Shown here: positions 1 to 63,745 of the stretch, in pieces | Numbering within the stretch: position 1 is the first letter of the stretch | Layout of the letters: each line of letters begins with the position of its first letter | Source: a virus | Virus record (IMG/VR): IMGVR_UViG_3300046723_000060 | Location: 1 to 63,745 of that record | DNA length: 63,745 bases | Direction: 5' to 3' (one strand) | The notes under the pieces: model-generated | Told to the model about the DNA's origin: nothing | Seen by the model: only the letters and a program-made list of their open reading frames with translations | Databases searched by the model: none | Position numbers and translations under genes: made by a program

Positions 1-124
1 TTCCTGTTCCCCCTCCGCTAACATTGGTCTGGCCGCCACCACCAACACCAGACTGGGCAAAGGTTGTCGTCGTAAAGATCAATAGGATAAATAAGAGTCG
101 TTTCATTTCTATCTCACTCCTAAT
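1..124. repeat. Terminal direct repeat, left copy (circular-assembly overlap)
   Basis: Bases 1-124 are identical to 63622-63745. The left copy carries the ribosome-binding site and first codons (to position 106) of the beta-helix gene whose full copy lies at 61952-63727, plus the stop codon of the gene at 120-2516. This is what a circular contig looks like when cut at an arbitrary point with an assembler overlap. It implies a circular map of 63,621 bp. A genuine 124-bp terminal repeat is possible but less likely, because it begins inside a coding region. Confidence 0.9.
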
Positions 125-2516
125 TCACGATCAAATAACTTAAACATGCGCTGTTTGCTGCCGGAGTAGCGCTAGCCGTAATCGTGAAACTCGTTGCCGA
201 ATTACGAGCTGAAACTGTATAGGTACGTCCAGTCGAGGTGTTACAAGTCACGCCAAGCCTGGTTCCCAACGAACTATCCTCAAACACAAAGATCTCGCTG
301 TTGACACTGACAGAAGTAGTATTTACCTGAATAGTAGTTGCAGGGTTAGCGATAGCAACCGTGCCTGCTGAAGCCGCAGCGCACACCGCAGGAGAAGCCG
401 CTGAGTTACAGTTGGTTCCTGTTACAGTATCTGGAGTTATGCTTAAATTCCCTGCGCCGTCAGAACGGATCTGACCTGACTTATCGGCTCCCGGTACCGT
501 CCACGTATAGCTAGTTACAACCGCAGGAGCCTGCCAGCCGAATGTTCCGCCGCCAGAAGCGGTCAGCGCCAACTTACCGCTGCCAGCACCGTTAGAGGTC
601 AGTGATACTGCTGTTAAAGCACCGAGTGCGGTCACTACACCCGATTTGTTTACGCTGAACTGAGACGTTCCACCTACACGCAAGCGCATCAAGAATGAGC
701 CAGCCGCGCTTGAAGTATCAGTTACATCCTCAGTCCAACCATCAAAGGTAGTCGCTCCAGAGTTCCACGTTGCCGTCGAAGCGATAGGACTGGCGGCTGA
801 TGTGATTGTTCCCAGAGTGAAGAGTTTCGCTCCCAAGAAGGTCTGAGCCGCAATTGTGACTAATCCACGATTTGATGCGCTGGCAGAGGGTATGTTGAAA
901 GTGTGCGTGGTCCCCGACGAGCTGATATTGAAGTCTGCTCCCGTCGTACCCGTTGCGAAAGTCTGGGTCGTACCACTCAGACCATTCAATGACGTGATCC
1001 CTGTTGCCGGTGGGCTGGCCCATGTTCCATCTCCTCTCCAGAATGTAGAACTAGAAGCACTAGTACCGCTATTCAGGTTGGTTACGGGAAGGTTCCCGCT
1101 TACGTCTGCTGTCAATGAAACCGCACTGAATGTTGGCGCCCCACCAGCGTTCCCGTGTAATACGGTAGTAGAGGTCCCCAGTGTGCCAAGTGTGGACACG
1201 GCAGTGGTATTTCCACCGATCACCAACTGGTTGATCGTCAGCGTCCCGCCTGCCGTCACGTTCCCGCTTCCTGCTGGTGTCGCCCATGTTCCATCTCCCC
1301 GCCAAAAGGTTGAACTAGATGCCGAAGTGCCTGAGTTGAGATTCGTCACTGGCAAGTTCCCTGTGACATCAGCACTAAGGCTTACCGCCCCGAATGACGG
1401 TACTCCCGCTGCGTTTCCGTGTAGCACAGTCGTCGTGGTACCTAGACTCCCTAAAGTCTGACTTCCTTGCGAGCCGCTGCCTACCATGATGGCATTTGCG
1501 GTTAGGCTGGCCGCGCTGGTTACGCAGGTTGTGCAGCCAACGGTGCCCGTCGTAGTGACAGTACCACCTGTAAGCGGAGCGCTGAAGACGATTGACGTTA
1601 CTGTTCCCGACCCTGGAGGAGCCGCCCATGTTCCATCACCTCGCCAGAATGTAGCTGAACTAGCGCTAGTCCCTGAGTTCAAGTTAGTTACAGGAAGGTT
1701 GCCGGTAACGTCAGTAGACAACGCCACTGCTCCAAAGGTAGGTAACCCACCGGCATTGCCATGAAGCACGGTGGTTGTAGTGCCCAACGATGCCAGTACC
1801 GCGGTGGCTTGCAATCCCCCACCAACCACCAAGCGACTAGCCGTTAGCGCAGCGGCGCTAGTTACGCAAGTAGCGCAGCTAATCGTTCCAGTGGTCGTAA
1901 TCGGTCCACCTGTAAGCGGTGAGGCGGTTGCGACTGAACTAACCGACCCAACTCCACCTGGTATTGCCCACGTACCATCCCCGCGCCAGAAGGTTGTCGC
2001 TCCAGCACTCGTACCGGAATTAAGATTGGTAACAGGAAGATTCCCAGTGACTCCAGTAACCAAGCTAATAAGTGGAATGTCGGCCGCAACGAGTGAACGG
2101 TAAGTAGGTGCTACAGCCCCACCACCTGTTGGCCCAGCCGCAACCGTGTTCGCTGACTGTGGAGTGATGGTGAAGGTCAGTACCGGGGTGGACGTCGGTG
2201 AAGTGACCGCAGCACTAAAATAAGGAGCAGTAGTGCCAGCAATGCTGAAGCTAACAACAGTACCTCCACCACCGCCACCTCCCGAGCCTACAGCCGTCCA
2301 AGTGTTGGCGGTAGGTCCACAAGTCTTGAGTAACTGTGCGGTAATATCCCAGATCATCGGCTCCTGCTGACCAACTTGGGCGGGATTACAGTTAGGCAAT
2401 GGCTGTGGAGAAGATTGAACGAGAGTTGTCTTGCCGCTGTTACCTTGAGCGTGCGACATGGGACAGCCAGATAGCAAGAGTATAAGGAATGGTAGAGCTG
2501 GGCATAGTCGCTTCAT
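120..2516 (-). CDS. Signal-peptide-bearing repetitive tail-fibre-like protein
   Basis: A 798-residue protein low in charge and rich in Gly, Thr, Ser and Ala. It opens with a hydrophobic leader ([10 protein letters not shown]...) containing LSGC, a lipobox match, so it may be a lipoprotein; cleavage after SHAQ is an alternative. A Gly7 linker follows near residue 80. Four repeats then carry [13 protein letters not shown]...FWRGDGTW at about residues 180, 290, 405 and 495. This LPV/GDGTW pattern is typical of phage tail-fibre shafts. The C-terminal 250 residues look like a globular beta-rich domain. It lies last in the fibre cluster, next to the beta-helix gene across the join. A secretion signal on a fibre is unexpected. 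The fibre class is well supported; its location is not. Confidence 0.8.
1000..2090 (-). repeat. Four tandem fibre-shaft repeats inside the 798-aa gene
   Basis: The coding DNA repeats in units of about 270-350 bp. Each unit ends in the FWRGDGTW-encoding segment, seen on the plus strand as a CCATCnCC...GCCAGAA/AAA word near 1035, 1300, 1640 and 1980. Units share the [12 protein letters not shown] block almost unchanged and diverge between blocks, with one unit shorter. Such arrays let fibre length change by homologous recombination. Confidence 0.8.
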
Positions 2517-2921
2517 TTAGCTGCTCCCTATCACGTCATAACCTGTGGTTCCGTTGGCATACAAACGAACATATTGATATTGGTTAGACAAGTCCCACTC
2601 GGTCTGACCGTCGATCGTATCGGTACCTTGAGGGAAGATCTGCAGCGATCCCGCACCAGCATCTAGCTTCTTGACCACATATAGCTTTCCTTGAACAGAT
2701 GCCGAATCAGGTAAGGTGATAGGAATGTTCAGGCCAGAGGTCGTACCACGAATGACCATCTCAGGGTAAGGAGTGAAGGTAGCTAGGTAAGCTGAGCTAA
2801 CGTTAACCACTGCAACTCCACCCATGGTATTGATGATGTCGAGGTCAGCATTAAGCGTGGTCCCCCACGTATTAGCCGATCCCCCAACAGTTGGCTTAGT
2901 CAGCCCAAGTAAAGCGGTCAT
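2517..2921 (-). CDS. Short tail-fibre N-terminal-type protein
   Basis: Start chosen at the ATG whose ATGA overlaps the stop of the upstream 914-residue gene; longer reading frames upstream lie inside that gene. The 134-residue product opens with TKPTVGGSANTWGTTLN followed by ADLDIIN. This matches the P-x-VGG-x-N-x-WG-x-x-LN pattern found in many phage tail-fibre and tail-collar proteins at the attachment end. The rest is a compact beta-rich domain with a GTDTIDG turn, as in small fibre or chaperone-like proteins. No signal peptide is seen, unlike its two neighbours. It probably sits on the tail and interacts with one of the adjoining long fibre-like proteins. Confidence 0.75.
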   Translation of the reverse strand: MTALLGLTKPTVGGSANTWGTTLNADLDIINTMGGVAVVNVSSAYLATFTPYPEMVIRGTTSGLNIPITLPDSASVQGKLYVVKKLDAGAGSLQIFPQGTDTIDGQTEWDLSNQYQYVRLYANGTTGYDVIGSS

Positions 2922-5662
2922 TGGCACACTCCAGTTACACCGGATAATGTCACATTTCCAGTCATCTGGCACTTGGTAGTTATACCGTTACCACTTAAAG
3001 TTGCTACATGCGGACTACCTGAAGCATTGTCGGTTACGGTTACTGCCCCTGTCCTGCCACCTGTAGCCGTAGGGGTAAACGTAACGTTCAATGAACAAGT
3101 AGCCAGAGATGCCAACGTCCCTCCACAGTTGGTCACTGGAACGGTAACCACCGCAAAGTCTCCCGAAGCTACTACCGACGATATAGTCAGCGCACCGCTA
3201 CCTGTGTTGGTTAGGATAATCGACCTCACCGTCGAGGTTGTAGACAACGTCTGATCCCCAAAGTTCAGGCTGGTTGGATTGAGACTCACACCGGGAGTCT
3301 GTGCTACACCCGTACCTGAAAGCGTTACTACCTGCGGTGAGCCTGAAGCGTTATCTGAAACGGTAAGATTCGCACTGCGCGTACCGCCAGCAGTAGGTGT
3401 GAAGGTAATGTTGAACGTGCAATTCAGGCCAGATAATAGAAGTGAGGGACAATTATCAGTAAAGCTGAAATCCCCTGGATTAGCTCCCGTGGAGATGGAC
3501 TTGCCGCTAATGGTTACCGTGCCGCCAGGGCCGCTGGTATTGGTAAGCACATGAGCTTGACTAGCCGATGATGTGCCTACCGTCTGGTTGCCGAAGATAC
3601 GGGTCGCTGGCAACAAGGTAACTGTCAATGCTGCTGGAACAGTCAATGAAATTTCATTCGACTTAGCGCTCTCTTGTGCCGGCTGCCATGCTCCACCGTT
3701 ATTACCAGTACCAGATGTGGCGCTAGAGAAAGTGAAGGTCGAACCTGTCGGCTGGCCTGTCGAGGTAAACGTTCCGTTGAACAACGTATTGCCACCTATC
3801 GTCACCGTCGTTCCGCTTGCGAAGGTACAAGTAGCGGTACAGGTTACTGTCGCGGTCGTTCCGTTGCCCGTGATGCTCGAGACAATGCCTCCGATGTATG
3901 CTGTGACCACGTAGAAGTAGGTTCCATTGGCTGGAGTATCAGTTGTTGTGAGCGACGTCAGGCCAGACTTGACTACGCTGTAAGGGCCGCCATGAACCGT
4001 TCCGCGGTAAAGCGTGTAAGCCGTTGGAGTGGGAGACCCTGACGATGCCGTCCAGTTCAAACTCGCTGTACTGCCAGCTACCGAACCGTTTAGCCCTGTC
4101 GGTGCTGCCGGAGGAACAGGGCCTCCACCAGTGAACTGATAAGCTCCAGCCGTCCAGTTGGTTGGGGCTACGGGTCTCGCTACGCCAAGGTAGTCCACGT
4201 TGAGTGCTGTGATACCCAAGCTCGTAAGGTTAGTGCCCAGCAGAATAGCTGAGCTACCAGTCTGTGGCTGATACGGTGGAGAACTGGCTGCGTTCAGATT
4301 AGGATTGGCAATGGAAGAGTTAGCATCGAATCCGGTAGCTGAAGTCCATGCCGCAACCGTAGCAAATCCAGTGCCGCTAGGCCCCGCTCCGCTGAACATC
4401 ACATTCAGTCCAGTTAGGTTAAACAGTACGTTGAAATTACTGGTGGTAAGCGTCGTCCCTGGATTCACAAAGATTCCTGTAGGAACCGTAGAGATAATGT
4501 TGTTTTCTATGGTACAAGGCGAGTCGGTCTTGATGCCCGATTGTCCAAAGCCATTACCGAAGATTATGTTGCTGTAGATCTGCCCCAATGGAGCGGTATT
4601 GGTGCCACATCCAGTAATGTAACCGTTGCTAGGACCATTGCTGGTCGAACCGTTAATCATCAGGTTGTTGAATATCCTGACGTTCGACACCGTTCCGCCA
4701 TTCGGATCAATGAAGATATCTCCCGTTTGCCTGAATCCCCAGTCACCGTGAATCCAGTTGTCGAAGATATTGACCGCACCGGACTGCGTGCCACCAAAGC
4801 CTTGGAACACGAAGATTCCATTGTGATGGAACGTGTTGGTGGCAGTGGTATCATCCCAGTTCACCGCATCAAACATGTTGTTATGGGAAATCTCCATGGT
4901 GCCGGAGTTGGCCCCGGCATTCAGCGCCATGCGGATAGCGTGGTTGATCCGCGAACAGGTATTGTTGGTGATAACGTTATTGGTGTCCGTCGTGCCCTGC
5001 TGGAAATGAATGCAGCTATGCGTGTCGTGCATAGTGTTGTTCTGAACTACGTTGTTGGAACCGGCAAACTGGATGCCAATAGGATAGCTGCCAGATGTGA
5101 CGCAGCCATTCGTATCCGTGAAAGAAGTCCGCACGCACAGGTTATTGATGTGCCAGTTCTGGATGGTTACGTTGCTGCCATCGCTGTAGATAGCGCCTGA
5201 GTTCTGCTCGAAGGCTAGTCCGGTTCCGTTGGCGGTATTCTGGATGACACCGTTTACGCCACCGTCGATGACGATGAAGCTCTGATGATTGGTGATAGGC
5301 GAGCCGGTAAACGATCCCCATACAGGCGAGGTTAGGTTAGCTCCTGATTCAAACAGTAGTGTGATTGGGTGTCCGCTTGTTCCCGATCCTTGAAAGAAGA
5401 AGACGTCCTGTTCGTTCGCGGTACCCGTATAAGTACCGCAGAAATGAACGATGGTGTCAGGACCAATCTGAGTTGCTCCAGCACCCCACTTACCGGCAGC
5501 GTTGAATCCATTGGTACCATCATGCAGCGCATAGGCGTTGGCGCAAGAGGTTCCATCATTTGTTACCGTAGCGTTCTGCGCGTAGTAGATGTTAGCTATA
5601 GACGCCTTACTTGAAGCTGCTCCCACGAGCATCAGGGCTAGGACTATCAGTAATCGTCTCAT
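2918..5662 (-). CDS. Secreted-type right-handed beta-helix protein with FN3 and choice-of-anchor-D domains
   Basis: A 914-residue protein. Residues 1-20 are a Sec-type signal peptide (MRRLLIVLALMLVGA...). Residues 25-500 have many Asn/Gly-rich NNxI/NNxM turns typical of a pectate-lyase-like parallel beta-helix. Residues about 515-600 form an FN3 domain (GLNGSVAGSTASLNW, YFYVVTAY). Two choice-of-anchor-D/ASH-type repeats fill about 690-900 (FGDQT or FGNQT starts, NASGSPxVxTLSG ends). The anchor-D domain is common in secreted acidobacterial proteins and rare in phages, so the C-terminus may be host-derived. Probable roles are surface polysaccharide binding or cleavage; no catalytic residues were identified. 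ATGA overlap with the next gene. Confidence 0.75.
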   Translation of the reverse strand: MRRLLIVLALMLVGAASSKASIANIYYAQNATVTNDGTSCANAYALHDGTNGFNAAGKWGAGATQIGPDTIVHFCGTYTGTANEQDVFFFQGSGTSGHPITLLFESGANLTSPVWGSFTGSPITNHQSFIVIDGGVNGVIQNTANGTGLAFEQNSGAIYSDGSNVTIQNWHINNLCVRTSFTDTNGCVTSGSYPIGIQFAGSNNVVQNNTMHDTHSCIHFQQGTTDTNNVITNNTCSRINHAIRMALNAGANSGTMEISHNNMFDAVNWDDTTATNTFHHNGIFVFQGFGGTQSGAVNIFDNWIHGDWGFRQTGDIFIDPNGGTVSNVRIFNNLMINGSTSNGPSNGYITGCGTNTAPLGQIYSNIIFGNGFGQSGIKTDSPCTIENNIISTVPTGIFVNPGTTLTTSNFNVLFNLTGLNVMFSGAGPSGTGFATVAAWTSATGFDANSSIANPNLNAASSPPYQPQTGSSAILLGTNLTSLGITALNVDYLGVARPVAPTNWTAGAYQFTGGGPVPPAAPTGLNGSVAGSTASLNWTASSGSPTPTAYTLYRGTVHGGPYSVVKSGLTSLTTTDTPANGTYFYVVTAYIGGIVSSITGNGTTATVTCTATCTFASGTTVTIGGNTLFNGTFTSTGQPTGSTFTFSSATSGTGNNGGAWQPAQESAKSNEISLTVPAALTVTLLPATRIFGNQTVGTSSASQAHVLTNTSGPGGTVTISGKSISTGANPGDFSFTDNCPSLLLSGLNCTFNITFTPTAGGTRSANLTVSDNASGSPQVVTLSGTGVAQTPGVSLNPTSLNFGDQTLSTTSTVRSIILTNTGSGALTISSVVASGDFAVVTVPVTNCGGTLASLATCSLNVTFTPTATGGRTGAVTVTDNASGSPHVATLSGNGITTKCQMTGNVTLSGVTGVCQ

Positions 5663-5680
5663 TGTCGTAACCCTTTCATA

Positions 5681-6442
5681 TCATGGATTGTATGGCGGTG
5701 TCATGCGAGAACCACTATGGTGGCCACGCAGGGTGAATATATTATTGGATACATCGCTGTTATAGATATCTCTAACTTCCTGTGCAGTCAGTGCCCTGTT
5801 GTAGATGCGGCAATCGTCCACGGAACCTACATAGACCTTATGGTTGATTGTTGGATCTGAGTTGGATGCAATGTAGAGGTCTCCAGCCGAGGTCAGATCG
5901 TAAGCTATTGGACTGGCATTGGTTAAAGATCCGATCAGAGTTCCATTACTGTATAACAGTTGTTGTGGCGCCGGAGCGGCCGGATCGTAGGTTCCTGTCA
6001 GGTTCTGCCACGAGGTATTATCTAAAATAATTCCCGAAACGGTTAACTCTGAAGTTGCTCCCGCGATTCCTATTGTGAAAATAGCCGCAGTAGGGTCAGC
6101 TACTCCATGCACACCTATCTGATAACTTTGAAAGGTAGGCGGAACATCCTCGGCAAATGCCTTGCAGAATACCGACTGTCTGAAGTTTTGTACCTGCGGC
6201 CCCTTAAACCATGCGGAAATAGTTACCGCAGCAGGTTCCAGTACAGCGGCTCGTGGAATCCTGACCGAGTCATCGCTAACAGGGTGTCCCCTAAACGACA
6301 ATCCACCGCCGTTGGGACCTGTGGTAATCCACGTAGGACCATCTATTAGATTTCCATTATTCCCGTTACCGGAAGAGTCAGTAGCAATCGTTCCTGAACC
6401 GTCCTTTAACTGCCACCATCCGACTAGTCCAGGTATTGGCAT
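5681..6442 (-). CDS. LamG/concanavalin-like carbohydrate-binding protein
   Basis: A 253-residue single-domain protein with a Laminin-G-3/concanavalin-A-like jelly-roll signature: GLVGWWQLKDGSGTIATDSS near the N-terminus, TISAWFKG in the first third and VDDCRIYNRALTAQEV near the C-terminus, the classic end of this fold. Such domains bind glycans. It sits between two fibre-type genes and has no signal peptide, so it is probably a virion tail-associated adhesin. The stop of the upstream 144-residue gene is only 1 base before this start, so the two are probably translated together. The fold is confident; the ligand is unknown. Confidence 0.85.
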   Translation of the reverse strand: MPIPGLVGWWQLKDGSGTIATDSSGNGNNGNLIDGPTWITTGPNGGGLSFRGHPVSDDSVRIPRAAVLEPAAVTISAWFKGPQVQNFRQSVFCKAFAEDVPPTFQSYQIGVHGVADPTAAIFTIGIAGATSELTVSGIILDNTSWQNLTGTYDPAAPAPQQLLYSNGTLIGSLTNASPIAYDLTSAGDLYIASNSDPTINHKVYVGSVDDCRIYNRALTAQEVRDIYNSDVSNNIFTLRGHHSGSRMTPPYNP

Positions 6443-6443
6443 G

Positions 6444-6878
6444 TCATTGTATGATTAAGGTGATAAAGGCTCCGTCACCGGAGTTGTCAGCGTCAACTGA
6501 ATACCTGTAAGGACTCCATACGTTCAAATTGACTGCGGCTGCGGTGAGAAACAATGTTTGACCGGGAGCAAGTGTGGCGACAATACTTCCAGTATCGTCG
6601 CGGTTTCCGCTGCCCCCACCAGCCCCACGCCTTACAATATAGATATTTCCAGCATTGAACTGTGTTCCAGAAGCGGCTGGCTTGAATGCCTGAATCATGA
6701 TCTCTTCCGCACGGATAGTCGTAGGATAGTTTGTGGAGCTAGTTGGAGTACCCGGCGCGTTATCAGATGTTGGATCGACAACGGACATGAATCCTACTGG
6801 CGTACCAGGAGTTGTTACGCCAATGAATCCCAGCGGCCAGTCTGGACCGTTAACGTCGCGCTGAATGCTATTGGTCAT
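6444..6878 (-). CDS. Small tail-associated protein, paralogue of 61508-61942
   Basis: A 144-residue protein that shares its length and pattern with the product of 61508-61942. Both have an N-terminal NGPxWxLG...TxGTPV segment, a central GNIY(I/V) strand, an NR(D/T)D turn and a C-terminus (V)DxDN(S/T)GDGAxITLII. The family is not one I can name. The fold looks all-beta and may be a head or tail decoration or a fibre trimerisation unit. Its ATG overlaps the stop of the upstream 46-residue membrane protein by four bases. Both copies stand beside beta-helix or LamG genes, so the duplication probably accompanied duplication of adhesin partners. Confidence 0.7.
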   Translation of the reverse strand: MTNSIQRDVNGPDWPLGFIGVTTPGTPVGFMSVVDPTSDNAPGTPTSSTNYPTTIRAEEIMIQAFKPAASGTQFNAGNIYIVRRGAGGGSGNRDDTGSIVATLAPGQTLFLTAAAVNLNVWSPYRYSVDADNSGDGAFITLIIQ

Positions 6879-7015
6879 CGCCGCACCAATAGAGCTATTA
6901 GAACTATCACTTCAAGGATTTGAACGGAGAGGATGCTCCATATCACCATCTCGAGACGATATTCCCGTTGTTGTTTCTTTGCGTCAGGAGGGCGGGGAGT
7001 ACTGACAATCATCAT
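6875..7015 (-). CDS. 46-residue single-pass membrane protein
   Basis: A very short gene identified by its exact four-base overlaps at both ends: ATGA with the upstream gene stop at 7012 and ATGA with the downstream start at 6878. The product has a charged N-terminal half (DAKKQQREYR) and one C-terminal transmembrane segment (WSILSVQILEVIVLIALLV) ending in RR. This gives an N-in or N-out single-pass topology. Location among tail genes gives no clear role; a pinholin-like or spanin-accessory role is possible but unsupported. Gene reality is strongly supported by the overlap pattern. Confidence 0.7.
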   Translation of the reverse strand: MMIVSTPRPPDAKKQQREYRLEMVIWSILSVQILEVIVLIALLVRR

Positions 7016-7305
7016 AGAAACTCAAATCTCCTTTTAGCGGCAACATAAGTCAACTTAGTTCCGTCTGCTAGTTTGGTTGTATCGGAAGGCTCAACAGGTA
7101 GCCCTAGAAAGCGAGTAATTGAAGCGGTGTTGGTTTGCGCCGGAACGGCTTCTTTGTTGCTTTGTTTAAGCTGAGCTTGTAACGCGGCGTGAGAGTCTTG
7201 AAGCTCATAGAGCATACGCAAGGTCTCACGGAACGAACGTTCAGTTGATTGCGGGTCTTTCAACTGATCGTGGCTGGGATACCAACGGGTAGAGTTTTCG
7301 TTCAT
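7012..7305 (-). CDS. Small coiled-coil protein of the tail operon
   Basis: A 97-residue hydrophilic protein. The middle (ERSFRETLRMLYELQDSHAALQAQLKQ) is predicted to be a short coiled coil by its heptad-like spacing. The C-terminal part (ITRFLGLP...TYVAAKRRFEFL) looks like a small folded element. It overlaps its large upstream neighbour by ATGA and the downstream 46-residue gene by ATGA. Its position directly after the giant tail protein suggests a tail assembly or fibre-attachment role. Function is not recognised. Confidence 0.65.
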   Translation of the reverse strand: MNENSTRWYPSHDQLKDPQSTERSFRETLRMLYELQDSHAALQAQLKQSNKEAVPAQTNTASITRFLGLPVEPSDTTKLADGTKLTYVAAKRRFEFL

Positions 7306-10300
7306 AGCGGTGCTCCATCAACTGGGCCGGAGAGGAAGGATTTCATTACAGTGTAAGGGTCTTGTCGCTGCCACGGGCCTACACTGACTTCGCAATCTTC
7401 CATAAAGAACTGAAAGGGTGCGGTAGAACTGGCAGCGAAGGCGTATAGCTGACCCTTGTTGGCGCTCACTCTGAATAGCTTCTTGACGTATACCCCAGCC
7501 GACGAGGGTAAGGTAACTGGCAACGGTGACTGGCCATCGTAACTTGTAATCTGCAAGGTGATATCGGCCGCAGAGATATAAGCCATAGCGATCTGGCCGA
7601 TGTGACCGTAACCTTGCATCCCGAAGCTAGTACCCAGCGTCTGCCACTGGATGGTTGTCGCCGGCTGGATGACAAAGCTCGTCTGCCACAGGAATAACGT
7701 TGTTGGCGCAGTCTGTGTGGTGAAGTCATCGGTCCAACTGAAGTACAGGCCCATGAACGAACTGACAACGAGAGCATTGCCGACACTGATTGGTTGGCGA
7801 GCTCGAGTTGCTGAGGCTGGTACGGCTAACGGTGCTCCTACCTGTACCGCTTGCGACATCATGTTGATCGCCATGCCGGCTGGACAGATAGCGTCTACGA
7901 AGGTATCGCCCCATTGTTTAGGCGCTCGTAAGTCTCCGCCAGGATCTTCAAAGGTGGCCAGTAACACTTGGATTGGCCCATCAAGGTCGTTGGTAAACGG
8001 CGTCTGAACGCTTACCCGACCATTAATATCGGCCATCTGCAGTTCGGGATAACGAGTGGATGAGGTCAGCAACGTCCCAGCTTGTCCTTCAGGATGATAG
8101 AACCTTGTTACCTGAGTTGCATAGAGATCAACGCACCACGCATTCCTTCTCGTGTCGTAGACCAGAGTGTTGTAATTGCCAGCCGAGTCCTGATACGTCG
8201 CGTAGAGATAGTAATTACAGTAAGTGAGCCTGAAGGTTCCAGCTCTTGCGTAATCAGGTGGCAGGACCGTGTGAGCTAGTCCTGGAGGCCCGTAAGTCTG
8301 AGCTTCACCTGGAGTACCGTCGTGAGGGAAGAGGTTGTACAAGTCCTCGTCGGTGAGGCTACCCTTGCCTGACGACCATATCCCATCCTTAGCCCAGAAG
8401 AAGATTTGGCTTCCATCCGTGCAGCAGGCATAAGGTGCTGCCAAGCCCCGCGGTAAAGGTTGCTGCACAGGATTGTAACGCTGCAAGGGATTGGTCGGTT
8501 GAGGGTAGAGTGCCCACCAACGTTCGGTTGAGCCTACGAAGGAGAGACCGTCTAGGACTAGACCACCCATCAACGGTTCAGACGGAGTTACCAGTTCCAT
8601 ATTGAAAGCATCGGGAGCCGAGTCGGGATTATTACCCTTGGCAAAGTAGAGTGTACCGGGACGTAGCGGATCGCCTACCGCGAATACCGTGCCATTGACA
8701 TCCGGCCCCCACATATAGGGTAGGAATTGGCGTGCGATCGCTGGCTCATAGATATTGGTCTGACCGTTGTCGCTGATGGCACCTTGATTAAATCCAGCGG
8801 TACATTCAACGAACTCGAAGAGATAGTCAGTACCAGAGATGAGTGTGGGCCTGACTCGTAGAGTGTAGGTTGACTGACCACCTAGGTTCACAAGGTTCCC
8901 CGGCAGATATCGCAGTGCCAATGTCGGCGAGGGAATCGTTACAACCGCAATGAATCCAACGATAGTCGAGGCCGTAGCGTTTAGTGGAAAATCAATAGAC
9001 GGCCATGGCTCGAAGTTATCAAACTCCAGCGCCTCCCCAGCCTGAGCCGACTCATCGGCATAATCATCCTGAAACGATGAGTGACTTGAGGCGATAGACC
9101 CGATATAGCGCCAACTTGTTACTGAACCTCCAAACCTGAAGACGTCCCAAGTATCAATCTGCGTATCATAAGCCGCTGAGGGAAGGTTGATTTGTACAGG
9201 CTGGCGGTGAGCCAGCACACCGTAGCGCATGTCAGGTGAGGGATTACCCTTAGCTCCAGTTACCTTGGACCGTGGTCGCACACGGTAACGGTATGGCTCG
9301 CCAATGTCGCCCACATCTGGCTGTGAGCCACCAACAAAGGCAATGGAACTAATGCTCACCCTGACCGTTGCTGTAGCGTTTACATACACCTGAACTGAGT
9401 TGATATTGGCGAGCGTCTTGGTCTGATCTCCACCGATGCGGGTAAGCGCACGGATAGGTATCCAAATCTCAGTCCACTGACCTTCACCTGCTACCGAAGG
9501 ATTAGACGGTGTAAGATTAAGCGCTCCGGCACCTTGGTAAGTGTTGGTCTCGGAGACGATAGCTTGAGTTGCGGCAAGTAACGTAATCGGTGTCGCCGCA
9601 GTAGTAGCGCTCACCAGGTCCGATGGCCTGACTCCAGTCAGGTAATAGTTATCTAGGAATGTTCCGTCGCTGACGTCGAACTGCAACCGCATCTCAGCTA
9701 GGTTAGCTGGATTATCCACGTTGACTGAAAAGTGCAGGTAATCATCATCTTGAAACGCGCTAGTGTTGACACCGATGCTGGCGGCTCCGGCTGAGATATT
9801 TATCTCGTAGACGTAGTGAACCATATCATCATGCGAGTCGGTGAAGGCCATAACCTGAACTTGAGTCAAGTCCTGATTGGCTGGCAGAGGAATAGAATCC
9901 CACTGCTGCGGCCTAGATAGCGGTACTGAGGCTGGCAGTTCCGGCCCCATATTGTAGACTTGGTTCCAAGTGACTGAATTGTCGAGCGAATACCAGATAC
10001 CAGCACTACGTTTGGTGACCGTAAACCCGTCGTCTCCGTTAGCCAGTACGCGAGAGTTGATATTGAGCGCCATGCTAGCTTGTGGCGTTCCTGTAACGAA
10101 TCCCCAGATACAGCCGTAGTAAGTGTGCGTGTGTTGGCCTACGGCTGAGGCAAAAGTAGTCGTATTGCCGTCACCAGCGTTGCCTGGATTGGCGTAAGGA
10201 GATGTGGTTGATGGATCGAGTCCCCAGCCAAAGTTCTGATTGATGCCCATTTCGTATGCGCCAACATGGGCATTCGGCCCCCAACCATTTAAGGATGTGG

Positions 10301-11522
10301 TAGCACTGACGATGATTGTTCCCGTGGGACCGCCGCCAGCCGGCCCTGTAGTCAACGTTCCAATTCCAGCGCCTACCGTAAACGTCTCAACGTTATCCTG
10401 GTCGCCAATAATCGGTGTAGCGGCTAGGACACTTGAGGCATTCTGAACACCGTTGATGATGATAGTTGGAAGCCCGATAACCGATTCACCCGCAGCATGA
10501 ACGTTGTTCAAGAACACTTCGATACAGAGCTGCCCAGTAGGTCCCTTAGTAACATTGCGTACATAAGTCTTCTCAGTTCCTACTTGAACGATAGCGCCAC
10601 GCTTTAATTGAGCGATAGTTTCAGACTGTGGCAGCGACGAGCCTGACTGATTGGCTACAGGCTCAGACTTGGACGGTGCGGTAACTCCTTCTAGCGCAAT
10701 CACCGCTAGTCCCGGTGGCCCACTCTCCTGGTAGATAGCCTGAATGTTCATGGGCACGGCCAGAGGTGGAATCACTTCCTCAATAATCGTAATCAGCGTG
10801 GGAGATCCATTCAGGTAGAGGATCTCGCCACGCTGGTACTGCACTACGGGGGAGACTTCGAGTGACCATCTGGGCGGTGCGGCTCCGTGAATACCGCCTT
10901 CTGGAAACGGGCTAACTGGATCAAAGAAGCTCGAGACGATGATGTCGGTTGAGCGACTGTTAGCGCTCCATGCAGAAGCTGTGCCACCCGTGTTCCATGT
11001 GCCGCCGGGAGACAAGACTTCAGTAAAGGTCTGAGCCACTGGAGCCGCTTCACATCCCGTTTGCGGTTCGGCTATACCAACCTTCGATGCGGTGACTACA
11101 CCACCTTCAGGGGCTGAGAACTTCTGATAGTCAGCTCCGTTAGCAATGTACATGTACGGGTCGGGAGACTGGTTGGGACGAAAGGGAACTAATACTGCGC
11201 CAGGACCGCCGGCAACGAGTGTTCCAACTTGGGCTCCGGTATCTAGCCACACTGCGTCATTCGTATCTCGCGCTAAGGTACGTGGCAGACCGTCAGTTTC
11301 AAGCTCCACATAGTCGCGTATGTCGGTAACAGGAGCGCCGCCTGTAGCAAAGGAGAGAACTTGGCCGGGACGAGTCTCGATGGAATCGTCGTTGACCACG
11401 CGAACGTTCTGGGCGTATGGAAACTTGTCTGGAGGCAGAGAATCAGGAGGGTTGTTCGGACTCCAACCTTTGAAGACTGCGCGATTGCCTTGCCGATTGC
11501 GTGTGAAGGTCTCGTTAGGCAT
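7302..11522 (-). CDS. Large tail protein, probable tail-tube/nozzle-type structural protein
   Basis: A 1406-residue protein, the longest in the genome. Start set at the ATG at 11522, which overlaps the upstream stop by eight bases; a longer frame would run through the neighbour. The N-terminus (KGWSPNNPP...YAQNVRVVNDDSIETRPGQV) resembles the N-[V/L]...dG-x-x-x-RPG opening of podoviral tubular-tail/nozzle proteins. The body is beta-rich with several hydrophobic Ig- or jelly-roll-like stretches and no transmembrane segment. No tape-measure-like alpha-helical giant or tail sheath gene occurs, which supports a short-tailed virion. Assignment as nozzle is inference; virion role is confident. Confidence 0.65.
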   Translation of the reverse strand: MPNETFTRNRQGNRAVFKGWSPNNPPDSLPPDKFPYAQNVRVVNDDSIETRPGQVLSFATGGAPVTDIRDYVELETDGLPRTLARDTNDAVWLDTGAQVGTLVAGGPGAVLVPFRPNQSPDPYMYIANGADYQKFSAPEGGVVTASKVGIAEPQTGCEAAPVAQTFTEVLSPGGTWNTGGTASAWSANSRSTDIIVSSFFDPVSPFPEGGIHGAAPPRWSLEVSPVVQYQRGEILYLNGSPTLITIIEEVIPPLAVPMNIQAIYQESGPPGLAVIALEGVTAPSKSEPVANQSGSSLPQSETIAQLKRGAIVQVGTEKTYVRNVTKGPTGQLCIEVFLNNVHAAGESVIGLPTIIINGVQNASSVLAATPIIGDQDNVETFTVGAGIGTLTTGPAGGGPTGTIIVSATTSLNGWGPNAHVGAYEMGINQNFGWGLDPSTTSPYANPGNAGDGNTTTFASAVGQHTHTYYGCIWGFVTGTPQASMALNINSRVLANGDDGFTVTKRSAGIWYSLDNSVTWNQVYNMGPELPASVPLSRPQQWDSIPLPANQDLTQVQVMAFTDSHDDMVHYVYEINISAGAASIGVNTSAFQDDDYLHFSVNVDNPANLAEMRLQFDVSDGTFLDNYYLTGVRPSDLVSATTAATPITLLAATQAIVSETNTYQGAGALNLTPSNPSVAGEGQWTEIWIPIRALTRIGGDQTKTLANINSVQVYVNATATVRVSISSIAFVGGSQPDVGDIGEPYRYRVRPRSKVTGAKGNPSPDMRYGVLAHRQPVQINLPSAAYDTQIDTWDVFRFGGSVTSWRYIGSIASSHSSFQDDYADESAQAGEALEFDNFEPWPSIDFPLNATASTIVGFIAVVTIPSPTLALRYLPGNLVNLGGQSTYTLRVRPTLISGTDYLFEFVECTAGFNQGAISDNGQTNIYEPAIARQFLPYMWGPDVNGTVFAVGDPLRPGTLYFAKGNNPDSAPDAFNMELVTPSEPLMGGLVLDGLSFVGSTERWWALYPQPTNPLQRYNPVQQPLPRGLAAPYACCTDGSQIFFWAKDGIWSSGKGSLTDEDLYNLFPHDGTPGEAQTYGPPGLAHTVLPPDYARAGTFRLTYCNYYLYATYQDSAGNYNTLVYDTRRNAWCVDLYATQVTRFYHPEGQAGTLLTSSTRYPELQMADINGRVSVQTPFTNDLDGPIQVLLATFEDPGGDLRAPKQWGDTFVDAICPAGMAINMMSQAVQVGAPLAVPASATRARQPISVGNALVVSSFMGLYFSWTDDFTTQTAPTTLFLWQTSFVIQPATTIQWQTLGTSFGMQGYGHIGQIAMAYISAADITLQITSYDGQSPLPVTLPSSAGVYVKKLFRVSANKGQLYAFAASSTAPFQFFMEDCEVSVGPWQRQDPYTVMKSFLSGPVDGAPL

Positions 11523-12957
11523 CGTCGTCCGCCGATACAGGTTGCTGCACTGGATTGAGATTACGTTCCCTAACCGCCATGCCCATGAGAGTGTCAGTGT
11601 ACTCGCCAAACTCAGAGAGCTTGCGGTTATAGAGCGTCGCCTGTTTCATGAAGCGCTTGAATAGCGGTACCGTAGCCATGAATTCAGCGCCACCTGCCTT
11701 AATCATAGCGATGTGGACACAGTAATCGAGCAGAGCGTCCAAGTCTTCTCTCGCTACCTGAACTTGGTCAGCATCGAGAGTTGGTATAGGTGCATTCTCA
11801 ACCACGGTGACAGTCAGGTCGTAAGGCACGCCGTTGATACCACTGTCTGCAGGAGGATTGAGAGCGAAGAGGTTCATCCCACTGTAGCTCACCGACCTTG
11901 GTACGCCTGGATCAGCACCTTCCCATGAGGTGTTGTAGAAGTCTGAGCCACGGACTGAGCTTACTTGAGCTGGAACGTTGTTTACCCTCATAGCGAGTAG
12001 TGCCGGAGCTGAGTCTCGCAGGATAGCGCACATCTGGCGGTAGCGAGTCTCGCAGTACTGAGCACGCAACGGATCCTGAGCGTTAGACTCCCTGCTGAAC
12101 AGATCAGCCAACGCTCCCCACTTGATAGCTGGAGTCCAGTCATCGGGTATCAGGAAAGGTGTAGCTGTGCCTGTGAAGACTAAGGTGACGCCAGCCTCGA
12201 CTGTCAGCAACTCGTAGCTCCCACCAAATGCCGGTGGACAGTTGGTATCAAACGATAATGGCGGCTGAGTCGAGAGCAGATACGTAGATGGCAATCCCGG
12301 TGTGCCAGCAGGATTCAGCGTGTAGAGCGCATCGTAACTTTGTTCCGCGAACGTGTCTTCTGGCCACAGTACCGACGGCGCGGGGATGTCAATCCCCGAC
12401 TGGGCAGAACGCCCGTAAATACCGAATCCGTAGCGGCCAGTGCCATAACCTTTGCCCGTAAGCACTGATTCAGTTGGGAGATAGGCCATCCTTCTGACAT
12501 CGATGACGGTGTCAGGGAGCGTAATTCTTCCGGCGACAGCGCCAACTGTTCTGACAGTTTGCGTGCATGAGGTGATCGACAGTAGCTCATCGCGTCTCCG
12601 TTGGACTGCGTTTACAATGTCGTCGTTGGTGAATTGGACTGAGACTACGCCAGTAATAGGCTCAAGTAGATGGTAGAGAATGGTCTGGTAGAGCGATTGG
12701 TCGGTGACCGTATAAGGACACAAAGTGTTGGTGAGATTCGATATGTCGTACCATGTCGTAGAGGAGGCGGTCGGGGCCACAAAGTCTCCCCGCCAGTATC
12801 CCGTAAGTGAATTCCAAGTGCGAAGTCCCTCCGCTATGTAGGCCGTAAGTTCTGCTGAACTCCAAAACACCATGGATGCGTCGAATAAACGGTTCGCAAG
12901 CTGTTGCCTCAGTGTGCTGAGTGGAATGTAGGCATACGGCAGAGCTTGTGTCGCCAT
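11515..12957 (-). CDS. Structural protein, probable head-tail connector or tail tubular protein
   Basis: A 480-residue protein without membrane segments. It begins PLSTLRQQLANRLFDASMVFWSSAELTAYIAEGLRTW, a helical start typical of adaptor/gatekeeper proteins that dock below the portal. The middle is beta-rich, and the last 100 residues (ADQVQVAREDLDALLDYCVHIAMIKAGG) return to helices. It directly precedes the giant tail protein with an eight-base overlap, as tail-tube A and B genes do in short-tailed phages. This is an inference from order and composition. Confidence 0.55.
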   Translation of the reverse strand: MATQALPYAYIPLSTLRQQLANRLFDASMVFWSSAELTAYIAEGLRTWNSLTGYWRGDFVAPTASSTTWYDISNLTNTLCPYTVTDQSLYQTILYHLLEPITGVVSVQFTNDDIVNAVQRRRDELLSITSCTQTVRTVGAVAGRITLPDTVIDVRRMAYLPTESVLTGKGYGTGRYGFGIYGRSAQSGIDIPAPSVLWPEDTFAEQSYDALYTLNPAGTPGLPSTYLLSTQPPLSFDTNCPPAFGGSYELLTVEAGVTLVFTGTATPFLIPDDWTPAIKWGALADLFSRESNAQDPLRAQYCETRYRQMCAILRDSAPALLAMRVNNVPAQVSSVRGSDFYNTSWEGADPGVPRSVSYSGMNLFALNPPADSGINGVPYDLTVTVVENAPIPTLDADQVQVAREDLDALLDYCVHIAMIKAGGAEFMATVPLFKRFMKQATLYNRKLSEFGEYTDTLMGMAVRERNLNPVQQPVSADDDA

Positions 12958-12961
12958 TCAC

Positions 12962-13174
12962 TTAGGTCTTCCCTGATGATTTTAGATACCCATACAGAAT
13001 GCCTAATAGCGATGAGACCGCTCCTACTAGCATCTGCCGTCCCGCTTCCTGCGGCGTATGTCCGCTCTCTACCATAACTAGAGCTGCTCCAAGCAGGAAT
13101 AGCAGCATCATAATCAAGACAACTAGTTTGCCGCCGTCAGTCTCCAATGACTTGAGGAAGCCATCCCAGCTCAC
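12962..13174 (-). CDS. Two-helix membrane protein, holin-like
   Basis: A 70-residue protein started by GTG, whose GTGA overlaps the upstream stop. It has a short charged N-terminus, a strong membrane segment (LVVLIMMLLFLLGAALVMV), a polar loop (ESGHTPQEAGRQ) and a second hydrophobic segment (MLVGAVSSLLGILYGYL) ending SSGKT. The size and two-helix shape fit class II holins, but other two-helix proteins occur at 55389 and 55628, so which is the holin is undecided. Confidence 0.65.
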   Translation of the reverse strand: MSWDGFLKSLETDGGKLVVLIMMLLFLLGAALVMVESGHTPQEAGRQMLVGAVSSLLGILYGYLKSSGKT

Positions 13175-13344
13175 TTTTTGCCACCACGTTTCTTCATGTC
13201 GCGCTTATGCTTAGCATCCATCTCACGACCTTTAGCGGTCTCTTTGTTACCACGCATAGCGCCAATCTTATTCATCGTTCCATAGATGGCATGAGGATTG
13301 TCGCCATATTCCTTCTTCAACTTGTCCTCAAGAAACTTGGGCAT
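13171..13344 (-). CDS. 57-residue basic virion-region protein
   Basis: A small ORF with an ATG start and a GTGA overlap with the next gene. The product (MPKFLEDKLKKEYGDNPHAI...) has a conserved-looking middle YGTMNKIGAMRGNKETAKG and a Lys/Arg-rich tail (KHKRDMKKRGGKK). Short proteins of this pattern are common next to structural genes in tailed phages, though no function is established that I know of. The high positive charge suggests DNA or capsid-interior binding. Confidence 0.75.
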   Translation of the reverse strand: MPKFLEDKLKKEYGDNPHAIYGTMNKIGAMRGNKETAKGREMDAKHKRDMKKRGGKK

Positions 13345-13346
13345 AA

Positions 13347-13526
13347 CTACCTCTTGTGCGAAGCCTTCGCAGCCTGCTTGGCAAAGTTAGCTTTCTTAGC
13401 AGCCTTGCCACCCTTCTTCTCAGCAGCGGCAATCTTCTTGGGAGTAGCTTTACCGAATGAGCCAACAGTTCCCTTTTCCTTCATTCGCTCAGCAGCATGT
13501 TCCATCCACTTAGGATCATCAGCCAT
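13347..13526 (-). CDS. 59-residue Lys/Ala-rich basic protein
   Basis: Starts MADDPKWMEHAAERMKEKG, contains GSFGKATPKK and finishes in a Lys/Ala-rich stretch (AAAEKKGGKAAKKANFAKQ) resembling a histone-H1-like tail. It is one of four consecutive tiny, basic products between 13171 and 13986. The spacing of two bases to the next start supports co-translation. It probably binds nucleic acid in the virion or during packaging; the function is not known. Confidence 0.75.
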   Translation of the reverse strand: MADDPKWMEHAAERMKEKGTVGSFGKATPKKIAAAEKKGGKAAKKANFAKQAAKASHKR

Positions 13527-13527
13527 T

Positions 13528-13740
13528 CTAGTACCCCTTACTCATCGTAGACTTAGGCTTAATCGCCTTCTGTCCCAATGTCTTTACACCCTTCTTATGC
13601 GGTGCGCCAACCTTGGAAGGACTGATATTCATCCCGAACGAGCCAGTGCCCCCTATAGCAGCAGGATCGGACTTGGGAGTGCCAAACTGCTTATTCTCCG
13701 CTTCAATGGACGGGCCGCGGTAGACCTTAATCATTCCCAT
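13528..13740 (-). CDS. 70-residue small basic protein
   Basis: ATG start, product MGMIKVYRGPSIEAENKQFG then a Gly/Ser/Lys-rich tail ending KPKSTMSKGY. There is little predicted secondary structure and the charge is strongly positive. It lies one base away from the downstream 59-residue gene and three bases from the gene upstream. It is part of the tiny-protein cluster between the signal-peptide protein at 13996 and the tail genes. No family is recognised. Confidence 0.7.
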   Translation of the reverse strand: MGMIKVYRGPSIEAENKQFGTPKSDPAAIGGTGSFGMNISPSKVGAPHKKGVKTLGQKAIKPKSTMSKGY

Positions 13741-13743
13741 CAG

Positions 13744-13986
13744 TTACTCCTCAACTCTGAAGCGGATACGTTCGTCGGCTTGGCCAGCACGCAGACGCTT
13801 GTTGAAGAGATCCGACTGCGATTCGGTGACATGGCCACGGCCCATGACGCGTTCGGTCAAGCCGCCACCAGTCTCGTAGTAGTCGTCCTCGCTGTATAGG
13901 TCGTCCTTGTAGCTATCGCAGTGTAGACGAGTTGCGCCAAGGATTCTGGCGTTAGCTGCTTCTGAAGCGTACGATTTATCTCTCAT
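13744..13986 (-). CDS. 80-residue acidic small protein
   Basis: Product MRDKSYASEAANARILGATRLHCDSYKDD with an acidic/aromatic centre (YSEDDYYETGG) and a mixed-charge C-terminus (RLRAGQADERIRFRVEE). It is the only clearly acidic member of this run of tiny genes and could pair electrostatically with its basic neighbours. It contains one Cys and no membrane segment. Function unknown. Confidence 0.7.
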   Translation of the reverse strand: MRDKSYASEAANARILGATRLHCDSYKDDLYSEDDYYETGGGLTERVMGRGHVTESQSDLFNKRLRAGQADERIRFRVEE

Positions 13987-13995
13987 AAATTCTCC

Positions 13996-14262
13996 TTAGT
14001 AACAGACCCACTGACCACGAACTCTATGTGCTTCGGCTCCAGGACCGCCTACAGTACATTTTTGTCCTGGCGTCGATGGTACCGCACAGTCCGTACAATA
14101 GGTAATATAGCCATCAGAAAGATTCATTCCAGGCATATCACCCATCTGTAGGTCGGCAAAGGTATGAGGAAATAGGCGCATTAAAGCATGGGCACCGATC
14201 TGCGCCTGTACTGCGTAGACTACAATCACCATTATCACCAATAGAAATAATATGCGTTTCAC
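13996..14262 (-). CDS. Small exported protein with Sec signal
   Basis: An 88-residue protein with a clear signal peptide or N-terminal anchor (MKRILFLLVIMVIVVYAVQAQ; cleavage after VQA plausible). The mature part is short, with four cysteines (ITYCTDCAVP, KCTVGG, VCY at the C-terminus) that could form two disulfides in the periplasm. It follows directly after the 608-residue secreted-type fibre gene, six bases away, so both are probably exported together. Not recognised; it may be a periplasmic effector or an accessory of the fibre. Confidence 0.7.
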   Translation of the reverse strand: MKRILFLLVIMVIVVYAVQAQIGAHALMRLFPHTFADLQMGDMPGMNLSDGYITYCTDCAVPSTPGQKCTVGGPGAEAHRVRGQWVCY

Positions 14263-14268
14263 AAGTTC

Positions 14269-16095
14269 TCACTTTCCCGCAACGGTCCAGTTGGTACCGT
14301 CGCAATATCCAAGTACATGATTGGTGCTGCTGCCAGTGATGGTAGCACCCCAAGTGTTGGTAGACGAGTCCGTGATTGCAGCGAATGATCCTTCGGTTCC
14401 AGCAGCGCAGGCTGGTAGGGAGGCAAAGACCATAGGCGTGCGTTTCACGTTGTCGTGTGTTCCACCACTGTTGGTGATAACTAGGCCAATATCACTAGCC
14501 GACATTCCAAGATTCAATGTGTTATTTGCTGATGCGGATATATTCTCACCCACGGCATAGCAGTCCGAACAGTTGGTTAAGCTATCGAGAGAGCCGTATA
14601 TCCCGAAATTAGTCATGCTTGTAGATGAAGATGTCATCGTATTATTGTAGCCAGCCACAACACCATGCAGAATACTGAAGTTGGTAAGACTGAAGCTGTT
14701 CAGGTTCCCGATCCAAGTTACATTAGAAAGAGATGCGCCGTTAGTACTCGATATGGTTACCGTACTTACTGAGCCTAGGGCGTGAACGCAGGTCAGATTA
14801 TTGCTGCCACCTACGGAAGCTGAATTAAGGGTAAACTGGTTATTGTATCCGATGATTTCCACGTCACTGGCACTGGTGCGAGTAGGAGTCCCAGCACCCA
14901 TCGTCAGGGTATTGTTGAACCCGATGAACATGAACTGGCTTTCATTACTTCTTCCAGCCACGTCCATAGCGTTACTAGACCCGATAGTGTAGAGATCGCT
15001 TGCTGAAGTAGTGCCATTAGTGGTGTTAAAATCACCCATGGTAAATATATCGACGCCACCTAGGGAATTATTTCCACCAATCGAATACTCTTCGCTAGTG
15101 GAAGAAATTCCGTGCCCAAGGCTGGTTCCGTCACCTATCGCCGCACATTCCGAGCAACTGTTTATGGTGTTACCGCTGCCAAATGAAAACTGCCCTACCT
15201 GATTCGCACTTCCTGCGGTAACCGTAGTGGTGTCGCCGAAAACAAAGGTCTCCAGAGAAGAATGCCCGCCGGATGCAGCCGTAATTACATTGCTCAAGCC
15301 TACCTGCATGACTTGACCGTTAGCACTAGAAGACGCTGTATCGTCAACCCAAGTCCAATGAAGCGAATCGTAGCAGGTTCCTGCTGGATGCTCGCTAAGA
15401 ACAGCACGATCAACGCTAGGAAGAGTGCAACCTGATCCGCCACCTGTAGATGCAATAGTCAGCGTGCTACCAGAGGGTGTAATGGTAATGTTGCTTCCAG
15501 CAGTGAGTGTTCCCCACACTGCATCCGTACCTGTCGAGATAATAACTTGACCTAGAGTGCCAAGTGCTAGGCGTGCCCACGATGGGTTAACACCAGTCGG
15601 TGAGGTCTGATTCTGTGCGGTGATAAGGTCACCACGGACGGGAGGAGATGCAGGAATGGTATCAAGGTGAGTGGTGGAGAGCAGGTTATGAGCTGTGGTA
15701 GAACCACCGTTGTTACAAGTTGAGCCGACAGTGAAAGGGTCGCAGAGGATGATATCGGAATAAGTTACTGTCTGAGAGAATCCAGCGGAACTCATGGTTA
15801 CATCGTAGCGGCCGTTGTCACTGTACGCCTGCCAACGACCACCAGATTGAGCAGTAAATGGATTCGCCAGAGGAGTGTTGTTGTTGTCCGCATATATCGT
15901 AGCGAGACCCGCTCCATGGATATAAACAGTGATAGTACAACTGGGGTGGGAAGCCTGGACTCGAGTGGTAGAATTCAGACCTGACGTTACCACTGGTCTA
16001 TTCCCCTCCTCGCACCAACCCTTTAAGGAATCTCTCGCAGACGCAAGTTTTGCGCTACCCAGCAGGAACAGCAGTAGAATGAATAGGCGTTTCAT
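14269..16095 (-). CDS. Secreted-type repetitive adhesin/fibre protein
   Basis: A 608-residue protein that starts with a Sec signal peptide (MKRLFILLLFLLGSAKLASA). The mature N-terminus (SLKGWCEEGNRPVVTSG...TRVQASHPSCTI) carries a Cys pair. The segment around residues 150-210 (HNLLSTTHLDT...PARGD-like...WARLALGTLGQV) resembles phage-fibre shaft motifs. From about 290 to 540 there is a repetitive Ser/Gly/Asn-rich solenoid with recurring IGxxNxxxx units (IGDGTSLGHG, IGGNNSLGG, IGSSNAMD, IGFNNTL, IGYNNQF), as in YadA-head or beta-roll adhesins. The last 60 residues are globular. It overlaps the glycosyltransferase gene upstream by 41 bases and has its own AGGGG ribosome-binding site. Confidence 0.75.
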   Translation of the reverse strand: MKRLFILLLFLLGSAKLASARDSLKGWCEEGNRPVVTSGLNSTTRVQASHPSCTITVYIHGAGLATIYADNNNTPLANPFTAQSGGRWQAYSDNGRYDVTMSSAGFSQTVTYSDIILCDPFTVGSTCNNGGSTTAHNLLSTTHLDTIPASPPVRGDLITAQNQTSPTGVNPSWARLALGTLGQVIISTGTDAVWGTLTAGSNITITPSGSTLTIASTGGGSGCTLPSVDRAVLSEHPAGTCYDSLHWTWVDDTASSSANGQVMQVGLSNVITAASGGHSSLETFVFGDTTTVTAGSANQVGQFSFGSGNTINSCSECAAIGDGTSLGHGISSTSEEYSIGGNNSLGGVDIFTMGDFNTTNGTTSASDLYTIGSSNAMDVAGRSNESQFMFIGFNNTLTMGAGTPTRTSASDVEIIGYNNQFTLNSASVGGSNNLTCVHALGSVSTVTISSTNGASLSNVTWIGNLNSFSLTNFSILHGVVAGYNNTMTSSSTSMTNFGIYGSLDSLTNCSDCYAVGENISASANNTLNLGMSASDIGLVITNSGGTHDNVKRTPMVFASLPACAAGTEGSFAAITDSSTNTWGATITGSSTNHVLGYCDGTNWTVAGK

Positions 16096-17041
16096 GCCAT
16101 CCCCTACGACGGACCTCTTCCATAATTAGGCTGACGTCGTGCCGAGTGTATACCATAGGCATATAAGTTTCACTCTCTAAAATTGTAGGGGAGGCCCATG
16201 CGGAGGCCATTTTCTCTGAAAATGAGAGGTACATGCTCGAGCTGATCGAATTTCCCTCGGGCCGCCACCATATTCCTGTTGGTGTGCCCCGCAATGCAGA
16301 AATGATGCCCACTCCGGCCTGGTAGCTAATCACAAACTTAGCCCTGTCAGTGATGGCCCAGAGTTCACCTAGATTGGTCCGACCAATAACACTAGTCCAC
16401 CAGTCCTGACCTTTGAGCAAAGGTTCTAAGATTCCAGTGAAGTAGGCTAGGTCGTAGGAAGCGCCGACAACGAGGATGTGTAAGCCAAATTCATCATGGA
16501 CGCGCTTACCCAGTTCTACCCATTCTTGCGGAGTCCAGATAGGACCGCGGTTATGGCCTTCAACTGTATTGCCAGCGAGAGGGCCGGGATAGAATACGGC
16601 GTAGTCGCCAATCTTCTGGTGTACGTCAGCAGCATGGATACGTTCGATAGTTTCAATATGGAAATCCCTAAAGATGTTCCAGTTGATCTGGTATTGCGGT
16701 AGCCAGTTCTCTAAACGGATACCCTTTTCTAGCGGAGCATTAGGGATGAGTACGCAGTATTTCTCACCGTCGAATTCGTACATGCCGTCTTCAACGTAGT
16801 TGTACGTTCCGTCGGGATGAACGCGAGGACCATAGGCTTGGATAGAGAAAGGCTTCATATCCACTGAGTTTACGAAACGGAATCGTCTGACAAAGTCGAG
16901 AGCGCGGGAGTCAACTTTGTCCTTGGAGCCAACTAAAGAGACGTCGATTACGCCACCGGAATCTAACTTGTCACGGATAGCTTGAATCTTAGTTAACGCC
17001 CAGACTGAGTCGCCAATTCCTGTAGGTAACAAGAACTTCAC
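16055..17041 (-). CDS. GT-B glycosyltransferase, family-9 (heptosyltransferase) type
   Basis: A 328-residue protein started by GTG (GTGA overlap). It opens MKFLLPTGIGDSVWALTKI, the Rossmann start (G-x-GD) of GT9 ADP-heptose transferases, and its C-terminal half has a second Rossmann-like unit (LHILVVGASYDLAYF) followed by LGELWAITDRAKFVISYQAGVGIISALRGTP, corresponding to the D-[T/S]-G-x-x-H-x-A region. The usual DSGxxH is altered to SYQAGV, so donor or activity may differ. It is the last enzyme of the sugar cassette, just upstream of the secreted fibre. Likely role: glycosylating virion protein or host envelope polysaccharide. Confidence 0.7.
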   Translation of the reverse strand: MKFLLPTGIGDSVWALTKIQAIRDKLDSGGVIDVSLVGSKDKVDSRALDFVRRFRFVNSVDMKPFSIQAYGPRVHPDGTYNYVEDGMYEFDGEKYCVLIPNAPLEKGIRLENWLPQYQINWNIFRDFHIETIERIHAADVHQKIGDYAVFYPGPLAGNTVEGHNRGPIWTPQEWVELGKRVHDEFGLHILVVGASYDLAYFTGILEPLLKGQDWWTSVIGRTNLGELWAITDRAKFVISYQAGVGIISALRGTPTGIWWRPEGNSISSSMYLSFSEKMASAWASPTILESETYMPMVYTRHDVSLIMEEVRRRGWHETPIHSTAVPAG

Positions 17042-17661
17042 GGTCGCTCCTTAACCCTTGAGATGAGTATGCTCCCCGTCCAAGTATCCTCAAAGTATGC
17101 CCAATCTACTGACCCTGGACTCTTGCGATGCAATGCCGCAAAGGTAGCGGCTGAGACGACGGAATCTCTCGCATCGTCTACGAGGATCCACCTTGCGTTA
17201 GATCGCCATGCCAACAGAACGTCGTTATAAGCATCATCGTAGGAATGGCCACCATCTACATGAACAAGGTCAACCTGTGGCAGACGATCAATCTTGGTTG
17301 AGTCCGCTACACGGATTCTGCCTCTACTCCCTAGCAGATTGCCCACAAACTGAGAGGGAATAACCGGGAAGTCACGGTCTTGTTCGCAATCGTTATCTAT
17401 ACCTAGGTAGGTGGCGTTAGGACAGCCGTCAAGGAATGCTAGTGCGCTTATGCCTAAGCCAACACCAATCTCAATGATGCGTTCAGGCTGGATGACAAGA
17501 GCTACTTCACGTTTGAAGCACGCATAGCCTAGGCGGAACTTCTCCGTGTGAAAGAGTGGTGCTACTCCCATAGGTAAGTGAGGACGATGATCGTAGGTAG
17601 AAAGAGGATAGTTGTGACGGATATATTGGGCGTAGTCGGTTAGTTCTCCACCGAAGATCAT
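17038..17661 (-). CDS. SAM-dependent methyltransferase (Methyltransf_24 type)
   Basis: A 207-residue class I methyltransferase. Motif I is IIEIGVGLGISALAFL (about 63-78), the acidic residue after beta-2 lies in YLGIDND, and the post-core strand is VDLVHVDGGHSYDDAYND, where VDGGHxYxxxxxD is the hallmark of the family-24 enzymes that methylate sugars and small molecules. It overlaps both neighbours by four bases (ATGA upstream, GTGA downstream). With two relatives at 17658 and 19914 it forms a trio, so it probably O- or N-methylates sugars laid down by the cassette transferases. Confidence 0.8.
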   Translation of the reverse strand: MIFGGELTDYAQYIRHNYPLSTYDHRPHLPMGVAPLFHTEKFRLGYACFKREVALVIQPERIIEIGVGLGISALAFLDGCPNATYLGIDNDCEQDRDFPVIPSQFVGNLLGSRGRIRVADSTKIDRLPQVDLVHVDGGHSYDDAYNDVLLAWRSNARWILVDDARDSVVSAATFAALHRKSPGSVDWAYFEDTWTGSILISRVKERP

Positions 17662-18167
17662 GTCTCATACACCCACATGGAGTGTTCGTGATGGACACCG
17701 GGTAGAAGCTCCTGTGTGGCTTGCATAATGGGACCGTGGCCGGCATCGTGACCGCAGAGCAAGCCCTTGCATAGAGGTTTCCATGCGAGGATGTCGGCTT
17801 TAACATTCTCATAATCGTGACTGGCATCGATGAAGACCATATCGAATGTATTTCCAGATAAGATTCTAGCTGCGTCCACCGATGCCATCCGTACTGGAAC
17901 CACTTTTAGGCTGGCGATATAAGGCTTCATGTTCTCGCAGAAGGCTTCATACAGACCGATAACCGGAGGGTTGTGTTCCTCGCTGCCTAGCCAGGTATCT
18001 ACGGCGAATACGTGGCCGTCAGTGTTGTCGGCTAGGCAAGTGGTAGAGCGGCCTTTCCAGCAGCCTACTTCTACGATGTTCTTGTGAGTAGCGGCTTTTT
18101 CAGCCAGCCAGCACAAATCATGGTCTTCCATCCACCCCTCAATCTTGAGAGCGTTCTCGATATTCAC
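17658..18167 (-). CDS. SAM-dependent methyltransferase (Methyltransf_24 type), second copy
   Basis: A 169-residue protein from a GTG start (GTGA overlap). It contains KNIVEVGCWKGRSTTCLA as motif I, HVFAVDTWLG as the adenine/ribose acid strand, and FDMVFIDASHDYENVKADI as the VFIDASHxYxxVxxD signature, which is canonical for this family. It is shorter than its neighbour and lacks a C-terminal extension. Catalysis is likely intact. Context in a glycosyltransferase cassette suggests modification of sugar hydroxyls. Confidence 0.82.
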   Translation of the reverse strand: MNIENALKIEGWMEDHDLCWLAEKAATHKNIVEVGCWKGRSTTCLADNTDGHVFAVDTWLGSEEHNPPVIGLYEAFCENMKPYIASLKVVPVRMASVDAARILSGNTFDMVFIDASHDYENVKADILAWKPLCKGLLCGHDAGHGPIMQATQELLPGVHHEHSMWVYET

Positions 18168-19021
18168 GAGACACGTTCCAAGATACGTTTGGCGATAGCT
18201 TCGGTAGTAATGTAATTCACAAGTGTCTCTCGCACATCCATCATCGTATCAGCCCATTCCCATCGACATTCACTATTGTCCAAGTCACAAGTTGCCCACG
18301 AATCGCACAAGATTCTTGCTTTCATCAAATCTATTCGTTGAAACGAAACCAAAGTCATCTCGGGACATGATTCTAAGTTAGCAAAGTAGGGTAGCGTCCC
18401 CGCTGCCATTATCTCCACATGCCGCATACAATCCCAACCACCCTTCTTCATGGTGTAGCCGAAGTAGGCGTCACTGTACTGGTCGTAATAACGTTGCTCA
18501 GAGTCGTAGTAGACGTAAGTAGAACGGTCTCGAGGATCACAATGCGCCATGAGTCTCGTCTTACGTGAGAGGTCTATAGGTCTAATCTTCTCTTTGGGAA
18601 TACCGAACTGGATAGGTATCAGGTTGGGATTAGGTTCGTATATCTCTCGCTTGAAATACCAGCCGTGGCCAACCGCGGAAGCTAGTTCCGGCCCATCCTC
18701 ACCGTCGATGAACGCTATTTTATTTGATGGATAAGCATCAAGTACAAGCTGCATATAATCCCTACAGCGATGAATAGAGCCGTAAACCACAGCGTCATAG
18801 TACTTAGACTGAATCTTCGCTTCCACGTTGTCACGGTCAACCTCGATGTCGGGTAGGAGTTTGTAGAGAGAGTGGAACATGCATGGTTCGGATGTGTCAT
18901 ACATGAACCACATCTTTTTGACGTCTACTAGGTCGGGGCCGAGGAGAGAGCGTAAGCCGTGCATGGCTACGTCGCACTGATAATCTGCGCCTGTCGCTCC
19001 TGAGATATAGAGGATCTTCAA
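18164..19021 (-). CDS. Putative GT-B-like glycosyltransferase
   Basis: Start taken as the TTG whose TTGA overlaps the upstream stop; an ATG six codons earlier is possible. The 285-residue product starts LKILYISGATGADYQCDVAMHG, a GT4-like opening strand with a following Gly loop. The C-terminal half has GGWDCMRHVEIMAAGTLPYFANLESCPEMTL, matching the E-x-x-x-x-G-x-x-P-x-x donor-binding region of GT-B enzymes (E-I-M-A-A-G-T-L-P). The middle (DGEDGPEL) is acidic. It belongs to the cassette driven from 21.7 kb. The family is an inference from these two regions. Confidence 0.65.
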   Translation of the reverse strand: MKILYISGATGADYQCDVAMHGLRSLLGPDLVDVKKMWFMYDTSEPCMFHSLYKLLPDIEVDRDNVEAKIQSKYYDAVVYGSIHRCRDYMQLVLDAYPSNKIAFIDGEDGPELASAVGHGWYFKREIYEPNPNLIPIQFGIPKEKIRPIDLSRKTRLMAHCDPRDRSTYVYYDSEQRYYDQYSDAYFGYTMKKGGWDCMRHVEIMAAGTLPYFANLESCPEMTLVSFQRIDLMKARILCDSWATCDLDNSECRWEWADTMMDVRETLVNYITTEAIAKRILERVS

Positions 19022-19917
19022 GGTTCCACACCTTCCCACCGCTCAGTCCAAGCTCCCCACCAGATTTCTTCTCGTGTACCACCGTAACGCTTCTTGAATG
19101 CACCTTCCGTATCTCCCCACACACCTCTAGCTGGATCAGCCCATGGGTTCACTGACTGGTTGTGCAAGTGGATGAACGGAAAGTTAGTCACGGCATACAC
19201 TGGCGGTAGCTTACGAAGGAAACATTCGGTCGGGTACTCGCTGTCGTAGAAGATGCCGTCGTGTTCGTTGAAACGACCTACCTGTTCCCATATGGCGATA
19301 GGGATGATTTGGCCCGTGGGCCCCAACCTGTTCCACTTGGCTATCTTGTTGGGACCTTCGTAACGGAACCAGAAAGAGCGGCCGGGAGGACAGATGTCCT
19401 GACCGTCGAAGGCAACTGTGGAGTAAGCCTCTTTAAGATATTCCCATAGAGAAGGATCCTCCATGTCCTCCCTATCCCACTCTTGTGGAGAGCGGCGCAT
19501 GTCTACCGTGGGAGTGAGTGTCTCGAAGTGACTGAAACGTAGGCCAGAGGATTGAGCTAGTAAGGGATGCTCAAACCACTGAGAGATAGAGTGTTGGTGC
19601 TCAGGTAGAGGAGAGAAGACTAGGTCGTCTTGGAAGAGGCAGGCGTAGTCGAATCCAATGCCCTGCATCCACTCTATGGCTTTATTAAGTCCACCATTCA
19701 CAAAGCCATTGTGAGCATCAAGCCCCTTAACGTAAATGTTCGGCATTTCTTTTTGCAACTCATCAAGCTGCGGAGTGACTAACATGCGATAGGTAACAGT
19801 TGACCTGTCGAGTTGAATGTAGATACCAACTCCAGGTTCCATCTTCCTGAGTGACCTAACACAACGCAGGAGCTTGTTACCACCTGTTGAGGCGATGACG
19901 ACGCCAACCTTGTTCAC
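19018..19917 (-). CDS. GT2-like (GT-A) glycosyltransferase
   Basis: GTG start chosen because its GTGA overlaps the upstream stop; the longer frame extends into the neighbour. The 299-residue product begins NKVGVVIASTGGNKLLRCVRSL, the usual GT2 first strand and helix, then DAHNGFVNGGLNKAIEWMQG and YACLFQDDLVFSP, where QDD takes the place of the DxD metal-binding motif. ICPPGRSFWFRYEG and the His-rich FPFIHLHNQS are toward the C-terminus. It would transfer an activated sugar in the cytoplasm. It lies in the middle of the modification operon. Confidence 0.8.
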   Translation of the reverse strand: MNKVGVVIASTGGNKLLRCVRSLRKMEPGVGIYIQLDRSTVTYRMLVTPQLDELQKEMPNIYVKGLDAHNGFVNGGLNKAIEWMQGIGFDYACLFQDDLVFSPLPEHQHSISQWFEHPLLAQSSGLRFSHFETLTPTVDMRRSPQEWDREDMEDPSLWEYLKEAYSTVAFDGQDICPPGRSFWFRYEGPNKIAKWNRLGPTGQIIPIAIWEQVGRFNEHDGIFYDSEYPTECFLRKLPPVYAVTNFPFIHLHNQSVNPWADPARGVWGDTEGAFKKRYGGTREEIWWGAWTERWEGVEP

Positions 19918-20438
19918 AGTTCCATCCCTTTGAATATCACCCCGATACCGCCTACGTTCAGGTCGCCATTCGTTCCCGACCCACGTTGCCATTGCTCACC
20001 CGATGCCGGATCACGAGCGATAATCTCTACTGATGGATACTGGCGCTTCACTTCTCCCCAAAGTTGATTTACACCGTGCATCAGGATGTCATGGAAGCCG
20101 ATGAGCTTGGTAGCTGCGGGATACCACATATCGAAGTCCTGATAGACGGCGCCATACTCGTGGTCGGCGTCGATGAACACACAGTCCGGTGGACCGCCTA
20201 GGTATTCAAGGACTTGGTGTAAGGTCTCAAGGGAGTGCGAGTCGTTCTGGATATGGTGGATGCCCGGCAGACCGTTCGGCAGCACGTCTACTGTCACTAC
20301 CTTTATCCCGGCTTGCGCGTGCTCCCAGCTCGACCCGACTCCCAACTCGACGTAGGTCTTGATGCCCATACCGAGGCATAGGCTGACCCAAGAGTGGTAT
20401 TCGGGGATACGTTGATTAGAGCCTCGATAGATGGTCAC
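19914..20438 (-). CDS. SAM-dependent methyltransferase-like protein, third copy
   Basis: Start set at a GTG inside the 3' end of the upstream gene (23-base overlap); the extended frame upstream is a shadow of that gene. The 174-residue product has IKTYVELGVGSSWEHAQ as motif I, VVTVDVLP as the second strand and PDCVFIDADHEYGAVYQDFD as the family signature (FIDADHxYxxVxxD). It also has FHDILMHGV, the H-D pair seen in many sugar methyltransferases. Together with the genes at 17038 and 17658 it gives three diverged family-24 methyltransferases within 3.5 kb. Confidence 0.78.
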   Translation of the reverse strand: MTIYRGSNQRIPEYHSWVSLCLGMGIKTYVELGVGSSWEHAQAGIKVVTVDVLPNGLPGIHHIQNDSHSLETLHQVLEYLGGPPDCVFIDADHEYGAVYQDFDMWYPAATKLIGFHDILMHGVNQLWGEVKRQYPSVEIIARDPASGEQWQRGSGTNGDLNVGGIGVIFKGMEL

Positions 20439-21558
20439 TGACCGCCTCCACTGCGTTTTCCATTCCTTTACCGTAGTTCCTGAACATTCGCATGGTTGGA
20501 TAGAACGGATGATCGTCACGATGGATAGGGTATTGCCATGCTGAGTTACCGGGGAGGACGACCCATGTTGGTACACCCATGGCGGCTGAGAGGTGAGCTA
20601 CGCCTGTGTCTACGCTGACTACCATATCGCACGTTGCGATCGCTTTAGCCGTATCGAGCCAGTTCTCAATTACAGGATTGTCGCACTCCTTCGGTAGCTC
20701 ATGTTTGTAGTTCAGGTTGACCCACTGATGCTTCCTGTCCATGGAATTGAGGACGGACTGGAGCTGGCTGGCGTGCATGGAACGGCATTTAGTGGGAGAC
20801 ATGCCTTCGCCGGCGAGAGCGCAGATACCAACACGCAAAGGTCGGTCATTGATTGTCCTTCTAGTTGGAAAGTTTATATAAGGATCCTTGAATGGACTCC
20901 AATTCTCGAACGTCACACCGAGCTTGTACGGTAGCGTAAGAATAGAAGTGTGGTAGTCATAATCGTGGAACTTAAAGTCCGCATTGCCGCCCCAGTTCTC
21001 GATGGCGTGGTAACCCATGTGCTCGATGAGCGGCGCCAGACCGGGCTGGCAGACGTAGGATATCTTGGCTCCACAAGAACGTAACGTTCCCATCCACCGC
21101 ATGAAGTAGAACTGGTCGCCGTAACCTTCGCCCTCAATCACCAGAATGCGCTTGCCTGCAAGAAGTTGATCTTTCCACTCAGGAATGAAGTCCTTCAGTT
21201 GCGATCGCAGGTTGACATCCTGCAAATACAATGGCCAGCCACGGGTGAGGTCGCCTACTCGCAGCAGTGCCCTGCCATAATGTCCAGCGGCTCGCTTATC
21301 ACCGGGACCCAAATGCCATGCTTCAGCTGCACAAGGCAGAGCTTCGTCGAACCGGCCTAAACCCTCAAGAATGATGCTCATATTGAGCAATGTAGGAATG
21401 GTTCTGGCTATCTGCAGGGCCTTCTCAGCGATAGGCAGCGCTTGCTCGAACATACCTTTGTTGTAGAGTTCGGAGGAGATATTCTGGAATTCGGTCTCAG
21501 GGCCGACAGGGTCTACTGGTTCAGGCTCTCTAGCGAATGGATTCAGGGTGAGGATCAC
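20416..21558 (-). CDS. TPR-GT9 fusion glycosyltransferase
   Basis: GTG start (GTGA overlap with the 46-residue gene). The 380-residue protein has two or three tetratricopeptide repeats at about 25-105 (ELYNKGMFEQALPIAEKAL, ILEGLGRFDEALPCAAEAW) and then a GT9-like GT-B domain: KRILVIEGEGYGDQFYFMRW and VVSVDTGVAHLSAAMGVPTWVVLP, the textbook D-T-G-x-x-H-L-x-A-A-x-G-x-P motif, ending with the WQYPIHRDD segment. This TPR plus GT9 arrangement is known in bacterial protein and flagellin glycosylation islands. It is the first enzyme after the cassette promoter. A role in glycosylating a protein, perhaps the secreted fibre downstream, is inferred. Confidence 0.82.
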   Translation of the reverse strand: MILTLNPFAREPEPVDPVGPETEFQNISSELYNKGMFEQALPIAEKALQIARTIPTLLNMSIILEGLGRFDEALPCAAEAWHLGPGDKRAAGHYGRALLRVGDLTRGWPLYLQDVNLRSQLKDFIPEWKDQLLAGKRILVIEGEGYGDQFYFMRWMGTLRSCGAKISYVCQPGLAPLIEHMGYHAIENWGGNADFKFHDYDYHTSILTLPYKLGVTFENWSPFKDPYINFPTRRTINDRPLRVGICALAGEGMSPTKCRSMHASQLQSVLNSMDRKHQWVNLNYKHELPKECDNPVIENWLDTAKAIATCDMVVSVDTGVAHLSAAMGVPTWVVLPGNSAWQYPIHRDDHPFYPTMRMFRNYGKGMENAVEAVSDHLSRL

Positions 21559-21695
21559 TTGTCTTTTTTCGGCGGCCTGCCGCCCTTTCTCGCCCACTTT
21601 ACCAGCGTGGCCTTATCATACTTTGCGGCACGAGCCTTACCGCCCTTGCTGCCCATCCACTTCAAAAACTCGCGTATTGACCTTGTTTTTTTCAC
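21555..21695 (-). CDS. 46-residue basic DNA-binding-like peptide
   Basis: A GTG-started small gene, the first after the promoter at 21704-21732. The product has a KTRSIREFLKWMGSKGGK opening, the GGKARAAKYD repeat-like stretch and a basic end (RKGGRPPKKDK) resembling an AT-hook (GRPPKK). Such mini-proteins are frequent in phages. It may act as a regulator of the cassette. Gene reality is supported by the GTGA overlap with the next gene and the promoter; the reading is not conserved by anything I can check. Confidence 0.65.
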   Translation of the reverse strand: MKKTRSIREFLKWMGSKGGKARAAKYDKATLVKWARKGGRPPKKDK

Positions 21696-21703
21696 AAGGA
21701 TAG

Positions 21704-21732
21704 CTTATATAACTTACCTGTAAGATTGTCAA
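21704..21732 (-). promoter_or_regulatory. Near-consensus sigma70 promoter of the modification cassette
   Basis: On the minus strand TTGACA (21732-21727) is separated by exactly 17 bases from TATAAG (21709-21704), differing from consensus only at the last base. Transcription would begin about eight bases before the GTG of the 46-residue gene at 21695. This lies in the only sizeable gap between the head genes and the cassette, so the glycosyl/methyltransferase genes can be expressed apart from the head operon. Confidence 0.8.
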
Positions 21733-21765
21733 CGGTAAAAAGAGAGGTATTACTGTGGATAAATC

Positions 21766-22782
21766 CTAATACTGACCACCGTATACTGTGGAAACTCCCA
21801 AGAGAGTATTGTAGGCTCCATAGTTCTGACCCATCCAGTTGATACCACGGATGCTGAACCAGGCGTCTACGAAATCCTTATCCTGCTGGCGATACTTGGT
21901 CATACGGTCTTTGTACTCGGCTTGTGCGGCTCCCATGAGGAAGCGGAAGTCAGGCCCAGTCGATCGTGGTGAGAGATCCTTATTCGCTTCAGCCCATTCG
22001 TAAGCGTACATTCTGGCTCGAGCGATGACGCAATCTTCGCCTACTTGAACTGGTAATGTGTCAGTAGGGTTGACTAGATCGTCTCCGCGACGGCGACCGT
22101 AAGTAGCGTAGACAAAAGGATTGACTGGCTGGCCCCAGAGCTCAAATAGAGGATAGCCTAGAGTTGCGCTGGCATTATCCGTACCTTGGCCTCTAGCGTC
22201 GATCATGTACGGCACAACCTGAGACGGAAACTGGTAGATAGACCGTTGCGGGTCGATCATATCGAGTTCCGCTCGTTCCATGGTTATGCCTAGCCACATG
22301 TACATGGACATGTTACGGACGGAGATCCATGTCTTGTGATCCTTGAACTGAGCTGGATAGTAGAGCTGGTAGAGCTGGTAGGAGATGTTAGTGCCAGAGT
22401 TGTCGTAGAAGGTGCGGTCTAGAGTAGCGGCACCTGTAATCTGATCATACTGGATTAAGTTATAGATTTGACTGACACCTGACGAGGTACCAGGACGTAG
22501 CTGGCGCTGGGTGATCAGCGAGGTAGGACAGTCAAGTTGAGATTGGTTGATAGCGGCTACAGCGGCAGCATCGAACTGAACGGTATCTGAGCCTAGTACT
22601 ACGGTAACGGTACCTGTGGTAACTACAGACGGGCTGCGCCATGAGGATTCATATAACTGGAAGGACCAGATATCAGAATCCCTGATGACTCCCCAAGCAC
22701 GATTTATCAGGGTGCCTGTAAAACTAAAAGGTAGTTTGGGTACAGCGCCCCTTAATTCGGCCTGCATGTTTTGAAACGCCAC
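21766..22782 (-). CDS. Structural protein of the head region
   Basis: A 338-residue protein from a GTG start with a good AGGAGGT site. The sequence has N-terminal LINRAWGVIRDSDIWSFQLYE, a beta-rich first half (VVTTGTVTVVLGSDTVQFD) and a more helical C-terminal half with ERAELDMIDPQ, ARARMYAYEWAEANK and MGAAQAEYKDRMTKYRQQDKDFVDAW. This mixture and its position three genes after the capsid gene suggest a head-completion, connector or gatekeeper protein. No precise family is recognised. Confidence 0.55.
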   Translation of the reverse strand: MAFQNMQAELRGAVPKLPFSFTGTLINRAWGVIRDSDIWSFQLYESSWRSPSVVTTGTVTVVLGSDTVQFDAAAVAAINQSQLDCPTSLITQRQLRPGTSSGVSQIYNLIQYDQITGAATLDRTFYDNSGTNISYQLYQLYYPAQFKDHKTWISVRNMSMYMWLGITMERAELDMIDPQRSIYQFPSQVVPYMIDARGQGTDNASATLGYPLFELWGQPVNPFVYATYGRRRGDDLVNPTDTLPVQVGEDCVIARARMYAYEWAEANKDLSPRSTGPDFRFLMGAAQAEYKDRMTKYRQQDKDFVDAWFSIRGINWMGQNYGAYNTLLGVSTVYGGQY

Positions 22783-22806
22783 GCAGAACCTCCTATGGAG
22801 CGTGTC

Positions 22807-23172
22807 TTAGACACAGAATAGCTGAACACGGAAGCTGAATGTGGATAAGTTGGTTGAAGCAGCGGCTTCCGTGCCTACCGTCTGAGATTGGCCACCTGAG
22901 GTCACCGTTGCAGTTGCATAGGGCCTGAAAATGACCGAAGGGACCGCGTTGCCTGACCCGCCAAGGTTGTATTGGGTGTTGAGCTCGAAAGCGTTGGTCG
23001 TATCGAGAGAAGCATCGCAAAACTCGAAGCCACCGACACCAAGTGAGGCCGCAGTCAGTACCATTCCAGTCGTGCGGGAGTAGCTCGCTGGACCTGTAAT
23101 GTCCACCGTGATGAGCATTTTGTTGCCCAACTGGATGTTGGAGACAAGAGAGATACCTAGCTTGAAAGCCAT
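22807..23172 (-). CDS. Small head-associated structural protein
   Basis: A 121-residue protein without charged clusters, beginning MAFKLGISLVSNIQLGNKML. It contains many Thr/Ser/Gly and beta-strand-like stretches and ends in FSFRVQLFCV. It shares the MAF(K/Q) opening with the next gene. It lies between a 225-residue all-beta protein and the 338-residue protein. A head decoration (cement) or completion role fits length and position; this is inference. Confidence 0.6.
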   Translation of the reverse strand: MAFKLGISLVSNIQLGNKMLITVDITGPASYSRTTGMVLTAASLGVGGFEFCDASLDTTNAFELNTQYNLGGSGNAVPSVIFRPYATATVTSGGQSQTVGTEAAASTNLSTFSFRVQLFCV

Positions 23173-23187
23173 TCAGTTCCTCCCTTT

Positions 23188-23865
23188 TTAGATACGGCCG
23201 CAGAAGTTTCCGCGGGTGATGATGACGCTGGAAATCGTTGAGATGACTGGAGTGCCGATAGCCACGCCCAAGACGTTAGACAGAGTGACCGTGGTCAGGG
23301 CTACGCCAGCATCAAAGGTTGAAGCGGTGGTAGCGGAGACTTTGGAGCTGACTGTAGTCGCCAAGGCGGTAGAGGTCAGGGAGTTGTCGAACAGAACTGA
23401 CGCTACGCCTGCGACCTGGATCCAGCCGAAGTTGCCCTTGACGAGAGCTACGCCCGTGCCCGATGACGTGGTTGGGTTAATGAATACGCCGGCGATGTAG
23501 GCTGGCAAGAGAGTGTTAGGCTGAACGTCTGAGGTAACTGTGTAAGACTGCGTTGCGCCACCGGGAAGGTCAGAGATGCGCCAGAAAGCGCAAGTACCAC
23601 GAGCCGGCGATGCCGTGGCGGTAGCCAGAGTGCCGACGTACATGTAGACGCCGCCGTAGAGAGTACCAACGGTAGTGTCTGATAGCGCCAGAGCTCCAAC
23701 GTCGTCAACCACGATACGGTCACCGGGAATCGTAGCGCTTATTGCCGCTGACGGTACGCCTGATGGAGCTGAAACTACCGCTCCACCGGACGTTGCGTCA
23801 TTGACATCGTTCAGGAACTTTGCGGTGAGTTGGTCCGCTTGCTTCGTGAGCATTCCGCCTGCCAT
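23188..23865 (-). CDS. All-beta head decoration-like protein
   Basis: A 225-residue protein with MLTKQADQLTAKFLNDVNDAT as an N-terminal helix, followed by a Val/Thr/Ala-rich beta region (IPGDRIVVDDVGALALSDTTV, GGVYMYVGTLATATASPARG). It follows the capsid gene, and the ribosome-binding site AAAGGAGA is clear. Proteins of this size, place and composition usually decorate capsids or form part of head fibres. No family is recognised. Confidence 0.6.
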   Translation of the reverse strand: MAGGMLTKQADQLTAKFLNDVNDATSGGAVVSAPSGVPSAAISATIPGDRIVVDDVGALALSDTTVGTLYGGVYMYVGTLATATASPARGTCAFWRISDLPGGATQSYTVTSDVQPNTLLPAYIAGVFINPTTSSGTGVALVKGNFGWIQVAGVASVLFDNSLTSTALATTVSSKVSATTASTFDAGVALTTVTLSNVLGVAIGTPVISTISSVIITRGNFCGRI

Positions 23866-23892
23866 GGTGTGTCTCCTTTATCCCAATCTCAC

Positions 23893-25035
23893 TTAGAATC
23901 CTGCGCCGACCAACTGCCAGTTGTCGCGTGGTTGAACGGTATATAGGTTGAGGCCGGCTTTCAGGAACATCACCACGAGGTCAGCGTTGGTTTGGCTCCT
24001 GATCGGTGGCGTAAAGTTGAAGTTATACTCTGGGTCGCTGGCTGGACGGAGCTTCCATCCCTTGACTCGCAGCCAGAAGAATGGCTCGCCGGGAGTACAG
24101 GAAGTTGCGCTCGGATAGTTCGAGATAGCAGCCTGAGTCGTGCTCAAAGTCGGTGTGGTGAAAGCCGTAGGCTTAATGGAGGTCGTCTGGCTCAGGTTAG
24201 ACGGCAGGATAGTGCCGTACTTGGTCGAAGGTGCCAGTTTATCCACGAAGATCGTACCGTCAAGGACCTTGAGGCCGCTGACGCCGATAGACAGGTCCTG
24301 AACCATCTCGAAACGTTGTTTCGGTTCCTGACGCTCGGCTAGGTAGCTGAACAGAGCCTTGTTGCAAAGCCCGATGTCAGGAGGCTGTACGCAGTTCTGA
24401 TAGGCTTCAAAGACTGTTTTGTAAGTGATCTGTCCAGTGTTGCCGGAAGAGTCGCCTACCCATGTCGGAACTGAGTTTAGCACGTTACCGATGGCGCCGT
24501 TGCGTGACTGGCCACCGTAAGTGGTGAATACGTTGCCGTCCCAAGATGGGTTGACGCCATCGTTCAAGGCTTCAGACAGGCCATTGATAAAGATCAGGCG
24601 GTTGGAGCCGGAGATGTTCTGACCATGACGGTAGAAGTCGATGGCGACGTCGGTATTGAGCGCCTGAACTGCGTTCTGCATGTAAGCGTCGATCAGCTTC
24701 ACCTTTACCGCGGGACCGCTGCCCTGGATTACGTTGGTCTGCCAGAGGTTCAGCGGCACCTGTTCCACGTATTCCTTGGGAACGAAGGCGGTAGCCGCGA
24801 TGATCTGCTTCTGCATGACCGTTACATCGGAGCCGGGAGCGATGGCGCCGCCGTTTACACGGTCATACATGAAGGGATCCTGCATGAACGTGCCGCCGGC
24901 AAAGTCTTCTAAAGCTCCCATGGCACGCATCTTACGCATCCAGGGAGTTTCGACGAAGAAGTTATCGACGAGGACGTCGTCCTTCAAATCAGCGAGTGTG
25001 GTTGCTGAGATTTGATCAAATGTTGGGTCAGCCAT
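23893..25035 (-). CDS. Major capsid protein
   Basis: A 380-residue protein placed directly after the coiled-coil scaffold and portal genes, the standard order terminase, portal, scaffold, capsid. The N-terminus (MADPTFDQISATTLADLKDDVLVDNFFVETPWMRKMRAMG) matches long capsid proteins of short-tailed phages. The middle has NTDVAIDFYRHGQ and the C-terminal third has Phe/Trp-rich strands (PFFWLRVKGWKLRP). I infer an HK97-like fold from context. AGGAGAGCAACG serves as ribosome-binding site. Confidence 0.8.
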   Translation of the reverse strand: MADPTFDQISATTLADLKDDVLVDNFFVETPWMRKMRAMGALEDFAGGTFMQDPFMYDRVNGGAIAPGSDVTVMQKQIIAATAFVPKEYVEQVPLNLWQTNVIQGSGPAVKVKLIDAYMQNAVQALNTDVAIDFYRHGQNISGSNRLIFINGLSEALNDGVNPSWDGNVFTTYGGQSRNGAIGNVLNSVPTWVGDSSGNTGQITYKTVFEAYQNCVQPPDIGLCNKALFSYLAERQEPKQRFEMVQDLSIGVSGLKVLDGTIFVDKLAPSTKYGTILPSNLSQTTSIKPTAFTTPTLSTTQAAISNYPSATSCTPGEPFFWLRVKGWKLRPASDPEYNFNFTPPIRSQTNADLVVMFLKAGLNLYTVQPRDNWQLVGAGF

Positions 25036-25063
25036 CGTTGCTCTCCTATAAACTCACTGATAC

Positions 25064-25903
25064 TTAATTCTTGAAATCTCCACTCGTTTGCCGCTCTACT
25101 AATCTCTGCGCTGCACGAGAGACGCGATCGTTCTGCAGCTGAGTCTCGCTCTTGTTCCAAGGCTGGTTATCGCTACGCAGCTTGTCGTCGGGACGGACGG
25201 CGAAAGGAGACTTAGAGGGCAGCATGGGACGAGTCTCGGGATTGCCGAACCTTGAGACCAGTTCCGTTTCCTTTTCCTTGGCGCCTTCGGCTTTCCACTT
25301 GGCTATTTCAGCGTCGCGTTGTTTCTGGGCGGCTTGCTCACGGGCCTCACGAACCTTGAACTTCTCTTCCCAGTAAGGAAGCAATGTCTTGCCAGCGGCT
25401 TGAGCTTCACGGCGGAGTTGTTCAGCGTTAAACGGCTGGCCGGGGAAGAGTCGGGCATGTTCGTTAGCGGCGTCGAGTAATCCTGCGAGGTTAGCGGCGA
25501 AAGCGTCACCAGCTTGCTGGAACTTGTCCATGGTGAGGTAACGGTCGTCGGGAGCGGCTGCCGCAGGCTTCGGTGGCTCAGGGTCATAACCCAAGTCTTT
25601 TGTCACATCGATAAGACCTTGACGATTAGCTTCAAGCAGAGCAGCCTTGGCACGGGCAGCTTCAGCAGCAGAAGCTATGGCTTGATTCTGTACCTGTTTG
25701 AGCTTGCTATCGTTCTCGGTGTACCAGGACTGTACGCGAGCTTCGTAGTTCTTCATGGTCTCTTCGAGCTTGACTGCGGCTTGGCGAGCTTCTTCAGCAT
25801 CAGCTTGAGACTTATCGAATGCACGGCGAGAGACAACCGTGTCTAAAACCTTGATCTCATCATCTGTGGCCCCGTTAGCCTTCAAATACTCTGCGTAAGT
25901 CAT
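25064..25903 (-). CDS. Capsid scaffolding protein
   Basis: A 279-residue, highly charged, helix-rich protein. Start chosen at ATG 25903 because GGAGGCAAAC lies just upstream; an ATG 4 codons earlier has no such site. It has MTYAEYLKANGATDDE, a long coiled coil (QADAEEARQAAVKLEETMKN and on through AAEAARAKAALLEANRQG), a linker with PEPPKPAAAAPDD, and a second coiled coil (REAREQAAQKQRDAEIAKWK). Lack of Cys and the place before the capsid gene are typical of scaffolds that are lost from the mature head. Confidence 0.8.
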   Translation of the reverse strand: MTYAEYLKANGATDDEIKVLDTVVSRRAFDKSQADAEEARQAAVKLEETMKNYEARVQSWYTENDSKLKQVQNQAIASAAEAARAKAALLEANRQGLIDVTKDLGYDPEPPKPAAAAPDDRYLTMDKFQQAGDAFAANLAGLLDAANEHARLFPGQPFNAEQLRREAQAAGKTLLPYWEEKFKVREAREQAAQKQRDAEIAKWKAEGAKEKETELVSRFGNPETRPMLPSKSPFAVRPDDKLRSDNQPWNKSETQLQNDRVSRAAQRLVERQTSGDFKN

Positions 25904-25914
25904 GTTTGCCTCCA

Positions 25915-26229
25915 CTATCCGTTACTGGGCGGTGCCATTGGTTCGCCCGTTGGTGCTGATTGCATCATTCCTGCTACAACCTCGCGCATCAGGTTGTTAA
26001 TCTCACTTACCTTGGCCGATGTGGCTGGAAAGGCTTTAGCAATTGCTCGCAGGTCGCTCACTACCCTGATGGCCAGTTGTGTACCATTCTGCATCGCTGG
26101 ACTGGGTACGGGTGGCGCAGGACTGGCTGCGGTAGGCGTAGTCGGATTAACCTGAGCCGGAGAAGGTGGATTCCCAGGATCTCCCCCTGCACTTGGGGGC
26201 GGAGTCATCGCAACTGGGCTAGCCGCCAT
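25915..26229 (-). CDS. Pro-rich protein preceding the scaffold
   Basis: A 104-residue protein whose first half is nearly all Pro, Ala, Ser and Thr (intrinsically disordered) and whose second half is a single helix-rich segment (AIRVVSDLRAIAKAFPATSAKVSEINNLMREVVAGM). TAATG overlap with the upstream 51-residue gene. The arrangement, a flexible arm plus an amphipathic helix, suits a scaffold co-factor or head assembly protein. Not recognised. Confidence 0.65.
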   Translation of the reverse strand: MAASPVAMTPPPSAGGDPGNPPSPAQVNPTTPTAASPAPPVPSPAMQNGTQLAIRVVSDLRAIAKAFPATSAKVSEINNLMREVVAGMMQSAPTGEPMAPPSNG

Positions 26230-26384
26230 TACGCTTTCTTATGCGCCTGTTTCTTACCCTTGCCGAGCTTGGGCAAAGTCATCGAGTCGGGCTTCATGTC
26301 CGACTTCATCTTGAGCTTGGAGCCGGAACCGCCAATCTTTGCTAGGTTGCCAGCGAATCCGCCTGATTTACTGTGTCCGCGCAT
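26229..26384 (-). CDS. 51-residue basic peptide
   Basis: Starts MRGHSKSGGFAGNLAKIGG and ends LGKGKKQAHKKA, rich in Lys and Gly, without hydrophobic core. A clear site (AGGAGAAGCAAG) precedes it. The TAATG overlap with the following gene supports reality. It resembles the other tiny basic peptides of the left arm (13171-13740) and may be a minor DNA-binding virion protein. Confidence 0.7.
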   Translation of the reverse strand: MRGHSKSGGFAGNLAKIGGSGSKLKMKSDMKPDSMTLPKLGKGKKQAHKKA

Positions 26385-26398
26385 TCTTGCTTCTCCTG

Positions 26399-26485
26399 TT
26401 ACTTCTTACCGAATTTCTTCCCGTGCTCTTTCTTCTCTTCCTTCTTCTCTTTTTCCTTTTTATCTTTTTTGCCGTGATGCTTCAT
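26399..26485 (-). CDS. 28-residue poly-basic/acidic peptide
   Basis: A minimal gene with a perfect AAAGGAGCC ribosome-binding site. The product is made almost wholly of Lys, Glu, His and Gly (MKHHGKKDKKEKEKKEEKK then EHGKKFGKK). It would be a single charged helix. The position between the candidate small RNA and the basic 51-residue gene makes it the first gene of the capsid operon. If not functional as protein it may serve to load ribosomes. Confidence 0.6.
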   Translation of the reverse strand: MKHHGKKDKKEKEKKEEKKEHGKKFGKK

Positions 26486-26516
26486 CGTGGCTCCTTTATG
26501 TCTTGATAGGGCCGTA

Positions 26517-26655
26517 GAAACAAAAAGCCCACTGTCACTAACGCTTGTGTCGTGATCGGAGGCAACCAATCAGGAAGGGCGTTAATAACAGTGGGCCGTA
26601 TCGTGTCTGAAAAATCCCTCGGAGGAAGATTCAGAGGATAACGAATCCTACTGGT
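26517..26655 (-). ncRNA. Candidate phage small RNA with anti-RBS loop and terminator
   Basis: Read on the minus strand, GCCCACTGTTATTAACG pairs with CGTTAGTGACAGTGGGC (26596-26580 with 26543-26527) as a 17-bp stem with two G-U pairs, followed by TTTTTGTTTC. The same stem on the plus strand has two C-A mismatches, so the functional RNA is the minus transcript. The 36-base loop contains GGTTGCCTCC, complementary to the GGAGGCAACC ribosome-binding site used in the right arm. A 5' hairpin (GATTC/GAATC) and a TTCCTCC segment lie upstream. No ORF is present. A promoter sits at 26661-26689. Predicted length is about 135 nt. It could instead be only a terminator of the packaging operon. Confidence 0.55.
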
Positions 26656-26660
26656 GGGAG

Positions 26661-26689
26661 AGTACAGTAACAGGACTAGGTGTTGTCAA
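26661..26689 (-). promoter_or_regulatory. Putative sigma70 promoter for small RNA/capsid operon
   Basis: Minus-strand TTGACA (26689-26684), 17-base spacer, TGTACT (26666-26661). The -35 element is perfect; the -10 has four of six consensus bases. It starts just after the stop codon of the 26699-26929 gene. Because a long terminator-like stem follows within about 60-130 bases, most transcripts would end there unless antitermination occurs. Confidence 0.5.
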
Positions 26690-26698
26690 GAGAATTCT

Positions 26699-26929
26699 TT
26701 AAGGGTGGACGGAGGAGTAGCGAATGTCCTGTTCTTCCCTGAACCTTACACGGCAGATTCCGCCTTGAGACAGAGCTACTTCAAGTGTTCCCGTAGCTTT
26801 CTCGGTACGCAAGCCGATAAGGATTTGTACGAAGTCGAGTGAGCCTTGGTAGACACGTTCTCTGACGAGATGGTAGGTATCGCGCAACGGAGTTGTCGTC
26901 GTAGTCGTAGAGATGGTTACACTCTTCAA
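26699..26929 (-). CDS. 76-residue hypothetical protein
   Basis: TTG start, with the TTGA overlapping the stop of the upstream 55-residue gene. The product has a Thr-run (TISTTTTTTP) then a folded-looking segment (DTYHLVRERVYQGSLDFVQILIGLRTEKATGTLEVALSQGG) ending REEQDIRYSSVHP. No family is recognised. It follows the portal gene and the next small gene in a tight unit, so it may be a minor head protein. It is the last gene before the non-coding small-RNA locus. Confidence 0.6.
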   Translation of the reverse strand: MKSVTISTTTTTTPLRDTYHLVRERVYQGSLDFVQILIGLRTEKATGTLEVALSQGGICRVRFREEQDIRYSSVHP

Positions 26930-27093
26930 TTGCCGTCCTCACTGCGGGGATGAGTAGCGGGAATGTGCATGACTGATAGAGTGGTATTGCGGGAGTTGAA
27001 GTAACGGTCTACTTCCTCCCGTGTCAGGATGGTAGGGGGAACGGTGGGTAGGATGACGGGATAGAAGTCGTCTACTTGCTTATCGTCCTTCAT
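26926..27093 (-). CDS. 55-residue hypothetical protein after portal
   Basis: A short gene found from its overlaps: ATGA with the portal stop and TTGA with the next gene. The product starts MKDDKQVDDFYPVILPTVPPT, continues with LTREEVDRYFNSRN and ends PRSEDGN. The acidic, Pro-rich start and single helix are without known family. It may assist portal or head assembly. Confidence 0.6.
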   Translation of the reverse strand: MKDDKQVDDFYPVILPTVPPTILTREEVDRYFNSRNTTLSVMHIPATHPRSEDGN

Positions 27094-29162
27094 CGGCTCT
27101 CCGTGATTGTTGATCTCGCTCCGTTATCCTTGCTCACTAAACGAGGGGCGGCTTGACCTGAAGGTGGACGACCTTCGGGATTAGGCTTAGCTGGTGGAGC
27201 TGCCGCTCCAGGTGGCGTGCCGGGTGGGACGAGACCTTCGGCTCCAGCGATTTGCTGCATACGGGCTGCGAACTCGAGATCCATCTCTTGTTCAGACTGG
27301 TAACGTTCAATGATTGTGTTGCCGTCAAGCTGGCCATAGTTGGGCAATTCCCAACTCTCTGCAATGGTCTGACTATCAATCTTCACGCCGGCTTTTCTTA
27401 GTTGTACAAGCCCTAGCTTCATAGCCATCTGAGTCATCTCATGGAGAGAGTTAGGCAGGATGAAGAATCTGAGATTATCGGCAAATACTCTAGCTCTGGT
27501 GATCTTATCTGAGGCTGAACCAAACTTGGGATCTTCGCCAGGTAAGTGAGATGGCACAAGCGAGGCTGGGTCGAAGTCGAATACCTCGGGATGTACGCCG
27601 TCCATGCCTACGATTTGCATCACTCTGGGTGTAGTGTAGTACTGCAGGACGAGATACTTGACCATCACGCCTAAGTCGCGCATCGGTGGTTCCATTGAGC
27701 GGGACATGTCCTCTACGATCGGGCCTTGAGTCTCCATGATCTTTTCTAGTTCGTCCATGGAGCCGACTGTTCTGGCCTTAGCTAGAGCTTGAATATCGTT
27801 GATAGCCAGTTGAGCGTCCATGTCGGCACCTAGTTGCTCGTACATCTGCATGGACTCTGGATAGACTTTGAGGACGTCCATGGGCACGGCCAAGTCTACG
27901 CCGATACCGTCTGCGGCGTTACCGTCTAGGCCGATACGAGCTCTAGGCTGCATGGGATCGAACCGTCGCATCTCTTTCATCGAGGTAGCGTTGGTATCGA
28001 ACTTGAGAGCAGGATCAAGTTGAGCGCGGACCTTGTCCATGTTGCCGCGCATGATTTCCTTGCGGGATTCGTTGAGTTCGTAACCGTCGTGAACGAGGCT
28101 GAAGCCTAGAGGTTCCCATGGCCAAGAGTCGGGACTGAATGAGATGCCGGGGAACATGCCGTGCCAGTCAAATCCTGGACCATCGTACATGATACAGCGG
28201 TCGGAGCTTATTAGTAGACGGCGGTAAGGATAGAGTCTCGCATCGTTCTCGTCGGCCTTACGTGTGAGAGCGCGGCCGTTAGCGTCTTGACCTACATGAA
28301 TCTCTTGTCCGATGTAAGGGACGGTGTAGGACCACGTTGAACCCGGTTCGCCCATCGGTATTGGTCTGTCAGTAGTGTTGATACTTAGATCAAGGACCCA
28401 AGTCTTTCTTACTGGGACAAGTAGGTCGGGTAGACCTGAAGTCTCAGCTCTCGGTGTCTTACCGAAGATGCGTTGCAACACATTGCCTAGAGCGGCTTTG
28501 TGTACGGCGTCGTTCTGATACCAATACTTGCTAGCAGAAGGAACTAGTCTATCTTGGTAAGAAGGAAACATGCCATGTGCCATAGCAACCGGCATTTCGT
28601 CAAGAATGGTGCATGCGTACGCTTCTTGCCAATTTCCCGAGGACGGTAACTGGGTAGGAAGGACAGATGGAGCCCCGTAAGTGAGGAGCTTGATATCACC
28701 TCGCCCTGTTCCGTGCATGTCACGACGATACACCGGATGAATCCACCCTCTACCGGTAGCGGCTGCATACTGTAGCGCCTCCTTTACCGCACGGTCTGCG
28801 AAACTCTCGAGATACCATGCGCGGGTTACTTTATTCATCATCAGCGCTTGAGGAGCGTAAGCCTTGTTATCGCTGTGATAGCCCCAGAAGGGACGGAGCT
28901 TGCTCATGACTGAGACTACTTCTCTGATGTTGCGCTTCAGGCGGTTTGGGTTAACGCGGCTGCGGTAACTAGCATTGTAGGTTGGCTGAGTATCGAGGCC
29001 GGAGATGGTGTCGAGAGCTTTACGGAAGTCCTTGAACCCACGCTGGGACTTTAACCAGGCTAAGCCATCGCCTGTAGCATCATCGAGCCAACCGATACGT
29101 TCTGATTCGGCCACTGCTGCTGGAGGTAGTTGCCAGCTCTTGAATGAGAGTTTATCAGCCAC
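27090..29162 (-). CDS. Portal protein
   Basis: A 690-residue protein from a GTG start that overlaps the upstream stop. It follows the large terminase by one gene and precedes scaffold and capsid genes. The N-terminal region contains NRLKRNIREVVSVMSKLRPFWGYHSDNKAY and AVKEALQYAAATGRGWIHPVYRRD, and the middle has DSWPWEPLGFSLVHDGYELNESRKEIMRGNMDK, where an aromatic-rich strand is followed by the long stem/wing helices. The final 100 residues (QEMDLEFAARMQQIAG then PPGTPPGAAAPPAKP) are helical and then Pro-rich. Length is typical for podovirus portals. Confident from order and composition. Confidence 0.78.
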   Translation of the reverse strand: MADKLSFKSWQLPPAAVAESERIGWLDDATGDGLAWLKSQRGFKDFRKALDTISGLDTQPTYNASYRSRVNPNRLKRNIREVVSVMSKLRPFWGYHSDNKAYAPQALMMNKVTRAWYLESFADRAVKEALQYAAATGRGWIHPVYRRDMHGTGRGDIKLLTYGAPSVLPTQLPSSGNWQEAYACTILDEMPVAMAHGMFPSYQDRLVPSASKYWYQNDAVHKAALGNVLQRIFGKTPRAETSGLPDLLVPVRKTWVLDLSINTTDRPIPMGEPGSTWSYTVPYIGQEIHVGQDANGRALTRKADENDARLYPYRRLLISSDRCIMYDGPGFDWHGMFPGISFSPDSWPWEPLGFSLVHDGYELNESRKEIMRGNMDKVRAQLDPALKFDTNATSMKEMRRFDPMQPRARIGLDGNAADGIGVDLAVPMDVLKVYPESMQMYEQLGADMDAQLAINDIQALAKARTVGSMDELEKIMETQGPIVEDMSRSMEPPMRDLGVMVKYLVLQYYTTPRVMQIVGMDGVHPEVFDFDPASLVPSHLPGEDPKFGSASDKITRARVFADNLRFFILPNSLHEMTQMAMKLGLVQLRKAGVKIDSQTIAESWELPNYGQLDGNTIIERYQSEQEMDLEFAARMQQIAGAEGLVPPGTPPGAAAPPAKPNPEGRPPSGQAAPRLVSKDNGARSTITESR

Positions 29163-29611
29163 TAGAAGTTTACCTTATCCAAGTTTACAGTCTCTGCTGC
29201 GGCATCCCTATCGCCTAAGTTGTTTTCTCTCGCGTGCAAGTACCACTGAGCTTCCATAAATCTCTGACGATACGTTTCGCGCTTGCGTTCATCTCTCAGT
29301 TGCATGTACAGTCGCAAGAACTCTTTCTCATACTCCGTGGTTGCTGAGGATGAGATACGCTGGTAGATACGGTCCCTGATTTCCTTATCCTTACTGGCCA
29401 TCAATGATTGATCGTAATGCATCTCACGCTGGCTAGTTTCATATTCCTGCTTGCGGAGTTGGTCAACGAGTTTATCTATTTGTGTAAGCGTGTCGGCTTC
29501 TTCCTTGATGGCGCCGTCAGGAGTGGGACAGTCAGTAAAAGGAGCGAGCACGAGATGGCCGTTGGGATAGCGGAAGTAGATGACAGCAGCGACACAGCCG
29601 GGCTTACGCAT
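29162..29611 (-). CDS. Coiled-coil protein between TerL and portal
   Basis: A 149-residue protein. The first 35 residues (VAAVIYFRYPNGHLVLAPFTDCPTPDG) form a small beta-hairpin domain. The rest is a strongly charged helix (TQIDKLVDQLRKQEYETSQREMH, ATTEYEKEFLRLYMQLRDERKRETYRQRF). It may be a portal or terminase accessory. Tight packing (3 bases after the TerL stop, 1-base overlap with the portal gene) supports co-expression. Confidence 0.65.
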   Translation of the reverse strand: MRKPGCVAAVIYFRYPNGHLVLAPFTDCPTPDGAIKEEADTLTQIDKLVDQLRKQEYETSQREMHYDQSLMASKDKEIRDRIYQRISSSATTEYEKEFLRLYMQLRDERKRETYRQRFMEAQWYLHARENNLGDRDAAAETVNLDKVNF

Positions 29612-29613
29612 GA

Positions 29614-31860
29614 TTAACGATACCTTTCCATCTGGTCTATTTCATACGCTAATTCGGACACCGTTGCAATCTCTCTTTGTTCCATATCCTTGGGTGAGAA
29701 CACGTTGGACGGTCTACTGGGCTGTAAGTTGAGTGGAGGTAAGGTTGAAGGGTTGACTGACCGCTTCTTACTTCTTGCGGCGATAGGTTCAAGGTCATGA
29801 GGACAGAAGCAGGCCATGGCGGCAGCAAAGACACGGTCATCGTGCTTGCCATCTTCGTGTTCGAGCTTCTCCCTGCCCGTGGCAGTAACTTTCGATTCAA
29901 AGGTTCGCATCTCTTCTAGCAGCCACGGTGAGTTGATGTGTAGCCATAAGTTCTTGGCGCAGGTAGCGAAGTAGGTGGTGAGCATCTGACGGGACCAGGT
30001 GCCGGAATACCACCCACGCTTGCGGGAGATGGCTTTGCTGCGTTGAGGGTTCTTGCCATCGTAACGGCTCATCATGTGGAAGTTAGAGTAGCCCAAACGG
30101 GCCATGTCCTTCTGGCACATATCGCCAACCGAGGCTAGTTGCTCGATACTTACGTAAGGCTCGCGCCAGCGAGTGCTCGATGGATCCATATGCGTCTTGT
30201 AGTAGGCGGCAATGCCTAAGACGAATGCGAAGGCTTCCGCATGGTTGATGTAAGAGCTAGATAGTTCGGCTACCTGAGTGTCAGGATCGTCGTCGTTCTT
30301 CCCGATAGCCCACACTGATATTGAGGTAGCGTCTTCGCCGCGGCCGGCTGCTGTATCTACGCCTATTGAGTATCTGACTCCAGGCTGAGGATGAGCCCAG
30401 ATGAAGAGTATTCCCGTAGCTGTGCCGGCATCCTTGGGATTAGGCTGGATTTGCTGCTCGAGCAAGGGTACCAGTTCCCAGCGGTAAGTCTCATCGCGCA
30501 GGTTAGTGTAACGGATGGGGATACGTTCCTTGTCGTAGTCGATATATTCTGTAGGTGGTTCGTGGTCGGCTTCTATCGATTGACCAACGATACAGAACAT
30601 GTCAAAGGTCTTCTCACGGCGTGTTTCAATCTCGGCTAATGTCTGGTGGCTGAAAGCGCTGGTGATAGACTTCTGCAAGGCTTCTTCATCGTCAGCGCAC
30701 ATTTCCTGATACCACTTGGCGGTGGTGCCGCCGCGCTTCGATTCTTCATGGCCAAACTCCCAGAACCATTGCTGTTCCCGTGGCATACGCCAGTAGAGGC
30801 CAGAATGTACGCCGCGGCGATGTTGATCTTCGACTAGATGCTTCTTTAAGAGTGGGTTTGAATCAACGTAGAGTTCGCACTTGGCAACGTGCTCGCGGGT
30901 GTCCTGGTTGGGATACCATCCTTCTGGGATAGGAAAGTCGTAGTTTATCCATTGCTGCTTGGGATACATCTCTACACCGCAGAACCATGGAAGGAATAGT
31001 GGGCAGTGACGAGCTTTGCGTAGATGCCAATAGTCGCGGGATGAACGCCAGCGGTCGGGCCACCATCCCTTATCACCTTCGCCGGAGGATTCTAGGGCGC
31101 CGAAGACGTTAGGTGAAGCGTGGACGGCGCGCAAGAGAGACGATTCAATCTGGTTCTCAGCGTCGGTGTAGGTTGCTACTTCGGATAGGTGATAGATGGT
31201 GGGAGTGGTGCCACGGGCGATACCAGACATCTGGGCGCCGTGCTGGAATGAGACTGAAGTCTGGCAGCCGCCGAAGCCCATTAGGCCGCGGTCAGATTCA
31301 ACCTTACGTGTAAGTTCAGGACGTAGCCAGACAGGCAGATATTCGTAGAAGAGACGAATCATCTTGGCCATTTCTGCGGTCTTGGTCTGGTCGGCGCTGC
31401 CAATAACAGCGTTTACGCCGTAACCGAAGACGATACGTAGTCCGATTAGGAGTTCAACGAGCGTAGACATGCCTAATTGCCGGGCTTTCAAGATGATGAA
31501 CTCTAGCGTTCTTCCAGAGGCTTCTAAGTCGGAGATGATGTTATAGAAGATTCGTTGAGGTACGCGGAAATTGAATCGGTGGATGGTTCCATCGTCATCT
31601 TTCAGGTACGCATAGCGGGTTAGAGCATAATCGGCGTCGCAACTGACCAGGAGTTGTTCGTTTAGGATCCAGTCATGCTCGAATTGAGTGAGGTTCTGAG
31701 TTCCCTTGGGAGCGCCGTTCTGGTCCAGTTCATACATGTTGTAGCGCTTGAGATGATCTTCAAAGGCTTGGACATCGGAAATGGAGTGTGGTTCGAGGGT
31801 TATCTTGAATTCACGTTGAGCTTCGTCGATACGTTGAGCGATGCGGGAGGGAGCGTACAT
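29614..31860 (-). CDS. terL: Terminase large subunit
   Basis: A 748-residue packaging motor. The N-terminal ATPase has IILKARQLGMSTLVELL at about 122-138 (Walker-A-like K-A-R-Q-x-G-x-S) and TIYHLSEVATYTD as the Walker-B-like segment. The C-terminal RNase-H-fold nuclease has YSIGVDTAAGRGEDATSISVW near 490 (first catalytic Asp) and EHEDGKHDDRVFAAAMACF near 690 (the HDD motif). It uses ATP to move DNA through the portal and cuts concatemers. Length is at the upper end of the family because of an N-terminal 100-residue extension. The start TGATG overlaps the methyltransferase stop. Confidence 0.95.
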   Translation of the reverse strand: MYAPSRIAQRIDEAQREFKITLEPHSISDVQAFEDHLKRYNMYELDQNGAPKGTQNLTQFEHDWILNEQLLVSCDADYALTRYAYLKDDDGTIHRFNFRVPQRIFYNIISDLEASGRTLEFIILKARQLGMSTLVELLIGLRIVFGYGVNAVIGSADQTKTAEMAKMIRLFYEYLPVWLRPELTRKVESDRGLMGFGGCQTSVSFQHGAQMSGIARGTTPTIYHLSEVATYTDAENQIESSLLRAVHASPNVFGALESSGEGDKGWWPDRWRSSRDYWHLRKARHCPLFLPWFCGVEMYPKQQWINYDFPIPEGWYPNQDTREHVAKCELYVDSNPLLKKHLVEDQHRRGVHSGLYWRMPREQQWFWEFGHEESKRGGTTAKWYQEMCADDEEALQKSITSAFSHQTLAEIETRREKTFDMFCIVGQSIEADHEPPTEYIDYDKERIPIRYTNLRDETYRWELVPLLEQQIQPNPKDAGTATGILFIWAHPQPGVRYSIGVDTAAGRGEDATSISVWAIGKNDDDPDTQVAELSSSYINHAEAFAFVLGIAAYYKTHMDPSSTRWREPYVSIEQLASVGDMCQKDMARLGYSNFHMMSRYDGKNPQRSKAISRKRGWYSGTWSRQMLTTYFATCAKNLWLHINSPWLLEEMRTFESKVTATGREKLEHEDGKHDDRVFAAAMACFCPHDLEPIAARSKKRSVNPSTLPPLNLQPSRPSNVFSPKDMEQREIATVSELAYEIDQMERYR

Positions 31861-32498
31861 CAGGCTGATTTCCGTTGCTCTAGTATTCTCTCTGCGTAAT
31901 CGGCTACACAGTTGGCTAGTTCGGGGGGGATAGTCGCCGTTCGTGCAGCATCCGCTTTCTTCGAGCCTCCGAATTGAGCCATAACTTTCCTTCGTACAAT
32001 GTTCCGCTCTGAGCGCGGAAGATCATAAAATCCTTTTGGAAGAAATGACCCGCTTCCTCTCTGTAATTTCTTGATGCCTTGCACTAACAGTGGCGGTACT
32101 GCGTTTCCCCACAGATAGAATGGACCGCAGTGATGCTCAGCATTGCCAACGAACTGCTGTGCTGCTCGTACATTTTCCATTACATAGGGAACTCCACTCG
32201 CTTCGCACAGTTCTCTTGTATGGTTGAAAAGTTTTATACCCAACTCTGGATACTTCGGATTCGGGAAAAAATGCTTCATGCCGTGGACGCTGAATTGTTC
32301 ACAAGGGCTGCTCGCCACGATGAAATCAGCCTTATAATCGCGCAATGTCGTAAGCAGCAGAATATCCCATTGAATAAATGCACAGTTCTCTGGATTCTCT
32401 GGCGGGCGTTCCAGGTCAATTCCAATACACTCCCAGCCTCGCGCAGCAAAAGCTCGTGACCAACCCCAGCGTCCGCAGAATAGGTCAAGCAGCCTCAT
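31860..32498 (-). CDS. C5-cytosine DNA methyltransferase-like protein
   Basis: A 212-residue protein with the SAM-binding start LLDLFCGRWGWSRAFAARGW (F-x-G-x-G type, G replaced by R-W-G), the acid strand GIDLERPP, and SSPCEQFSVHGM as the Pro-Cys catalytic motif (P-C with S-S before). ENVRAAQQF matches the E-N-V motif. The C-terminal target-recognition region is very short, so it may need a partner or act on non-standard substrates. It sits inside the packaging operon, between the likely small terminase and TerL. A role in protecting phage DNA is inferred. Confidence 0.75.
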   Translation of the reverse strand: MRLLDLFCGRWGWSRAFAARGWECIGIDLERPPENPENCAFIQWDILLLTTLRDYKADFIVASSPCEQFSVHGMKHFFPNPKYPELGIKLFNHTRELCEASGVPYVMENVRAAQQFVGNAEHHCGPFYLWGNAVPPLLVQGIKKLQRGSGSFLPKGFYDLPRSERNIVRRKVMAQFGGSKKADAARTATIPPELANCVADYAERILEQRKSA

Positions 32499-33121
32499 TC
32501 TTCTACCACGATAGCGTCTACAGCTTGAGGTAGCGCTGCTCTGACCGCGTGTAATCTCTCACTCAAGCGGCGTACTGTTTGTTCTGCCGGAGGTGCGGGG
32601 ATGACCATAGCTTGTTGTGTAGGTGAGCTGGATGCATTAGCGCTGGTTTGAACGTTGACCACGGTGCGTGATCCCTTGGGCATGGGCATGAGGCCGGAAA
32701 CTTGCATGTGCAGGCGGCGATCGGAGAAGCCATTCTCGATGTCGAGTGCTGCGTTAATGTTGGTATCGACGATTTCGTCTTGAGATACGGAGAGTTTAAC
32801 CGCGGACTTGAGTGATTTGAGACGCTCGATAGACTTGACTAAAGAATCTAGGATGCGGTTAGGATCTACGCCGGCAGCAACACAGAAGGCTTCAAGTGGC
32901 AGCACATCACGCACTTGTTTCCATGATTGTTTGTAGATAGCCATAAGGCCTCTGGCTTCGAGGTCTGAGGAGGCTGCCAAGTAGTAGTACGGGTCGGTAG
33001 GGAGATTCTTCTTGGCTAGGCCGGACATGATTTCTTCTAACAGAGGTGTTACTTGAGGGACGGTGAGCAGGGATTTAGAGGAGATACCGAGTTTCCTACA
33101 AGCTAGGGATTTGGTAATCAT
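32495..33121 (-). CDS. Putative terminase small subunit or packaging accessory
   Basis: A 208-residue protein. The N-terminal half is helical with a helix-turn-helix-like opening (ITKSLACRKLGISSKSLLTVPQVTPLLEEI). The middle has a further helical bundle (DVLPLEAFCVAAGVDPNRILDSLVKSIERLKSLK), and the end is a Ser/Pro-rich linker and a final helix. It precedes TerL with only the methyltransferase between, the usual place for TerS. No known TerS family signature is clear, so this is inferred by position and helical content. Confidence 0.45.
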   Translation of the reverse strand: MITKSLACRKLGISSKSLLTVPQVTPLLEEIMSGLAKKNLPTDPYYYLAASSDLEARGLMAIYKQSWKQVRDVLPLEAFCVAAGVDPNRILDSLVKSIERLKSLKSAVKLSVSQDEIVDTNINAALDIENGFSDRRLHMQVSGLMPMPKGSRTVVNVQTSANASSSPTQQAMVIPAPPAEQTVRRLSERLHAVRAALPQAVDAIVVEE

Positions 33122-33123
33122 GG

Positions 33124-33363
33124 TTAGTCGTCTAATTCTATACCATCACGTTCGGCCTGCAACCTACGTTCAAAGTCCTTGTTAATCTCTTCCTGATCCA
33201 TGAGGCTGAATTCGCTCTTACGTCGAGGTAGAGGTGCGTGCTTAGAGGCCCATTCTTCTTCTCGCAGCTTGATCTGGCGCTCGTTGAGGTCGTTCTGTTT
33301 CTCTAGAGCCAAGGCGATACGGCGGAGCCAGAAGAATTGTTTGGCTTCATCGAGGAGCTTCAT
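33124..33363 (-). CDS. 79-residue charged helical protein
   Basis: Nearly entirely helical and charged (MKLLDEAKQFFWLRRIALALEKQNDLNERQIKLREEEW), with a short linker and a second helix (LMDQEEINKDFERRLQAERDG). TAATG overlap with the Tat-signal gene upstream. No membrane segment. It could form a coiled-coil oligomer and act in head or terminase assembly, but no function is recognised. Confidence 0.65.
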   Translation of the reverse strand: MKLLDEAKQFFWLRRIALALEKQNDLNERQIKLREEEWASKHAPLPRRKSEFSLMDQEEINKDFERRLQAERDGIELDD

Positions 33364-33608
33364 TAGAAATTCCCACGAACCTTAAAGTCAATGGCGTACC
33401 CATACTGCAAATTGTTTGAATCCATTTCACGACACAACGACTCCATAGCGTTTCTTACGTAATAATCCATATCAAATGTCTTATATACCTTCACCTCTGT
33501 TGGAAACGAATAGACACGGAATGGCCATGTTCTGACAGCAGCGGTGGCTGCGAGGCCGCCGACTAGAGTCCGCAGGAAGTTCCGTCTATCCGAGTGGGGC
33601 ACGCACAT
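33363..33608 (-). CDS. Small protein with twin-arginine (Tat) signal
   Basis: An 81-residue protein. Its N-terminus HSDRRNFLRTLVGGLAATAA fits the Tat consensus (S/T-R-R-x-F-L-K) with Asp before RR and a following weakly hydrophobic stretch. The mature part is only about 50 residues (VKVYKTFDMDYYVRNAMESLCREMDSNN to the end FKVRGNF), too small for a usual Tat cofactor enzyme. Signals of this kind in phages are rare. The 23-base overlap with the upstream TM gene suggests coordinated synthesis. Whether it is exported or the leader is fortuitous is not known. Confidence 0.6.
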   Translation of the reverse strand: MCVPHSDRRNFLRTLVGGLAATAAVRTWPFRVYSFPTEVKVYKTFDMDYYVRNAMESLCREMDSNNLQYGYAIDFKVRGNF

Positions 33609-33792
33609 GCTCCTTCACTGCCGCACGATAGTTGTCTAGTGCTGCTGGCCGCATGGCTTCTACTCTAGCTGCTATTTGCTGGTTACGGTTACGCCTAGAG
33701 ATGTAGTGGAGTAGAGCACGGATAGAGATGAGGAAACCTTCGCCTATCAGTACGCCAATGATGATGTCCGGCCAGAGATTAGGATGAGTCAT
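33586..33792 (-). CDS. 68-residue single-pass membrane protein
   Basis: Start chosen at ATG 33792, whose ATGA overlaps the upstream stop; a GTG three codons earlier is possible. The product MTHPNLWPDIIIGVLIGEGFLISIRALLHYISRRNRNQQ has one N-terminal hydrophobic segment followed by a basic helix (RRNRNQQIAARVEAM). This suits an N-out, C-in membrane protein. It overlaps the Tat-signal gene at its 3' end. Pair could form an envelope-targeted module in the middle of the packaging operon. Function unknown. Confidence 0.6.
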   Translation of the reverse strand: MTHPNLWPDIIIGVLIGEGFLISIRALLHYISRRNRNQQIAARVEAMRPAALDNYRAAVKEHVRAPLG

Positions 33793-34253
33793 TTGCCCCA
33801 CCGTTTCTTTACTTCTACCGTAGTATCGCTGATTATCACCTGTTGAGGAGGAAGGTCTTCAACCATCTCCTCAGGATACTTGATGTGTTCTATCTGTTTG
33901 GTACCGTCGAGTTGTTTCGTCTCAACTGGGACTGGTAAGCCTAAGCGTACTCTCTCAGCGTTGGGATTATCCATGGTGAATGAGGCTGTTTGTTCGGCTA
34001 CTTCAGATTCAGGTGTAGCGTCAGCGAGTGGAACCTTATCACCGAATTCGATAGTAGAGGAGGATTCAGGGAAGTAGGCGTTATCGAGGTGCAGGGTGAG
34101 TTTGATGATGCCACCAACTCTCCCAAAGGCCACATGAGGTGAGAGCATCCCTTCGTTCTCTAGGAGTTTGTTGAACACATCTCGGATGTAACTTTTCAGT
34201 TCATCACCGGAGAGAGCGCGGTTGACGACCTTCTCAGAACTTGTTGGTGACAT
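33789..34253 (-). CDS. 154-residue hypothetical protein
   Basis: Opens with a helix (LSGDELKSYIRDVFNKLLENEG), then strands (GGIIKLTLHLDNAYFPESSSTIEFGDKVPL) and a mixed C-terminus. No known motif. It has TGATG overlap with the upstream gene and ATGA with the downstream one. Rich in Glu/Asp, it may be a soluble cytoplasmic protein of the early part of the left arm. Confidence 0.6.
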   Translation of the reverse strand: MSPTSSEKVVNRALSGDELKSYIRDVFNKLLENEGMLSPHVAFGRVGGIIKLTLHLDNAYFPESSSTIEFGDKVPLADATPESEVAEQTASFTMDNPNAERVRLGLPVPVETKQLDGTKQIEHIKYPEEMVEDLPPQQVIISDTTVEVKKRWGK

Positions 34254-34525
34254 CAGATTCCTCTTTCTCGTCTTACCTGCAATAATCGTTCAAGTTGGTC
34301 TGCTACTGAATCAGTCAGATGTAGACGAAGATCTCCATCTTTAATCTCTGCAGTGGCATCATCTCCAATGAGAGGAACAATTACGGAAAGTTTTCCGTTC
34401 AAATCAGGTGGTCTGCAGATAGCTCCCACTCCAAGTATCCTTGACTGGTCGATAATTTCTGTATCATCAGATTCCCATTGCATAGGCTCTAACCTTCTGT
34501 CTGGATTCTTATATCTAAGCCACAT
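34253..34525 (-). CDS. 90-residue hypothetical protein
   Basis: A short acidic protein (MWLRYKNPDRRLEPMQWESDD, LSVIVPLIGDDATAEI, HLTDSVADQLERLLQVRRERG) with a beta-rich centre and a C-terminal helix. It overlaps its neighbours at both ends. No family is recognised. Confidence 0.55.
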   Translation of the reverse strand: MWLRYKNPDRRLEPMQWESDDTEIIDQSRILGVGAICRPPDLNGKLSVIVPLIGDDATAEIKDGDLRLHLTDSVADQLERLLQVRRERGI

Positions 34526-34871
34526 CAGTTCGTTGTAATCCCTTCAAGATTTCCTTATGCGTGCGGCGAATCCCTTTTTGTTTCCCACGGTGAAGTGAAC
34601 TACGACGGATGGCTTCAGAGAGCTTGATGCGGTATTCATCCTGATGCAAGCGGGGATCGTCGAGGTTACGGCGCTTGATGATGATTTCGGGTAAGTGTTG
34701 CTGCATGGAGTCGAGGTAGCGCTCGCGGTGAAGGTTACGGGCTCCGTCTAGGGATACGTTGATAGGCACGAATGGCAAGCGTTTACGGGCAATAATAACC
34801 ATCCAGGGAGACCAGTAGAGCCAGCGAGCATTGATACGTTCTTCTAGGCGGGGGGTGACTTTAAGTAGCAT
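34515..34871 (-). CDS. 118-residue basic hypothetical protein
   Basis: A Arg/Lys/His-rich protein (MLLKVTPRLEERINARWLYWSPWMVIIARKRLPF, then RRSSLHRGKQKGIRRTHKEILKG). The strong basic charge and aromatic N-terminal strand suggest nucleic-acid binding. It overlaps both neighbours by 11 bases. No known family is recognised. Confidence 0.55.
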   Translation of the reverse strand: MLLKVTPRLEERINARWLYWSPWMVIIARKRLPFVPINVSLDGARNLHRERYLDSMQQHLPEIIIKRRNLDDPRLHQDEYRIKLSEAIRRSSLHRGKQKGIRRTHKEILKGLQRTDVA

Positions 34872-35070
34872 CGGAATCCTTACTAACTACAATTTCCTCA
34901 ATTAACCCTGCCCAAGTTTTTGCAATGTCAATCAATACATCCGTATCAACATTGTCCAAATGGAATCCACGTCGATCATCCAGATTTAGCAATATCAGTC
35001 GAACACAGGTTCGGACCTTACTGTTCGTAGAGCAATTTTTAATGACCTCGTAGAGTTCACTCGTCACCAT
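34861..35070 (-). CDS. 69-residue hypothetical protein
   Basis: An acidic, helical small protein (MVTSELYEVIKNCSTNSKVRTCVRLILLNLDDRRGF, then DVLIDIAKTWAGLIEEIVVS). It has two Cys and no membrane segment. Overlaps 14 bases with the upstream zinc-ribbon gene and 11 with the next. Function not recognised. Confidence 0.55.
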   Translation of the reverse strand: MVTSELYEVIKNCSTNSKVRTCVRLILLNLDDRRGFHLDNVDTDVLIDIAKTWAGLIEEIVVSKDSDAT

Positions 35071-35725
35071 TGATAGTCTCCAAGAGTTCTTCCTCAGTTG
35101 CTGACTCGTTTGATTCTAGGTGCGCTCCGTCAGCCGCCGCACCGTTACTTAACTGTCCAGTCGTAGTGGTCATCTCCTGACTCGGCAATCGTAAGTCATC
35201 ACCTCCTTTGGACATCATAGCAAGACGTTCCCGTAACGACATCGTCGGCTTATCACCCATCGGAATGTTATCTTTCAGGAATTTCATGGGTACTGGAGGA
35301 GGAGTGAGAGAGACATTCTGGATGCTATCAGCTTCGGTAGAGACTGGATAAGTCGGAGCGTTTGGATAGTCGAGTGATCGTGTTAATACTGAATGCGGCA
35401 TAGGTGAAGGTACGACCTTCTCTTTCTCAGCTAACAACTCCTTCTTACGTTGAATCTTCTCTTCATAAGTGTAGAGTGGCGGACGGTCGAACTTCTTAAT
35501 CCGGCAGCGCGGACACATCTTAGGCCGGTGAGCGAGACGGGATTTCCATTTGTAGTCGCAACGGACGCAGTGATACGGCTTAGCGGCTTCAGCCTTGACT
35601 CCCATGAGCGATTCGATCTCACGGTCAAGTTCGGTGCGGATGGCGAATAGGCTCTTGATCCGGTCTTGTAACTCCTCCGCTGTCCGCGGTAACGGTATAT
35701 TCGTGTTGAAGGTGAAATAGGCCAT
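35057..35725 (-). CDS. Zinc-ribbon protein of the left-arm leader
   Basis: Start set at ATG 35725 (TGATG overlap); an ATG three codons earlier exists. The 222-residue product has an N-terminal helix (TAEELQDRIKSLFAIRTELDREI), then a zinc ribbon at about residues 52-80 with C-V-R-C, W-K-S-R, R-P-K-M-C-P-R-C and F-D-R-P, and a long low-complexity tail. The same C-x-x-C-x-x-x-W-x-x-R...R-P-x-x-C-x-x-C pattern occurs in the right-arm gene at 46727. It may bind DNA or RNA and, being the second gene after the left promoter, could regulate late transcription; this is inference. Confidence 0.65.
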   Translation of the reverse strand: MAYFTFNTNIPLPRTAEELQDRIKSLFAIRTELDREIESLMGVKAEAAKPYHCVRCDYKWKSRLAHRPKMCPRCRIKKFDRPPLYTYEEKIQRKKELLAEKEKVVPSPMPHSVLTRSLDYPNAPTYPVSTEADSIQNVSLTPPPVPMKFLKDNIPMGDKPTMSLRERLAMMSKGGDDLRLPSQEMTTTTGQLSNGAAADGAHLESNESATEEELLETINGDE

Positions 35726-35946
35726 CAGCTGCATACCACGAAATCAGCATCTGGTTCAGCATTGGCCGGAAGTTCATCCACTACTAATATTTCCATCCCC
35801 ATTACACTTTTTGAGTCAGAAAGTTTCAACATTTCGTTTAATAGCTCAAGTAACGCACGAGCCGTCATGTAGATATGCGTCGGATTCCTTCCAGTCTTAG
35901 AAGCGTGCTCACTCGCCATCTTAGCTATTTTAGTCAGGTACGCCAT
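35725..35946 (-). CDS. First gene of the left arm, hypothetical, near-leaderless
   Basis: A 73-residue protein (MAYLTKIAKMASEHASKTGR, THIYMTARALLELLNEMLKLSD, then MEILVVDELPANAEPDADFVVC). It has an alpha-beta pattern and a short acidic end. The -10 of the upstream promoter ends only about 12 bases before the ATG, and no Shine-Dalgarno is visible, so the mRNA would be leaderless or nearly so. As first gene of the arm it may be a regulator; no motif proves this. Confidence 0.6.
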   Translation of the reverse strand: MAYLTKIAKMASEHASKTGRNPTHIYMTARALLELLNEMLKLSDSKSVMGMEILVVDELPANAEPDADFVVCS

Positions 35947-35958
35947 CGATAGGTAGCC

Positions 35959-35987
35959 TATATAGCACTAACCTATCCGTAGGTCAA
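35959..35987 (-). promoter_or_regulatory. Main left-arm promoter with flanking dyad
   Basis: Minus-strand TTGACC (35987-35982), a 17-base spacer and TATATA (35964-35959), five of six at both boxes. The -10 is flanked by a perfect seven-base inverted repeat, GATAGGT at 35947-35953 and ACCTATC at 35970-35976, which overlaps the spacer and start point like an operator. It drives the first left-arm gene at 35946 and possibly the entire packaging operon. Confidence 0.75.
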
Positions 35988-36242
35988 GTGAAAATAAAAA
36001 TAAAAAAAGGTCAGCACGGGATGAGACGCGTCTCCGCCGTCCTCTCTCTCTATGCTGGACAACTCCGACCTTGTGCTTGCCTATTGCCTACGATTGCGGC
36101 CAGCTGCCAGGTGTCGGCGCGGCGAGGCACGGCGTGCGGCCGGCGAGCGAACGGAGGGTTACGCTTGAGAGTTACAGCTGTGCGGACTATGGGACTAGGA
36201 CGGTGGACTAAGCTGACGTACTGGGACTAATGCTGGTTTAAG

Positions 36243-36257
36243 GTAACAATTCGTTAC
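36243..36257. promoter_or_regulatory. Operator-like dyad 1 (GTAAC-N5-GTTAC)
   Basis: GTAAC AATTC GTTAC is a perfect five-base inverted repeat with a five-base spacer. The identical half-sites and spacing recur 93 bases downstream at 36336-36350. Both lie between the arms, upstream of the right promoter. A dimeric regulator binding major grooves 10 bases apart would fit. No repressor gene is recognised. Confidence 0.5.
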
Positions 36258-36335
36258 TATCTTGCCTAGCACAAGAGCACGTTTGCTTCCAATGTGAATG
36301 GCCCCTCCATAGTCCCAGTACTTTTCCTCAATAGC

Positions 36336-36350
36336 GTAACCTTTTGTTAC
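36336..36350. promoter_or_regulatory. Operator-like dyad 2 (GTAAC-N5-GTTAC)
   Basis: GTAAC CTTTT GTTAC, second copy of the dyad at 36243-36257, about 76 bases upstream of the -35 box of the right promoter. The conserved half-sites with unrelated spacers suggest protein recognition rather than simple duplication. Confidence 0.5.
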
Positions 36351-36425
36351 ATGTGGTAGTGAGGGTTAGACGAATCGTGCTCGTTAATTTTCCACAACTA
36401 TTTTTAGGGGTGCGTACGAATTTAC

Positions 36426-36454
36426 TTGACATACTTTTAGTGTAATCCTATAGT
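36426..36454 (+). promoter_or_regulatory. Main right-arm promoter
   Basis: TTGACA at 36426-36431, a 17-base spacer, TATAGT at 36449-36454. This is near consensus for sigma70. Start of transcription is expected near 36461, giving a 15-base leader containing GGAGGCAAC (36463-36471) just before the first gene. It is expected to drive the early accessory operon. Confidence 0.85.
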
Positions 36455-36475
36455 GAGCACTGGGAGGCAACGTAC

Positions 36476-36757
36476 ATGAGTAAACTACATACTGAACTGG
36501 CAAGCGTTCTAGTCAATGGCAAGCTACCGTCATATGCATGGCCAGGTGGCTATCCTATGTATTACTTGGATGGCGAGAATAGCGTACTGTGCCCGGTATG
36601 CGCTGAGAAGTCTAATGATGATGAGATTCCTCAATTCCGACCAGTAGCCTATGGCGTGAACTGGGAGGATGCCAGCATGTTCTGTGATAGCTGCTGCAAG
36701 AGGATCGAATCAGCTTACGCTGAGGTTAGAACGTTTAACGCTGTTAGTACACTTTAG
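36476..36757 (+). CDS. First right-arm gene, zinc-binding small protein
   Basis: A 93-residue protein with two CxxC-type pairs (VLCPVCAEKS and MFCDSCCKRIES), the hallmark of a small zinc-binding domain, between an aromatic N-terminal part (YAWPGGYPMYYLDGEN) and a C-terminal helix. It has GGAGGCAAC as ribosome-binding site directly downstream of the right promoter, so it is the first early product. Roles in host takeover are typical for such genes but unproven here. Confidence 0.75.
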   Translation: MSKLHTELASVLVNGKLPSYAWPGGYPMYYLDGENSVLCPVCAEKSNDDEIPQFRPVAYGVNWEDASMFCDSCCKRIESAYAEVRTFNAVSTL

Positions 36758-36771
36758 AGAATGGAGACAAT

Positions 36772-36981
36772 ATGAGCAAGCAATGGCACGACATGACCGA
36801 GCTGGAATATCAGCGGTCCAAGGTTACATCCTACACTGGCGGCGCAACGTGGATTAGAACGCCATGGAATACGTTTTGGGTTGCCTATGGCACGCCTATT
36901 GATATTCGCAAGGAATTGCAGCAAGGCACAGTGCGGGTAGAAGTATTCCAGCAATGGCATGATGCAACGGTATTAGCTTAA
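36772..36981 (+). CDS. 69-residue hypothetical protein
   Basis: Starts MSKQWHDMTELEYQRSKVTSY, then a Trp-rich strand region (ATWIRTPWNTFWVAYGTP), and ends with RVEVFQQWHDATVLA. A GGAGACAAT site lies upstream. The composition suggests a small beta-sheet protein; unknown function. Its stop codon is inside the hairpin at 36978-37028. Confidence 0.65.
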   Translation: MSKQWHDMTELEYQRSKVTSYTGGATWIRTPWNTFWVAYGTPIDIRKELQQGTVRVEVFQQWHDATVLA

Positions 36982-37028
36982 GTATTGCTCCTGCCCATTA
37001 GCAATAGTGGGCGGTATGGAGTACTTAA
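36978..37028 (+). other. Long hairpin with GCAA tetraloop
   Basis: Paired segments are TTAAGTA/TACTTAA (36978-36984 with 37022-37028), CTCC/GGAG (36988-36991 with 37018-37021) and GCCCATTA/TAGTGGGC (36993-37000 with 37005-37012, one G-U), closed by a GCAA (GNRA) tetraloop. That is 19 base pairs in a 51-base element, with small bulges. It is not followed by a T-run, so it is not an intrinsic terminator. It ends eight bases before the GGAGGCAACC site of the next gene. Likely roles: RNA stabilisation, processing or translational control. Confidence 0.6.
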
Positions 37029-37046
37029 AGCAATAGGAGGCAACCT

Positions 37047-37565
37047 ATGGACACACTAACAGCTGTAAGGACGTTCGCCAAACCGGGATATTCTCCGGCA
37101 AAGCGTACGCGCATTGAGGACAGCAAGTATTACCTCGTACGTATGCAGAATACGGAACGGGACCAAGGGGACGGTTATTACTTGGCAGAGGGAGAATATC
37201 GCGAATTGCTTCCTGGTGCAGCTGCACGTGCGCGTCGCGATGCCAAGTTGAATCACTGCAATGCAGTGGTGGAATGGAATGGGCCCGTGTTCGCAGTCCT
37301 TACCTCGTCTTATGGCCATTGGGATACGTCGCGCAAACCTAAGTATGCCGGCAGTCAAGCAGAGGCTAATGCGTATGTGATAGAGGCACGCGCGGCACAC
37401 GCCAAGTGGCTAGCAGACTGTGAGAAAGCATTAGTGGGTTATGAGGCAGCATACGCGAAAGATCCATCTGAATGGCGTGCGGGTAGTGTACGGGATTGCA
37501 AGCGAGTTATTGCAGAGAATCAGGACACATTCAGGTTTGAGGTATTGCAGGTACGTAACGCGTAA
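37047..37565 (+). CDS. 172-residue hypothetical accessory protein
   Basis: Preceded by GGAGGCAACC. The product has an N-terminal DTLTAVRTFAKPGYSPAKRTRI, a central segment (YYLVRMQNTERDQGDGYYL, AVLTSSYGHWDTSRKPKYAG) and a helical C-terminal half (EANAYVIEARAAHAKWLADCEKALVGYEAAYAKD). A mostly helical, cytoplasmic protein. No domain known to me. Among the largest of the early accessory genes. Confidence 0.65.
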   Translation: MDTLTAVRTFAKPGYSPAKRTRIEDSKYYLVRMQNTERDQGDGYYLAEGEYRELLPGAAARARRDAKLNHCNAVVEWNGPVFAVLTSSYGHWDTSRKPKYAGSQAEANAYVIEARAAHAKWLADCEKALVGYEAAYAKDPSEWRAGSVRDCKRVIAENQDTFRFEVLQVRNA

Positions 37566-37644
37566 CGGGGAATGCGCGGGAGTTTATATCCGGTAGTACC
37601 GTACCAGCAGCGGGGAATGGCTGGAACTAGAATAGAGGCTCAAT

Positions 37645-37878
37645 ATGACTAAGAAGCACTTTATCGCACTGGCGGATGTTTTAATCGCGTTACGGGAGGA
37701 TGCAATGGAGGATAAGTCTACTCCTCAAATACGGACAGGGAGGCTCGACCAATGGGGACGTATACGTAACGCATTGGGAGACTTCTGTGCCGCACAGAAT
37801 CCGCGTTTCAATCGGGATCGTTGGCTGGGCTATATTGCTGGCACTAACGGCCGCAATGGTGGAAAGGTTAAGGTGTAA
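37645..37878 (+). CDS. 77-residue hypothetical protein
   Basis: Product MTKKHFIALADVLIALREDAM then LDQWGRIRNALGDFCAAQNPRFNRDRWLGYIAGTNGRNG. This pattern (KKHFxAxAxxL then F...NPxFxxxRFLxxI) is recognised from many small phage proteins of unknown function. It is preceded by an 80-base gap that has only weak hairpin potential. Helical and basic. Confidence 0.7.
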   Translation: MTKKHFIALADVLIALREDAMEDKSTPQIRTGRLDQWGRIRNALGDFCAAQNPRFNRDRWLGYIAGTNGRNGGKVKV

Positions 37879-37880
37879 TC

Positions 37881-38105
37881 ATGCGAATCTCAAGAGAAGT
37901 AGCGTTAACTTGTAAGCATTGCGGCGATGTGCTCACCTATGACCAAGGTGTGCTCGTAGATACTACAGGAGGCGACGTATGCGGCATCGCTAGCGTTAAT
38001 GGACCAGGAACAAACAATGATAATCGACCACATGAACTAACAGTAGAAACGGCAATGCTCACAGTTATTTACAATCAGATAAGGGGGAAGTTATGCGTCA
38101 AGTAA
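37881..38105 (+). CDS. 74-residue protein sharing its N-terminus with the next gene
   Basis: Starts MRISREVALTCKHCGDVLTYD (one CxxC) and ends YNQIRGKLCVK. The stretch ISREVALT also opens the downstream gene at 38093, and the underlying DNA GAAGTAGCGTTAAC is identical in both. The sequence otherwise differs, suggesting a duplicated start segment grafted on distinct bodies. Function unknown. Confidence 0.6.
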   Translation: MRISREVALTCKHCGDVLTYDQGVLVDTTGGDVCGIASVNGPGTNNDNRPHELTVETAMLTVIYNQIRGKLCVK

Positions 38106-38272
38106 TCTCTCGTGAAGTAGCGTTAACCGAGGCGTACCTCGATCATCAGGCACAGCTATCGCAGCCGTCATTTCCGCGAGTACAGGCGAGCGTATGGCCG
38201 GATGTGGTGGGAACTGTGCTGGGGATCGTGGGCTTTGTGATGCTGGTAGTGGAGTATTGGAGGGCGTGGTGA
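38093..38272 (+). CDS. 59-residue single-pass membrane protein
   Basis: ATG start at 38093 after AAGGGGGAAG. The product MRQVISREVALTEAYLDHQ has a soluble N-terminus and a C-terminal transmembrane segment (VVGTVLGIVGFVMLVVEYW) ending RAW. It overlaps 13 bases with the upstream gene, with which it shares ISREVALT, and four bases (GTGA) with the next. Likely an inner-membrane peptide. Confidence 0.65.
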   Translation: MRQVISREVALTEAYLDHQAQLSQPSFPRVQASVWPDVVGTVLGIVGFVMLVVEYWRAW

Positions 38273-38520
38273 GTATTCATATGAAAAGGAAAGTTCAAGT
38301 AGACGGACTAACCCTTCCATTGTCGCGCTCGATTCTAGGATGGGTAGCGATCTTCGGCAAGGATTACATCGTTTATTTTAAGCAGAATAGCAGCGGCAAA
38401 TGGATTGTCCGCAGACCGAGAGCGCTTGAGCCTATCGCTGTAACCGATACCTTGGATACTGCGCTAGTAATTGCTAATCGACATTGGAAAGAAGTGAGAG
38501 CACCGGAGGAACGCACATGA
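38269..38520 (+). CDS. 83-residue hypothetical protein
   Basis: GTG start by the GTGA overlap (an ATG four codons in is an alternative). Product VSIHMKRKVQVDGLTLPL, WVAIFGKDYIVYFKQNSSGKW, then TDTLDTALVIANRHWKEV. It looks like a small beta-sheet domain plus helix, with no known family. Confidence 0.6.
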   Translation: MSIHMKRKVQVDGLTLPLSRSILGWVAIFGKDYIVYFKQNSSGKWIVRRPRALEPIAVTDTLDTALVIANRHWKEVRAPEERT

Positions 38521-39089
38521 ACACTAAACTAGTCTCAGAATCACTCAAGGGAATTGTCATGGCTATCGGCCTAGTACTGCTGCTTTTCAGCATGGCTATA
38601 CTGGCACCGGAGAGCCGGGGAGACACCATTAAAGTGTCTACGATTGCCTCAGAACTAGACACTGAAAGTGTGCTACCGCTGGCTGGGGGTGTTGACGTAC
38701 AGCTTGCTGGTAACCTCATACAAGCGCAGAACGCGGCATGGGGTAAACAATGGTTTGAGGGGAGTCTGGAACTGTCTATAGAGAGCGTGCTTAAGGCTAT
38801 CGGACTCTATGTCTGGGATGGTGGGCCCACTGAGATTACCAAAGATCAGACTGCGTTTCAGGTTGTGTGGATACAGAGCCACATTGCCATTGATCCGAGG
38901 CTTACTGTTGAGTTTGATACGACGGCTATCAACTTTGGGGAGGTACCAGTATCTACACCTGAGCCTATGACGTTCGTACTAGTGCTGATGGGCCTGGTAT
39001 GGCTGGGTGTAGTGAGGTGGAGTAATAGGCAGAGTATGGCGGATCGCATCGTGGAGCGCGTACGTGCTTATAAGGGGATGCAGCCATGA
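38517..39089 (+). CDS. Putative secreted PEP-CTERM-like surface protein
   Basis: A 190-residue protein (ATG with ATGA overlap). The N-terminus has a hydrophobic signal or anchor (GIVMAIGLVLLLFSMAILA). The mature part has beta-like strands. Near the C-terminus is STPEPMTFVLVLMGLVWLGVVRW, a Pro-Glu-Pro followed by one TM segment and a basic residue, the layout of PEP-CTERM sorting signals handled by exosortases. It differs from the norm in having about 23 further residues (NRQSMADRIVERVRAYKG...). If real, it would be put onto the host surface or matrix during infection. No phage precedent is known to me. Confidence 0.6.
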   Translation: MNTKLVSESLKGIVMAIGLVLLLFSMAILAPESRGDTIKVSTIASELDTESVLPLAGGVDVQLAGNLIQAQNAAWGKQWFEGSLELSIESVLKAIGLYVWDGGPTEITKDQTAFQVVWIQSHIAIDPRLTVEFDTTAINFGEVPVSTPEPMTFVLVLMGLVWLGVVRWSNRQSMADRIVERVRAYKGMQP

Positions 39090-39355
39090 CAAACAAACAC
39101 AGAATCGTTTGCACTTGTAATCCGAAATGCTCAAGCGTGGAGTACTGTGACGGATGGAAGTGTGAGAATTGCAACAATATGGCACACCTAGACGGATTTC
39201 ATCCTTGCGACGAACACGGCCGCGAGATGGAACCAGTGGACGGATGGAATGGCTTATACGTGTGCGGTAGGTGCGCCAATGTCTACGAACAACGAACTGG
39301 CAAGCGTTATCTCACCACAGAAGATGTGGCAGCAGGGGTACGGGCAGGGCAGTAG
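39086..39355 (+). CDS. Cysteine-rich zinc-binding protein
   Basis: An 89-residue protein with nine cysteines in several pairs (VCTCNPKC, YCDGWKCENCNN, CDEH, VCGRC), probably two small zinc knuckles. ATGA overlap. The 3' end (GGGCAGGGCAGTAG) is part of a 31-base repeat. Possible anti-host regulator; no family known. Confidence 0.7.
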   Translation: MTNKHRIVCTCNPKCSSVEYCDGWKCENCNNMAHLDGFHPCDEHGREMEPVDGWNGLYVCGRCANVYEQRTGKRYLTTEDVAAGVRAGQ

Positions 39356-39373
39356 AGGTAAGAGACGGTTAAG
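39343..39373 (+). repeat. 31-bp direct repeat, copy 1
   Basis: GGCAGGGCAGTAGAGGTAAG continues into AGACGGTTAAG and recurs at 39702-39732 with one difference (G to A). The repeat covers the end of the preceding gene and the leader of the next, before a GGAGGCAACCATGAG start module. It may be a footprint of gene duplication by recombination between leaders. Confidence 0.8.
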
Positions 39374-39382
39374 GAGGCAACC

Positions 39383-39700
39383 ATGAGGTCGATACTGAAA
39401 GGATTCACTACGCAAGTAGAAGCAAACGCCTTTGGCAAAGAGCTGCCAAGGCCCACACTTAGATCGTGGCATATTAACCGTGAGAAGTCTGGACACATGC
39501 GCTACGTAGTTGCCACTGATACAGAAAGAGTTGCTAGCGTCTATACCGAATCAAATGCTCGTCTAATCGCAGCGGTGCCGGACCTTTTAGACTTAGTATG
39601 CGCCTTTGAAAGCTACTTGGAAGATAACAGTCAAAGCGAGCGGCGCCGTGCTCATTGCTTGGCAGAAATAAAGAATGTTCTCGACAAAGCTATAGGGTAG
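39383..39700 (+). CDS. 105-residue protein with NARLIAA motif
   Basis: Product MRSILKGFTTQVEANAFGKE..., with NARLIAAVPDLLDLVCAFESYL in the middle, a motif common in small phage proteins (A-N-A-R-L-I-A-A-A-P-E-L-L) of unknown function, and related to the gene at 39761. It uses GGAGGCAACC as ribosome-binding site. Probably a paralogue diverged in its first half. Confidence 0.7.
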   Translation: MRSILKGFTTQVEANAFGKELPRPTLRSWHINREKSGHMRYVVATDTERVASVYTESNARLIAAVPDLLDLVCAFESYLEDNSQSERRRAHCLAEIKNVLDKAIG

Positions 39701-39701
39701 A

Positions 39702-39732
39702 GGCAGGGCAGTAGAGATAAGAGACGGTTAAG
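39702..39732 (+). repeat. 31-bp direct repeat, copy 2
   Basis: Second copy of the element at 39343-39373, one mismatch. It lies after the stop of the 105-residue gene and is followed by AACGATTTGACGGTTTAGG and the GGAGGCAACCATGAG module. Confidence 0.8.
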
Positions 39733-39760
39733 AACGATTTGACGGTTTAGGGAGGCAACC

Positions 39761-40045
39761 ATGAGTACGATTGAGAAGGGGAAGTATATGCATACACCAG
39801 GGCCGTGGTTTGTAGGCACGGGATGGATAGGTGCCGGTGAGATCAGGGAAGGCCGTGTCATTGCTCGGGTGGATAACTACCCATACGGTGACAGTGAAGC
39901 TAACATCCGACTCTTAGCAGCGGCACCGGAGTTGCTGGAGGCTTTGCGGTCTGCAATTAAAGTACTGCGGTGGGCAGGTGGTAATGAAGAACGTGTCTAT
40001 GATGCAGCAGTGGCTGCAATCGCCAAAGCCGAGGGGCGACCATGA
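39761..40045 (+). CDS. HTPGPW-type small phage protein
   Basis: A 94-residue protein with HTPGPWFVG near residue 11 and ANIRLLAAAPELLEALRSA in the middle, ending AKAEGRP. HTPGPW plus (A)NARLIAAAPELLEAL is a recognisable architecture of many phage-encoded small proteins, function unknown. Second ATG (10 codons in) is immediately before HTPGPW, but the GGAGGCAACC site fits the first ATG. Confidence 0.8.
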   Translation: MSTIEKGKYMHTPGPWFVGTGWIGAGEIREGRVIARVDNYPYGDSEANIRLLAAAPELLEALRSAIKVLRWAGGNEERVYDAAVAAIAKAEGRP

Positions 40046-40068
40046 GATACGGAGGCAAGGAGGCAACC

Positions 40069-40278
40069 ATGAATACGACAGTAGAACTGACACAAGAGCG
40101 AGTGAGCAACTATGTTGCAAGGGGAGGCGTGCGCTGTCCGTTCTGTGATAGCGAGGACGTGGGTGGAGGATTTATCTCCATTGAGCCGGGAGTGGCGACA
40201 CAGCTAGTAAATTGCTCTAGCTGCGACAAGGAATGGACAGATATTTATAAGTTGCATGACATTCAGGTGCAGTCATGA
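40069..40278 (+). CDS. Zinc-binding 69-residue protein
   Basis: Starts MNTTVELTQERVSNYVARGG, then VRCPFCDSEDVGGGF and LVNCSSCDKEWTDIY, two CxxC pairs making a classic zinc ribbon. GGAGGCAACC lies directly before the ATG. A longer frame from 40042 reads through the leader and is not preferred. Confidence 0.75.
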   Translation: MNTTVELTQERVSNYVARGGVRCPFCDSEDVGGGFISIEPGVATQLVNCSSCDKEWTDIYKLHDIQVQS

Positions 40279-40457
40279 GATACGGAGGCTCGATCAGAGC
40301 GTACCAAGCTGGTGAACATGAGCTGGCAGACCTGCTAGCGGACGTAGACAGTGAGGATGTGCTGGTCTATATGCCGCATACGGACGATACGGGGGATATA
40401 CGGAGGCTGGCTGAGGCATGGGCACAAGAGGAGGGGTTGACGTCATGGGAGAACTGA
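40275..40457 (+). CDS. 60-residue acidic protein
   Basis: ATGA overlap with the upstream gene. Product MRYGGSIRAYQAGEHELADLLADVDSEDVLVYMPHTDDTGDIRRL, strongly acidic and probably helical. The first bases ATGAGATACGGAGGC also occur at 40042, at the end of the previous leader, so the start codon region may derive from a leader duplication. Function unknown. Confidence 0.55.
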   Translation: MRYGGSIRAYQAGEHELADLLADVDSEDVLVYMPHTDDTGDIRRLAEAWAQEEGLTSWEN

Positions 40458-40675
40458 CATTATTCGTAGCACAATTTGAATCCTCAAACTTTGAGTTTGA
40501 AGGATTCGGAACCAGTGACAAGGCTGCCAGAAAATCCTTGTTACGTGTGCTACGGACGCATTGTAAGCAACGTGGTGCCAAACTGAAAGAGTTCTACTAT
40601 CCAGATGAAGTGTTCGTGCGTGAAGTACGGACAGGAGACGGATTTATAGACAAAGAGAAAATATGCGCGTCCTGA
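40445..40675 (+). CDS. 76-residue hypothetical protein
   Basis: Start ATG 40445, 13-base overlap with the prior gene, after an AGGAGG. Product MGELTLFVAQFESSNFEFEGFGTSDKAARKSLLRVLRTHCKQRG, a beta-hairpin followed by a basic helix; ends FIDKEKICAS. It overlaps the methyltransferase start by 13 bases. No family known. Confidence 0.6.
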   Translation: MGELTLFVAQFESSNFEFEGFGTSDKAARKSLLRVLRTHCKQRGAKLKEFYYPDEVFVREVRTGDGFIDKEKICAS

Positions 40676-41226
40676 TTGCATGTGAATTCAGCGGGATTGT
40701 GCGTGAGGCTTTCATTGAACGTGGACATAATGCTATGTCTGTCGATTTATTGGACAGCGAGCAATCAGGCCCGAATCATATCGTTGGAGATATATTAGAT
40801 TTCCTGTCGCGCACGCAGGTGAAATGGGATCTGATGATTGCGTTTCCACCTTGTACACACTTAGCAGTAAGTGGAGCCCGCTGGTTCAGTGGAAAACAGA
40901 TAGAGCAACGCAAGGCGCGAGGGTTCTTTCTGGATCTAATACATGCGAACGTGCCCCGTGTGGCGATAGAGAATCCCATTGGAATAATGAGCACGCAATA
41001 TCGCAAGCCGGATCAGATTATTCATCCTTGGCAGTTTGGACATGGAGAAACAAAGGCAACATGCCTGTGGCTTAAAGAGCTGCCCAGACTAGTACCTACA
41101 AACGTGGTGGAAGGACGTCATGCGCGGGTACACAGAGAGCCGCCGTCACCAGACAGATGGAAGAATCGCAGCAGGACTTATACAGGTATTGCTAAGGCAA
41201 TGGCTGAGCAATGGGGAGGATTGTGA
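40663..41226 (+). CDS. C5-type DNA methyltransferase-like protein
   Basis: A 187-residue protein with MRVLIACEFSGIVREAFIERGH as SAM-binding start (E-x-S-G-x-x-R-x-A-F), acid strand MSVDLLD, MIAFPPCTHLAVSGARWF as the P-P-C catalytic motif, and VAIENPIGIM as the E-N motif. This group, with PPCTHLAxSGxxW, is frequent in phages and usually annotated as DNA cytosine methyltransferase, though it is about half the size of standard enzymes. It may modify phage DNA against host restriction. It is distinct from the left-arm enzyme at 31860. Confidence 0.85.
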   Translation: MRVLIACEFSGIVREAFIERGHNAMSVDLLDSEQSGPNHIVGDILDFLSRTQVKWDLMIAFPPCTHLAVSGARWFSGKQIEQRKARGFFLDLIHANVPRVAIENPIGIMSTQYRKPDQIIHPWQFGHGETKATCLWLKELPRLVPTNVVEGRHARVHREPPSPDRWKNRSRTYTGIAKAMAEQWGGL

Positions 41227-41480
41227 TGGGAAAACTAGGTATCGAGACGCAGGTTGAAGGCGATCGTGGCTCTACGGGGCTGGAAACGGCCTCTACGGGC
41301 CATCAGGACGCCTTCCAGGCATTGCTTGAGCATACCTACAGGCTCCTGAACCGGCCGGCACTGCATAGCCATCGCTGTTCTGTTTGCCATTTGGAGAGGA
41401 TCTGCTGCCAGCAACCGTGTACTTACAGGGCTACGGATCTGGAGCGGGATTACCGCTGCGGGTGTGAGGAGGCGCGATGA
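41226..41480 (+). CDS. 84-residue Cys-rich protein
   Basis: ATG with TGATG overlap. Product has GDRGSTGLETASTGHQDAF then a helix (ALLEHTYRLLNR) and a Cys/His cluster (HSHRCSVCHLERICCQQPC ... YRCGCEEA), probably binding zinc or a metal cluster. No family recognised. Confidence 0.6.
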   Translation: MGKLGIETQVEGDRGSTGLETASTGHQDAFQALLEHTYRLLNRPALHSHRCSVCHLERICCQQPCTYRATDLERDYRCGCEEAR

Positions 41481-41956
41481 AAGTTGTGATAAATGCCTGT
41501 TACGGGGGATTCAGCCTATCACCGCGAGCGGTCAAGAGATTGGCAGAGCTAAATGGTAGAGAATGCTATTTCTTTACCTTCCAGCGTAATCCGCTAGACT
41601 TCGACATTCGTATTCCTGCGACAGTTGAAGAACTGGAACTGGAAAACGACAGGATTGGCATGTGGTCTGCCTTCGATATTCCTAACCCTAATGAGGTCAT
41701 TGGCAAAGCCTTCCGTGGAAAGGACGAATTTAACGAACGCTATAAGAAACACTCATTGCCCAATGATGGAGGCGTTGAACGTAACGATCCTAAACTCATT
41801 CAGGTAATCGAGGAATTAGGAGCTGGACACCGTACCGGAGCCAGCGGTCCTTGCGCGGACCTGCGTATCGTAGAGATTCCCGATGGTACAGACTACGAGA
41901 TTCAGGAATACGACGGACTTGAGCATGTGGCAGAGAGACATAGAACTTGGAGTTAA
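41477..41956 (+). CDS. Conserved phage protein, CYGGFSLS family
   Basis: A 159-residue protein (ATGA overlap). It starts MKVVINACYGGFSLSPRAVKRLAEL and ends VVEIP-like RIVEIPDGTDYEIQEYDGLEHVAERHRTW, both being diagnostic blocks of a widespread phage family of unknown function. The central DPKLIQVIEELG segment fits too. It is full length compared with relatives as I recall them. No enzymatic motif is evident. Confidence 0.8.
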   Translation: MKVVINACYGGFSLSPRAVKRLAELNGRECYFFTFQRNPLDFDIRIPATVEELELENDRIGMWSAFDIPNPNEVIGKAFRGKDEFNERYKKHSLPNDGGVERNDPKLIQVIEELGAGHRTGASGPCADLRIVEIPDGTDYEIQEYDGLEHVAERHRTWS

Positions 41957-41963
41957 AGGAGGC

Positions 41964-42200
41964 ATGATGAGCTATGACCCTAAGTGTGAGGAATTAGCAC
42001 TCTACTTTGCGCCTAAAGCTAAAGGGGAACGCCTTAAATATCTGTCACAGTTGATCCAGGACACCATTGAACAAGAAACCGGACCACATGCTCATGAGTG
42101 CCAGCAATGCGGGAAGGTTATGGAAGATGATTGTGATTGTGATAACCCTGACCGTATGACCTGGTGCTCCAGCTCCTGCAGGGAGGCATTTGACCTATGA
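41964..42200 (+). CDS. Zinc-binding protein with MSYDPKC opening
   Basis: Two in-frame ATGs (ATGATG) after AAAGGAGGC. The 78-residue product MMSYDPKCEELALYFAPKA, then LSQLIQDTIEQE and two Cys clusters (CQQCGKVMEDDCDC, TWCSSSCREAF). The first 40 residues are paralogous to the gene at 42751 (MSYDPKCRDLAEYF...LAQEIQDSIE). Unknown role. Confidence 0.7.
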   Translation: MMSYDPKCEELALYFAPKAKGERLKYLSQLIQDTIEQETGPHAHECQQCGKVMEDDCDCDNPDRMTWCSSSCREAFDL

Positions 42201-42421
42201 AAGTCCTCATGTACGTCGGAGGTAACGCTCCTAGCCGCGATTCAGAACTGACTGTAAGTGGAGACTTCCACCACTTCACCGCCTATTACGCTCCCGGCTA
42301 TGACGTCTGCGAAGATCCTGAATGTGAGTGCCGGCAACGGATTATCACTGGCTCAGGCACTACGGAAGCTGAGGCCATTGCCGACTATTGGGAGAAGTGG
42401 GAGGACCAATGCCAGCCTTAA
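42197..42421 (+). CDS. 74-residue hypothetical protein
   Basis: ATGA overlap. Product MKVLMYVGGNAPSRDSELTV, FHHFTAYYAPGYDV, CEDPECECRQRI, and EAEAIADYWEKWEDQ. A small alpha-beta fold with a possible metal-binding C-x-x-x-x-C-x-C. Function unknown. Confidence 0.6.
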   Translation: MKVLMYVGGNAPSRDSELTVSGDFHHFTAYYAPGYDVCEDPECECRQRIITGSGTTEAEAIADYWEKWEDQCQP

Positions 42422-42588
42422 CCAAGCAAGAGAAACGCGATCTCTGGCTCCATGCCGTCGATTGCGCGAATGAAGCCTTGAGTGGCAAGAATAAGGGCCG
42501 CACAGCCTATGAGGATGTGTACAAGCTGGTGGTGAAGGAATACTTGAAATGGAAGATGCAATCTCTAAAGGTCGAAGGGAGAGACTGA
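42409..42588 (+). CDS. 59-residue helical protein
   Basis: ATG 42409 overlapping the previous gene by 13 bases. Product MPALTKQEKRDLWLHAVDCANEALSG, then YEDVYKLVVKEYLKWKMQ, ends EGRD. Its C-terminal KEYLKWK segment reappears as non-coding relics at 42920-42955 and 43696-43726, both just before other starts. Unknown function. Confidence 0.6.
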   Translation: MPALTKQEKRDLWLHAVDCANEALSGKNKGRTAYEDVYKLVVKEYLKWKMQSLKVEGRD

Positions 42589-42589
42589 A

Positions 42590-42754
42590 ATGTTAACTCT
42601 ATATCGCAAGACAATGGACTGGTTATATTGCCGATTGGGATTATATGCGCCAGAACGTTGTGTGTTTTGCGGGACGCATACGACCAGTGCTCTGCCATAC
42701 GAAGTGAATCAATATGGCTGGCCATGCTGCACGGATTGCGAGCCTATGCAATGA
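42590..42754 (+). CDS. 54-residue zinc-binding protein
   Basis: ATG at 42590, ATGA overlap with the next gene. Product MLTLYRKTMDWLYCRLGLY, then ERCVFCGTHTTS and WPCCTDCEP, giving a CxxC...CCxxC zinc ribbon in only 54 residues. No known role. Confidence 0.65.
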   Translation: MLTLYRKTMDWLYCRLGLYAPERCVFCGTHTTSALPYEVNQYGWPCCTDCEPMQ

Positions 42755-42909
42755 GCTACGATCCGAAATGCAGAGACTTAGCAGAGTATTTTCTGGCTGA
42801 TGAAGAACATTCGCAAGAAGAAGTCACATGGTTAGCGCAAGAGATACAGGATTCAATCGAACGTTGGTTTGAGCCGCGAGAATCAAGACCAAAAGATGTA
42901 ACGCCATGA
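42751..42909 (+). CDS. 52-residue MSYDPKC paralogue
   Basis: ATGA overlap with the previous gene. Product MSYDPKCRDLAEYFLADEE, then EEVTWLAQEIQDSIERWFEP. It is a paralogue of the N-terminal part of the gene at 41964 but lacks its zinc ribbon. Helical, unknown role. Confidence 0.65.
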   Translation: MSYDPKCRDLAEYFLADEEHSQEEVTWLAQEIQDSIERWFEPRESRPKDVTP

Positions 42910-42956
42910 GCAGCGCTGGTGGTGAAGCAGTATCTGAAGTGGAAACGGAAAGAAAT

Positions 42957-43712
42957 ATGATTTACGTAGCTTTTGGCGGGGGCATCAACTCAACAGCTAT
43001 GTTAGTAGGAATGTTACAGCGCGGATTTTGGCAACGTGCAATTTGGCCTAAATGGGTTGTTTTTGCCGATACAGGAGGAGAGAAACCGGAAACATATCGT
43101 CATGTGGATTTGGTAGAACAATGGCTTAAAGATACTGGAGATTTGGAACTCCATCGAGTTAAGAAGGATTCCATGTATGAAAGTCTGGAAGATGAGTGCT
43201 TGCGAAATAATACTCTCCCCGCGCTCGCATTCGGATGGCGATCTTGCTCTGACAAGTGGAAACAGGCTCCGCAGCAGAAGTTTATGAATCACGACGAACA
43301 GGCGAAGGAGATTTGGGCGTCTGGCGGCAAGATTATAAAGGCTATCGGCTTTGGCGTAGATGAGCTACATAGAGCCAAGCCTTATGAAGACGAAAAGTAC
43401 CGCAACTGGTATCCACTAATTGACTGGAAATGGAACCGAAACGATTGCATCGAAGCAATCAAGCGAGCAGGACTGCCAGTTCCACCTAAAAGTAGCTGTT
43501 TCTATTGTCCCGCTATGCGGAAGTCAGAGATTGTACAACTCTCGAAAGATAACCCCGCACTCTACGCTCGCGCTCTAGCGATGGAAGAAAACGCAACAGC
43601 GGCGCATACGATCAAGGGATTAGGCAGGTCATTTTCGTGGAAGGAATTAGTTGGGCCGGAAGTGATCGAACAAGTTTGCATGTGTTTTGATGGAGAGTGC
43701 AGCAGTATCTGA
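42957..43712 (+). CDS. PAPS-reductase/ATP-pyrophosphatase-like enzyme
   Basis: A 251-residue protein of the PAPS reductase / DndC-like adenine nucleotide alpha-hydrolase superfamily. It starts MIYVAFGGGINSTAMLVGML, a variant of the S-G-G-x-D-S PP-loop (GGGINST), followed by VVFADTGGEKPETYRHVDLVEQW. Near the C-terminus PPKSSCFYCPAMRKSEI resembles the C-x-x-C-P region seen in phage and DndC-type members. Reactions in this class include sulfur transfer and base thiolation. A longer start at 42906 reads through a relic of the 42409 gene tail, so I prefer 42957. Confidence 0.75.
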   Translation: MIYVAFGGGINSTAMLVGMLQRGFWQRAIWPKWVVFADTGGEKPETYRHVDLVEQWLKDTGDLELHRVKKDSMYESLEDECLRNNTLPALAFGWRSCSDKWKQAPQQKFMNHDEQAKEIWASGGKIIKAIGFGVDELHRAKPYEDEKYRNWYPLIDWKWNRNDCIEAIKRAGLPVPPKSSCFYCPAMRKSEIVQLSKDNPALYARALAMEENATAAHTIKGLGRSFSWKELVGPEVIEQVCMCFDGECSSI

Positions 43713-43725
43713 AGTGGAGAAAGCG

Positions 43726-43989
43726 ATGAGTAACGAAAAGTTATTCACCTTTAGTTGTTCTTGTTGTGAGCGTGGAATTGCAGCGCGTGGACCAAGCCGA
43801 ATACGTTGTTTGGTCAAGTTACATTCGCTTGGATGGGCCAGCACTTCCATGGAACACCCTGAAAGTTCGCGGCATATTTGTCCTGGTTGTGCAAAAACGC
43901 ATAAGACATTTTCTCCTGGTCGCGCATTCAAGCACAGCGTATTTGCGGAGATGGGGAGCATGATTAATTCGGTGAAGGTCAAGCCATGA
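43726..43989 (+). CDS. Zinc-binding small protein
   Basis: ATG 43726. The 87-residue product MSNEKLFTFSCSCCERGIAARG, then CLVKLHSLGW and RHICPGCAKTHK, has a C-S-C-C...C-P-G-C zinc pattern like a rubredoxin-type knuckle. Preceded by a KEYLKWK-type relic with GGAGAAAGCG as ribosome-binding site. Unknown function. Confidence 0.65.
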   Translation: MSNEKLFTFSCSCCERGIAARGPSRIRCLVKLHSLGWASTSMEHPESSRHICPGCAKTHKTFSPGRAFKHSVFAEMGSMINSVKVKP

Positions 43990-44222
43990 AGCGGAGCGAT
44001 AAAGCCAAAGCGGGGCCGAAGTTTCGTGTGGGGCAGGTGCTACGAGTATGCAGAACATATTTCCGCATCTATCGCCGCCACTATTCTGCTGATCGTTGCG
44101 CTTCATGGGATAACGGCTGGTATTACGAAGATGACTCCGGAAGCATTTACAGTGAACATGCTGTGCGCCCACTCACCGCTCGTGAATCCGGCCAGCGCCA
44201 GCGAAAGGGGAAGGAATGCTAA
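43986..44222 (+). CDS. 78-residue basic protein
   Basis: ATGA overlap. Product MKRSDKAKAGPKFRVGQVLRVCRTYFRIYRRHY, WDNGWYYEDDSGSIYSEHAVRPLT, ends QRQRKGKEC. The strand-rich N-terminus (FRVGQVLRV) and aromatic centre resemble small SH3-like barrels. Basic, may bind nucleic acid. No family is certain. Confidence 0.6.
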   Translation: MKRSDKAKAGPKFRVGQVLRVCRTYFRIYRRHYSADRCASWDNGWYYEDDSGSIYSEHAVRPLTARESGQRQRKGKEC

Positions 44223-44377
44223 GCGAACTTTTCAGCTTGTTACGTTGTTGCCTAGGTCTACACGAATGGAGACCGTGGCTTCCAGCAAATGACGACTATA
44301 AGCGCAGGAGATTTTGTGCTCGTTGTCCGAAGATGCAGGTGACTGCCGAGCGCCAAGCCAAGGGAGAACAGCGATGA
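44216..44377 (+). CDS. 53-residue hypothetical peptide
   Basis: ATG 44216 overlapping the previous gene by seven bases; the stop TGA overlaps the following ATG. Product MLSELFSLLRCCLGLHEWRP, then FCARCPKMQV and RQAKGEQR. One CxxC, amphipathic N-terminal helix. Unknown role. Confidence 0.55.
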   Translation: MLSELFSLLRCCLGLHEWRPWLPANDDYKRRRFCARCPKMQVTAERQAKGEQR

Positions 44378-44547
44378 GCGACCCGACATACGTTAAAGAT
44401 GTGATTCAAGCCAATCCGATCTGGGAACTTGCGTTTTCTCTATCGGAAATTATGAACGACAACGCGCCAATCGGATGGTCGAAGTATATTTTTCCGGCAG
44501 AATGCCTACTGGCGCATTACGAGATGAAGCGCAAGGTGCAGCGATGA
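44374..44547 (+). CDS. 57-residue MSDP-type peptide 1
   Basis: ATGA overlap. Product MSDPTYVKDVIQANPIWELAFSL, then GWSKYIFPAECLLAHYEMKRK. The bases around its start, CAGCGATGAGCGACCC, are repeated at the next start, as are the MSDP...V-x-DV residues. Function unknown. Confidence 0.55.
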   Translation: MSDPTYVKDVIQANPIWELAFSLSEIMNDNAPIGWSKYIFPAECLLAHYEMKRKVQR

Positions 44548-44783
44548 GCGACCCTTATGTAATGGATGTTACGTCCTACAGCGACAAGATTCCAGGTGAT
44601 AAGCACAATTACGAATGGGCTGTGCGCTTCGATAATACCGGACCAGCGGATTACGTGCATGAGCCGGGATATATTGGCGTGACACAGTTCGATGAAAAGG
44701 GGAACGTCAAAGAACGTGTGTTGCTCTCTCCTAAGCAAATGGATGCACTGATTAAATTCAGCCATAAAGTGAGGAAGCCATGA
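44544..44783 (+). CDS. 79-residue MSDP-type protein 2
   Basis: ATGA overlap. Product MSDPYVMDVTSYSDKIPGD, YEWAVRFDNTGPADYVHEPGYIGVTQFDEKG, then LLSPKQMDALIKFSHKV. An alpha-beta small protein. The N-terminus is near that of the gene at 44374 while the remainder differs. Confidence 0.6.
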   Translation: MSDPYVMDVTSYSDKIPGDKHNYEWAVRFDNTGPADYVHEPGYIGVTQFDEKGNVKERVLLSPKQMDALIKFSHKVRKP

Positions 44784-45301
44784 GCGAGGGGAAGCAGGAA
44801 GGCACATTCAACGAGTACTGGGCAAAGAATGCAATGGACACTAAAGTTTGGGAAGTATTCGAGAAGGGTAATTTATATGCCGTAGCCCAATGGGGATGGA
44901 ATGCCGCCCGCCAAGCGAACCAGCCACAGGAGAAAGCGCAACCGGAGATGGAAGTAACCTACCTGCGATTCAAGGAATACCCAGATTGCATGCATCACAG
45001 CGACGGCTACATTTGTGGCCCGTGTACTCGGCGTAGTGTTGGCGAAATGTTACAAGCAGCCTTCCAGCGCGGCCAGCAGGCAATGGCTGAGAAGGCGGCG
45101 CAGCTACGTGAAGTGTTAGAAGCCCTAGTAGAACATGCCCCAGAAAGTTGCGGGGATTCAGATTGTGATTGCTTGCACTATAAAACTGCGCTTAGCGATG
45201 CACGTTCCGTGTTGGCCGCCGAGCCACCGCAGGGAGAAGCGGAGAGCGAACGTCCCAGCAACCACACCAGCGTACAACGCGCAGTGACCGGCGAGGATTG
45301 A
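44780..45301 (+). CDS. Last gene of the first right-arm operon, hypothetical
   Basis: A 173-residue protein (ATGA overlap) with GTFNEYWAKNAMDTKVWEVF...AVAQWGWNAARQA at the N-terminus, a central Cys segment (CMHHSDGYICGPC), a helical stretch (RSVGEMLQAAFQRGQQAMAEKAAQLREVLEALV) and CGDSDCDC. The A-x-x-x-x-W-x-A-A-x-x-A pattern is common in small phage proteins of unknown function. Ends just before a terminator. Confidence 0.65.
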   Translation: MSEGKQEGTFNEYWAKNAMDTKVWEVFEKGNLYAVAQWGWNAARQANQPQEKAQPEMEVTYLRFKEYPDCMHHSDGYICGPCTRRSVGEMLQAAFQRGQQAMAEKAAQLREVLEALVEHAPESCGDSDCDCLHYKTALSDARSVLAAEPPQGEAESERPSNHTSVQRAVTGED

Positions 45302-45322
45302 TACTAGTACTCTGAAGAAAAA

Positions 45323-45344
45323 GCGAAGACTTAGTTCGCCTTTT
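45323..45344 (+). terminator. Putative intrinsic terminator
   Basis: GCGAA, seven-base loop GACTTAG, TTCGC, then CTTTTG; the A-run just before (GAAAAA) extends the stem. It lies 22 bases after the last gene of the first right-arm operon. The short stem is weak but the A/T flanks help. Confidence 0.55.
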
Positions 45345-45461
45345 GTTCTCTCTTAAAGTAATACTTTAACATTTCTAACCTACTGAAAACGCGAAACTTT
45401 AAGTTCTTTAGAATCTGTGAGAGGTGTAATAGTAGTATTTTAAGAAGACACCAAGGTGTAG
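45345..45461. other. AT-rich convergent intergenic region
   Basis: Between the convergent 44780-45301 and 45462-46259 genes. It contains the palindrome TTAAAGTAATACTTTAA (45353 on), the hairpin ACACC/GGTGT, and the left arm (GTGAGAGGTGTA, 45417-45428) of a perfect 12-base inverted repeat, whose right arm (TACACCTCTCAC, 45485-45496) is inside the 3' end of the ATPase gene. No gene is seen here. Confidence 0.6.
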
Positions 45462-46259
45462 TCATTGAACGGGACCTTTCCTAATACACCTCTCACTGAA
45501 ACTAAAAGACTTAGAGGCTATTTTTGTAAGGTCATTTTCAGTCGTTTTCCGCTCAAAAGTAAGTGTTCCAGCTCGATCAAACTTACCTTCGATTTCCATT
45601 CGCCTTCCAGCCTTAGGGCAAACATAGAGAATACGCCTAGGGTCGTCGGCCGCGGTAGGATCCTTGCGCTCGATTAAGAGCACAGTAGAGCTGTAATAGC
45701 CCCATGCAGAGACGCCGGAGACGCGCTGGCGAGCATCCTGGTAACGTTCCTGTGGTTTTAGCTTGGGGGACTCCACAACACCTAGAATGGTCAGCCCTTG
45801 CGGGAAATCCTTAGATACCTCGGTATAGCAGCTCATTTCGTCTAGGAACGCTGTTACCTGGTAGGAGAGGCCGGGAGGCTCGATATATCTCTGGAAGGCT
45901 TCTATGACGGCGAAACGGGCGCCACTCTTGGCTATGGCTTCCATCAGCTGGCGCTTGGTCTTGCGGTCCTTACCGAATGCCGGAATGATCGGAACCTCGC
46001 CTGGATCTATGCCCATATCGACTAGCGTGCGGTGAGCCGTGCGTTCCGTGCGATCGCCAGCCACGTAGACCCATGGCACAGGATAGGACTTACAGCCTAC
46101 TACTGCGTTGCCCTGCTGCCATTCTAGGAGCCAGCTGAATAGCCAGCGAGTCTTGCCAGCGTCAGATGTGCCAGCCAGTAAGTGAACCTCTTGGGTTGGT
46201 AGAAACGGATCAATGATGAATGGTTGTGGGTCTTCAATAAGGTCAGGCTGGTCAGTCAT
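45462..46259 (-). CDS. RecA/RepA-like AAA ATPase
   Basis: A 265-residue protein, the only minus-strand gene of the right arm. It has VHLLAGTSDAGKTRWLFSWL (Walker A G-x-S-x-x-G-K-T at 30-37), WVYVAGDRTERTAHRTL, and ARFAVIEAFQRYI at the Walker B position with Glu instead of Asp. Downstream are VESPKLKPQERYQDARQRVSG and SSTVLLIERKDP. This layout fits the RepA/AAA_25 replicative helicase-like group, or Sak4-type annealing proteins. It is the only replication-type ATPase here, so a role in replication or recombination is probable. Confidence 0.7.
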   Translation of the reverse strand: MTDQPDLIEDPQPFIIDPFLPTQEVHLLAGTSDAGKTRWLFSWLLEWQQGNAVVGCKSYPVPWVYVAGDRTERTAHRTLVDMGIDPGEVPIIPAFGKDRKTKRQLMEAIAKSGARFAVIEAFQRYIEPPGLSYQVTAFLDEMSCYTEVSKDFPQGLTILGVVESPKLKPQERYQDARQRVSGVSAWGYYSSTVLLIERKDPTAADDPRRILYVCPKAGRRMEIEGKFDRAGTLTFERKTTENDLTKIASKSFSFSERCIRKGPVQ

Positions 46260-46330
46260 TTATTCTCCATAAGTGTGAAGGGCCAGCCTGGAGAAAGCCG
46301 ACCCTTCCACCTGATTCCGTTGGTCAACGG

Positions 46331-46349
46331 GCGAGACCGCGAATCTCGC
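46331..46349. promoter_or_regulatory. Dyad downstream of the ATPase promoter
   Basis: GCGAGA-CCGCGAA-TCTCGC is a perfect six-base inverted repeat, just 7-25 bases downstream of the -10 box at 46356-46361 on the minus strand. It might be an operator or an RNA hairpin in the 5' leader of the ATPase mRNA. Confidence 0.5.
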
Positions 46350-46355
46350 GGCTAC

Positions 46356-46383
46356 ATGATACACGGCATTACAGATTTATCAA
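46356..46383 (-). promoter_or_regulatory. Putative promoter of the inverted ATPase gene
   Basis: Minus strand TTGATA (46383-46378), 16-base spacer, TATCAT (46361-46356), each five of six. Transcription would start near 46349 and leave a leader of about 90 bases including the GCGAGA dyad. Confidence 0.6.
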
Positions 46384-46494
46384 GACTGAAAATGGATACC
46401 ATTAGTGGTGTGCAAGAGCACTTACAAGCCTCTACATCTTGTTGTAGCGTGAGCTATAAAACGATGCTATGGTCGCTCACCTCGGAGGCATCCC

Positions 46495-46692
46495 GTGTTT
46501 GAAATCCCCAATAAATGCCCAGTATGTGGCTTCACTGGCCTACTTCCTACCTACGTTCGCCAACCGTGGATAGTGAAACTCTTTGCTAAATGGATGCGAA
46601 AACCAGCGCCACAAGACTTTATGGCGGTAACCTGTACCGAGTGCCGATATAAATTTGCAGTACTGCCCACTGTGCTATCAAATATCCCTTGA
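46495..46692 (+). CDS. 65-residue zinc-ribbon protein
   Basis: GTG start with GGAGG six bases upstream. The product MFEIPNKCPVCGFTGLLPTYVRQPW, then FMAVTCTECRYKFAVLP, has a CxxC...CxxC zinc ribbon. It opens the second plus-strand operon, divergent from the ATPase. Function unknown. Confidence 0.7.
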   Translation: MFEIPNKCPVCGFTGLLPTYVRQPWIVKLFAKWMRKPAPQDFMAVTCTECRYKFAVLPTVLSNIP

Positions 46693-46726
46693 CTTATGCA
46701 CCGTAGTGTGCCACAGTGTGTACACC

Positions 46727-46897
46727 ATGAGTACAAAGAAGAAAGGCGCGTTACCGTACAGACTACCCATTCTCAGATGTAAGCGCTGTAAGCATGAATG
46801 GCATCCAAGGAGTAATCATCGGCCCGTAAGGTGTGGGAAGTGTAAGAGTCCGTATTGGGATAGGGAGCCGGCAGGGTTAGCTGAACAAGCATCATGA
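46727..46897 (+). CDS. 56-residue zinc-ribbon protein
   Basis: ATG 46727. The product MSTKKKGALPYRLPILRCKRCKHEWHPRSNHRP, VRCGKCKSPYWDREP, is a phage-type zinc ribbon with C-x-x-C-x-x-x-W-x-x-R and R-P-x-x-C-x-x-C-x-S-x-x-W-D-R. The same signature occurs in the left-arm protein at 35057. The basic N-terminus and this fold point to nucleic-acid binding. Confidence 0.75.
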   Translation: MSTKKKGALPYRLPILRCKRCKHEWHPRSNHRPVRCGKCKSPYWDREPAGLAEQAS

Positions 46898-46914
46898 GGG
46901 TTAAAGGAGGCAAC

Positions 46915-47115
46915 ATGAAGCTGACAGGTAAGGTAGTCACCATCGAATCTGGGGACAGTTACACCGATAAGCTCGAACGGATTGTTATTCGTTTCGATCA
47001 GGCCGACAGTTGTTACCGAGACGTTCGCATTGCCAACACCGATGGGTATTACCTGAATGATATCGTCGAAGTGAATACTGTTTTATTGCCCAAAGTAGCT
47101 CGCGCCGCGTCTTAA
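46915..47115 (+). CDS. 66-residue beta-type protein
   Basis: ATG directly after AAAGGAGGCAAC. Product MKLTGKVVTIESGDSYTDKLERIVIRFDQ, then YRDVRIANTDGYYLNDIVEVNTVLL. Alternating strands without helices give an OB- or SH3-like look. It lies at the head of the recombination module. Function not recognised. Confidence 0.65.
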   Translation: MKLTGKVVTIESGDSYTDKLERIVIRFDQADSCYRDVRIANTDGYYLNDIVEVNTVLLPKVARAAS

Positions 47116-47119
47116 CCCC

Positions 47120-47458
47120 ATGGGACACCACGTTAACCATAAGAAATCTAAGCCACAGGTTGCTCATAAGAGGACGGTGGCTGCGAGACCTAAGGTTAAG
47201 CGTGATGTCTCCTGCCAGCCAAGCGGTTCCGTTATGACCCCTCGAGAGCCGCTGGCTGGCCTTAGTTTAACAGATGCCGAATGGGATAGCTTGTTCTGCA
47301 TGGCGGTGAGGCACCACTTCGAGAGCGAGCAGGTGTGGGTACCGTCAGTGTTACGGACCATGGCGTTGCTTGAGGGTATTAACGATAAGACGGGACGGCC
47401 ATGCAGGATATACGTTCGCCCTGGGAAGCGTGTACTGATCGTTGAGACCTTATCGTGA
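47120..47458 (+). CDS. 112-residue basic hypothetical protein
   Basis: First 40 residues are His/Lys/Arg-rich (MGHHVNHKKSKPQVAHKRTV), the remainder a folded domain (GLSLTDAEWDSLFCMAVRHHFESEQVW, LLEGINDKTGRPCRIYVRPGKRVLIV). It may bind DNA with its basic tail. GTGA overlap with rusA. No family is certain. Confidence 0.6.
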   Translation: MGHHVNHKKSKPQVAHKRTVAARPKVKRDVSCQPSGSVMTPREPLAGLSLTDAEWDSLFCMAVRHHFESEQVWVPSVLRTMALLEGINDKTGRPCRIYVRPGKRVLIVETLS

Positions 47459-47853
47459 TTAAATTCGAGTTCTTCGTAGCAGGTGTCCCTCAAAGTAAGC
47501 AGTACAGACAAACTAAGTTTGGAGTCATTTACAGTAAGGGAAAAGTAGTCGCTTGGGAGAAAGCAATAGCCATGGCAGCGCTAGTAGCAGCGGGAGCAGG
47601 ATATAAGGCGGCAATAGGAGCGTGTTCGTTGTGGCTGGACTTCTACTTTCCTATCCCCAAGTCACGTAAGGAGCTTACACCCGGTATGCCGCACTTGCAG
47701 GACCCTGATACCACGAACTTGCTGAAGGCTGCCGAGGACGGCCTGAAACGAGTGTTGTTCGTGGATGACAACCTAGTGTGGAGAACGATGTGTAGTAAAG
47801 CGTGGTGTGAGGCGGGGAAAGAGGGAGTACAGGTAGTGGTGACCATAGAATGA
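47455..47853 (+). CDS. rusA: RusA-type Holliday junction resolvase
   Basis: A 132-residue enzyme (GTG start, GTGA overlap). FFVAGVPQSKQYRQTKFG is the N-terminal strand, SLWLDFYFPIPKSRKEL the middle one, and LQDPDTTNLLKAAEDGLKRVLFVDDNLVWR the catalytic region, with D-P-D-x-x-N-L-x-K and V-x-D-D, exactly the RusA Asp triad. It cuts four-way junctions in replicating or packaging DNA. It lies directly before the Cas4/RecB-like nuclease. Confidence 0.92.
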   Translation: MIKFEFFVAGVPQSKQYRQTKFGVIYSKGKVVAWEKAIAMAALVAAGAGYKAAIGACSLWLDFYFPIPKSRKELTPGMPHLQDPDTTNLLKAAEDGLKRVLFVDDNLVWRTMCSKAWCEAGKEGVQVVVTIE

Positions 47854-48716
47854 AAGAGATCAGAATATCCCCGAGTCAGCTCAAGACGTGGTCAACCTGC
47901 AAGGAATTGCACCGCATCGGCTATCTCTTGAAGAAGGAAGCTATAGAACCTTCGATTCACTATCAGTTTGGCTCAGTCATTCACAAGATGGCGGAAGGTT
48001 ACTGGTCTGGCCTACCGTACATGGAATCGTTCCACAACGCTCTCAAGGTAGCTCAGGAACTGGATATCCGGTTACTCAATGCTAAGGATCAGACTAAGTG
48101 GAGTAGCTTGCAGGATGCGATAGCGCCGATTACTACTATCTATTATGGGTATCACGCAGCTACAGCCGATGCTCATCCTCCAATTATGAATGAACAGACT
48201 ATTGAATGGGAATGGGGAGAATACGCCGGCGTCAAGGTGATCTGCAACGGAATCATCGACAGGCTGTCACACGATGGCAAGTTAATCGACACCAAGACCG
48301 CCTCGGCTGTTGGCTATACTTGGAAAGCTGATCTTAAAAAACGGTTGCTCCGTGAGCCTCAGATGGGTTTCTATCTACGGCATCTGTATCTAAACGAACC
48401 TGTCAAGCTCACTGGTATCGAATACGAAATCATCGTCAAGCCCTACCGCGGCTCTGATCCCCGTATCGAGACTATCGACGTTACCGACGAAGTGATGAGT
48501 TTCCAAGAAACATTCCGACAACAAATGGATTGGGCTATTCGTGAGATTTGCACGTTTTACGCAAACTGTCTTGAAGCACAACCTTGGCCGATGTCATCCA
48601 CAGCCTGTGTTGGAATGTTTGGTGAATGCAGCTACTTGCCAGTTTGTCTAGGGAAAACAACTCTCGACAATGAGAAACTTTATCGGATTAAGTTGGAAAA
48701 GGAGATTGAAGTTTGA
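47850..48716 (+). CDS. Cas4/RecB-like PD-(D/E)XK nuclease
   Basis: A 288-residue exonuclease. SPSQLKTWSTCKEL supplies the first cysteine (about 17), FGSVIHKMAEGYW the G-x-x-x-H motif near 45, and CNGIIDRLSHDGKLIDTKTA the catalytic D137 ... D147-x-K149. Near the C-terminus three cysteines (STACVGMFGECSYLPVC) complete a 1+3 pattern typical of a 4Fe-4S cluster in Cas4/AddB. It would process DNA ends for the RecT-like annealing protein downstream. The stop abuts the pentamer array. Confidence 0.9.
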   Translation: MKEIRISPSQLKTWSTCKELHRIGYLLKKEAIEPSIHYQFGSVIHKMAEGYWSGLPYMESFHNALKVAQELDIRLLNAKDQTKWSSLQDAIAPITTIYYGYHAATADAHPPIMNEQTIEWEWGEYAGVKVICNGIIDRLSHDGKLIDTKTASAVGYTWKADLKKRLLREPQMGFYLRHLYLNEPVKLTGIEYEIIVKPYRGSDPRIETIDVTDEVMSFQETFRQQMDWAIREICTFYANCLEAQPWPMSSTACVGMFGECSYLPVCLGKTTLDNEKLYRIKLEKEIEV

Positions 48717-49015
48717 TTGGTCAGGTCTGGTGTGGCTTGGTATGGTCAGGCCAGGCATGGAGAGGTTGGGTCTGATACGGCGTGGTAAGCAGAGGTTTGG
48801 TGCGGTGAGATAGGGAAAGCAATGGCAAGGCCGGGTCTGGTTAGGCTCGGCTTGGTCAGGCGAGGCGCGGTGCGGTTAGGCATGGCTAGGATTGGTCTGG
48901 TGCGGAACGGTAAGGTCAGGCGAGGACGGGCAAGGTGGTGCAAGCAGAGGTAAGGCGCCGCAGTGTTAGGCGGGACAAGGTGCGGTTCGGCAAGCTCAGG
49001 TAAGGCTAGGCATGG
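48716..49015 (+). repeat. HNNGG pentamer array: 60 in-phase units
   Basis: A 300-base stretch divides without any insertion or deletion into 60 five-base units. G is at position 4 in 57 of 60 and at position 5 in 53 of 60; both are G in 50. Position 1 is never G (29 T, 22 C, 9 A). Positions 2-3 vary freely, so this is a periodic pattern rather than a copied repeat. Four of the seven position-5 exceptions end AAGC. It begins on the stop codon of the nuclease and ends 25 bases before the next start. No convincing gene lies inside. Confidence 0.95.
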
Positions 49016-49040
49016 GATTCTTTAAACGGAGGCAACCGAA

Positions 49041-49649
49041 ATGGCAACAACATTAGTTCCTGAACTGAACGCAGTGAGCAATGACGCAAAGTCGTCAATC
49101 GTCGAGCCCTACGTGGCCGAGGTTGACATCCAAGGTGTAACTGCGTTTCTGTTCCATCGTTGGTCGGTAGACGGAGTGGAAGCCAAGGCCAACGCGGCTA
49201 AGGGTAGTAAAGCTAAGAAGTCTGATGACATTGAGTCATATGTGTATCGACTGGACGATGGAAACTTAGCTATTCCATCAGAGTATCTACGGATGGCGAT
49301 TATCGGCGCTGCCAAGTTTAAGCAGGATCCTCGCTCGCCGCGCAAGAGTGCGATGGATTTGTTCAAGGCAGGACTGACATGCCTTGATGAACTGTGTGAC
49401 CTTGGAACCAAAGATTGGGATTACGTTGACCGCCGCAGAGTTCAAGTACAACGTAACGCGATTACCCGCTCGCGGCCTGCGCTAAAGGTGGGATGGAAGA
49501 TTTCAGTGCGGTTACAAGTACTCTTACCGGAGTACATTAATCCAGACATGTTGAATGATGCAGTACAGTCGGCTGGAAGATTGATTGGGATTGGTGACTT
49601 CCGTCCCACCTTTGGAAGGTATCAAGTCACTGGATTCAGGATTGAATAA
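49041..49649 (+). CDS. Possible RAMP/Cas7-fold protein of the recombination module
   Basis: A 202-residue protein with CGGAGGCAACC as ribosome-binding site. Segments: VAEVDIQGVTAFLFHRWSVDGV, then YRLDDGNLAIPSEYLRMAIIGAAKF, KISVRLQVLLPEYINPDMLNDAV and at the end GRLIGIGDFRPTFGRYQVTGF. The IPSEYLRMAI block resembles the substrate-ring start, and the G-x-G-D-x-R-x-x-x-G-R-Y block the Gly-rich C-terminal loop, of RAMP/Cas7-like RNA- or DNA-binding proteins (inference, low). The Lys/Ala-rich insert (KANAAKGSKAKK) could be a flexible thumb. It sits between the pentamer array and the RecT-like gene. Confidence 0.5.
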   Translation: MATTLVPELNAVSNDAKSSIVEPYVAEVDIQGVTAFLFHRWSVDGVEAKANAAKGSKAKKSDDIESYVYRLDDGNLAIPSEYLRMAIIGAAKFKQDPRSPRKSAMDLFKAGLTCLDELCDLGTKDWDYVDRRRVQVQRNAITRSRPALKVGWKISVRLQVLLPEYINPDMLNDAVQSAGRLIGIGDFRPTFGRYQVTGFRIE

Positions 49650-49694
49650 ACGAGTTTACGGCCCTCGACCGTATCGAGGTAAAAGGAGATGAAC

Positions 49695-50435
49695 ATGAAC
49701 GAGACACAGCTGGATCTGGCACAACAACTGAAGGCTGAGTTTGAGAAGAATGAGCCTAAGCCTGCACCTAATCAGGCCATCCTGGAGTTACAGAAGCAGG
49801 CTACTCAAGTTCAGCAAGAATCCAAGATGAAACAGTGGTCGGGACTCTCCGGTTACAGCTATCAGGAGATTGGCATCGTCAAGATGGCTGAGCTGTATTA
49901 CTCCATGAACTGGGGCTGGACGGTACCGCAATCTATCCTTATGGCTATCCACTGTGCCAAGTTTGATTACAAAGTAGACCCGGCTGAAGGGCATGTCTAT
50001 ATGACACCAGCTGGGAGAATTGGAACCTCACTTGAGGGCTTGAAGATCAAATCTGAACACAAGGGAATGAAGATCGGGCATCCCAAGTTTGATGAAGTTA
50101 CTCGGCCTTGGCCACAAGGTAAGTTTCTGCAAGTAAAAGGTCAAGACAGGATTAAGCGCGAAGCTACTATGGAACAGGACCAAGGAGTGAAATGCACGCT
50201 GGTTATAAACGATGAGCCCATAGAATACACAGCTTGGGCCAGCGAGTGGATGGTTGGTACCAATCCTAACTGGGTAGAGAAGCCTATGCACATGTTGAGA
50301 GTCAGAGCTGAAATGCACTGCATCAAGTTTGCTACTGGGATAGGAGTGAGTGAAGAGTTGGTTGATTCCGTACCTTCTACTGAGCCCGTCAGGCAGGAGC
50401 CTAAAGCTCCCAAGGAAACTCCGTTTGTGAGGTAG
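49695..50435 (+). CDS. RecT-like ssDNA-annealing protein
   Basis: Start chosen at the second ATG (49695), six bases after AAAAGGAG; the first is too close. The 246-residue product has QQLKAEFEKNEPKPAPNQAILELQKQATQ as an N-terminal helical arm, then GIVKMAELYYSMNWGWTVPQSILMAIHCAKF and GHVYMTPAGRIGTSLEGLKIKSEHKG. Later, VEKPMHMLRVRAEMHCIKFATGIGVSEELVD matches the R-x-x-x-L-x-x-x-F end block of RecT-type recombinases. It probably anneals ssDNA made by the nuclease at 47850. Family assignment is by pattern and neighbours. Confidence 0.6.
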   Translation: MNETQLDLAQQLKAEFEKNEPKPAPNQAILELQKQATQVQQESKMKQWSGLSGYSYQEIGIVKMAELYYSMNWGWTVPQSILMAIHCAKFDYKVDPAEGHVYMTPAGRIGTSLEGLKIKSEHKGMKIGHPKFDEVTRPWPQGKFLQVKGQDRIKREATMEQDQGVKCTLVINDEPIEYTAWASEWMVGTNPNWVEKPMHMLRVRAEMHCIKFATGIGVSEELVDSVPSTEPVRQEPKAPKETPFVR

Positions 50436-50437
50436 TT

Positions 50438-50644
50438 ATGGACGACTGGAAGGCCAAAGTACTGCTCTGGAAGCTGCAGCAGGAGGCTAACGAGAAGGAA
50501 AAGCAGGCTGACCTGTTTCCTCCTGATGAGAAGAAGAAGTTAGAGAAGGCTGATCGTATAGCCGAACTACAGCGTAACGCCCGTAACAAAGTTCCGCCTA
50601 AGCCGCCGCAAGTTGACGACGATGGCAACGAGATCCCCTTTTAG
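50438..50644 (+). CDS. 68-residue charged protein
   Basis: Starts MDDWKAKVLLWKLQQEANEKEKQADLF, a long charged helix continuing through KKKLEKADRIAELQRNARNK, and ends with a Pro/Asp tail (VPPKPPQVDDDGNEIPF) that closely resembles the acidic C-terminal tip of SSB proteins (D-D-x-x-x-x-I-P-F). This suggests it interacts with the same partners as SSB. Start two bases after the RecT-like stop. Confidence 0.65.
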   Translation: MDDWKAKVLLWKLQQEANEKEKQADLFPPDEKKKLEKADRIAELQRNARNKVPPKPPQVDDDGNEIPF

Positions 50645-50679
50645 GGATAACGAACACATATAAATATAAGGAGACTCAA

Positions 50680-51282
50680 ATGTCTGAAGCAGCTGCAACA
50701 CAGAAAGCTAGTAGGTTCGCAGGATTCGAGCAGGAGGAGCGTAAGCGTTGGGACGATGGTTGGTACAGCGGAGTGATTGTTGCCGAGTATGAGACGTCGG
50801 GCAACTTCGCTACCGTACATAAGACTCAGGACGTTCCGTCTACCGCTGGTGACAGCCGGAACTTGAAGCTGTGCGTGATGGTGGTCAACGGTAACGATAC
50901 CAAAAGTCTTAATACGACCATCAACTACCGGCCGGAGGCGTTGGAAGCTGAGCGCATGGAGGACTTGCGTGTGCGTAAGGCCGCTAAGGAACAGTTCAAA
51001 GGAGCGGACTTCCGTGACTCCATGAGCTTGAGTAAGTTCCACGAGCTCGAACGTGCCGGCATCCCTATTGAGGATAACGGCCATGGCGGGTTTGATGTGG
51101 ACAAGATGCTGGGTATTGCTGCGGACTTCTATCTTGGTACCAGGGTGAAGAAGAGTAAAGATAGCAAGGACGATCGTGCGGTAACCGATGCGGAGAAGAA
51201 GTCGGCTACCGATGAGGAGCGTAAGGGTTGGTATCACAAGATCACGCAGATAGCCTACGTTGACAGCAAGGTTAAAAGATAA
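50680..51282 (+). CDS. Possible ssDNA-binding (OB-type) protein
   Basis: A 200-residue protein after ATAAGGAGA. FAGFEQEERKRWDDGWYSGVIVAEYETSG, then NLKLCVMVVNGNDTKSLNTTINYRP form beta strands like the OB fold of DUF669-type phage proteins found with recombinases, with a helical, charged C-terminus (KYRVKKSKDSKDD-like). Function as phage SSB is inferred from strands, length and position next to RecT-like and nuclease genes. Confidence 0.5.
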   Translation: MSEAAATQKASRFAGFEQEERKRWDDGWYSGVIVAEYETSGNFATVHKTQDVPSTAGDSRNLKLCVMVVNGNDTKSLNTTINYRPEALEAERMEDLRVRKAAKEQFKGADFRDSMSLSKFHELERAGIPIEDNGHGGFDVDKMLGIAADFYLGTRVKKSKDSKDDRAVTDAEKKSATDEERKGWYHKITQIAYVDSKVKR

Positions 51283-51679
51283 CAAGTTTAAGGTGGTGCC
51301 GCCTGACCCATCTAACCGTACGGCAAGGGTTGAGTTCCCATAAAGGGATGGACGGCACTGCTTATATATAACTCGAGGGACCGTACCCAATTCCAAGCTC
51401 TGTCCCACCCACTGACACCTTGGAGCCATACGGAATGCGGTCCCTGATTATTCTAGCAAGGTTGGACCGGGTCGTGCATTCCGGTGGCATAGAGTGGGTA
51501 GAAGCGCGAAGATTAAAGCTCAACGTAAGCTATTCCGGTTTTGTTTTTTCCTAACGCGAAGCGAACGAAGTGAGCGTGGCTTCTTGGGTTTTACAACTAA
51601 CAAGGGTTGAAACAATATCCACAGAGAATACTAACAATTGGGCTTGACATTAGAGTAAACAAGGTATAGAAGGAATATC
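51283..51679 (+). other. 397-base structured intergenic region
   Basis: No gene is seen. Two nested fold-back elements occur. Element 1: GTGCCG/CGGCAC (51296-51301 with 51353-51358) enclosing CCATC/GATGG (51308-51312 with 51347-51351) and CCGTACGG. Element 2: AGGGACCG with CGGTCCCT enclosing CCAAG/CTTGG and CGTA/TACG, about 51375-51455. Then ACCGG/CCGGT, a TTTTGTTTTTTCC tract near 51540-51553, a GAAGC/GCTTC stem and the promoter at 51644. It may encode a non-coding RNA ending at the T-tract, or be a terminator plus leader. Confidence 0.6.
51644..51670 (+). promoter_or_regulatory. Putative promoter of the lysis/late right operon
   Basis: TTGACA at 51644-51649 with TATAGA at 51665-51670 (15-base spacer), or TAGAAG at 51667-51672 (17-base). 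It stands directly before the gene at 51680. As the -10 is only nine bases from the ATG, the transcript would be nearly leaderless, like the one at 35946. Confidence 0.55.
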
Positions 51680-52036
51680 ATGCCACAAGAACTAAACAAC
51701 AAGGATCTCCGTACCGTAGGCATCATCCTAGCCATAGGAATCCTCATCATAATCTTCTGTCTCTTCTGGGCTGCTAGGACTATTAGTGCTGAGGAGAAAG
51801 CCCACGAGTATAAGCTCACTGAAGTACAACAGTTGAAGCTCAAGGTAACTCAGCAGGAAGCTCAGTTGCTGCAAGCTCAACTCCAGAACATCCAGCGACA
51901 GTTCCAGGATAAGGTAAGCCAACTGATGCAGGAAGCTCAGAAGGTGAAGCTCGAGAACTCGTGGCCACCTGAGACAGCATTCAATCCTGATACCTTACAG
52001 TTCTCAGCACCGCCAGCTAAGGAGGAGAAGAAGTGA
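51680..52036 (+). CDS. Membrane-anchored coiled-coil protein, spanin-like
   Basis: A 118-residue protein with one N-terminal transmembrane segment (VGIILAIGILIIIFCLFWAA), then a long Gln/Lys-rich coiled coil (EYKLTEVQQLKLKVTQQEAQLLQAQLQNIQRQFQ) and a Pro-rich tail. This is the shape of an inner-membrane spanin (Rz-like) or another periplasmic spanning protein. It starts the operon that later encodes a lipoprotein (52558) and a DUF5675-like enzyme, so a role in lysis is reasonable but unproven. Confidence 0.6.
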   Translation: MPQELNNKDLRTVGIILAIGILIIIFCLFWAARTISAEEKAHEYKLTEVQQLKLKVTQQEAQLLQAQLQNIQRQFQDKVSQLMQEAQKVKLENSWPPETAFNPDTLQFSAPPAKEEKK

Positions 52037-52245
52037 ACAAGCCGAAGGTCGTGTTAACAGAGTGGGGCCCAGTCACAGAGTCAGCTCGAGTTCAAGCCGT
52101 AATCAACATGAAACTCGACCCAGCCAAGCGTCAAGCGGTGCTGGAACTCCTGTGCAAGAAGATGGGCTCAGTCTCTAAGGGTGAGATGGAATTTAGGGAA
52201 CGTTATCCCGAACTCTACGAAGAGGACGAACCTAGTGCGAGTTGA
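52033..52245 (+). CDS. 70-residue hypothetical protein
   Basis: GTG start with GTGA overlap. Product NKPKVVLTEWGPVTESARVQAVINMKLDPAKRQAVLELLCKKMG, ends ELYEEDEPSAS. Mostly helical, charged. Between the spanin-like and cupin genes. Not recognised. Confidence 0.6.
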   Translation: MNKPKVVLTEWGPVTESARVQAVINMKLDPAKRQAVLELLCKKMGSVSKGEMEFRERYPELYEEDEPSAS

Positions 52246-52561
52246 GAAACTCTGGGGATGGGAAGACATCATCTGCAACGATATCTACTGCATGAAGATG
52301 TTGCACCTCAAGCTCGGGTACCAGTCCTCACTCCACATGCACCCGATAAAGGATGAAACATTCTTGGTGGTTGACGGATGTTGCGATCTCGAAGTTGACG
52401 GCTCTATCAGGCGTATGGTTCCAACCAGTAGCCATCACCTGATGCCAGGAACACCTCACCGATTCTGGGCAGTAAACGGGCCATGCACGATCGTAGAGTG
52501 TAGTACTCCGCACTCGGACGATGATGTAGTGAGATTAGAAGAGTCAAAGGAGATTAAATGA
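52235..52561 (+). CDS. Cupin-fold protein
   Basis: GTG start (11-base overlap), 108 residues. It contains VEKLWGWEDIICND, LKLGYQSSLHMHPIKDETFLVVDGCCDLEVDG, HHLMPGTPHRFWAVNGPCTIVECSTPH. The H-x-H...E and G...P-x-x-P-H-x-x motifs are the two cupin boxes of type II mannose-6-phosphate isomerase-like proteins, with likely metal ligands His, His, Glu, His. It may bind or isomerise a sugar, or act in polysaccharide modification. Unusual between lysis-type genes. Confidence 0.8.
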   Translation: MRVEKLWGWEDIICNDIYCMKMLHLKLGYQSSLHMHPIKDETFLVVDGCCDLEVDGSIRRMVPTSSHHLMPGTPHRFWAVNGPCTIVECSTPHSDDDVVRLEESKEIK

Positions 52562-52935
52562 AACGACTTATCCCGGCCCTAGTTGTAGCAGCAGTCGTAC
52601 TCTCAGGCTGTAGTCCACTTGAACGTCAAGCCTATAACACGGTAGTCGCAGCCAAGGCTTTCCTCGATAAAGAGAAATCACAGCACCCGGAGTGTGCCAC
52701 AGTTCCCAACAGTACGATCTGCGACGATCTCACCAAGGCTACTGGAGCCAAGGATGCGCTCATCGACGCTATAACCGTCTACTGCTCAGGCCCAGACTTC
52801 AACGCTAGCGGTGCTTGTAACGCTCCCGACCTCCACACCGCTGCCGGCGTCAACGCTGAAGCCAAGTTACGAGCTGCTATAACGAACTACAATCAGATTG
52901 CAACGGATCTTAAAACTGCGACAGGGGGACACTAA
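52558..52935 (+). CDS. Putative lipoprotein
   Basis: A 125-residue protein with a type II signal peptide (MKRLIPALVVAAVVLSGCS; lipobox LSGC). The mature part has four more cysteines and helical stretches (RQAYNTVVAAKAFLDKEKSQ, AKLRAAITNYNQIATDL). ATGA overlap with the cupin gene. An outer-membrane spanin is conceivable, but it is bigger than usual and Pro-poor; it may also be a superinfection-exclusion lipoprotein. Confidence 0.7.
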   Translation: MKRLIPALVVAAVVLSGCSPLERQAYNTVVAAKAFLDKEKSQHPECATVPNSTICDDLTKATGAKDALIDAITVYCSGPDFNASGACNAPDLHTAAGVNAEAKLRAAITNYNQIATDLKTATGGH

Positions 52936-52936
52936 C

Positions 52937-53113
52937 TTGTATTTAACTCTCATCGACCTAGGTATCCAATTCCTCCTACCCTTCATCTCCGGCCTCAAGG
53001 GAGGTAAAGCTCCAGCCGAACTCATCGCCGCAGTACAAGCGGCCATCGACGCTATCATCGCCCACAAGGTCGACATCATTAATAAAAGTAACCTCGATTC
53101 ATTGCGTGGCTGA
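52937..53113 (+). CDS. 58-residue small protein
   Basis: TTG start chosen because AGGGGG lies eight bases upstream, inside the end of the previous gene. Product LYLTLIDLGIQFLLPFISGLKGGKAPAELIAAVQAAIDAIIAHK, an amphipathic, weakly hydrophobic helix-turn-helix. It could insert in a membrane. Function unknown. Confidence 0.55.
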   Translation: MYLTLIDLGIQFLLPFISGLKGGKAPAELIAAVQAAIDAIIAHKVDIINKSNLDSLRG

Positions 53114-53140
53114 GAATTAACTTGCACATGAAATAGATTC

Positions 53141-53683
53141 GTGCAACGCTTCTTGCCATCTGGAGAATCCGCAGTGCCTGATCACGACCACGAGCATGGT
53201 AGACCCGACGAGTGGGCTGAAGTCCACCAACTGAAGCACATCGTCGCGGAGCTAAAGGAAATCAATTCTCACCTGTCGTGTATCTGCAAGGCTCTGCAGC
53301 CCACTCCAGCCACAGACTTCAGGTTGGTTCAACAAGGAGATTCAACGATGGCTATTACCGGAGTACAGGTAGGTTCCAGTGCGGCATTCCAGATTTTCCT
53401 AGTTCCAGCAAACGCAGCGTCTTTGCAAAGCGGTCCTGTGGCAACGAGCGACGATCCGAACGTATCCATTTCACCAAATACCAACGATCCCACAAATCCG
53501 TTTATGATTGTTTGCACGGTTGCTACGGGAGATACCAATGCATCCTTTAACCTGAAGGTTGACGGTGTAAACAGCGTAGGCGCTCCGATCACCCATACCT
53601 TTGTCATTCCAATCCTGCAGGCGCCGCCTCCGGCCGCTGTAGACTTCGACCTCGATCAGTTGGCCGTATCACCACTGAAGTAA
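53141..53683 (+). CDS. Ig-like virion or surface protein 1
   Basis: Product of 180 residues from GTG 53141 (GTG 53174 or ATG 53349 are alternatives; the latter has its own CAAGGAG site). The N-terminal 60 residues form a coiled coil (DEWAEVHQLKHIVAELKEINSHL). The C-terminal domain ITGVQVGSSAAFQIFLVPANAASLQSGPVATSDDPNVSI is an Ig-like (BIG2-type) beta sandwich. The next gene has a closely similar domain alone. Such small Ig domains decorate capsids or bind cell surfaces. Confidence 0.65.
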   Translation: MQRFLPSGESAVPDHDHEHGRPDEWAEVHQLKHIVAELKEINSHLSCICKALQPTPATDFRLVQQGDSTMAITGVQVGSSAAFQIFLVPANAASLQSGPVATSDDPNVSISPNTNDPTNPFMIVCTVATGDTNASFNLKVDGVNSVGAPITHTFVIPILQAPPPAAVDFDLDQLAVSPLK

Positions 53684-53685
53684 CG

Positions 53686-53949
53686 ATGGCCAAAGTAATC
53701 GGAATCCGGCCGGGATCAAGCGCTATCTTCATAGCCAGCTTGGTTCCGTCCGCTTCCGCGTTACAATCTGGACCATCGTATTCTACCGACGATTCCAAGG
53801 TCACCATTACGCTTAGCAACGATCCCTACGTGGTATTTGTAGGAGTAGCAAGAGACAACTCTGCCGCTTCCTTTAACCTGACTCTTAGCGGTCAAACATC
53901 TAGTGGACGAATCAGCAGCGTCTTTGCCATACCGATCTTATCCAGTTAG
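53686..53949 (+). CDS. Ig-like protein 2, tandem paralogue
   Basis: An 87-residue single-domain protein (IGIRPGSSAIFIASLVPSASALQSGPSYSTDDSKVTI, then NSAASFNLTLSGQTSSG) obviously paralogous to the C-terminal domain of its upstream neighbour (shared P-G-S-S-A-x-F, L-Q-S-G-P, ASFNL). Start two bases after the prior stop. It probably arose by tandem duplication and loss of the coiled coil. Confidence 0.7.
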   Translation: MAKVIGIRPGSSAIFIASLVPSASALQSGPSYSTDDSKVTITLSNDPYVVFVGVARDNSAASFNLTLSGQTSSGRISSVFAIPILSS

Positions 53950-53965
53950 GGAGGCCCAGCAGAGG

Positions 53966-53990
53966 AGGGGCTATCCTCAGCCCCTTCTTT
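53966..53990 (+). terminator. Terminator/attenuator before the lysis-enzyme gene
   Basis: AGGGGCT, six-base loop, AGCCCCT then TCTTTC. The stem is perfect (7 bp), GC-rich and ends ten bases before the ATG of the DUF5675-like gene, which lacks any other Shine-Dalgarno site; the GAGGAGGGG purine tract that could serve is inside or just before the stem. It may control that gene. Confidence 0.65.
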
Positions 53991-53994
53991 CACC

Positions 53995-54426
53995 ATGTTA
54001 CTAGTGCTCCAGCGCAAGGTTATGACTCCGGCATCGACCATTGGTGAGATAACCATCGATGGCAACCACGAATGTTACAGCCTCGAGCTTCCAGTAAAAG
54101 ACGGTTTACCGGGCAGCGCTATCCCTCCCGGCATCTTCCCCGTAACACTCTCTCCCTCGCCTAAGTTCCAGTTAAGCAACGATCCATGGGTAATGAAGTA
54201 TGCTGACTTCATCCCGCATATCAATAACATCCCTAACCGCTCGACCATACTAATTCATCATGGGAATGGACCGCATGACACCGATGGTTGTATATTAGTA
54301 GGCCAAACGATAGGAGAGGATTTTATAGGAGCTAGCCGCGCCGCTTTCTCTGCCTTGCACGCTAAGCTCACACAGGCTATCGGCCTTGGGCAAACAATAG
54401 AACTAGATGTGCGACTGACGCTGTAA
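53995..54426 (+). CDS. DUF5675-like protein, candidate endolysin
   Basis: A 143-residue protein. It has DGNHECYSLELPVKDGLPGSAIPPGIFPVTLSPSPKF at the N-terminal half and RSTILIHHGNGPHDTDGCILVGQTIG at the centre, the H-x-G-N...D-x-x-G-C signature that resembles the active site of YkuD/L,D-transpeptidase-like enzymes. DUF5675 proteins are commonly phage- or prophage-encoded near lysis genes. It ends 24 bases inside the 3' end of the convergent membrane-protein gene. Acts in the cell wall, by inference. Confidence 0.75.
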   Translation: MLLVLQRKVMTPASTIGEITIDGNHECYSLELPVKDGLPGSAIPPGIFPVTLSPSPKFQLSNDPWVMKYADFIPHINNIPNRSTILIHHGNGPHDTDGCILVGQTIGEDFIGASRAAFSALHAKLTQAIGLGQTIELDVRLTL

Positions 54427-55026
54427 CCTGCCGACCCATCTAGTCTTGAGCGCTATCCACCCAAACGCTCCTATCACCATCACTGGCAGCAGGGAATCAT
54501 TCAGTTCCGCCCACTTGCCATATGGTTGCAGCACATAGCCAAAGTCGAATAGTCCCAGCAGCATCCACAGTACCGCCAGCGTGCCATAGACTGTTCTACT
54601 CTTTATGAACGGTGCTGCCGGAGCCAGCGTCATTCCAGCGGACGTTATCAACACTCCATCCATAATCAATATCCACTGGTCTACACTCACCGTGCCATAG
54701 TCTTTCAAGGCTATCCACATCAGCGCCGCGGCATAAGGAAGCATCATTACCGACATCCACTTAGACGTCCTGACAACGATGGCACATGCTAGTAACCTAA
54801 TGGGAATGAGAGCGCAGCAGTATAGGATACGATAGAGGTCCGAGTCATACGGTACGGAAACGTGCCGGCATACCTCTAACAGTACCGTTCCAAACAGTTC
54901 TGCCGCGAAGTATAGCCTGATGAGCCTAGTCGGTAGAGGGCTTGTCGCCGCCAGGCTTACCGCCAGCACCAGTAGCAGTGACGTGAAATACGGACTCCAC
55001 TCCGATAATGCCTGCCAAATACTCAA
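54403..55026 (-). CDS. Polytopic membrane protein
   Basis: Six or seven hydrophobic segments (FTSLLLVLAVSLAATS, LIRLYFAAELFGTVLL, ILYCCALIPIRLLACAIVV, MSVMMLPYAAALMWIAL, WILIMDGVLITSAGMTL, VYGTLAVLWMLLGLFDFGYV, LLPVMVIGAFGWIAL). The frame extends up to 55116 but would cover the whole gene at 54926-55123, so I chose TTG 55026 after a GAGGAGG tract; GTG 54969 is another option. Multi-pass membrane proteins at a lysis-gene boundary are unusual. It is last in the left arm and converges on the endolysin-like gene. Confidence 0.6.
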   Translation of the reverse strand: MSIWQALSEWSPYFTSLLLVLAVSLAATSPLPTRLIRLYFAAELFGTVLLEVCRHVSVPYDSDLYRILYCCALIPIRLLACAIVVRTSKWMSVMMLPYAAALMWIALKDYGTVSVDQWILIMDGVLITSAGMTLAPAAPFIKSRTVYGTLAVLWMLLGLFDFGYVLQPYGKWAELNDSLLPVMVIGAFGWIALKTRWVGRLQRQSHI

Positions 55027-55123
55027 TATCCTCACCCTCCTCGACTTCAAGGACTGCCGTAAAGCCGCTAACAGATAGTACAGTTGCCTTGAACACTTTT
55101 CCGGGCTTGTGTCCACCTGACAT
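54926..55123 (-). CDS. 65-residue hypothetical protein
   Basis: ATG after GGAGGTATTAGAC. Product MSGGHKPGKVFKATVLSVSGFTAVLEVEEGEDIEYLAGII, ends GAGGKPGGDKPSTD. Beta-rich with a Gly/Lys/Pro tail. Overlaps the start region of the downstream membrane protein. Unknown. Confidence 0.55.
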   Translation of the reverse strand: MSGGHKPGKVFKATVLSVSGFTAVLEVEEGEDIEYLAGIIGVESVFHVTATGAGGKPGGDKPSTD

Positions 55124-55125
55124 GT

Positions 55126-55365
55126 CTAATACCTCCTAAACGATATCCCATTCTTTGCTTCCAGATACGTCGCAATGTTCTCCGTCATCAGCCTATGCTC
55201 GATAGCATCCTCTTTCAACCTGCTGATAGCATCATTCTGAAGGTTGATCTCGGCAATTTTAGCCTCATCCCGGCCGCGTTGACGCGCAGCCAGAACCATA
55301 TACGCAATGAACTGGACGATCATGCTGCCAATCCATAAGATGAGGGCTAGGTAACTGGCATTCAT
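55126..55365 (-). CDS. Membrane-anchored coiled-coil protein
   Basis: A 79-residue protein with an N-terminal transmembrane segment (YLALILWIGSMIVQFIAYMVLAA) and a charged helix (RDEAKIAEINLQNDAISRLKEDAIEHRL). It resembles a short i-spanin or antiholin-type protein. It is next to the holin-like genes at 55389 and 55628. Role inferred from context. Confidence 0.65.
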   Translation of the reverse strand: MNASYLALILWIGSMIVQFIAYMVLAARQRGRDEAKIAEINLQNDAISRLKEDAIEHRLMTENIATYLEAKNGISFRRY

Positions 55366-55388
55366 GGTTTAGACTGGCTGATATTGAG

Positions 55389-55631
55389 TTAGAACCATCC
55401 ACCAAACGCATAGTTCGAGAATATCACCACGCAGATTAGTACCGCGACCCAGAAGCATACGCTGGCCCATGGCTCACCTACGCCAAGCGCTGGCAGTACG
55501 AGTTTCATAATCTTGAACAGGATGGCTACCACCACAACGGTGACTAGGAATCCAATGAAGGCCCATATAACTCCTTCGTGTCCGAAGAAGCCTATACGGT
55601 GCTGCAATGCAAGTAAGGTATACATATTCAC
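55389..55631 (-). CDS. Two-helix membrane protein, holin-like
   Basis: GTG start (GTGA overlap). The 80-residue product has two strong hydrophobic segments (VIWAFIGFLVTVVVVAILF and ASVCFWVAVLICVVIFSNYAF) separated by a short basic/neutral loop, both termini short. That is the class II holin shape. It sits between two other small membrane proteins, all in one lysis-like cluster. Confidence 0.65.
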   Translation of the reverse strand: MNMYTLLALQHRIGFFGHEGVIWAFIGFLVTVVVVAILFKIMKLVLPALGVGEPWASVCFWVAVLICVVIFSNYAFGGWF

Positions 55632-55981
55632 TCTCCTTTAGGTGGGATGGGAACTTGGGCCTGAGCTTCGGCAATGGCGCCACCGGCTTTAGCGGTAGCA
55701 TCAGCGGCAACTTGCAAGGTCTGTTGCAACTTATCCGGTGCTCCATGAAGCTGCAGGAACTCGAACATGCGATAGCCGCCCTGGAACAGGAACATGACGC
55801 CCATGAGCTTCAGTGTATTGCCAACACTGTTGCTGAGATTGAACTTATCCGGCGCAATGCCAATCGAGGTGAGACCACTAACCATAGCCGCCGAACCACC
55901 GCTGATAAACGACCTGAAGATGCCTAATAGCCAAGTTGACCAATCGTAAGTCCTGGCATTCACAACTGCAGTAAGAGTCAT
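55628..55981 (-). CDS. Holin-like membrane protein
   Basis: A 117-residue protein with two or three hydrophobic segments: TWLLGIFRSFISGGSAAMVSGLTSIG (amphipathic, Gly/Ser-rich) and TLKLMGVMFLFQGGYRMFEFLQ, then a Pro/Lys-rich end (AQAQVPIPPKGE). The DWSTWLLGxxRSFISGG start is a pattern I associate with small phage membrane proteins of unknown function. It is ATGA-coupled to the nuclease-like gene upstream. Confidence 0.65.
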   Translation of the reverse strand: MTLTAVVNARTYDWSTWLLGIFRSFISGGSAAMVSGLTSIGIAPDKFNLSNSVGNTLKLMGVMFLFQGGYRMFEFLQLHGAPDKLQQTLQVAADATAKAGGAIAEAQAQVPIPPKGE

Positions 55982-56970
55982 CGGACTGGGACCTCCGTAT
56001 GGGAACCACTGTATATTGCCTTTCGAGGGACGTAAAGCGATAGTTGTGTAAGGTCAACCGGCTCAGCAACGTGGCACACACTTTGGAAATGGCACGGTGA
56101 ATACAAGTCGCACGCCCCTCTACTCATCGGCTCAGCGATATACGGCCGGCGCTCCTCAATCAATCTCATCATGTCTGAGGCTTCCCTAATCAACTGATAC
56201 TTGGTATCACGGATGACATTCTCTAGCGGTAACTCCACTTGCTGGTCCTGCAACAACGGTTGTATCGCTCCCTGCTTCCATGCCTGATCTATCCACTCAT
56301 CTACATCCAATCTATGCTGGTCGAGCAACTGTACAGGCTTCCAGTTGGTATCCTCCGGCTTAACCCACTTCCAATGAACGTTAGGTATGCCGGGATGAAC
56401 ATAAGCTCTAGTCCATGGAGAGAGAAATCTCGCATTCCTGTTCTGGCCTAACACGATCGCATGGAGTACCAACGGGCAGCCCGACATAACGAGGTCCCCA
56501 AAGGTACGCCACGAATGAAGCTCACGCGAGATGGTGTCATCGTCCCACGACTCAACCGTAACCCATCGGTGTAGAGTGCCCGCATCATCAGCCCAAGATA
56601 GGAACTTCCAGTCGATCTCAGAGGTCAGCCTCGCTGGTTCAGGATCATGCAGCACAGGTAGTACTGTCTTAGCTACTCCATGCAGCACGGATTCAAGCAG
56701 CGATGTCCAACCCTTAGACGCTTGGTAAGGATCCTTACCAATGATATCTAACCCAGGATCAGCTGCTCGTTGTAAGAATACAGACTTAGCATCAGCGGCT
56801 ACCTCAGCCACATCCTTCTGCTTGGTGAGTTCAAGGATTCCACGACGAAGGAGAAGGTCAAAAAGAGTTTTAGGACGAAATCTGGCCAGTCGCCATTCTG
56901 AATTGAGAAGGAAACGACGCTTGCAGGTCTGGAAATCGCCAAGAGACGCCGCATCAACGGTGAACTTCAT
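55978..56970 (-). CDS. Degenerate RecB/Cas4-like protein
   Basis: A 330-residue protein resembling PD-(D/E)XK nucleases with an Fe-S cluster. The N-terminus DAASLGDFQTCKRRFLLNSEW matches the first Cys segment (Cys16), and RGACDLYSPCHFQSVC near 295-305 gives the other three cysteines. But the core reads EIDWKFLSWADDAGT...VTVESWDDD: the second acid-x-Lys pair is replaced by ESW, and the G-x-x-x-H motif is also changed (RRGILEL). It may have lost cutting and kept a structural or DNA-binding role. Unusually it lies in the lysis/ejection operon. Confidence 0.55.
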   Translation of the reverse strand: MKFTVDAASLGDFQTCKRRFLLNSEWRLARFRPKTLFDLLLRRGILELTKQKDVAEVAADAKSVFLQRAADPGLDIIGKDPYQASKGWTSLLESVLHGVAKTVLPVLHDPEPARLTSEIDWKFLSWADDAGTLHRWVTVESWDDDTISRELHSWRTFGDLVMSGCPLVLHAIVLGQNRNARFLSPWTRAYVHPGIPNVHWKWVKPEDTNWKPVQLLDQHRLDVDEWIDQAWKQGAIQPLLQDQQVELPLENVIRDTKYQLIREASDMMRLIEERRPYIAEPMSRGACDLYSPCHFQSVCHVAEPVDLTQLSLYVPRKAIYSGSHTEVPVR

Positions 56971-58679
56971 GGCCGTGGAAAGTGACGTAACACAAATGCT
57001 GCAAACTTATCTCCAGCTTTAGACATTGTGCGTAACCCTGGTTGAATTGTTCCATCAGGTAGACGTTTATCAGCGCCAGACCGAGTCTGGTAATCTTGAA
57101 TTATCTCTTCATGAAGAGGATTAGTTCGATCAGGTGGCTGCGTTAAATCAACAAATGTAGTTCCACGAGAAAGAATACTGCTCTTGCCAACCCTAGCCCT
57201 AGCGGCTATCTGACTGCCAATCGTGGGCTTGGCACTAACAGGTATAGGCTCCGGTGTAGGTGAAGGAGGAGTAGTCATCCCACCTGGCCTCTGAACCTGT
57301 GGGAACAGTGTTGGTGAACCTTGCGGCACTTCCGGCAACGCTGCACTACCAATCGGCGTAGCGGTAGAAGTCATGCCAGCAAATGGACTTGGAGCAGGAG
57401 CGGCTAGAGGTGGTTTAGCACCTCTACGAGCGTTGAGAGACGCCGCATGTTGCTCTTTCAACCTCTCCATGTCAGCAAGAGCACCCTGCCGTTCAGCCTC
57501 GATCTCACTCATCCGATCAGCAAACGCCTGATGATCCTCTTCACTAACCTTATCTAGCTTAGACCAATCGGTAATCTCTTTCTGACGAGCCTTCTCCGCA
57601 TCAGCCAGACGGTTAGCTAAGTCCTTCTGCTGTTGCTTAGCCCTGTTAGCAAAGTCCTCCTGCATCTCAGCATAAGCCGCCATACGCTTCTGACGCTCTT
57701 TGAGAATGCTGGCAGGAGATTCACCAGATGGCGTGGCTTTAGGTGGAGCTTCCTGCATCTTACGGATAGCTTCTAATTCAGCCCCGCGATTAGCATAGAA
57801 ATCTTCAGTGGAAGGTAGAGAAGCTCCAGGAAACTCAGGTGGAGGTGGCGGCATACCCTTCTTAGGGATAATGCTCTCTGCTGCTTCTGGTCCAAACATG
57901 AATCCGCCAAACTCACCTAATCCCGGTACTCCGATTAGGTGTCCAAGCCCTGTTCCTGCGAGCCTAGAAGCAGCGTGAACTCCCGGCTTAATCGCTCCCG
58001 TACCACCTTCAGTACGAAGGGCAGTAGCAACCTTACCTGGAACTCCCGCAGCTTTCATGCCCTCACTAGCTAATGGTGACAATGCCAACGCCGCAGGTAC
58101 CGCCGACTGCCCAATAATCTGACCACCTTCACCCTTAGCCGCAAGTTCCTGTTGAGCCAAATCGCTTACGCCAATAAGCGGTCCAGCTCCAGAGATAGCC
58201 GCACTGTAACCAGCCGCAACAGGATTAGTACTAGCTGCTCTCGCTCGAGAATACTCAGCTGCCGCTTCCCGTCCACCCTGAGCCAGTGTACCTTTACTGA
58301 AATCCATGGACGGAGAGCCAACTAGATTTTTCTTAGTGAAGAAGTCAGGATTGAGTGGATTGACAGTTCCACCTTCCGGTGCAGACGGTATCATCCCCTT
58401 AATAGTTTGTAATGCCGCACCACCCGCACCCTTAAGCGATGTGCCTTCTCCAGTGACATTCGATTCAAACTGAGTCTTGGGTGTCGTCTGATAACCCTGC
58501 TTCATATAATCACGCAGATCTTCATTAGGAACCATTCCACGCTTGCCATCTGGCGAGTACATGACCTTATGCGTGGTAGGGATATACCCCTGCTTCAGCG
58601 CATCATCCCAGTTCTCTGCAGGCACAGCCTGAACCTTACCCGTCGTCGGACTCTTAAATTGGACTTGATTGTCAGGCAT
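56967..58679 (-). CDS. Presumed internal virion/ejection protein 3
   Basis: A 570-residue protein. Two copies of a GY-ending motif open it (NWDDALKQGYIP and NEDLRDYMKQGY, with GKRGMVPNED between). The centre is Ala/Gly-rich and mildly hydrophobic (AAEYSRARAASTNPVAAGYSAAISGAGPLIG, SAVPAALALSPLA) like membrane-penetrating parts of ejection proteins, followed by a long coiled coil (KERQKRMAAYAEMQEDFANRAKQQQKDLANRLADAEKARQ and further). A Pro-rich C-terminal third follows. Its place after two similar proteins gives the triad usual for podovirus internal core genes. Inferred. Confidence 0.55.
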   Translation of the reverse strand: MPDNQVQFKSPTTGKVQAVPAENWDDALKQGYIPTTHKVMYSPDGKRGMVPNEDLRDYMKQGYQTTPKTQFESNVTGEGTSLKGAGGAALQTIKGMIPSAPEGGTVNPLNPDFFTKKNLVGSPSMDFSKGTLAQGGREAAAEYSRARAASTNPVAAGYSAAISGAGPLIGVSDLAQQELAAKGEGGQIIGQSAVPAALALSPLASEGMKAAGVPGKVATALRTEGGTGAIKPGVHAASRLAGTGLGHLIGVPGLGEFGGFMFGPEAAESIIPKKGMPPPPPEFPGASLPSTEDFYANRGAELEAIRKMQEAPPKATPSGESPASILKERQKRMAAYAEMQEDFANRAKQQQKDLANRLADAEKARQKEITDWSKLDKVSEEDHQAFADRMSEIEAERQGALADMERLKEQHAASLNARRGAKPPLAAPAPSPFAGMTSTATPIGSAALPEVPQGSPTLFPQVQRPGGMTTPPSPTPEPIPVSAKPTIGSQIAARARVGKSSILSRGTTFVDLTQPPDRTNPLHEEIIQDYQTRSGADKRLPDGTIQPGLRTMSKAGDKFAAFVLRHFPRP

Positions 58680-60457
58680 TAGAATGGCTTAAACGAACTG
58701 GCCTTGCTACCAGACTTAGTGGCAGTACCCATATCAGGTGAAGATGGCGGTGGAGAAGTGGACATTCCATACCCAGTCTTAGCCGAACCAATCTCCCGTT
58801 GCCACGCCGCATACTCATTGTTTACCCGGTCCTCGGCAAGTCCAATCATGTTATGCATCGTCTGCGGATCAATCACTACCCCGCGCAGCAGGTCTGGTGT
58901 CATCTCAAACTCATTCCCAATTCCAACTCGCTTCAGTAAAGTAGCCATCCACGGAGCGGAGTTCTGCGCTTCATCAATGATTGGCTGAGTGATTCGGCCA
59001 CCTTTTTGGAGCCCAGTGGTCATACCAATATGGTTATAGAGTAGGTTGATCATCGCCTGCTGGTCGCCCTTAAGTGCTTTAGGCAACGCTTCTTGCATGA
59101 CCTTATATCGAGTAACGGATCCATTGTAAGCGTCATAGGCTTTAGCCACGCCTGGAGGAACTTTACCACCAACGATCCTTGCCCCAGGTGGAAGTCCCAT
59201 TGCAGTTGCTGCATTAGATTGCGGTGAAGAAGACTTCTTTGACTGTGGACCAAAAGCTGGCTTGGATACAGTTGTTCCGCTAGGTTGCATTGAAGGTGTC
59301 GAAACTGGAGTTGGAGGAGCTGGAGTTCCCCCTTTACGTCGCTCGCTAACATTTGTTACAGGAACTAGCGCAGTAGAACCATCTGGTTGCTGAACCGTCT
59401 TCCAAGTCTTAGTTGTAGTTGTCGTATCAGCCGCAGAAGGATAATACTTTTTAGTCCCTTCAGGTAGCGGCTTCCCAGATTGGTCAGTCAGCTTTTTATA
59501 AGCCTCATACCCGATAGCATGGTCGCCATTAGGCATAACCACTTCAACCATCGTTGGCTTCTGGAAGGGAACAGGCTGATCTACCTTACGACCATCCTGA
59601 GTTGAATAAGTCCCTTCAAGTGGATCAAATACAACTGGCTCGCCAGTATCTGGATCGACAAGATTCTTTGCCTGTAGATGACTAGCAGGTCCAAAGGTTC
59701 CTGTGAGGGCGTAACGCTTTGCCGCCATAGAATCTAAGTTTCCGAATATCTGCTTGGCTTCATTAGTCCACCTATTAATCTGTGCTTGGTAGACACGCTG
59801 CTGGTCTGTAAGACCCTGCCCTACCTGTGCCTGATGTTGTGCAAACGGAGCGGCAACGGATTGTTCTAGCGCACTCGGCTGCGGCCTTACCGGAGGAGGC
59901 GGCGTCATGGTAACGCCATTGTCCATCACTGTCGGCGTCGATCCGGTCGGTGGAGTCATGGTCACTCCACCTTCACCTACCGTAGACCCATACTGTGGCG
60001 TAGGAGGAACTTGCATACCGCCAGGACGGCCCTGCTGTTCCTGTTTACGCCTAAGGATAAAGTCGATAATTCCATGCGCCTTGTCTAGCGCACCTTTCGA
60101 TTCCTTATTGACCCCGATAATCTTTCCATACTGTTGCAGCGCTTCATCTTTCTGCGCGGTCAGATCATCTTGTTCCTGCTGAGTTAATGGACGTTCGCCA
60201 CCGACTCCACCATTAAGTGTAGGATCCCATTTCGTACCCTTGGCTATTTGACCGATTGCTGTAGCCGCATTGGTACGATACATCTGAGCATGAGCAACTC
60301 TCTGCTGATGATGCGCTTGAAGTGCCTTATCAAGCGAACCTCCAGGCTCAGCCATCGCTCCAAGGAATCCTTCAGGACGATCAGGGCCTACAGATCCTTG
60401 AGGAACCTGTGAGGCTTCATCGAAGGAATCAGTCAATACTGGAGGTTTAGTAGCCAT
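58679..60457 (-). CDS. Presumed internal virion/ejection protein 2
   Basis: A 592-residue protein. The N-terminal third is helical and Gln-rich (LDKALQAHHQQRVAHAQMY, LTQQEQDDLTAQKDEALQQYGKI). Then come two copies of a MTPP element (GGVTMTPPTGSTPTVM, NGVTMTPPPP) and a long Gln-rich region. No Cys, no membrane segment, mostly disordered or helical; length and neighbours suggest a DNA-injection core protein. TAATG junctions with both neighbours. Inferred from position. Confidence 0.55.
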   Translation of the reverse strand: MATKPPVLTDSFDEASQVPQGSVGPDRPEGFLGAMAEPGGSLDKALQAHHQQRVAHAQMYRTNAATAIGQIAKGTKWDPTLNGGVGGERPLTQQEQDDLTAQKDEALQQYGKIIGVNKESKGALDKAHGIIDFILRRKQEQQGRPGGMQVPPTPQYGSTVGEGGVTMTPPTGSTPTVMDNGVTMTPPPPVRPQPSALEQSVAAPFAQHQAQVGQGLTDQQRVYQAQINRWTNEAKQIFGNLDSMAAKRYALTGTFGPASHLQAKNLVDPDTGEPVVFDPLEGTYSTQDGRKVDQPVPFQKPTMVEVVMPNGDHAIGYEAYKKLTDQSGKPLPEGTKKYYPSAADTTTTTKTWKTVQQPDGSTALVPVTNVSERRKGGTPAPPTPVSTPSMQPSGTTVSKPAFGPQSKKSSSPQSNAATAMGLPPGARIVGGKVPPGVAKAYDAYNGSVTRYKVMQEALPKALKGDQQAMINLLYNHIGMTTGLQKGGRITQPIIDEAQNSAPWMATLLKRVGIGNEFEMTPDLLRGVVIDPQTMHNMIGLAEDRVNNEYAAWQREIGSAKTGYGMSTSPPPSSPDMGTATKSGSKASSFKPF

Positions 60458-61087
60458 TTATATAGCCATTGCTCCTGCGAGGAGCTTCTCAAAAGAATCA
60501 GATAAATCCTTAACATGCTGTCTATGAATCTGTTCCGACTGTCCACGAGAATAAAGTGCCAGTTTGCCTAGATCGCCAGCGGTTGACGACGCTAGTCCTC
60601 CTGCTTGAATTCCCTGTCCAGTCTCACCAAGACCTACACTCGATTCAGCCTGACCTACACCAGCCTCGCCTTGCGCTCCAGCGGTTCTAGCTCCAAATAG
60701 CATATTGTCTATCTTCGACATCAAGTCAGTATCGCGTTGCTGATTTACACCTACCGCTCCACCGCCTCGAGCCGTACCCATTTCACCCAGTTGGCGCTTC
60801 TCAGCATCAGATTGAGCTAGTGCGGCATTAGACGCTGGAGCTACTGCTGAAAGTGCAGTTGACCTGTCACCACTTGCTAGTTTCTTGAAGTATCCACCAG
60901 CATCACCTAGGTCCTGTACCCCAGCCGCTGTAGTAGCTTGACCTGTCTTAGCCTGCTGCTGAGCAAAAGGTAACGCCCAATTGAAAGTATTCTTGAGGTC
61001 ACTGAACGAAGTCAGTTGATTGGATCTATCGGTTTTGGCGCTACTACCACCAACATTATTGAAGATTCCTTGCAATAGTCCTGACAT
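60458..61087 (-). CDS. Presumed internal virion/ejection protein 1
   Basis: A 209-residue Ala/Gly/Gln-rich protein (MSGLLQGIFNNVGGSSAKTD, LPFAQQQAKTGQATTAAGVQ, SAVAPASNAALAQSDAEKRQLGEMGTARGGG). Small, low-complexity and helical like the smallest podoviral internal protein (P22 gp7/T7 gp14-like in size). TAATG overlap with the acetyltransferase gene. Role inferred. Confidence 0.55.
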   Translation of the reverse strand: MSGLLQGIFNNVGGSSAKTDRSNQLTSFSDLKNTFNWALPFAQQQAKTGQATTAAGVQDLGDAGGYFKKLASGDRSTALSAVAPASNAALAQSDAEKRQLGEMGTARGGGAVGVNQQRDTDLMSKIDNMLFGARTAGAQGEAGVGQAESSVGLGETGQGIQAGGLASSTAGDLGKLALYSRGQSEQIHRQHVKDLSDSFEKLLAGAMAI

Positions 61088-61503
61088 TAGTGAACCTCTT
61101 TCACCGTCGGTACACCCACTCCCAACGTGATATACACCGGAGACGTTACCTTATGCATTCCGTGTTTCTCGCACAATCTCGGTACATGCGGCGAATCCGC
61201 TACCACAAACCATCCACGCGCCTGACAGTCAATCAAATATCCAATGCTATCTGCAGCCAACTTATCCGCTATTCCCGTACCGCGGTAGGCTTTCTCAACC
61301 ACTAAAGGTCCCGCAAAGGGAAGCATTTGTAGTACGGACATTCCTATAATCTCTCCATTAGCTTCAGCAACATAGATGCGCGACATCTCACGATTGAGTG
61401 GTGACCATCCACGCGAGGCTAGAACATTGTCAACGCGAGCCCAATCCTCATCAGTCGAGAGTGGCCCATCAATCCAGCGATATACTATTTCGTTAGTTTT
61501 CAT
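61087..61503 (-). CDS. GNAT-family acetyltransferase
   Basis: A 138-residue protein with YVAEANGEIIGMSVLQMLPFAGPLVVEKAYRGTGIADKLAADSIGYL; the V-x-x-x-Y-R-G-x-G-I-A-x-x-L motif is the acetyl-CoA binding loop (R/Q-x-x-G-x-G/A). The C-terminus (VVADSPHVPRLCEKHGMHKV) matches the last strand-helix of the fold. It may acetylate a host or virion protein. Such enzymes occur in phages close to tail or ejection genes. Substrate unknown. Confidence 0.8.
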   Translation of the reverse strand: MKTNEIVYRWIDGPLSTDEDWARVDNVLASRGWSPLNREMSRIYVAEANGEIIGMSVLQMLPFAGPLVVEKAYRGTGIADKLAADSIGYLIDCQARGWFVVADSPHVPRLCEKHGMHKVTSPVYITLGVGVPTVKEVH

Positions 61504-61507
61504 GTTG

Positions 61508-61942
61508 TTAAATTATGAGCGTTATTTGCGCTCCGTCGCCCGTATTGTCGCTATCTACCCACAGTAGATACGGGCTGAATTTCAGCGTCTCTTGCGACGG
61601 AGAACCGATCACCCCAGTTGTTCCTGCTGGAATAGTGAGAATAATACAGCCAAGATCCGTTCGGTTATTGCTGCCGGTGCTGCTTTTCTGTATTACGTAT
61701 ATATTCCCAGTGTTATTGGTCAGACCATTGCCGCCGTTAGACTTCATGCCCTGAACAATGACCTGATTGCAGCGCACGGTATACTCGCCGGCTCCAGCTG
61801 TCCCAGGCGTTGCCGTCTGTGGAGCGTTGAGATTACCAGAATCAACCAGTGACATAATGCTTACAGGAGTTCCAGCCGTAGTTACGATATTCCCTAGCTG
61901 CCAGAACGGTCCATTGGGATTCTTCGATACTCCATTTGACAT
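61508..61942 (-). CDS. Small tail-associated protein, paralogue of 6444-6878
   Basis: A 144-residue all-beta protein, same length and layout as the gene at 6444: NPNGPFWQLGNIVTTAGTPVSIMSLVD, GNIYVIQK, NNRTDLGCI and DSDNTGDGAQITLII. Identity seems moderate but spread over the whole length. It lies directly after the beta-helix gene 61952, as its relative lies by the LamG gene. Possible accessory of fibres. Confidence 0.7.
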   Translation of the reverse strand: MSNGVSKNPNGPFWQLGNIVTTAGTPVSIMSLVDSGNLNAPQTATPGTAGAGEYTVRCNQVIVQGMKSNGGNGLTNNTGNIYVIQKSSTGSNNRTDLGCIILTIPAGTTGVIGSPSQETLKFSPYLLWVDSDNTGDGAQITLII

Positions 61943-61951
61943 TGTTTCTCC

Positions 61952-63727
61952 TTAAAATGGGCTAGGCGTGACTGTTGCCACAAAAGCATCCGACGCCCCG
62001 TTGCAGTGAATCGTCGCAGTAGTAGTATTGGTCGCAGTCACCTGAACTCCCGTTGAACCGCTGGTTGTAGGAGCCACCACTACTAATGGAGCAAAGGCAT
62101 ACGTTCCTCCAAAAGTTACCGTTGCGGCGTTAGTGGTGCAAGTCCCCGCTTGCGTTTCTGAAGCCGTAACTTGCTGAGTTCCATTGAGTGTAACTCCTCC
62201 GCCAAGTCCGCTGATGACTACACCACCTTCATTAACCAGCTTGCTTCCGACAACATCGGCATAAACCTTTCCAGAAGCACGAGCACGTAGGTCAACGTTC
62301 TGCAATGTAACCGTTCCCGAAGCAACTAGTTCAATCGCTCCGCTGGTCGTGGAACCAGTAGTATTGCCAAACCACAAGTTAGAATCCCTGAATACCGCCA
62401 CCCCTCCAGCAGTACGGTTACTGAATCCAATCATCTGATTGGTTACGTTAGTTCCAAATCCAGTCTGGATATTGCATAGAGTGCATTGCATGTTTCCGGA
62501 GTTGGCATGGAAGATTGCGTACATTATGTTGTTCCCGCTCGGTGTAAATTGCGCAAGAGAAATACCGCAATCATAACAAGTAAAATTGGGAGTTCCAGCG
62601 GCGCCAGCCGGACCTACAACAGTTATACCTACTTGAGCACTATTCTCAATCCTCAATCTGACTGCGTTTAGGCTTGGACCAGTACCACCAATCGCTAAGC
62701 CGTTAACGCCTACCGTTCCACAGCCAGAGTTGTCTACCTCGAACCAGCGCTCCCAAGCGCTATAGACAATACCAAGCGTACTGTTAAATCCGGTACCGTC
62801 ATTACCACCGATGTTGATACAGTTGAAGTTCTGTAACGCTCCTGGCCCTTGCGTATAGATTAGCCACTTGCCAGCAATGTTCGGAGCTTTCATATTTCCG
62901 CCACCGGTAAGCGTAAAGTTATCCCACTGTCCACCGATGACGCGCACGAAACAAGCTGAACCAGCGCTGCCGGATGCACCGTGGGTGCAAGCGCCAGTGC
63001 CTGGGAAAGACGGTCCCAGATATAATGTCGTAGATGAACGTCCGCGGCCAGATATCCTTAAACCGCCAGCATAGAATATATTGCCAAACTGAGCAGCACC
63101 AGAAAATCCAGCCAAAGCCGGGTTATTTGTGCATCCAGCAGGGTTAGTATAGAAGTGTGGTCTCTCTATCCAGTAGTTACCAGCGGCCATTTCAACGTGA
63201 GGGCAGGAAGCGATATAGGTAGTAAGTAGAGTATCGACCGAATCAAATGCTGTGTCATCTGAATTACCCCAAATAAAACAAGCATTAGCCCCTGAGTTAG
63301 CTGCAGGGTTAGCGCTTAGAGTTACTGTTGTAGAACTGGCGAAAGTAATTGTTCTAGTTATGCTATCGGAGATTGCACCGGTGCCGCCGTTACTTCCAAA
63401 GGCTTGGCATGTAGTCCAGCCCATAGCATTCTTTCCAGTATCAGCAGAGACAAACGGAGCATCAGTGCAGGTGACTGTAGCTGAGCCGGTAGTCCAGCTA
63501 CAAGTGTTATCTATTACCGTATTCGCTGGAGTGTTGTAACAATTATTTGTGTTGGAGGCGTTACAGAATGGAGATAGCGCGATCATGCCGGGAGCTAATG
63601 GCTGAGCCTGTACCGGAAGACTTCCTGTTCCCCCTCCGCTAACATTGGTCTGGCCGCCACCACCAACACCAGACTGGGCAAAGGTTGTCGTCGTAAAGAT
63701 CAATAGGATAAATAAGAGTCGTTTCAT
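61952..63727 (-). CDS. Secreted-type beta-helix protein crossing the map join
   Basis: A 591-residue protein with a Sec signal peptide (MKRLLFILLIFTTTTFAQSG, cleavage after TFA) and the Gly-rich start GVGGGGQTNVSGGGTGSLPV. From about residue 130 it has N-x-x-G turns and FDSVDTLL...AAGNYWIERPHFY, as in pectate-lyase-like beta-helix adhesins and polysaccharide depolymerases. The C-terminal 60 residues (TQAGTCTTNAATVTFG, VVVAPTTSGSTGVQVTATNTTTATIHC) form a small beta domain. Its start is repeated at position 106 in the left-end copy. No catalytic triad is identified. Confidence 0.75.
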   Translation of the reverse strand: MKRLLFILLIFTTTTFAQSGVGGGGQTNVSGGGTGSLPVQAQPLAPGMIALSPFCNASNTNNCYNTPANTVIDNTCSWTTGSATVTCTDAPFVSADTGKNAMGWTTCQAFGSNGGTGAISDSITRTITFASSTTVTLSANPAANSGANACFIWGNSDDTAFDSVDTLLTTYIASCPHVEMAAGNYWIERPHFYTNPAGCTNNPALAGFSGAAQFGNIFYAGGLRISGRGRSSTTLYLGPSFPGTGACTHGASGSAGSACFVRVIGGQWDNFTLTGGGNMKAPNIAGKWLIYTQGPGALQNFNCINIGGNDGTGFNSTLGIVYSAWERWFEVDNSGCGTVGVNGLAIGGTGPSLNAVRLRIENSAQVGITVVGPAGAAGTPNFTCYDCGISLAQFTPSGNNIMYAIFHANSGNMQCTLCNIQTGFGTNVTNQMIGFSNRTAGGVAVFRDSNLWFGNTTGSTTSGAIELVASGTVTLQNVDLRARASGKVYADVVGSKLVNEGGVVISGLGGGVTLNGTQQVTASETQAGTCTTNAATVTFGGTYAFAPLVVVAPTTSGSTGVQVTATNTTTATIHCNGASDAFVATVTPSPF

Positions 63728-63745
63728 TTCTATCTCACTCCTAAT
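63622..63745. repeat. Terminal direct repeat, right copy
   Basis: Identical to bases 1-124. Joining the two copies makes a single circle with the beta-helix gene 61952-63727 directly followed, on the minus strand, upstream by the 120-2516 gene. Circularity of an assembly is expected for headful-packaged or circularly permuted phages. Confidence 0.9.

Follow-up and report, generated by a model that had tools for sequence, protein, structure and literature searches.

A phage cassette of glycosyltransferases and methyltransferases that precedes a fibre gene and may decorate phage proteins with methylated sugars

The window, a 63.7-kb virus record, comes from a soil phage related to the Acidobacteriota phage Tunturi_1. 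On its minus strand, where all features given below lie, it carries seven contiguous enzyme open reading frames (ORFs; 21558-16055) followed by the ORF of a 608-aa fibre (16095-14269), as a preliminary description of this DNA had proposed. The sigma-70-type promoter that the description placed in front of the cassette, TTGACA-N17-TATAAG (21704..21732), is exact and the sole match in the window, where the pattern TTGACA-N15..19-TATAAK occurs once against 0.07 occurrences expected from shuffles, and promoter-like sequences occupy the same position in two near relatives (TTGACA-N17-CACTAT in L004 and TTGACC-N16-GACTAT in L008). The claim that all genes overlap by four bases holds for five of the six junctions between enzymes, but the first enzyme, TPR-GT9, overlaps the methyltransferase MT1 by 23 nt, and the terminal GT9-type gene overlaps the fibre by 41 nt. 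A 33-codon basic ORF missing from that description, MGSKGGKARAAKYDKATLVKWARKGGRPPKKDK (21555..21656), shares 4 nt with the start of TPR-GT9; we are unsure that it is a gene, since the relatives inspected have no counterpart. The cassette does lie between head and tail genes, with capsid genes and a gp11-like ‘tail protein’ (21766..22782; 36% to Tunturi_1 gp11) upstream and an SU10-type adaptor homologous to Tunturi_1 gp30 (11515..12957; Pfam SU10_adaptor, 32.6 bits) downstream. Between the window and its relative L042, the enzymes show purifying selection, with pN of 0.13-0.23 and synonymous sites near saturation.

TPR-GT9 (20416..21558) combines a TPR domain at about residues 20-125 with a GT9-type GT-B domain. 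Pfam detects both the TPR repeats and Glyco_transf_9 (24.8 bits against a cut-off of 22), and the predicted structure (pLDDT 87) is closest among PDB folds to WaaC (Z 16.3, rmsd 3.1, 226 aligned residues), with further matches to the GT9 structure 3tov (Z 15.7), to WaaF (Z 15.6) and to TibC (Z 14.7), which is not known to have a TPR domain. The enzyme is thus a GT9 member by both Pfam score and WaaC/WaaF fold; the TPR part of the model resembles the TPR of OGT, and D148, D317, T318 and H322 are invariant among homologues. As modelled, the N-terminal TPR and C-terminal GT-B domains reproduce the architecture of Caulobacter FlmG, which binds and glycosylates flagellins (PMC7591256); no FlmG chain is among the PDB fold matches listed for TPR-GT9. 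The earlier remark that TPR-GT9 enzymes are known from bacterial protein glycosylation is borne out by FlmG as a TPR plus GT-B protein, but the literature searched yielded no paper on TPR-GT9 as such. We propose TPR-GT9 as a candidate initiating, acceptor-recognising protein glycosyltransferase.

The three methyltransferases belong, as previously described, to Methyltransf_24 (Pfam PF13578, cut-off 26.3 bits): MT1, a class I SAM methyltransferase supported by an alignment, with its start set by homology with L042 (19914..20438; 29 bits), MT2 (17658..18167; 54.1 bits) and MT3 (17038..17661; 40.7 bits), which is found in most larger cassettes. MT2 also matches Phrog_2675, annotated as a DNA methyltransferase, which would suit a cassette whose sugars or methyl groups go onto DNA or small molecules instead of proteins. 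We regard such a target as very improbable, given that the profile of the three enzymes fits small-molecule O-methyltransferases in the PDB, that the cassette sits in the structural region, and that its first enzyme carries a TPR domain.

The remaining glycosyltransferases are assigned with less certainty. The GT2-like (GT-A) protein (19018..19917) has an invariant DD (97-98) and a conserved GGFDE..YDmEY across 12 phage homologues, so that the GT2 label given earlier agrees with conserved residues at motif level, but it has no Pfam match, and PF00535 (Glycos_transf_2) is unmatched across the window at E<=1. The GT-B-like protein (18164..19021; TTG start) likewise has no Pfam match; its previous GT-B label is consistent with a conserved motif, RHyEIMAAGxLPYF, and with its thirteen top PDB folds, all GT-B enzymes (SenB, CalG1, MurG, HepE; Z 9-10), although at pLDDT 57 the model is too weak for its fold to count as proof. 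Neither protein has a PDB sequence match save one, meaningless at E=1.7. The terminal protein (16055..17041), described before as a second GT9-type enzyme, falls just under the Glyco_transf_9 cut-off (20.2 against 22 bits), matches WaaF weakly (E 0.021), and in 9/9 homologues has SYQ[AS]GVGI in place of the canonical DTGxxH. It may work like a GT9 at best, as a putative family member that falls short in both score and motif, and its donor and activity are uncertain because DTGxxH is absent. It is nevertheless the best-conserved cassette enzyme, with 55-74% identity between cassettes. The search for its bacterial relatives gave a single locus (L041, in a Gemmataceae assembly), which is apparently phage-derived. 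A set of 50,697 phage records contained no DNA-level match and no relative of either the terminal GT9 or the GT2-like protein.

The fibre (14269..16095) begins with a Sec signal peptide and a conserved N-domain containing a Cys pair, and continues into a variable body (S/T 29%, N 9%, G 13%), in keeping with the secreted Ser/Gly/Asn-rich fibre said to end the cassette. Tunturi_1 gp12 and the tail fibre of a Klebsiella phage both match its N-domain, whose conserved Cys pair may point to a disulfide being formed outside the cytoplasm. The fibre is followed by an 88-aa small exported protein with a signal peptide and four Cys (13996..14262), which has a 60% identical copy in L007. Textbook Sec signal peptides are also present on Tunturi_1 gp12, gp13, gp14, gp16 and gp17, that is, on most of the isolate's fibre/spike module. 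This was unexpected, and the literature searched yielded no report of signal peptides in the fibre modules of phages.

Comparison of the cassette borders in related phages revealed that, among the Tunturi-like phages identified, the slot flanked by the gp11-like gene and the fibre N-domain is either empty or filled by a cassette starting with TPR-GT9, and that every such cassette directly precedes the fibre. Its contents range from nothing, as between gp11 and gp12 of Tunturi_1, through two genes, TPR-GT9 and a methyltransferase (L014, L032), up to about nine, with larger cassettes in L042, L044-L049 and L020. The cassettes of L050-L052 are instead located after the capsid gene, with no adjoining fibre and no detected TPR domain; those of L051 and L052, like that of L044, include a protein, c19, whose N-terminus (in L051 and L052) resembles a sugar-nucleotide epimerase. 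L004, whose core proteins are 95% identical to those of the window, has a TPR-GT9 that is only 51% identical, whereas that of the more distant L007 is 77-80% identical, a pattern of cassette replacement. The slot contents turn over faster than the core genome and independently from it, and between the window and L042 the fibre and cassette are the quickest-changing parts of the region.

More distant relatives of TPR-GT9 were surveyed through the best 80 IMG/VR matches, which gave 31 distinct distant loci, 22 of them with a homologue of the major head protein close by, at a median distance of 1.2 kb. A relative follows the major capsid protein gene in the podovirus ctDrO704, another lies near a tail fibre gene in the cyanophage BUCT-ZZ01, fused to an apparent C-terminal methyltransferase, and in L066 one is interleaved with GT2, MT24 and signal-peptide proteins. 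Proximity to virion genes is not universal, as the relative in L126 occupies a seemingly non-structural region.

These contexts bear on whether the enzymes could alter a host surface polysaccharide, such as LPS core at the cytoplasmic face, and so block superinfection or change the receptor. GT9 enzymes are classically LPS heptosyltransferases, WaaC is the closest fold to TPR-GT9, and phage glycosyltransferases are frequently seroconverting. We nonetheless think this improbable because the cassette lacks a flippase, a polymerase and a polyprenyl-phosphate transferase, and its enzymes are soluble, without membrane segments apart from a single weak stretch that falls on the SAM-binding core of MT3; gtrABC-type seroconversion cassettes, in contrast, have a membrane flippase and a polyprenyl-phosphate glucosyltransferase with transmembrane segments. 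The TPR domain on the first enzyme of each cassette in the Tunturi-like family and the structural-region location in several unrelated phages likewise speak against a polysaccharide target. Of the two acceptors suggested in the preliminary description, fibre or host polysaccharide, the second is thus disfavoured, and decoration of virion proteins with methylated sugars is the best-supported reading, favoured because the cassette precedes the fibre, its first enzyme joins TPR and GT-B domains, and relatives of that enzyme lie beside virion genes.

The acceptor tests did not single out the fibre. Fibres of cassette phages, compared with those of cassette-less phages, show no enrichment in Ser/Thr/Asn content or N-X-S/T sequons; the idea that they are shorter was discarded (Mann-Whitney p 0.97), and Gly alone is higher (p 0.008 before any correction for multiple testing). 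In a distance (Mantel) test for the TPR-domain acceptor, all structural proteins correlate and none stands out: h1 and the gp11-like protein correlate with TPR-GT9 as strongly as the fibre N-domain does, the best being h1 (partial r 0.54-0.66). The same chemistry might accordingly act on the capsid or another virion protein (the major head protein, h1 or gp11-like), as in mycobacteriophages, the proximity of the fibre being incidental. This would accord with the h1 correlation, with the capsid genes adjoining cassettes or TPR-GT9 in L050-L052, ctDrO704 and the 22 distant loci, and with the capsid-protein glycans reported for phages Che8 and Rita (Freeman et al. 2023, as cited in PMC11256854). 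We consider it rather unlikely, however, in view of the invariable position of the Tunturi-like cassette just before the fibre, the fast change of both, and a capsid composition with no sign of modification beyond a marginal Ser/Thr difference. Even with negative or non-specific outcomes for composition, length and distance, the fibre is the best acceptor candidate.

On balance, and on evidence that is entirely genomic, we think it reasonably probable that the cassette is a mobile, phage-encoded, cytoplasmic O-glycosylation unit that places methylated sugars on phage proteins, with the fibre as likeliest acceptor. In the scheme that we infer, which extends to the acceptor, the O-linkage, the order of the enzymes, the sugar rather than another target of methylation, and the biological purpose, soluble enzymes would be expressed from the cassette's own promoter inside the infected cell, and the TPR domain of TPR-GT9 would recognise a new phage protein, onto whose Ser/Thr the first sugar is placed. 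The GT2-like, GT-B-like and terminal GT9-type enzymes would then lengthen the chain and the three methyltransferases O-methylate it. The fibre encoded directly downstream would be modified in the cytoplasm and then exported by Sec, as is thought for the TibA/AIDA-I adhesins, and the capsid, h1 and gp11-like proteins may also, or instead, be modified. Exchange of the cassette would alter the sugar coat of the phage, and could serve to shift its adsorption range or to mask the fibre or virion.

Each known system resembles this unit in part. FlmG pairs a TPR N-domain with a GT-B C-domain and is cytoplasmic, with substrates exported to form surface filaments (PMC7591256), but it transfers pseudaminic acid to flagellins, whereas the phage enzyme has a GT9-type domain and an operon with more transferases and methyltransferases. 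TibC/AAH enzymes share the heptosyltransferase-type GT-B fold and act on an exported, Ser-rich adhesin that carries a signal peptide, yet TibC is a single, iron-containing dodecameric enzyme rather than a multi-enzyme methylating cassette (PMC4358343); the likeness measured here is that of the fold. Che8 and Rita have phage-encoded glycosyltransferases and reported virion glycans; in the related Maravista the glycosyltransferase genes are near the genome 3′ end and not in a cassette beside the fibre, and PMC11256854 describes no TPR-GT9 cassette. The chlorovirus PBCV-1 A064R is comparable in having virus-encoded transferases together with a methyltransferase that caps a virion-protein glycan, but in a eukaryotic algal virus, on an N-linked glycan of the major capsid protein, and with fused enzyme domains (PMC7019647). 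Tunturi_1 and Tunturi_2, phages of Tunturiibacter (PMC11924767), are related in capsid, portal, terminase and fibre N-domain.

The signal-peptide fibres, together with the cassette, raise the question of the assembly route of acidobacterial phages. We tentatively suggest, with low confidence, that the fibre/spike set of this family consists of Sec pre-proteins and that the cassette glycosylates and methylates the fibre before export; fibres so exported would either be attached to virions outside the cytoplasm, at lysis or later, or act at the infected cell's surface. If true, this would be a glycoprotein export route undescribed for tailed phages in the literature searched. Just a few phages have reported virion glycosylation, and if the proposed function is correct, an exchangeable cassette and a TPR-GT9 that recurs across unrelated lineages would make phage protein glycosylation common and predictable, with this phage disguising or tuning its surface by sugar, akin to bacterial adhesins and flagella.

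Seven enzyme genes lie consecutively on the minus strand of the window and, with starts revised by homology, encode TPR-GT9 (21558-20416), a first methyltransferase, MT1 (20438-19914), a GT2-like protein (19917-19018), a GT-B-like protein (19021-18164), the methyltransferases MT2 (18167-17658) and MT3 (17661-17038), and a terminal GT9-type protein (17041-16055), directly followed on the same strand by the fibre gene (16095-14269). From TPR-GT9 through the fibre, successive genes overlap by 23, 4, 4, 4, 4, 4 and 41 nt, so that the uniform four-base overlap of the preliminary description holds at five junctions and not at the other two. The promoter described in front of the cassette is an exact match, unique within the window, and was missed by a simple sigma-70 scan of the region because the scan demands a T ending the -10 box. 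A promoter-like sequence is visible at the equivalent position in the related loci L004 and L008; in relatives where no space separates the gp11-like gene from TPR-GT9, or where the two overlap, none is visible. Between promoter and TPR-GT9 the window carries a 33-codon KGG-type basic ORF (21656-21555, minus strand), not seen in relatives.

TPR-GT9 exceeds the Pfam cut-off for GT9, and in a structure model built from 12 homologues (pLDDT 87) its GT domain has WaaC as nearest fold (Z 16.3; 226 residues, rmsd 3.1) and resembles TibC too (Z 14.7), while its TPR domain is similar to those of OGT and others. Invariant residues include D148, which belongs to a GxGD motif, and three positions of a DTGxxH motif (D, T and H). 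In the terminal GT9-type protein, the most conserved cassette enzyme, SYQ[AS]GVGI stands in place of DTGxxH, and because of this replacement we treat it as a divergent putative enzyme. All three proposed family-24 methyltransferases are genuine Methyltransf_24 members (Pfam), with a profile matching small-molecule O-methyltransferases; the GT2 and GT-B assignments hold at motif level only, the latter joined by a weak model for which the thirteen top-ranking folds are without exception GT-B enzymes. Purifying selection acts on the cassette enzymes.

The window, which spans all 63,745 bases of an IMG/VR virus record, has no DNA-level relatives among 50,697 phage records, and its major head protein is encoded at 63-97% identity by 35 IMG/VR loci. 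Tunturi_1, a cultured phage of Tunturiibacter, matches its terminase, portal (P22-type by Pfam), major head protein, gp11-like protein, adaptor (SU10-type by Pfam) and large structural proteins at ~29-38% identity; given this relatedness, the host is probably an acidobacterium. Among relatives with both borders covered, the fibre N-domain comes next after the gp11-like gene, with no cassette, in L017, L018, L022, L024, L025, L027-L031, L033, L034, L036, L038 and Tunturi_1, with one 632-aa ORF between the two in L027. In the remainder this slot is filled by a cassette whose first gene is TPR-GT9. The smallest cassettes pair TPR-GT9 with a single methyltransferase (L014, L032), that of L045 has four genes, and the largest hold about nine. 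When cassette presence is mapped on a tree built from the capsid, portal and gp11-like proteins, it needs five changes, at least two of them forced by well-supported branches; L014, with a cassette, and L022, without, are sisters (support 100/97). The window's nearest relative, L004, is 95% identical over 1401 core columns but just 51% identical in TPR-GT9, whereas the more distant L007 reaches 77-80%, which shows that the cassette was replaced. Contigs of L004, L005, L009, L010, L011 and L012 end at or near the cassette, the pattern that assembly breaks at a hypervariable site would produce. Inserts of ~0.5 kb separate the gp11-like gene from TPR-GT9 in three loci (L007:7937-8422, L020:5136-5640, L021:13398-13890); minus-strand ORFs of 150-163 aa in such inserts (L007/L042 and L021/L048) are perhaps candidate HNH/homing endonucleases.

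The fibre N-domain is conserved across the Tunturi-like family and the remainder is variable, the usual design of a receptor-binding protein. Read by simple rules without a trained predictor, the fibre opens with a textbook Sec signal peptide and bears a conserved Cys pair, both present in each of the eleven cassette phages whose fibre start is readable, as well as in most other relatives; the fibres of L030, L031, L033 and L034 have neither signal peptide nor first Cys. Signal-peptide-like starts also occur in Tunturi_1 gp12, gp13, gp14 (annotated tail spike), gp16 and gp17, most of its fibre/spike module (gp12-gp17; PP887698, L002:10371-23028), and are absent from its terminase, portal, major head protein, gp11, gp30, gp31 and gp36. 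By the same rules, five more window proteins have predicted Sec-type signal peptides: on the minus strand, 914 aa (2918-5662, with ASH/HYDIN-type Ig domains), 798 aa (120-2516), 591 aa (61952-63727) and 88 aa (13996-14262), and on the plus strand, 125 aa (52558-52935, with a lipobox-like LSGC).

The preliminary description proposed decoration of the fibre or of host polysaccharide with methylated sugars. What argues most for a protein acceptor is the TPR domain together with the recurrent link of TPR-GT9 to virion genes. In another phage group (L050-L052), a similar cassette of terminal GT9, GT2-like, GT-B-like and methyltransferase relatives lies directly behind the major head protein, ahead of neck and tail genes. 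TPR-GT9 relatives are encoded in hundreds of IMG/VR stretches, of which 350 were confirmed. Among the best 80 of these, a gene homologous to that of the L137 major head protein lies nearby in 22 of 31 distinct distant loci, at a median distance of 1.2 kb. Podovirus ctDrO704 carries TPR/GT9 and methyltransferase genes behind its capsid gene; in cyanophage BUCT-ZZ01, a TPR-GT9-like protein with a C-terminus that looks like a methyltransferase is encoded near a gene for a tail fibre; and in L066, on a 125-kb contig, TPR-GT9, GT2 and MT24 alternate with proteins starting with signal peptides. L137, L110 and similar distant loci belong to large phages whose major head protein is of the phrog_138 type; beside it, in opposite orientation, lies a lone TPR-GT9, which has a 195-aa neighbour weakly matching the sialyltransferase family phrog_4603.

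We thus consider it likely that the cassette serves phage-protein glycosylation, whichever protein is the acceptor. Phages that carry the cassette cannot be told from those that lack it by composition or length, and distance correlations are similar for the structural protein h1, the gp11-like protein and the fibre N-domain; since these tests single out no acceptor, the proposal that the fibre is the main one draws on adjacency and analogy, and we hold its chances to be about even. Taken together, a phage-protein glycosylation cassette with the fibre as likeliest acceptor is the reading we modestly favor. If the fibre is exported, a glycosylation in the cytoplasm that precedes export would have a bacterial parallel in FlmG, which modifies flagellin (PMC7591256); TibC, with its GT9-like fold, modifies the exported adhesins TibA/AIDA-I (PMC4358343). 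Protein glycosylation is known for mycobacteriophage capsids (PMC11256854) and, with a methylated cap, for algal viruses (PMC7019647). What would be new relative to known phage protein glycosylation is an exchangeable TPR-GT9/methyltransferase cassette beside a fibre predicted to be exported.

Follow-up and report, generated by a model that had tools for sequence, protein, structure and literature searches.

A candidate phage RNA complementary to early-gene ribosome-binding sites

The window analysed here is the whole of a 63,745-base soil-phage record (IMG/VR IMGVR_UViG_3300046723_000060). Its late genes run on the minus strand, where the large terminase (29614-31860), the portal (27090-29162) and the capsid (23893-25035) genes were recognised with PHROGs, and early-type genes run on the plus strand from about 36,400. 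A compact unit is located on the minus strand between the portal and capsid genes. It starts with a promoter formed by TTGACA (26689-26684), a 17-nt spacer and TGTACT (26666-26661), followed by a leader (26598-26655, with the start of transcription inferred from the promoter at about 26654) that folds a hairpin just before a terminator-like hairpin (26521-26597). A simple consensus scan found no other promoter-like site at 25900-27400; a different one (TTGACA-N17-TATAAG) was noticed on the minus strand at 21732-21704, in the gap between the gene whose frame ends at 21766 and the one whose frame starts at 21597. No ORF is internal to the RNA; a 56-codon TTG frame (26399-26569) is an extension of a 28-codon lysine-rich ORF (26399-26485, minus strand) that more plausibly starts at ATG 26485, directly after the hairpin; similar lysine-rich ORFs are present in relatives.

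To evaluate the structure of this unit, we folded both strands. The minus strand folds better (−41.7 kcal/mol, z −9.0) than the plus strand (−34.6 kcal/mol). The original prediction had described a 17-bp stem with a 36-base loop; we observed that the outer stem comprises 19 pairs (26597-26579 with 26544-26526), including two internal G-U pairs and a terminal G-U, and that it is followed by TTTTTG, with the T tract at 26526-26522. The loop is not open, because UGAUUGG-UUGCCU-CCGAUCA forms an apical hairpin (26553-26572), so that the fully exposed part is UUGCCU. The anti-RBS word GGUUGCCUCC (26558-26567, minus strand) straddles this tip and the apical stem, and part of it is closed by pairing.

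We next examined the sites in the genome that are complementary to this word. Its exact complement, GGAGGCAACC, occurs at 26558 (the loop itself), 37036, 39373, 39751, 40059 and 49028, and with one mismatch at 36463 and 46906. Allowing up to one mismatch, there are 10 matches against 3.85 expected, a number reached in 1 of 100 shuffles. All seven right-arm sites lie just upstream of an ATG of an open frame, in agreement with the original prediction. These predicted target sites are GGAGGCAACG (36463-36472) before ORF 36476 (phrog_18452, described as DNA ligase), GGAGGCAACC (37036-37045) before ORF 37047 (duplex energy −21.5 kcal/mol), 39373-39382 before ORF 39383 (phrog_1273, −24.3), 39751-39760 before ORF 39761 (a phrog_1273 paralogue, −24.0), 40059-40068 before ORF 40069 (−24.1), GGAGGCAACA (46906-46915) overlapping the start of ORF 46915, and 49028-49037 before ORF 49041 (phrog_4652, −25.4). 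The proteins are mostly of unknown function. These sites are not all independent: the leaders at 39373 and 39751 are part of a duplication (39340-39760) before the two paralogues, leaving about six independent cases, and the word before ORF 40069 is duplicated in tandem (GGAGGCAAGGAGGCAACC, 40051-40068). The first of these duplications suggests that RBS words may spread with gene duplication. In a search that did not use the loop, GGAGGCAAC was the most frequent RBS-position 9-mer of the whole record, with seven of its eight copies at translation starts, the eighth in the loop, and none on the other strand. Similarly, GGAGGCA is present at 10 of 50 early RBSs but at only 1 of 54 late RBSs (p 0.003). 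A possible late target, GGAGGCAAAC (25904-25913, minus strand), precedes ORF 25064-25915, the gene just upstream of the capsid gene.

To determine whether this arrangement is conserved, we searched viral contigs with the portal and capsid proteins and obtained some 40 relatives; phage records gave no near DNA match, and a search of genome contigs gave no relative and thus no host. At the corresponding place most relatives have a strong terminator-like hairpin, although a few records (G019 and G024 among them) gave none at the thresholds of the scan. TTGACA is present 68-98 nt before the hairpin in all 27 distinct sequences compared, while the second promoter element is more variable, often CGTANT or TGTANN at about N17. 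Many leaders fold a hairpin at the same place as in the window, often with a 2-3-nt bulge on the 3′ side, which is possibly a protein-binding site, although this is based on single-sequence folds and not on a covariation test. The loop is variable: it has 5-11 nt and no anti-RBS word in about a third of lineages, and 16-57 nt in the rest, often with a C/U-rich tip. Between the window and its close relative G001, 28 pairs show three double compensatory changes, two one-sided changes and one break, and one compensatory A-U to C-G change falls in the apical stem. MAFFT misaligned the stem of another relative, G003, so these counts were made on this pair only, for which the shuffle control has no power (63/500). 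A pattern search for the outer stem found only one match, in another contig without the loop or a terminator, which we took as chance. Searches of viral contigs for the loop words gave many matches, but the only ones in a promoter-hairpin context were records already known.

We then asked whether the loop and the early RBS words change together. In G003, whose portal is 92% identical, the loop is GGAUGCCUCC (also found in G002), and the most frequent early RBS word, again obtained without using the loop, is GGAGGCATC, carrying the single base that is also changed in the loop. It is present at four starts, three of them with exact GGAGGCATCC, whereas GGAGGCAACC is absent. The G003 orthologue of ORF 46915 has GGAGGCATCC before its start, but the early arms share few orthologues, and the word thus sits largely on different genes. 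G001 keeps GGUUGCCUCC and has exact GGAGGCAACC at two early starts, GGAGGCAA variants at others, and GGAGGCA at 6 of 35 early RBSs, although by itself it shows no early/late contrast. The possible late target is GGAGGCAAAATG in G001 and GGAGGCATGAAATG in G003, before the corresponding 278-282 aa gene. In G012, a relative with a 91% identical capsid that lacks the long loop, GGAGGCA is found at 0 of 37 early RBSs. G014, from a distant branch, has the early words GAGGAGG and AGGAGGC, and the loop UUUGCCUCCUCU. In G024, the early RBS word AAGGGGGA occurs 14 times, nearly all at gene starts and none on the other strand, yet no matching loop was found, and its partner, if any, is elsewhere.

To further test this relationship over the wider family, every loop was matched to the early RBS windows of every genome, using 12 genomes with a long loop and some early arm. 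Counting 8-mers of each loop proved too noisy, and therefore longest exact matches and duplex energies were compared after swapping loops. By longest exact match (double-centred), the own pairing exceeded all of 20,000 permutations (p<5e-5), and the result remained with nonredundant loops (p 5e-5) and without the window's clade (p 0.001), but was not observed for late RBSs (p 0.65). Duplex energies agreed, with p<5e-5 for early RBSs in 11 genomes, in contrast to early gene bodies and further-upstream windows (p 0.24-0.70) and late RBSs (p 0.12); the result stands after normalising to composition-shuffled loops (p 5e-5). When the mean over all early genes was used rather than the ten best, the effect was weaker (p 0.0025; 0.11 without the window's clade). 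The fit of the own loop was weak or absent in three genomes: G013 by energy, G025 by match length, and L007, which has only 12 early genes. Gene starts were obtained from a simple in-house caller, the same for all loops, and for two records, G021 and G008, the hairpin was chosen by its GGCCCG stem and TTGACA rather than by the automatic first choice.

From these results, we consider that the unit is, with high confidence, a real structured RNA unit, and we propose, at a probability of about two in three, that it acts in trans as an antisense RNA. In the window's clade and several other lineages, the apical loop is complementary to the Shine-Dalgarno region, including non-ribosomal flanking bases, of that phage's own early genes. 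We infer that an RNA of roughly 130 nt is transcribed when the late arm is active, a timing deduced from position only, and that its loop pairs with early mRNAs over the Shine-Dalgarno sequence and up to the start codon, blocking 30S binding and lowering early protein synthesis. Early genes carrying the word, which are a minority, would then form a translational regulon, with loop and word co-evolving. Two tests named in the original prediction came out in its favour: the match between loop and RBS is conserved and covaries in close relatives, and the hairpin is not just a terminator of the portal operon, because a TTGACA promoter sits between that operon and the hairpin. Nevertheless, the repression of early translation rests on sequence evidence alone and is held with moderate confidence, and the lineages with a short loop indicate that the antisense part is not essential to the unit.

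Among the alternatives, the one that survives best, although unlikely as the sole explanation, is a late leader resembling the lambda pR′-6S RNA-tR′ arrangement, in which the promoter would fire constitutively and an antitermination factor would allow RNA polymerase to pass the terminator into the capsid operon, the loop sequence being incidental. The promoter and terminator stand directly upstream of the capsid module throughout the family, including short-loop members, and a folded leader hairpin is common. However, this does not explain the covariation of loop and RBS, the joint absence of loop and word in G012, or the early-only fit of the own loop, and no antitermination factor was identified, although none was sought. 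Both functions can coexist; since short-loop relatives keep the promoter, leader and terminator, the ancestral function is probably in cis, and the antisense loop would be an addition, or a part lost in some lineages. It is much less likely that the hairpin is a plain terminator of the portal operon, with a promoter for the next genes and a chance complementarity of a CCUCC to GGAGG. Short-loop members do look like plain terminators, but the matching extends beyond the Shine-Dalgarno core to bases that differ between genomes, and random windows of the same genome holding a Shine-Dalgarno complement rarely do as well at 9 bases (p about 0.01 or less in the window, G001, G003 and G014); the apical stem compensation and the promoter lying between the operon and the hairpin also argue against it. 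The possibility that GGAGGCAACC is a DNA site for a phage protein is improbable, because although the word has the same orientation on the plus strand at all exact places, its position is tied to ATG spacing, it lies at the tip of an RNA hairpin with compensatory changes, and in the other matching lineages the matched part includes the Shine-Dalgarno core. The least likely alternative is that the RNA, whose loop contains CCUCC like the 16S rRNA 3′ end, acts mainly on host mRNAs or as an anti-SD mimic on ribosomes, given that genome-specific bases outside CCUCC track the phage's own early RBSs.

Small antisense RNAs are already known in temperate phages. P22 sar, which pairs with ant mRNA, lambda OOP (PMC12197685) and probably also P1/P7 c4 each have one or few targets, and several are cis-encoded, whereas here one RNA matches a shared word on several early genes, and the word changes with the loop. 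No Rfam family, c4 included, matched at the gathering score; at E up to 5 only sar (RF00262) appeared, with 13.8 bits against a cut-off of 43 (E 4.1). DicF and other prophage trans sRNAs block translation by base pairing and have a terminator-like structure, but they target host mRNAs and not a phage-wide early RBS word (PMC12197685).

The closest parallel on the target side is the start-associated sequences (SAS) of cluster K mycobacteriophages, 13-bp words at the starts of right-arm genes that are conserved beyond the part that pairs with 16S rRNA (PMC3203893). The window's word, GGAGGCAACC, does not fit the SAS consensus GGGATAGGAGCCC, but it is also conserved at many early starts beyond the 16S-pairing core. 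The binding partner of the SAS, RNA or protein, was left open, and no RNA partner has been described in the papers read; the authors noted one reverse copy in each of four phages, not obviously tied to a gene start (PMC3203893). We observed that in Mycobacterium phage Anaya (JF704106) this copy, at 59870, lies in a 385-nt gap before the last genes and forms the tip (CCUCCUAUCC) of a two-part hairpin, complementary to the core of the SAS at early gene starts, which is the same architecture as in the window. The hairpin is present in six Anayavirus phages examined, with a diverged tip in Amohnition and Unicorn, and was not found at that place in seven others examined. Stem pairing is 96.6%, with two pairs showing double changes, which is modest evidence, and some records annotate a gene across the site. 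Late transcription in this group starts near the right end (PMC11373665). Covariation of the SAS with the loop was sought but could not be used as evidence, as the SAS is the same in Unicorn, Amohnition, Shandong1, Pixie and Anaya while the loop differs in Unicorn and Amohnition.

A broader and more tentative reading is that some phages encode a late antisense RNA that silences a whole set of early genes through a shared, lineage-specific ribosome-binding word, with loop and word co-evolving as a private code, and that this principle recurs in unrelated phages, including cluster K mycobacteriophages. For the phage studied here, the unit would be an RNA-level early-to-late switch acting on a regulon rather than on a single gene, with a readable code that can be compared and exchanged in reporters. 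It also gives a direct, testable hypothesis for the start-associated sequences of mycobacteriophages, whose role was reported as unknown in 2011 (PMC3203893) and still ill-defined in 2024 (PMC11373665).

Follow-up and report, generated by a model that had tools for sequence, protein, structure and literature searches.

The gene at positions 38,517 to 39,089 of the window (the whole analysed stretch of 63,745 nucleotides, an IMG/VR record of a soil virus that encodes the terminase, the portal, and the major head protein of a tailed phage) raises the question of whether a phage can encode a protein addressed to the PEP-CTERM/exosortase sorting route of its host. The virion genes of the window run leftward, and a block of small genes, from about 36.4 to 54.4 kb, runs rightward. 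The open reading frame (start ATG 38517, stop 39087-39089) lies within this block and has an ATGA overlap with its upstream and downstream neighbours alike (Table 1). With these features and its ribosome-binding site it is a real gene. It is under purifying selection, its mature part differing from that of the homolog in record G090 with dN 0.194 and dS 1.854. The initial annotation had placed it in an early phage operon. The gene does lie in a rightward block that is divergent from the virion genes and stands behind a near-consensus sigma-70-like site; early expression of the block, this gene included, is suggested by the layout. Two such sites are found in the window against a shuffle mean of 4.6, and the one before the first rightward gene is a consensus match only. 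Neither Rfam matches nor tRNA genes were found in the window.

Table 1. Features at and around the PEP-CTERM-like gene (window positions)
Feature	Position	Strand	Remark
Sigma-70-like site TTGACA-17-TATAGT, 11/12	36426..36454	+	before first rightward gene
Single-TM ORF, 59 aa, candidate partner	38093..38272	+	homolog/fusion in relatives
Small ORF between 59-aa ORF and PEP gene	38281..38520	+	ATGA overlap with PEP gene start
Ribosome-binding site GGAGG	38505..38509	+	sequence
PEP-CTERM-like protein gene (family A), 190 aa	38517..39089	+	translationally coupled to both neighbours
N-terminal hydrophobic segment, residues 13-30	38553..38606	+	hydropathy
Soluble domain, residues 36-145, ~110 residues	38622..38951	+	predicted periplasmic/surface, without recognised family
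STPEP motif, residues 146-150	38952..38966	+	sequence, profile match
C-terminal TM segment, residues 151-166	38967..39014	+	hydropathy
Basic tail, residues 167-190	39015..39086	+	longer than typical PEP-CTERM

For the N-terminal signal that had been claimed for the protein, the hydrophobic segment is a candidate, probably a Sec signal, but in the window copy it is followed by a weak cleavage site (S-R-G↓D by eye). Judged in the same way, the sites are clean in two relatives (DARA↓DS in G001 and VAQA↓DS in G092). Between the signal and PEP there is no internal TM segment (highest 15-residue hydropathy 1.27), and PEP itself occupies residues 148-150 of 190, close to the C-terminus. The described arrangement of STPEP, one TM segment, and a tail of about 23 residues is found as claimed: the TM segment (16 residues, mostly hydrophobic) directly follows PEP and extends up to R167, the first basic residue, after which 23 residues follow. 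The charges of the tail are R167, R171, and then scattered K/R, giving 6 basic and 2 acidic residues after PEP, and the RRR cluster found in most bacterial PEP-CTERM examples is absent. No Pfam, NCBIfam, or PHROG family is reported above cut-off for this protein. The sole PDB sequence match (arginase, E 1.1) was taken as chance, and AlphaFold models from 2 and 4 sequences are unusable (mean pLDDT 43.0 and 42.6, respectively).

As for the sorting signal, the TIGR02595 profile suggested as a check reports 18.2 bits for the window protein, above its cut-off of 16, when the record is searched in six frames, and none of 14 control genomes matches in the frame search. In the whole-protein hmmscan, however, the same profile gives 14.5 bits, below the cut-off; PF07589 also gives 14.5 bits, against a cut-off of 20.7. 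By these scores the window protein alone is borderline, and whole-protein cut-offs would leave it unlabelled. Frame-search values in the sister phages are 18.1 for G001, 18.8 for G090, 16.5 for G092, and 17.5 for G095, and every homolog and analog scanned as a whole protein is below the curated cut-offs. NF038129 family PEP-CTERM protein is the best NCBIfam match of the window protein (15 bits), G001 (17.1), and G090 (19.4), but it covers the C-terminal part, stays far below its 65-bit cut-off, and leaves the rest of the domain without a match. The G090 protein has 11 NCBIfam matches at E<=1; all belong to families that have a sorting domain or depend on exosortase, and each is below cut-off. 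An order-specific HMM, based on 22 PEP-CTERM ends of one Acidobacteriota order and therefore narrow (the true host may belong to another group), gives the window protein 1.1 bits, a score reached by 6 of 5,000 shuffles. Among 11,641 six-frame frames of 24 phage records (1.38 Mb) it ranks G001 1st, G108 2nd, the window protein 172nd, and G090 1,445th. A consensus PEP-CTERM peptide compared with phages had no match, which is uninformative because the peptide is short.

The window protein being borderline alone, the case for its PEP-CTERM signal is made because its relatives carry it. A terminase scan yielded 58 loci, and among the 47 records searched (46 of those loci and the phage Tunturi_1) one, G001 (IMGVR_UViG_3300050821_007542; terminase 84% and head protein 93% identical to those of the window), has both a homolog of the protein and a TIGR02595 score above cut-off. 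G010, with 14.5 bits, was attributed to chance, as the L064 frames printed have no PE[PS] before a TM segment there. A head-protein scan yielded 35 loci, which belong to a clade whose phages have genomes near 64 kb. In the second set of 35 records (34 head-protein loci and one from an early-gene scan) homologs are found in G001, G090, and G092, and TIGR02595 is over cut-off in these and in G095; a score of 12.1 bits in a 29-aa frame of G115 was rejected. The closest homolog is the G090 protein, 68% identical over 162 aa; its C-terminus, TPEPAVWAMVLVGLLGLLVIRKEARS, is canonical for PEP-CTERM. In the G092 protein a clean signal peptide (by eye) is combined with VPES. PEP or PES precedes the TM segment in 4 of 4 family members. 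In the comparison with G001, 4 of 5 residues of STPEP are unchanged (TPEP is retained), against 3 of 14 in the TM segment. The window-type PEP genes lie 5-8 kb upstream of the terminase gene and are divergent from it. A single-protein scan of viral contigs and phages returned no homologs, nor did searches of plasmids or, with profile A1, of genome contigs. On viral contigs, profile A1 recovers G001 only, and profile A3, an alignment of the four phage homologs, recovers only the three records already known.

Profile A3, made solely of phage sequences, was also run on 200 genomes from the class to which G047 belongs. It matches 15 of them at 18 places (E<=0.01), mostly over the C-terminal third, and 9 of the 10 loci read are C-termini of bacterial proteins with PEP, a TM segment, and basic residues; the remaining locus (L322) is no PEP-CTERM end.

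The length of the tail had been named as the main doubt, and for the window's own copy it remains so, being a real anomaly. From PEP to the end there are 43 residues in the window protein, 40 in G001, 36 in G092, 34 in G108, 31 in G095, and 25 in G090, compared with 22-35 in 22 bacterial examples. The domain thus lies at the extreme C-terminus in G090, G095, and G108, but not in the window protein. According to Haft 2006 (PMC1569441), in the part consulted, 87% of PEP-CTERM proteins extend <10 residues beyond the domain, and long tails may be non-functional. The motif MADR..R...Y is common to the tails of the window and G001 proteins (8 of 22 residues identical) and absent in G090. One bacterial protein from the A3 search (L320), PEP-CTERM by sequence, has a tail about as long as that of the window protein, so a tail of this length does occur in a bacterial protein, whether or not that protein is processed.

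PEP-type proteins are present in 6 of the 24 records, namely the window, G001, G090, G092, G095, and G108. The G095 protein is unrelated to the window family; its signal peptide is clean, and it carries STPEPSEIGLVLAGLGLLAILYKLKGDTNGLTI (TPEP and TM). A motif scan of the 24 records, including the window, added a third unrelated secreted-type protein in G108, which ends in TPEPGTLAVSAIALALFVLVYYHSTRRESYTCRCK (again TPEP and TM). TIGR02595 does not report the G108 protein at E<=0.05, and it has no NCBIfam match at E<=1; its support consists of motif, layout, and 16.1 bits for PF07589, below the cut-off of 20.7. Against the 200 genomes it has three weak matches, none with PEP and TM in the part printed. 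Because the G095 and G108 genes are placed elsewhere than the window-type genes, toward the other end of the rightward-type block, the tag appears to have been acquired more than once in these phages. In G108 (C1:10251-11682) the PEP-type gene stands between two ORFs with signal-like hydrophobic stretches near their starts, and the three may form a secretion cluster.

The layout of N-terminal hydrophobic segment, soluble part, and C-terminal TM segment occurs in 42 frames of the 24 records. PE[PS] directly precedes the TM segment in 6 of these 42, a number reached by 0 of 10,000 shuffles. When the window family is reduced to one representative, the count is 3 of 39, which 42 of 10,000 shuffles reach. 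In our judgement the true fraction exceeds 6/42, since, of the remaining 36, many do not look like coding frames.

Upstream of the gene, the 59-aa ORF has a homolog before the G092 PEP gene (E 1.3e-9) and also aligns with the N-terminal end of the PEP protein in G090 (E 4.9e-5), the two forming one ORF there. This fusion, together with the neighbourhood, suggests that its product and the PEP protein work together. In G122, which is without a PEP protein, the match is a truncated ORF of 30 aa. A shared start, M..[ST]REV-ALT, is seen in the ORFs at 37881-38105 and 38093-38272 of the window, at 16815 in G090, and at the start of the G001 PEP gene, a pattern that duplication of gene starts, or their exchange by recombination, could leave.

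The closest isolated phages are Tunturi_1 and Tunturi_2 of Tunturiibacter, whose genomes are similar in size to that of the window phage and whose terminase shares 33% identity across 95% of the query. They are reported, in the part of the source consulted, to infect an Acidobacteriota strain (PMC11924767). Tunturi_1 has no homolog of the window protein and no TIGR02595 match. Among 80 genome loci, the best terminase match (L074, 44%) is on a 4.5-kb contig of an archaeal MAG (Methanoregulaceae), perhaps a misbinned phage contig, and the next two, at 34%, are in Acidobacteria MAGs. The host is likely to be an acidobacterium. No exosortase (PF09721) was found in the window phage or G001. The initial annotation had proposed looking for one in the host. 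In likely host groups, PF09721 exceeds its cut-off in 2 of the 3 Acidobacteriota MAGs that have a related terminase (in one only just), the third (G049) having no match, and in 23 of 40 genomes from the order to which G047 belongs. TIGR02595 matches 25 of the same 40 genomes, with up to 19 matches per genome. Since a tyrosine integrase is absent from all 15 phage records searched, lysogenic conversion is unlikely for these phages; other routes of integration remain.

With homologs, two unrelated phage proteins, and the reciprocal search behind it, the claim of an exosortase-signal-like C-terminus holds, and we consider it fairly probable that the window protein is a phage-encoded cargo for the host PEP-CTERM/exosortase route. 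The protein would be exported and its N-terminal signal cleaved; the host exosortase would then process the C-terminal signal, and the protein would reach the host surface, which its domain of about 110 residues would alter. As for the specific role, blocking the adsorption of competing phages, i.e., superinfection exclusion, is our preferred guess, though a doubtful one. That an apparently virulent Acidobacteriota phage lineage keeps acquiring secreted proteins and sends them through the host exosortase we regard as possible, a little short of an even chance. If so, proteins made by the virus would appear at the surface or in the matrix of newly infected cells, a viral hijack of C-terminal sorting. 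A topology with both termini cytoplasmic had been named as refuting the signal. This is misplaced, because the precursor model described in the Fig. 4 legend of Haft 2006 (PMC1569441), combined with our own reasoning, has both ends of a PEP-CTERM protein in the cytoplasm before processing.

Other readings explain parts of these data. The window copy could descend from a PEP-CTERM protein and yet no longer be processed, a simple bitopic protein of the inner membrane that acts via its conserved cytoplasmic tail. The tail motif kept with G001, a tail longer than in the bacterial examples, the possible non-functionality of long tails, and the weak cleavage site would all agree with this. However, TPEP is kept where the TM segment has diverged, the G090 end is short and canonical, and the tail of L320 is equally long, so we find this reading unlikely, if worth keeping in mind. 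A protein this small and phage-encoded might also be a decoy that occupies the exosortase and starves the host's own surface proteins, of which as many as the TIGR02595 matches counted per genome could be affected. A pure decoy, however, would not need a mature domain under purifying selection, and the tag sits on three unrelated domains; we therefore judge it improbable.

If PEP were a coincidence in an ordinary membrane protein with two anchors, the sub-threshold whole-protein scores and the weak order-specific HMM score would be explained. This reading fits poorly with the shuffle tests, the unrelated analogs in sister phages, and the 9 of 10 loci of the reciprocal search, which leaves chance resemblance very improbable. 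Hydrophobic segments at both ends of a soluble part are also what a single-protein spanin or another lysis protein could have, but the first 70 residues contain no Cys at all and so none for a lipobox, and the gene is far from the Rz-like protein at 51680-52036 and the lipoprotein at 52558-52935; this reading is scarcely credible. The Rz-like protein is a spanin candidate (E 0.0045) close to the lipoprotein, and the two likely mark a lysis region. Matching a superinfection-exclusion PHROG (E 4e-4), the lipoprotein was considered as Cor, but only its first 34 residues match and the assignment was not used.

Regarding cargo for the exosortase, the window protein resembles the bacterial PEP-CTERM/exosortase (EpsH) system (TIGR02595, PF07589; Haft 2006, PMC1569441) in its probable signal, soluble domain without a family, PEP, TM segment, and basic residues. 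It differs in being phage-encoded, in its excessive tail, in scoring below the curated whole-protein cut-offs, and in being known from sequence alone. TIGR03118 proteins, which have a putative exosortase interaction domain, receive a passing mention among transferred genes in hot-spring viruses (PMC11003980); they belong to a different family and a different virus community. In the titles and abstract openings of the open-access literature searched, no analysis of phage-encoded exosortase cargo was found. What appears new is that a PEP-CTERM-like tag, known from bacteria, is present on several phage proteins. PEP-CTERM proteins have been associated, in the portion of the source consulted, with bacterial surface and matrix formation, e.g., floc formation (PMC9850573). 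If real, the phage tag would offer a tractable handle both on the surface role of exosortase cargo and on the ways in which soil phages alter the host envelope, and the six phage proteins are ready for localisation tests.

Among the other genes of the window, a phosphoadenosine phosphosulfate reductase-like gene (42906-43712; PHROG 424, E 6e-39) is part of the rightward block. A conserved small TM protein (55389-55631), 74-75% identical in G001 and G090, is encoded among the leftward genes of the window and by the divergent junction in those two records.
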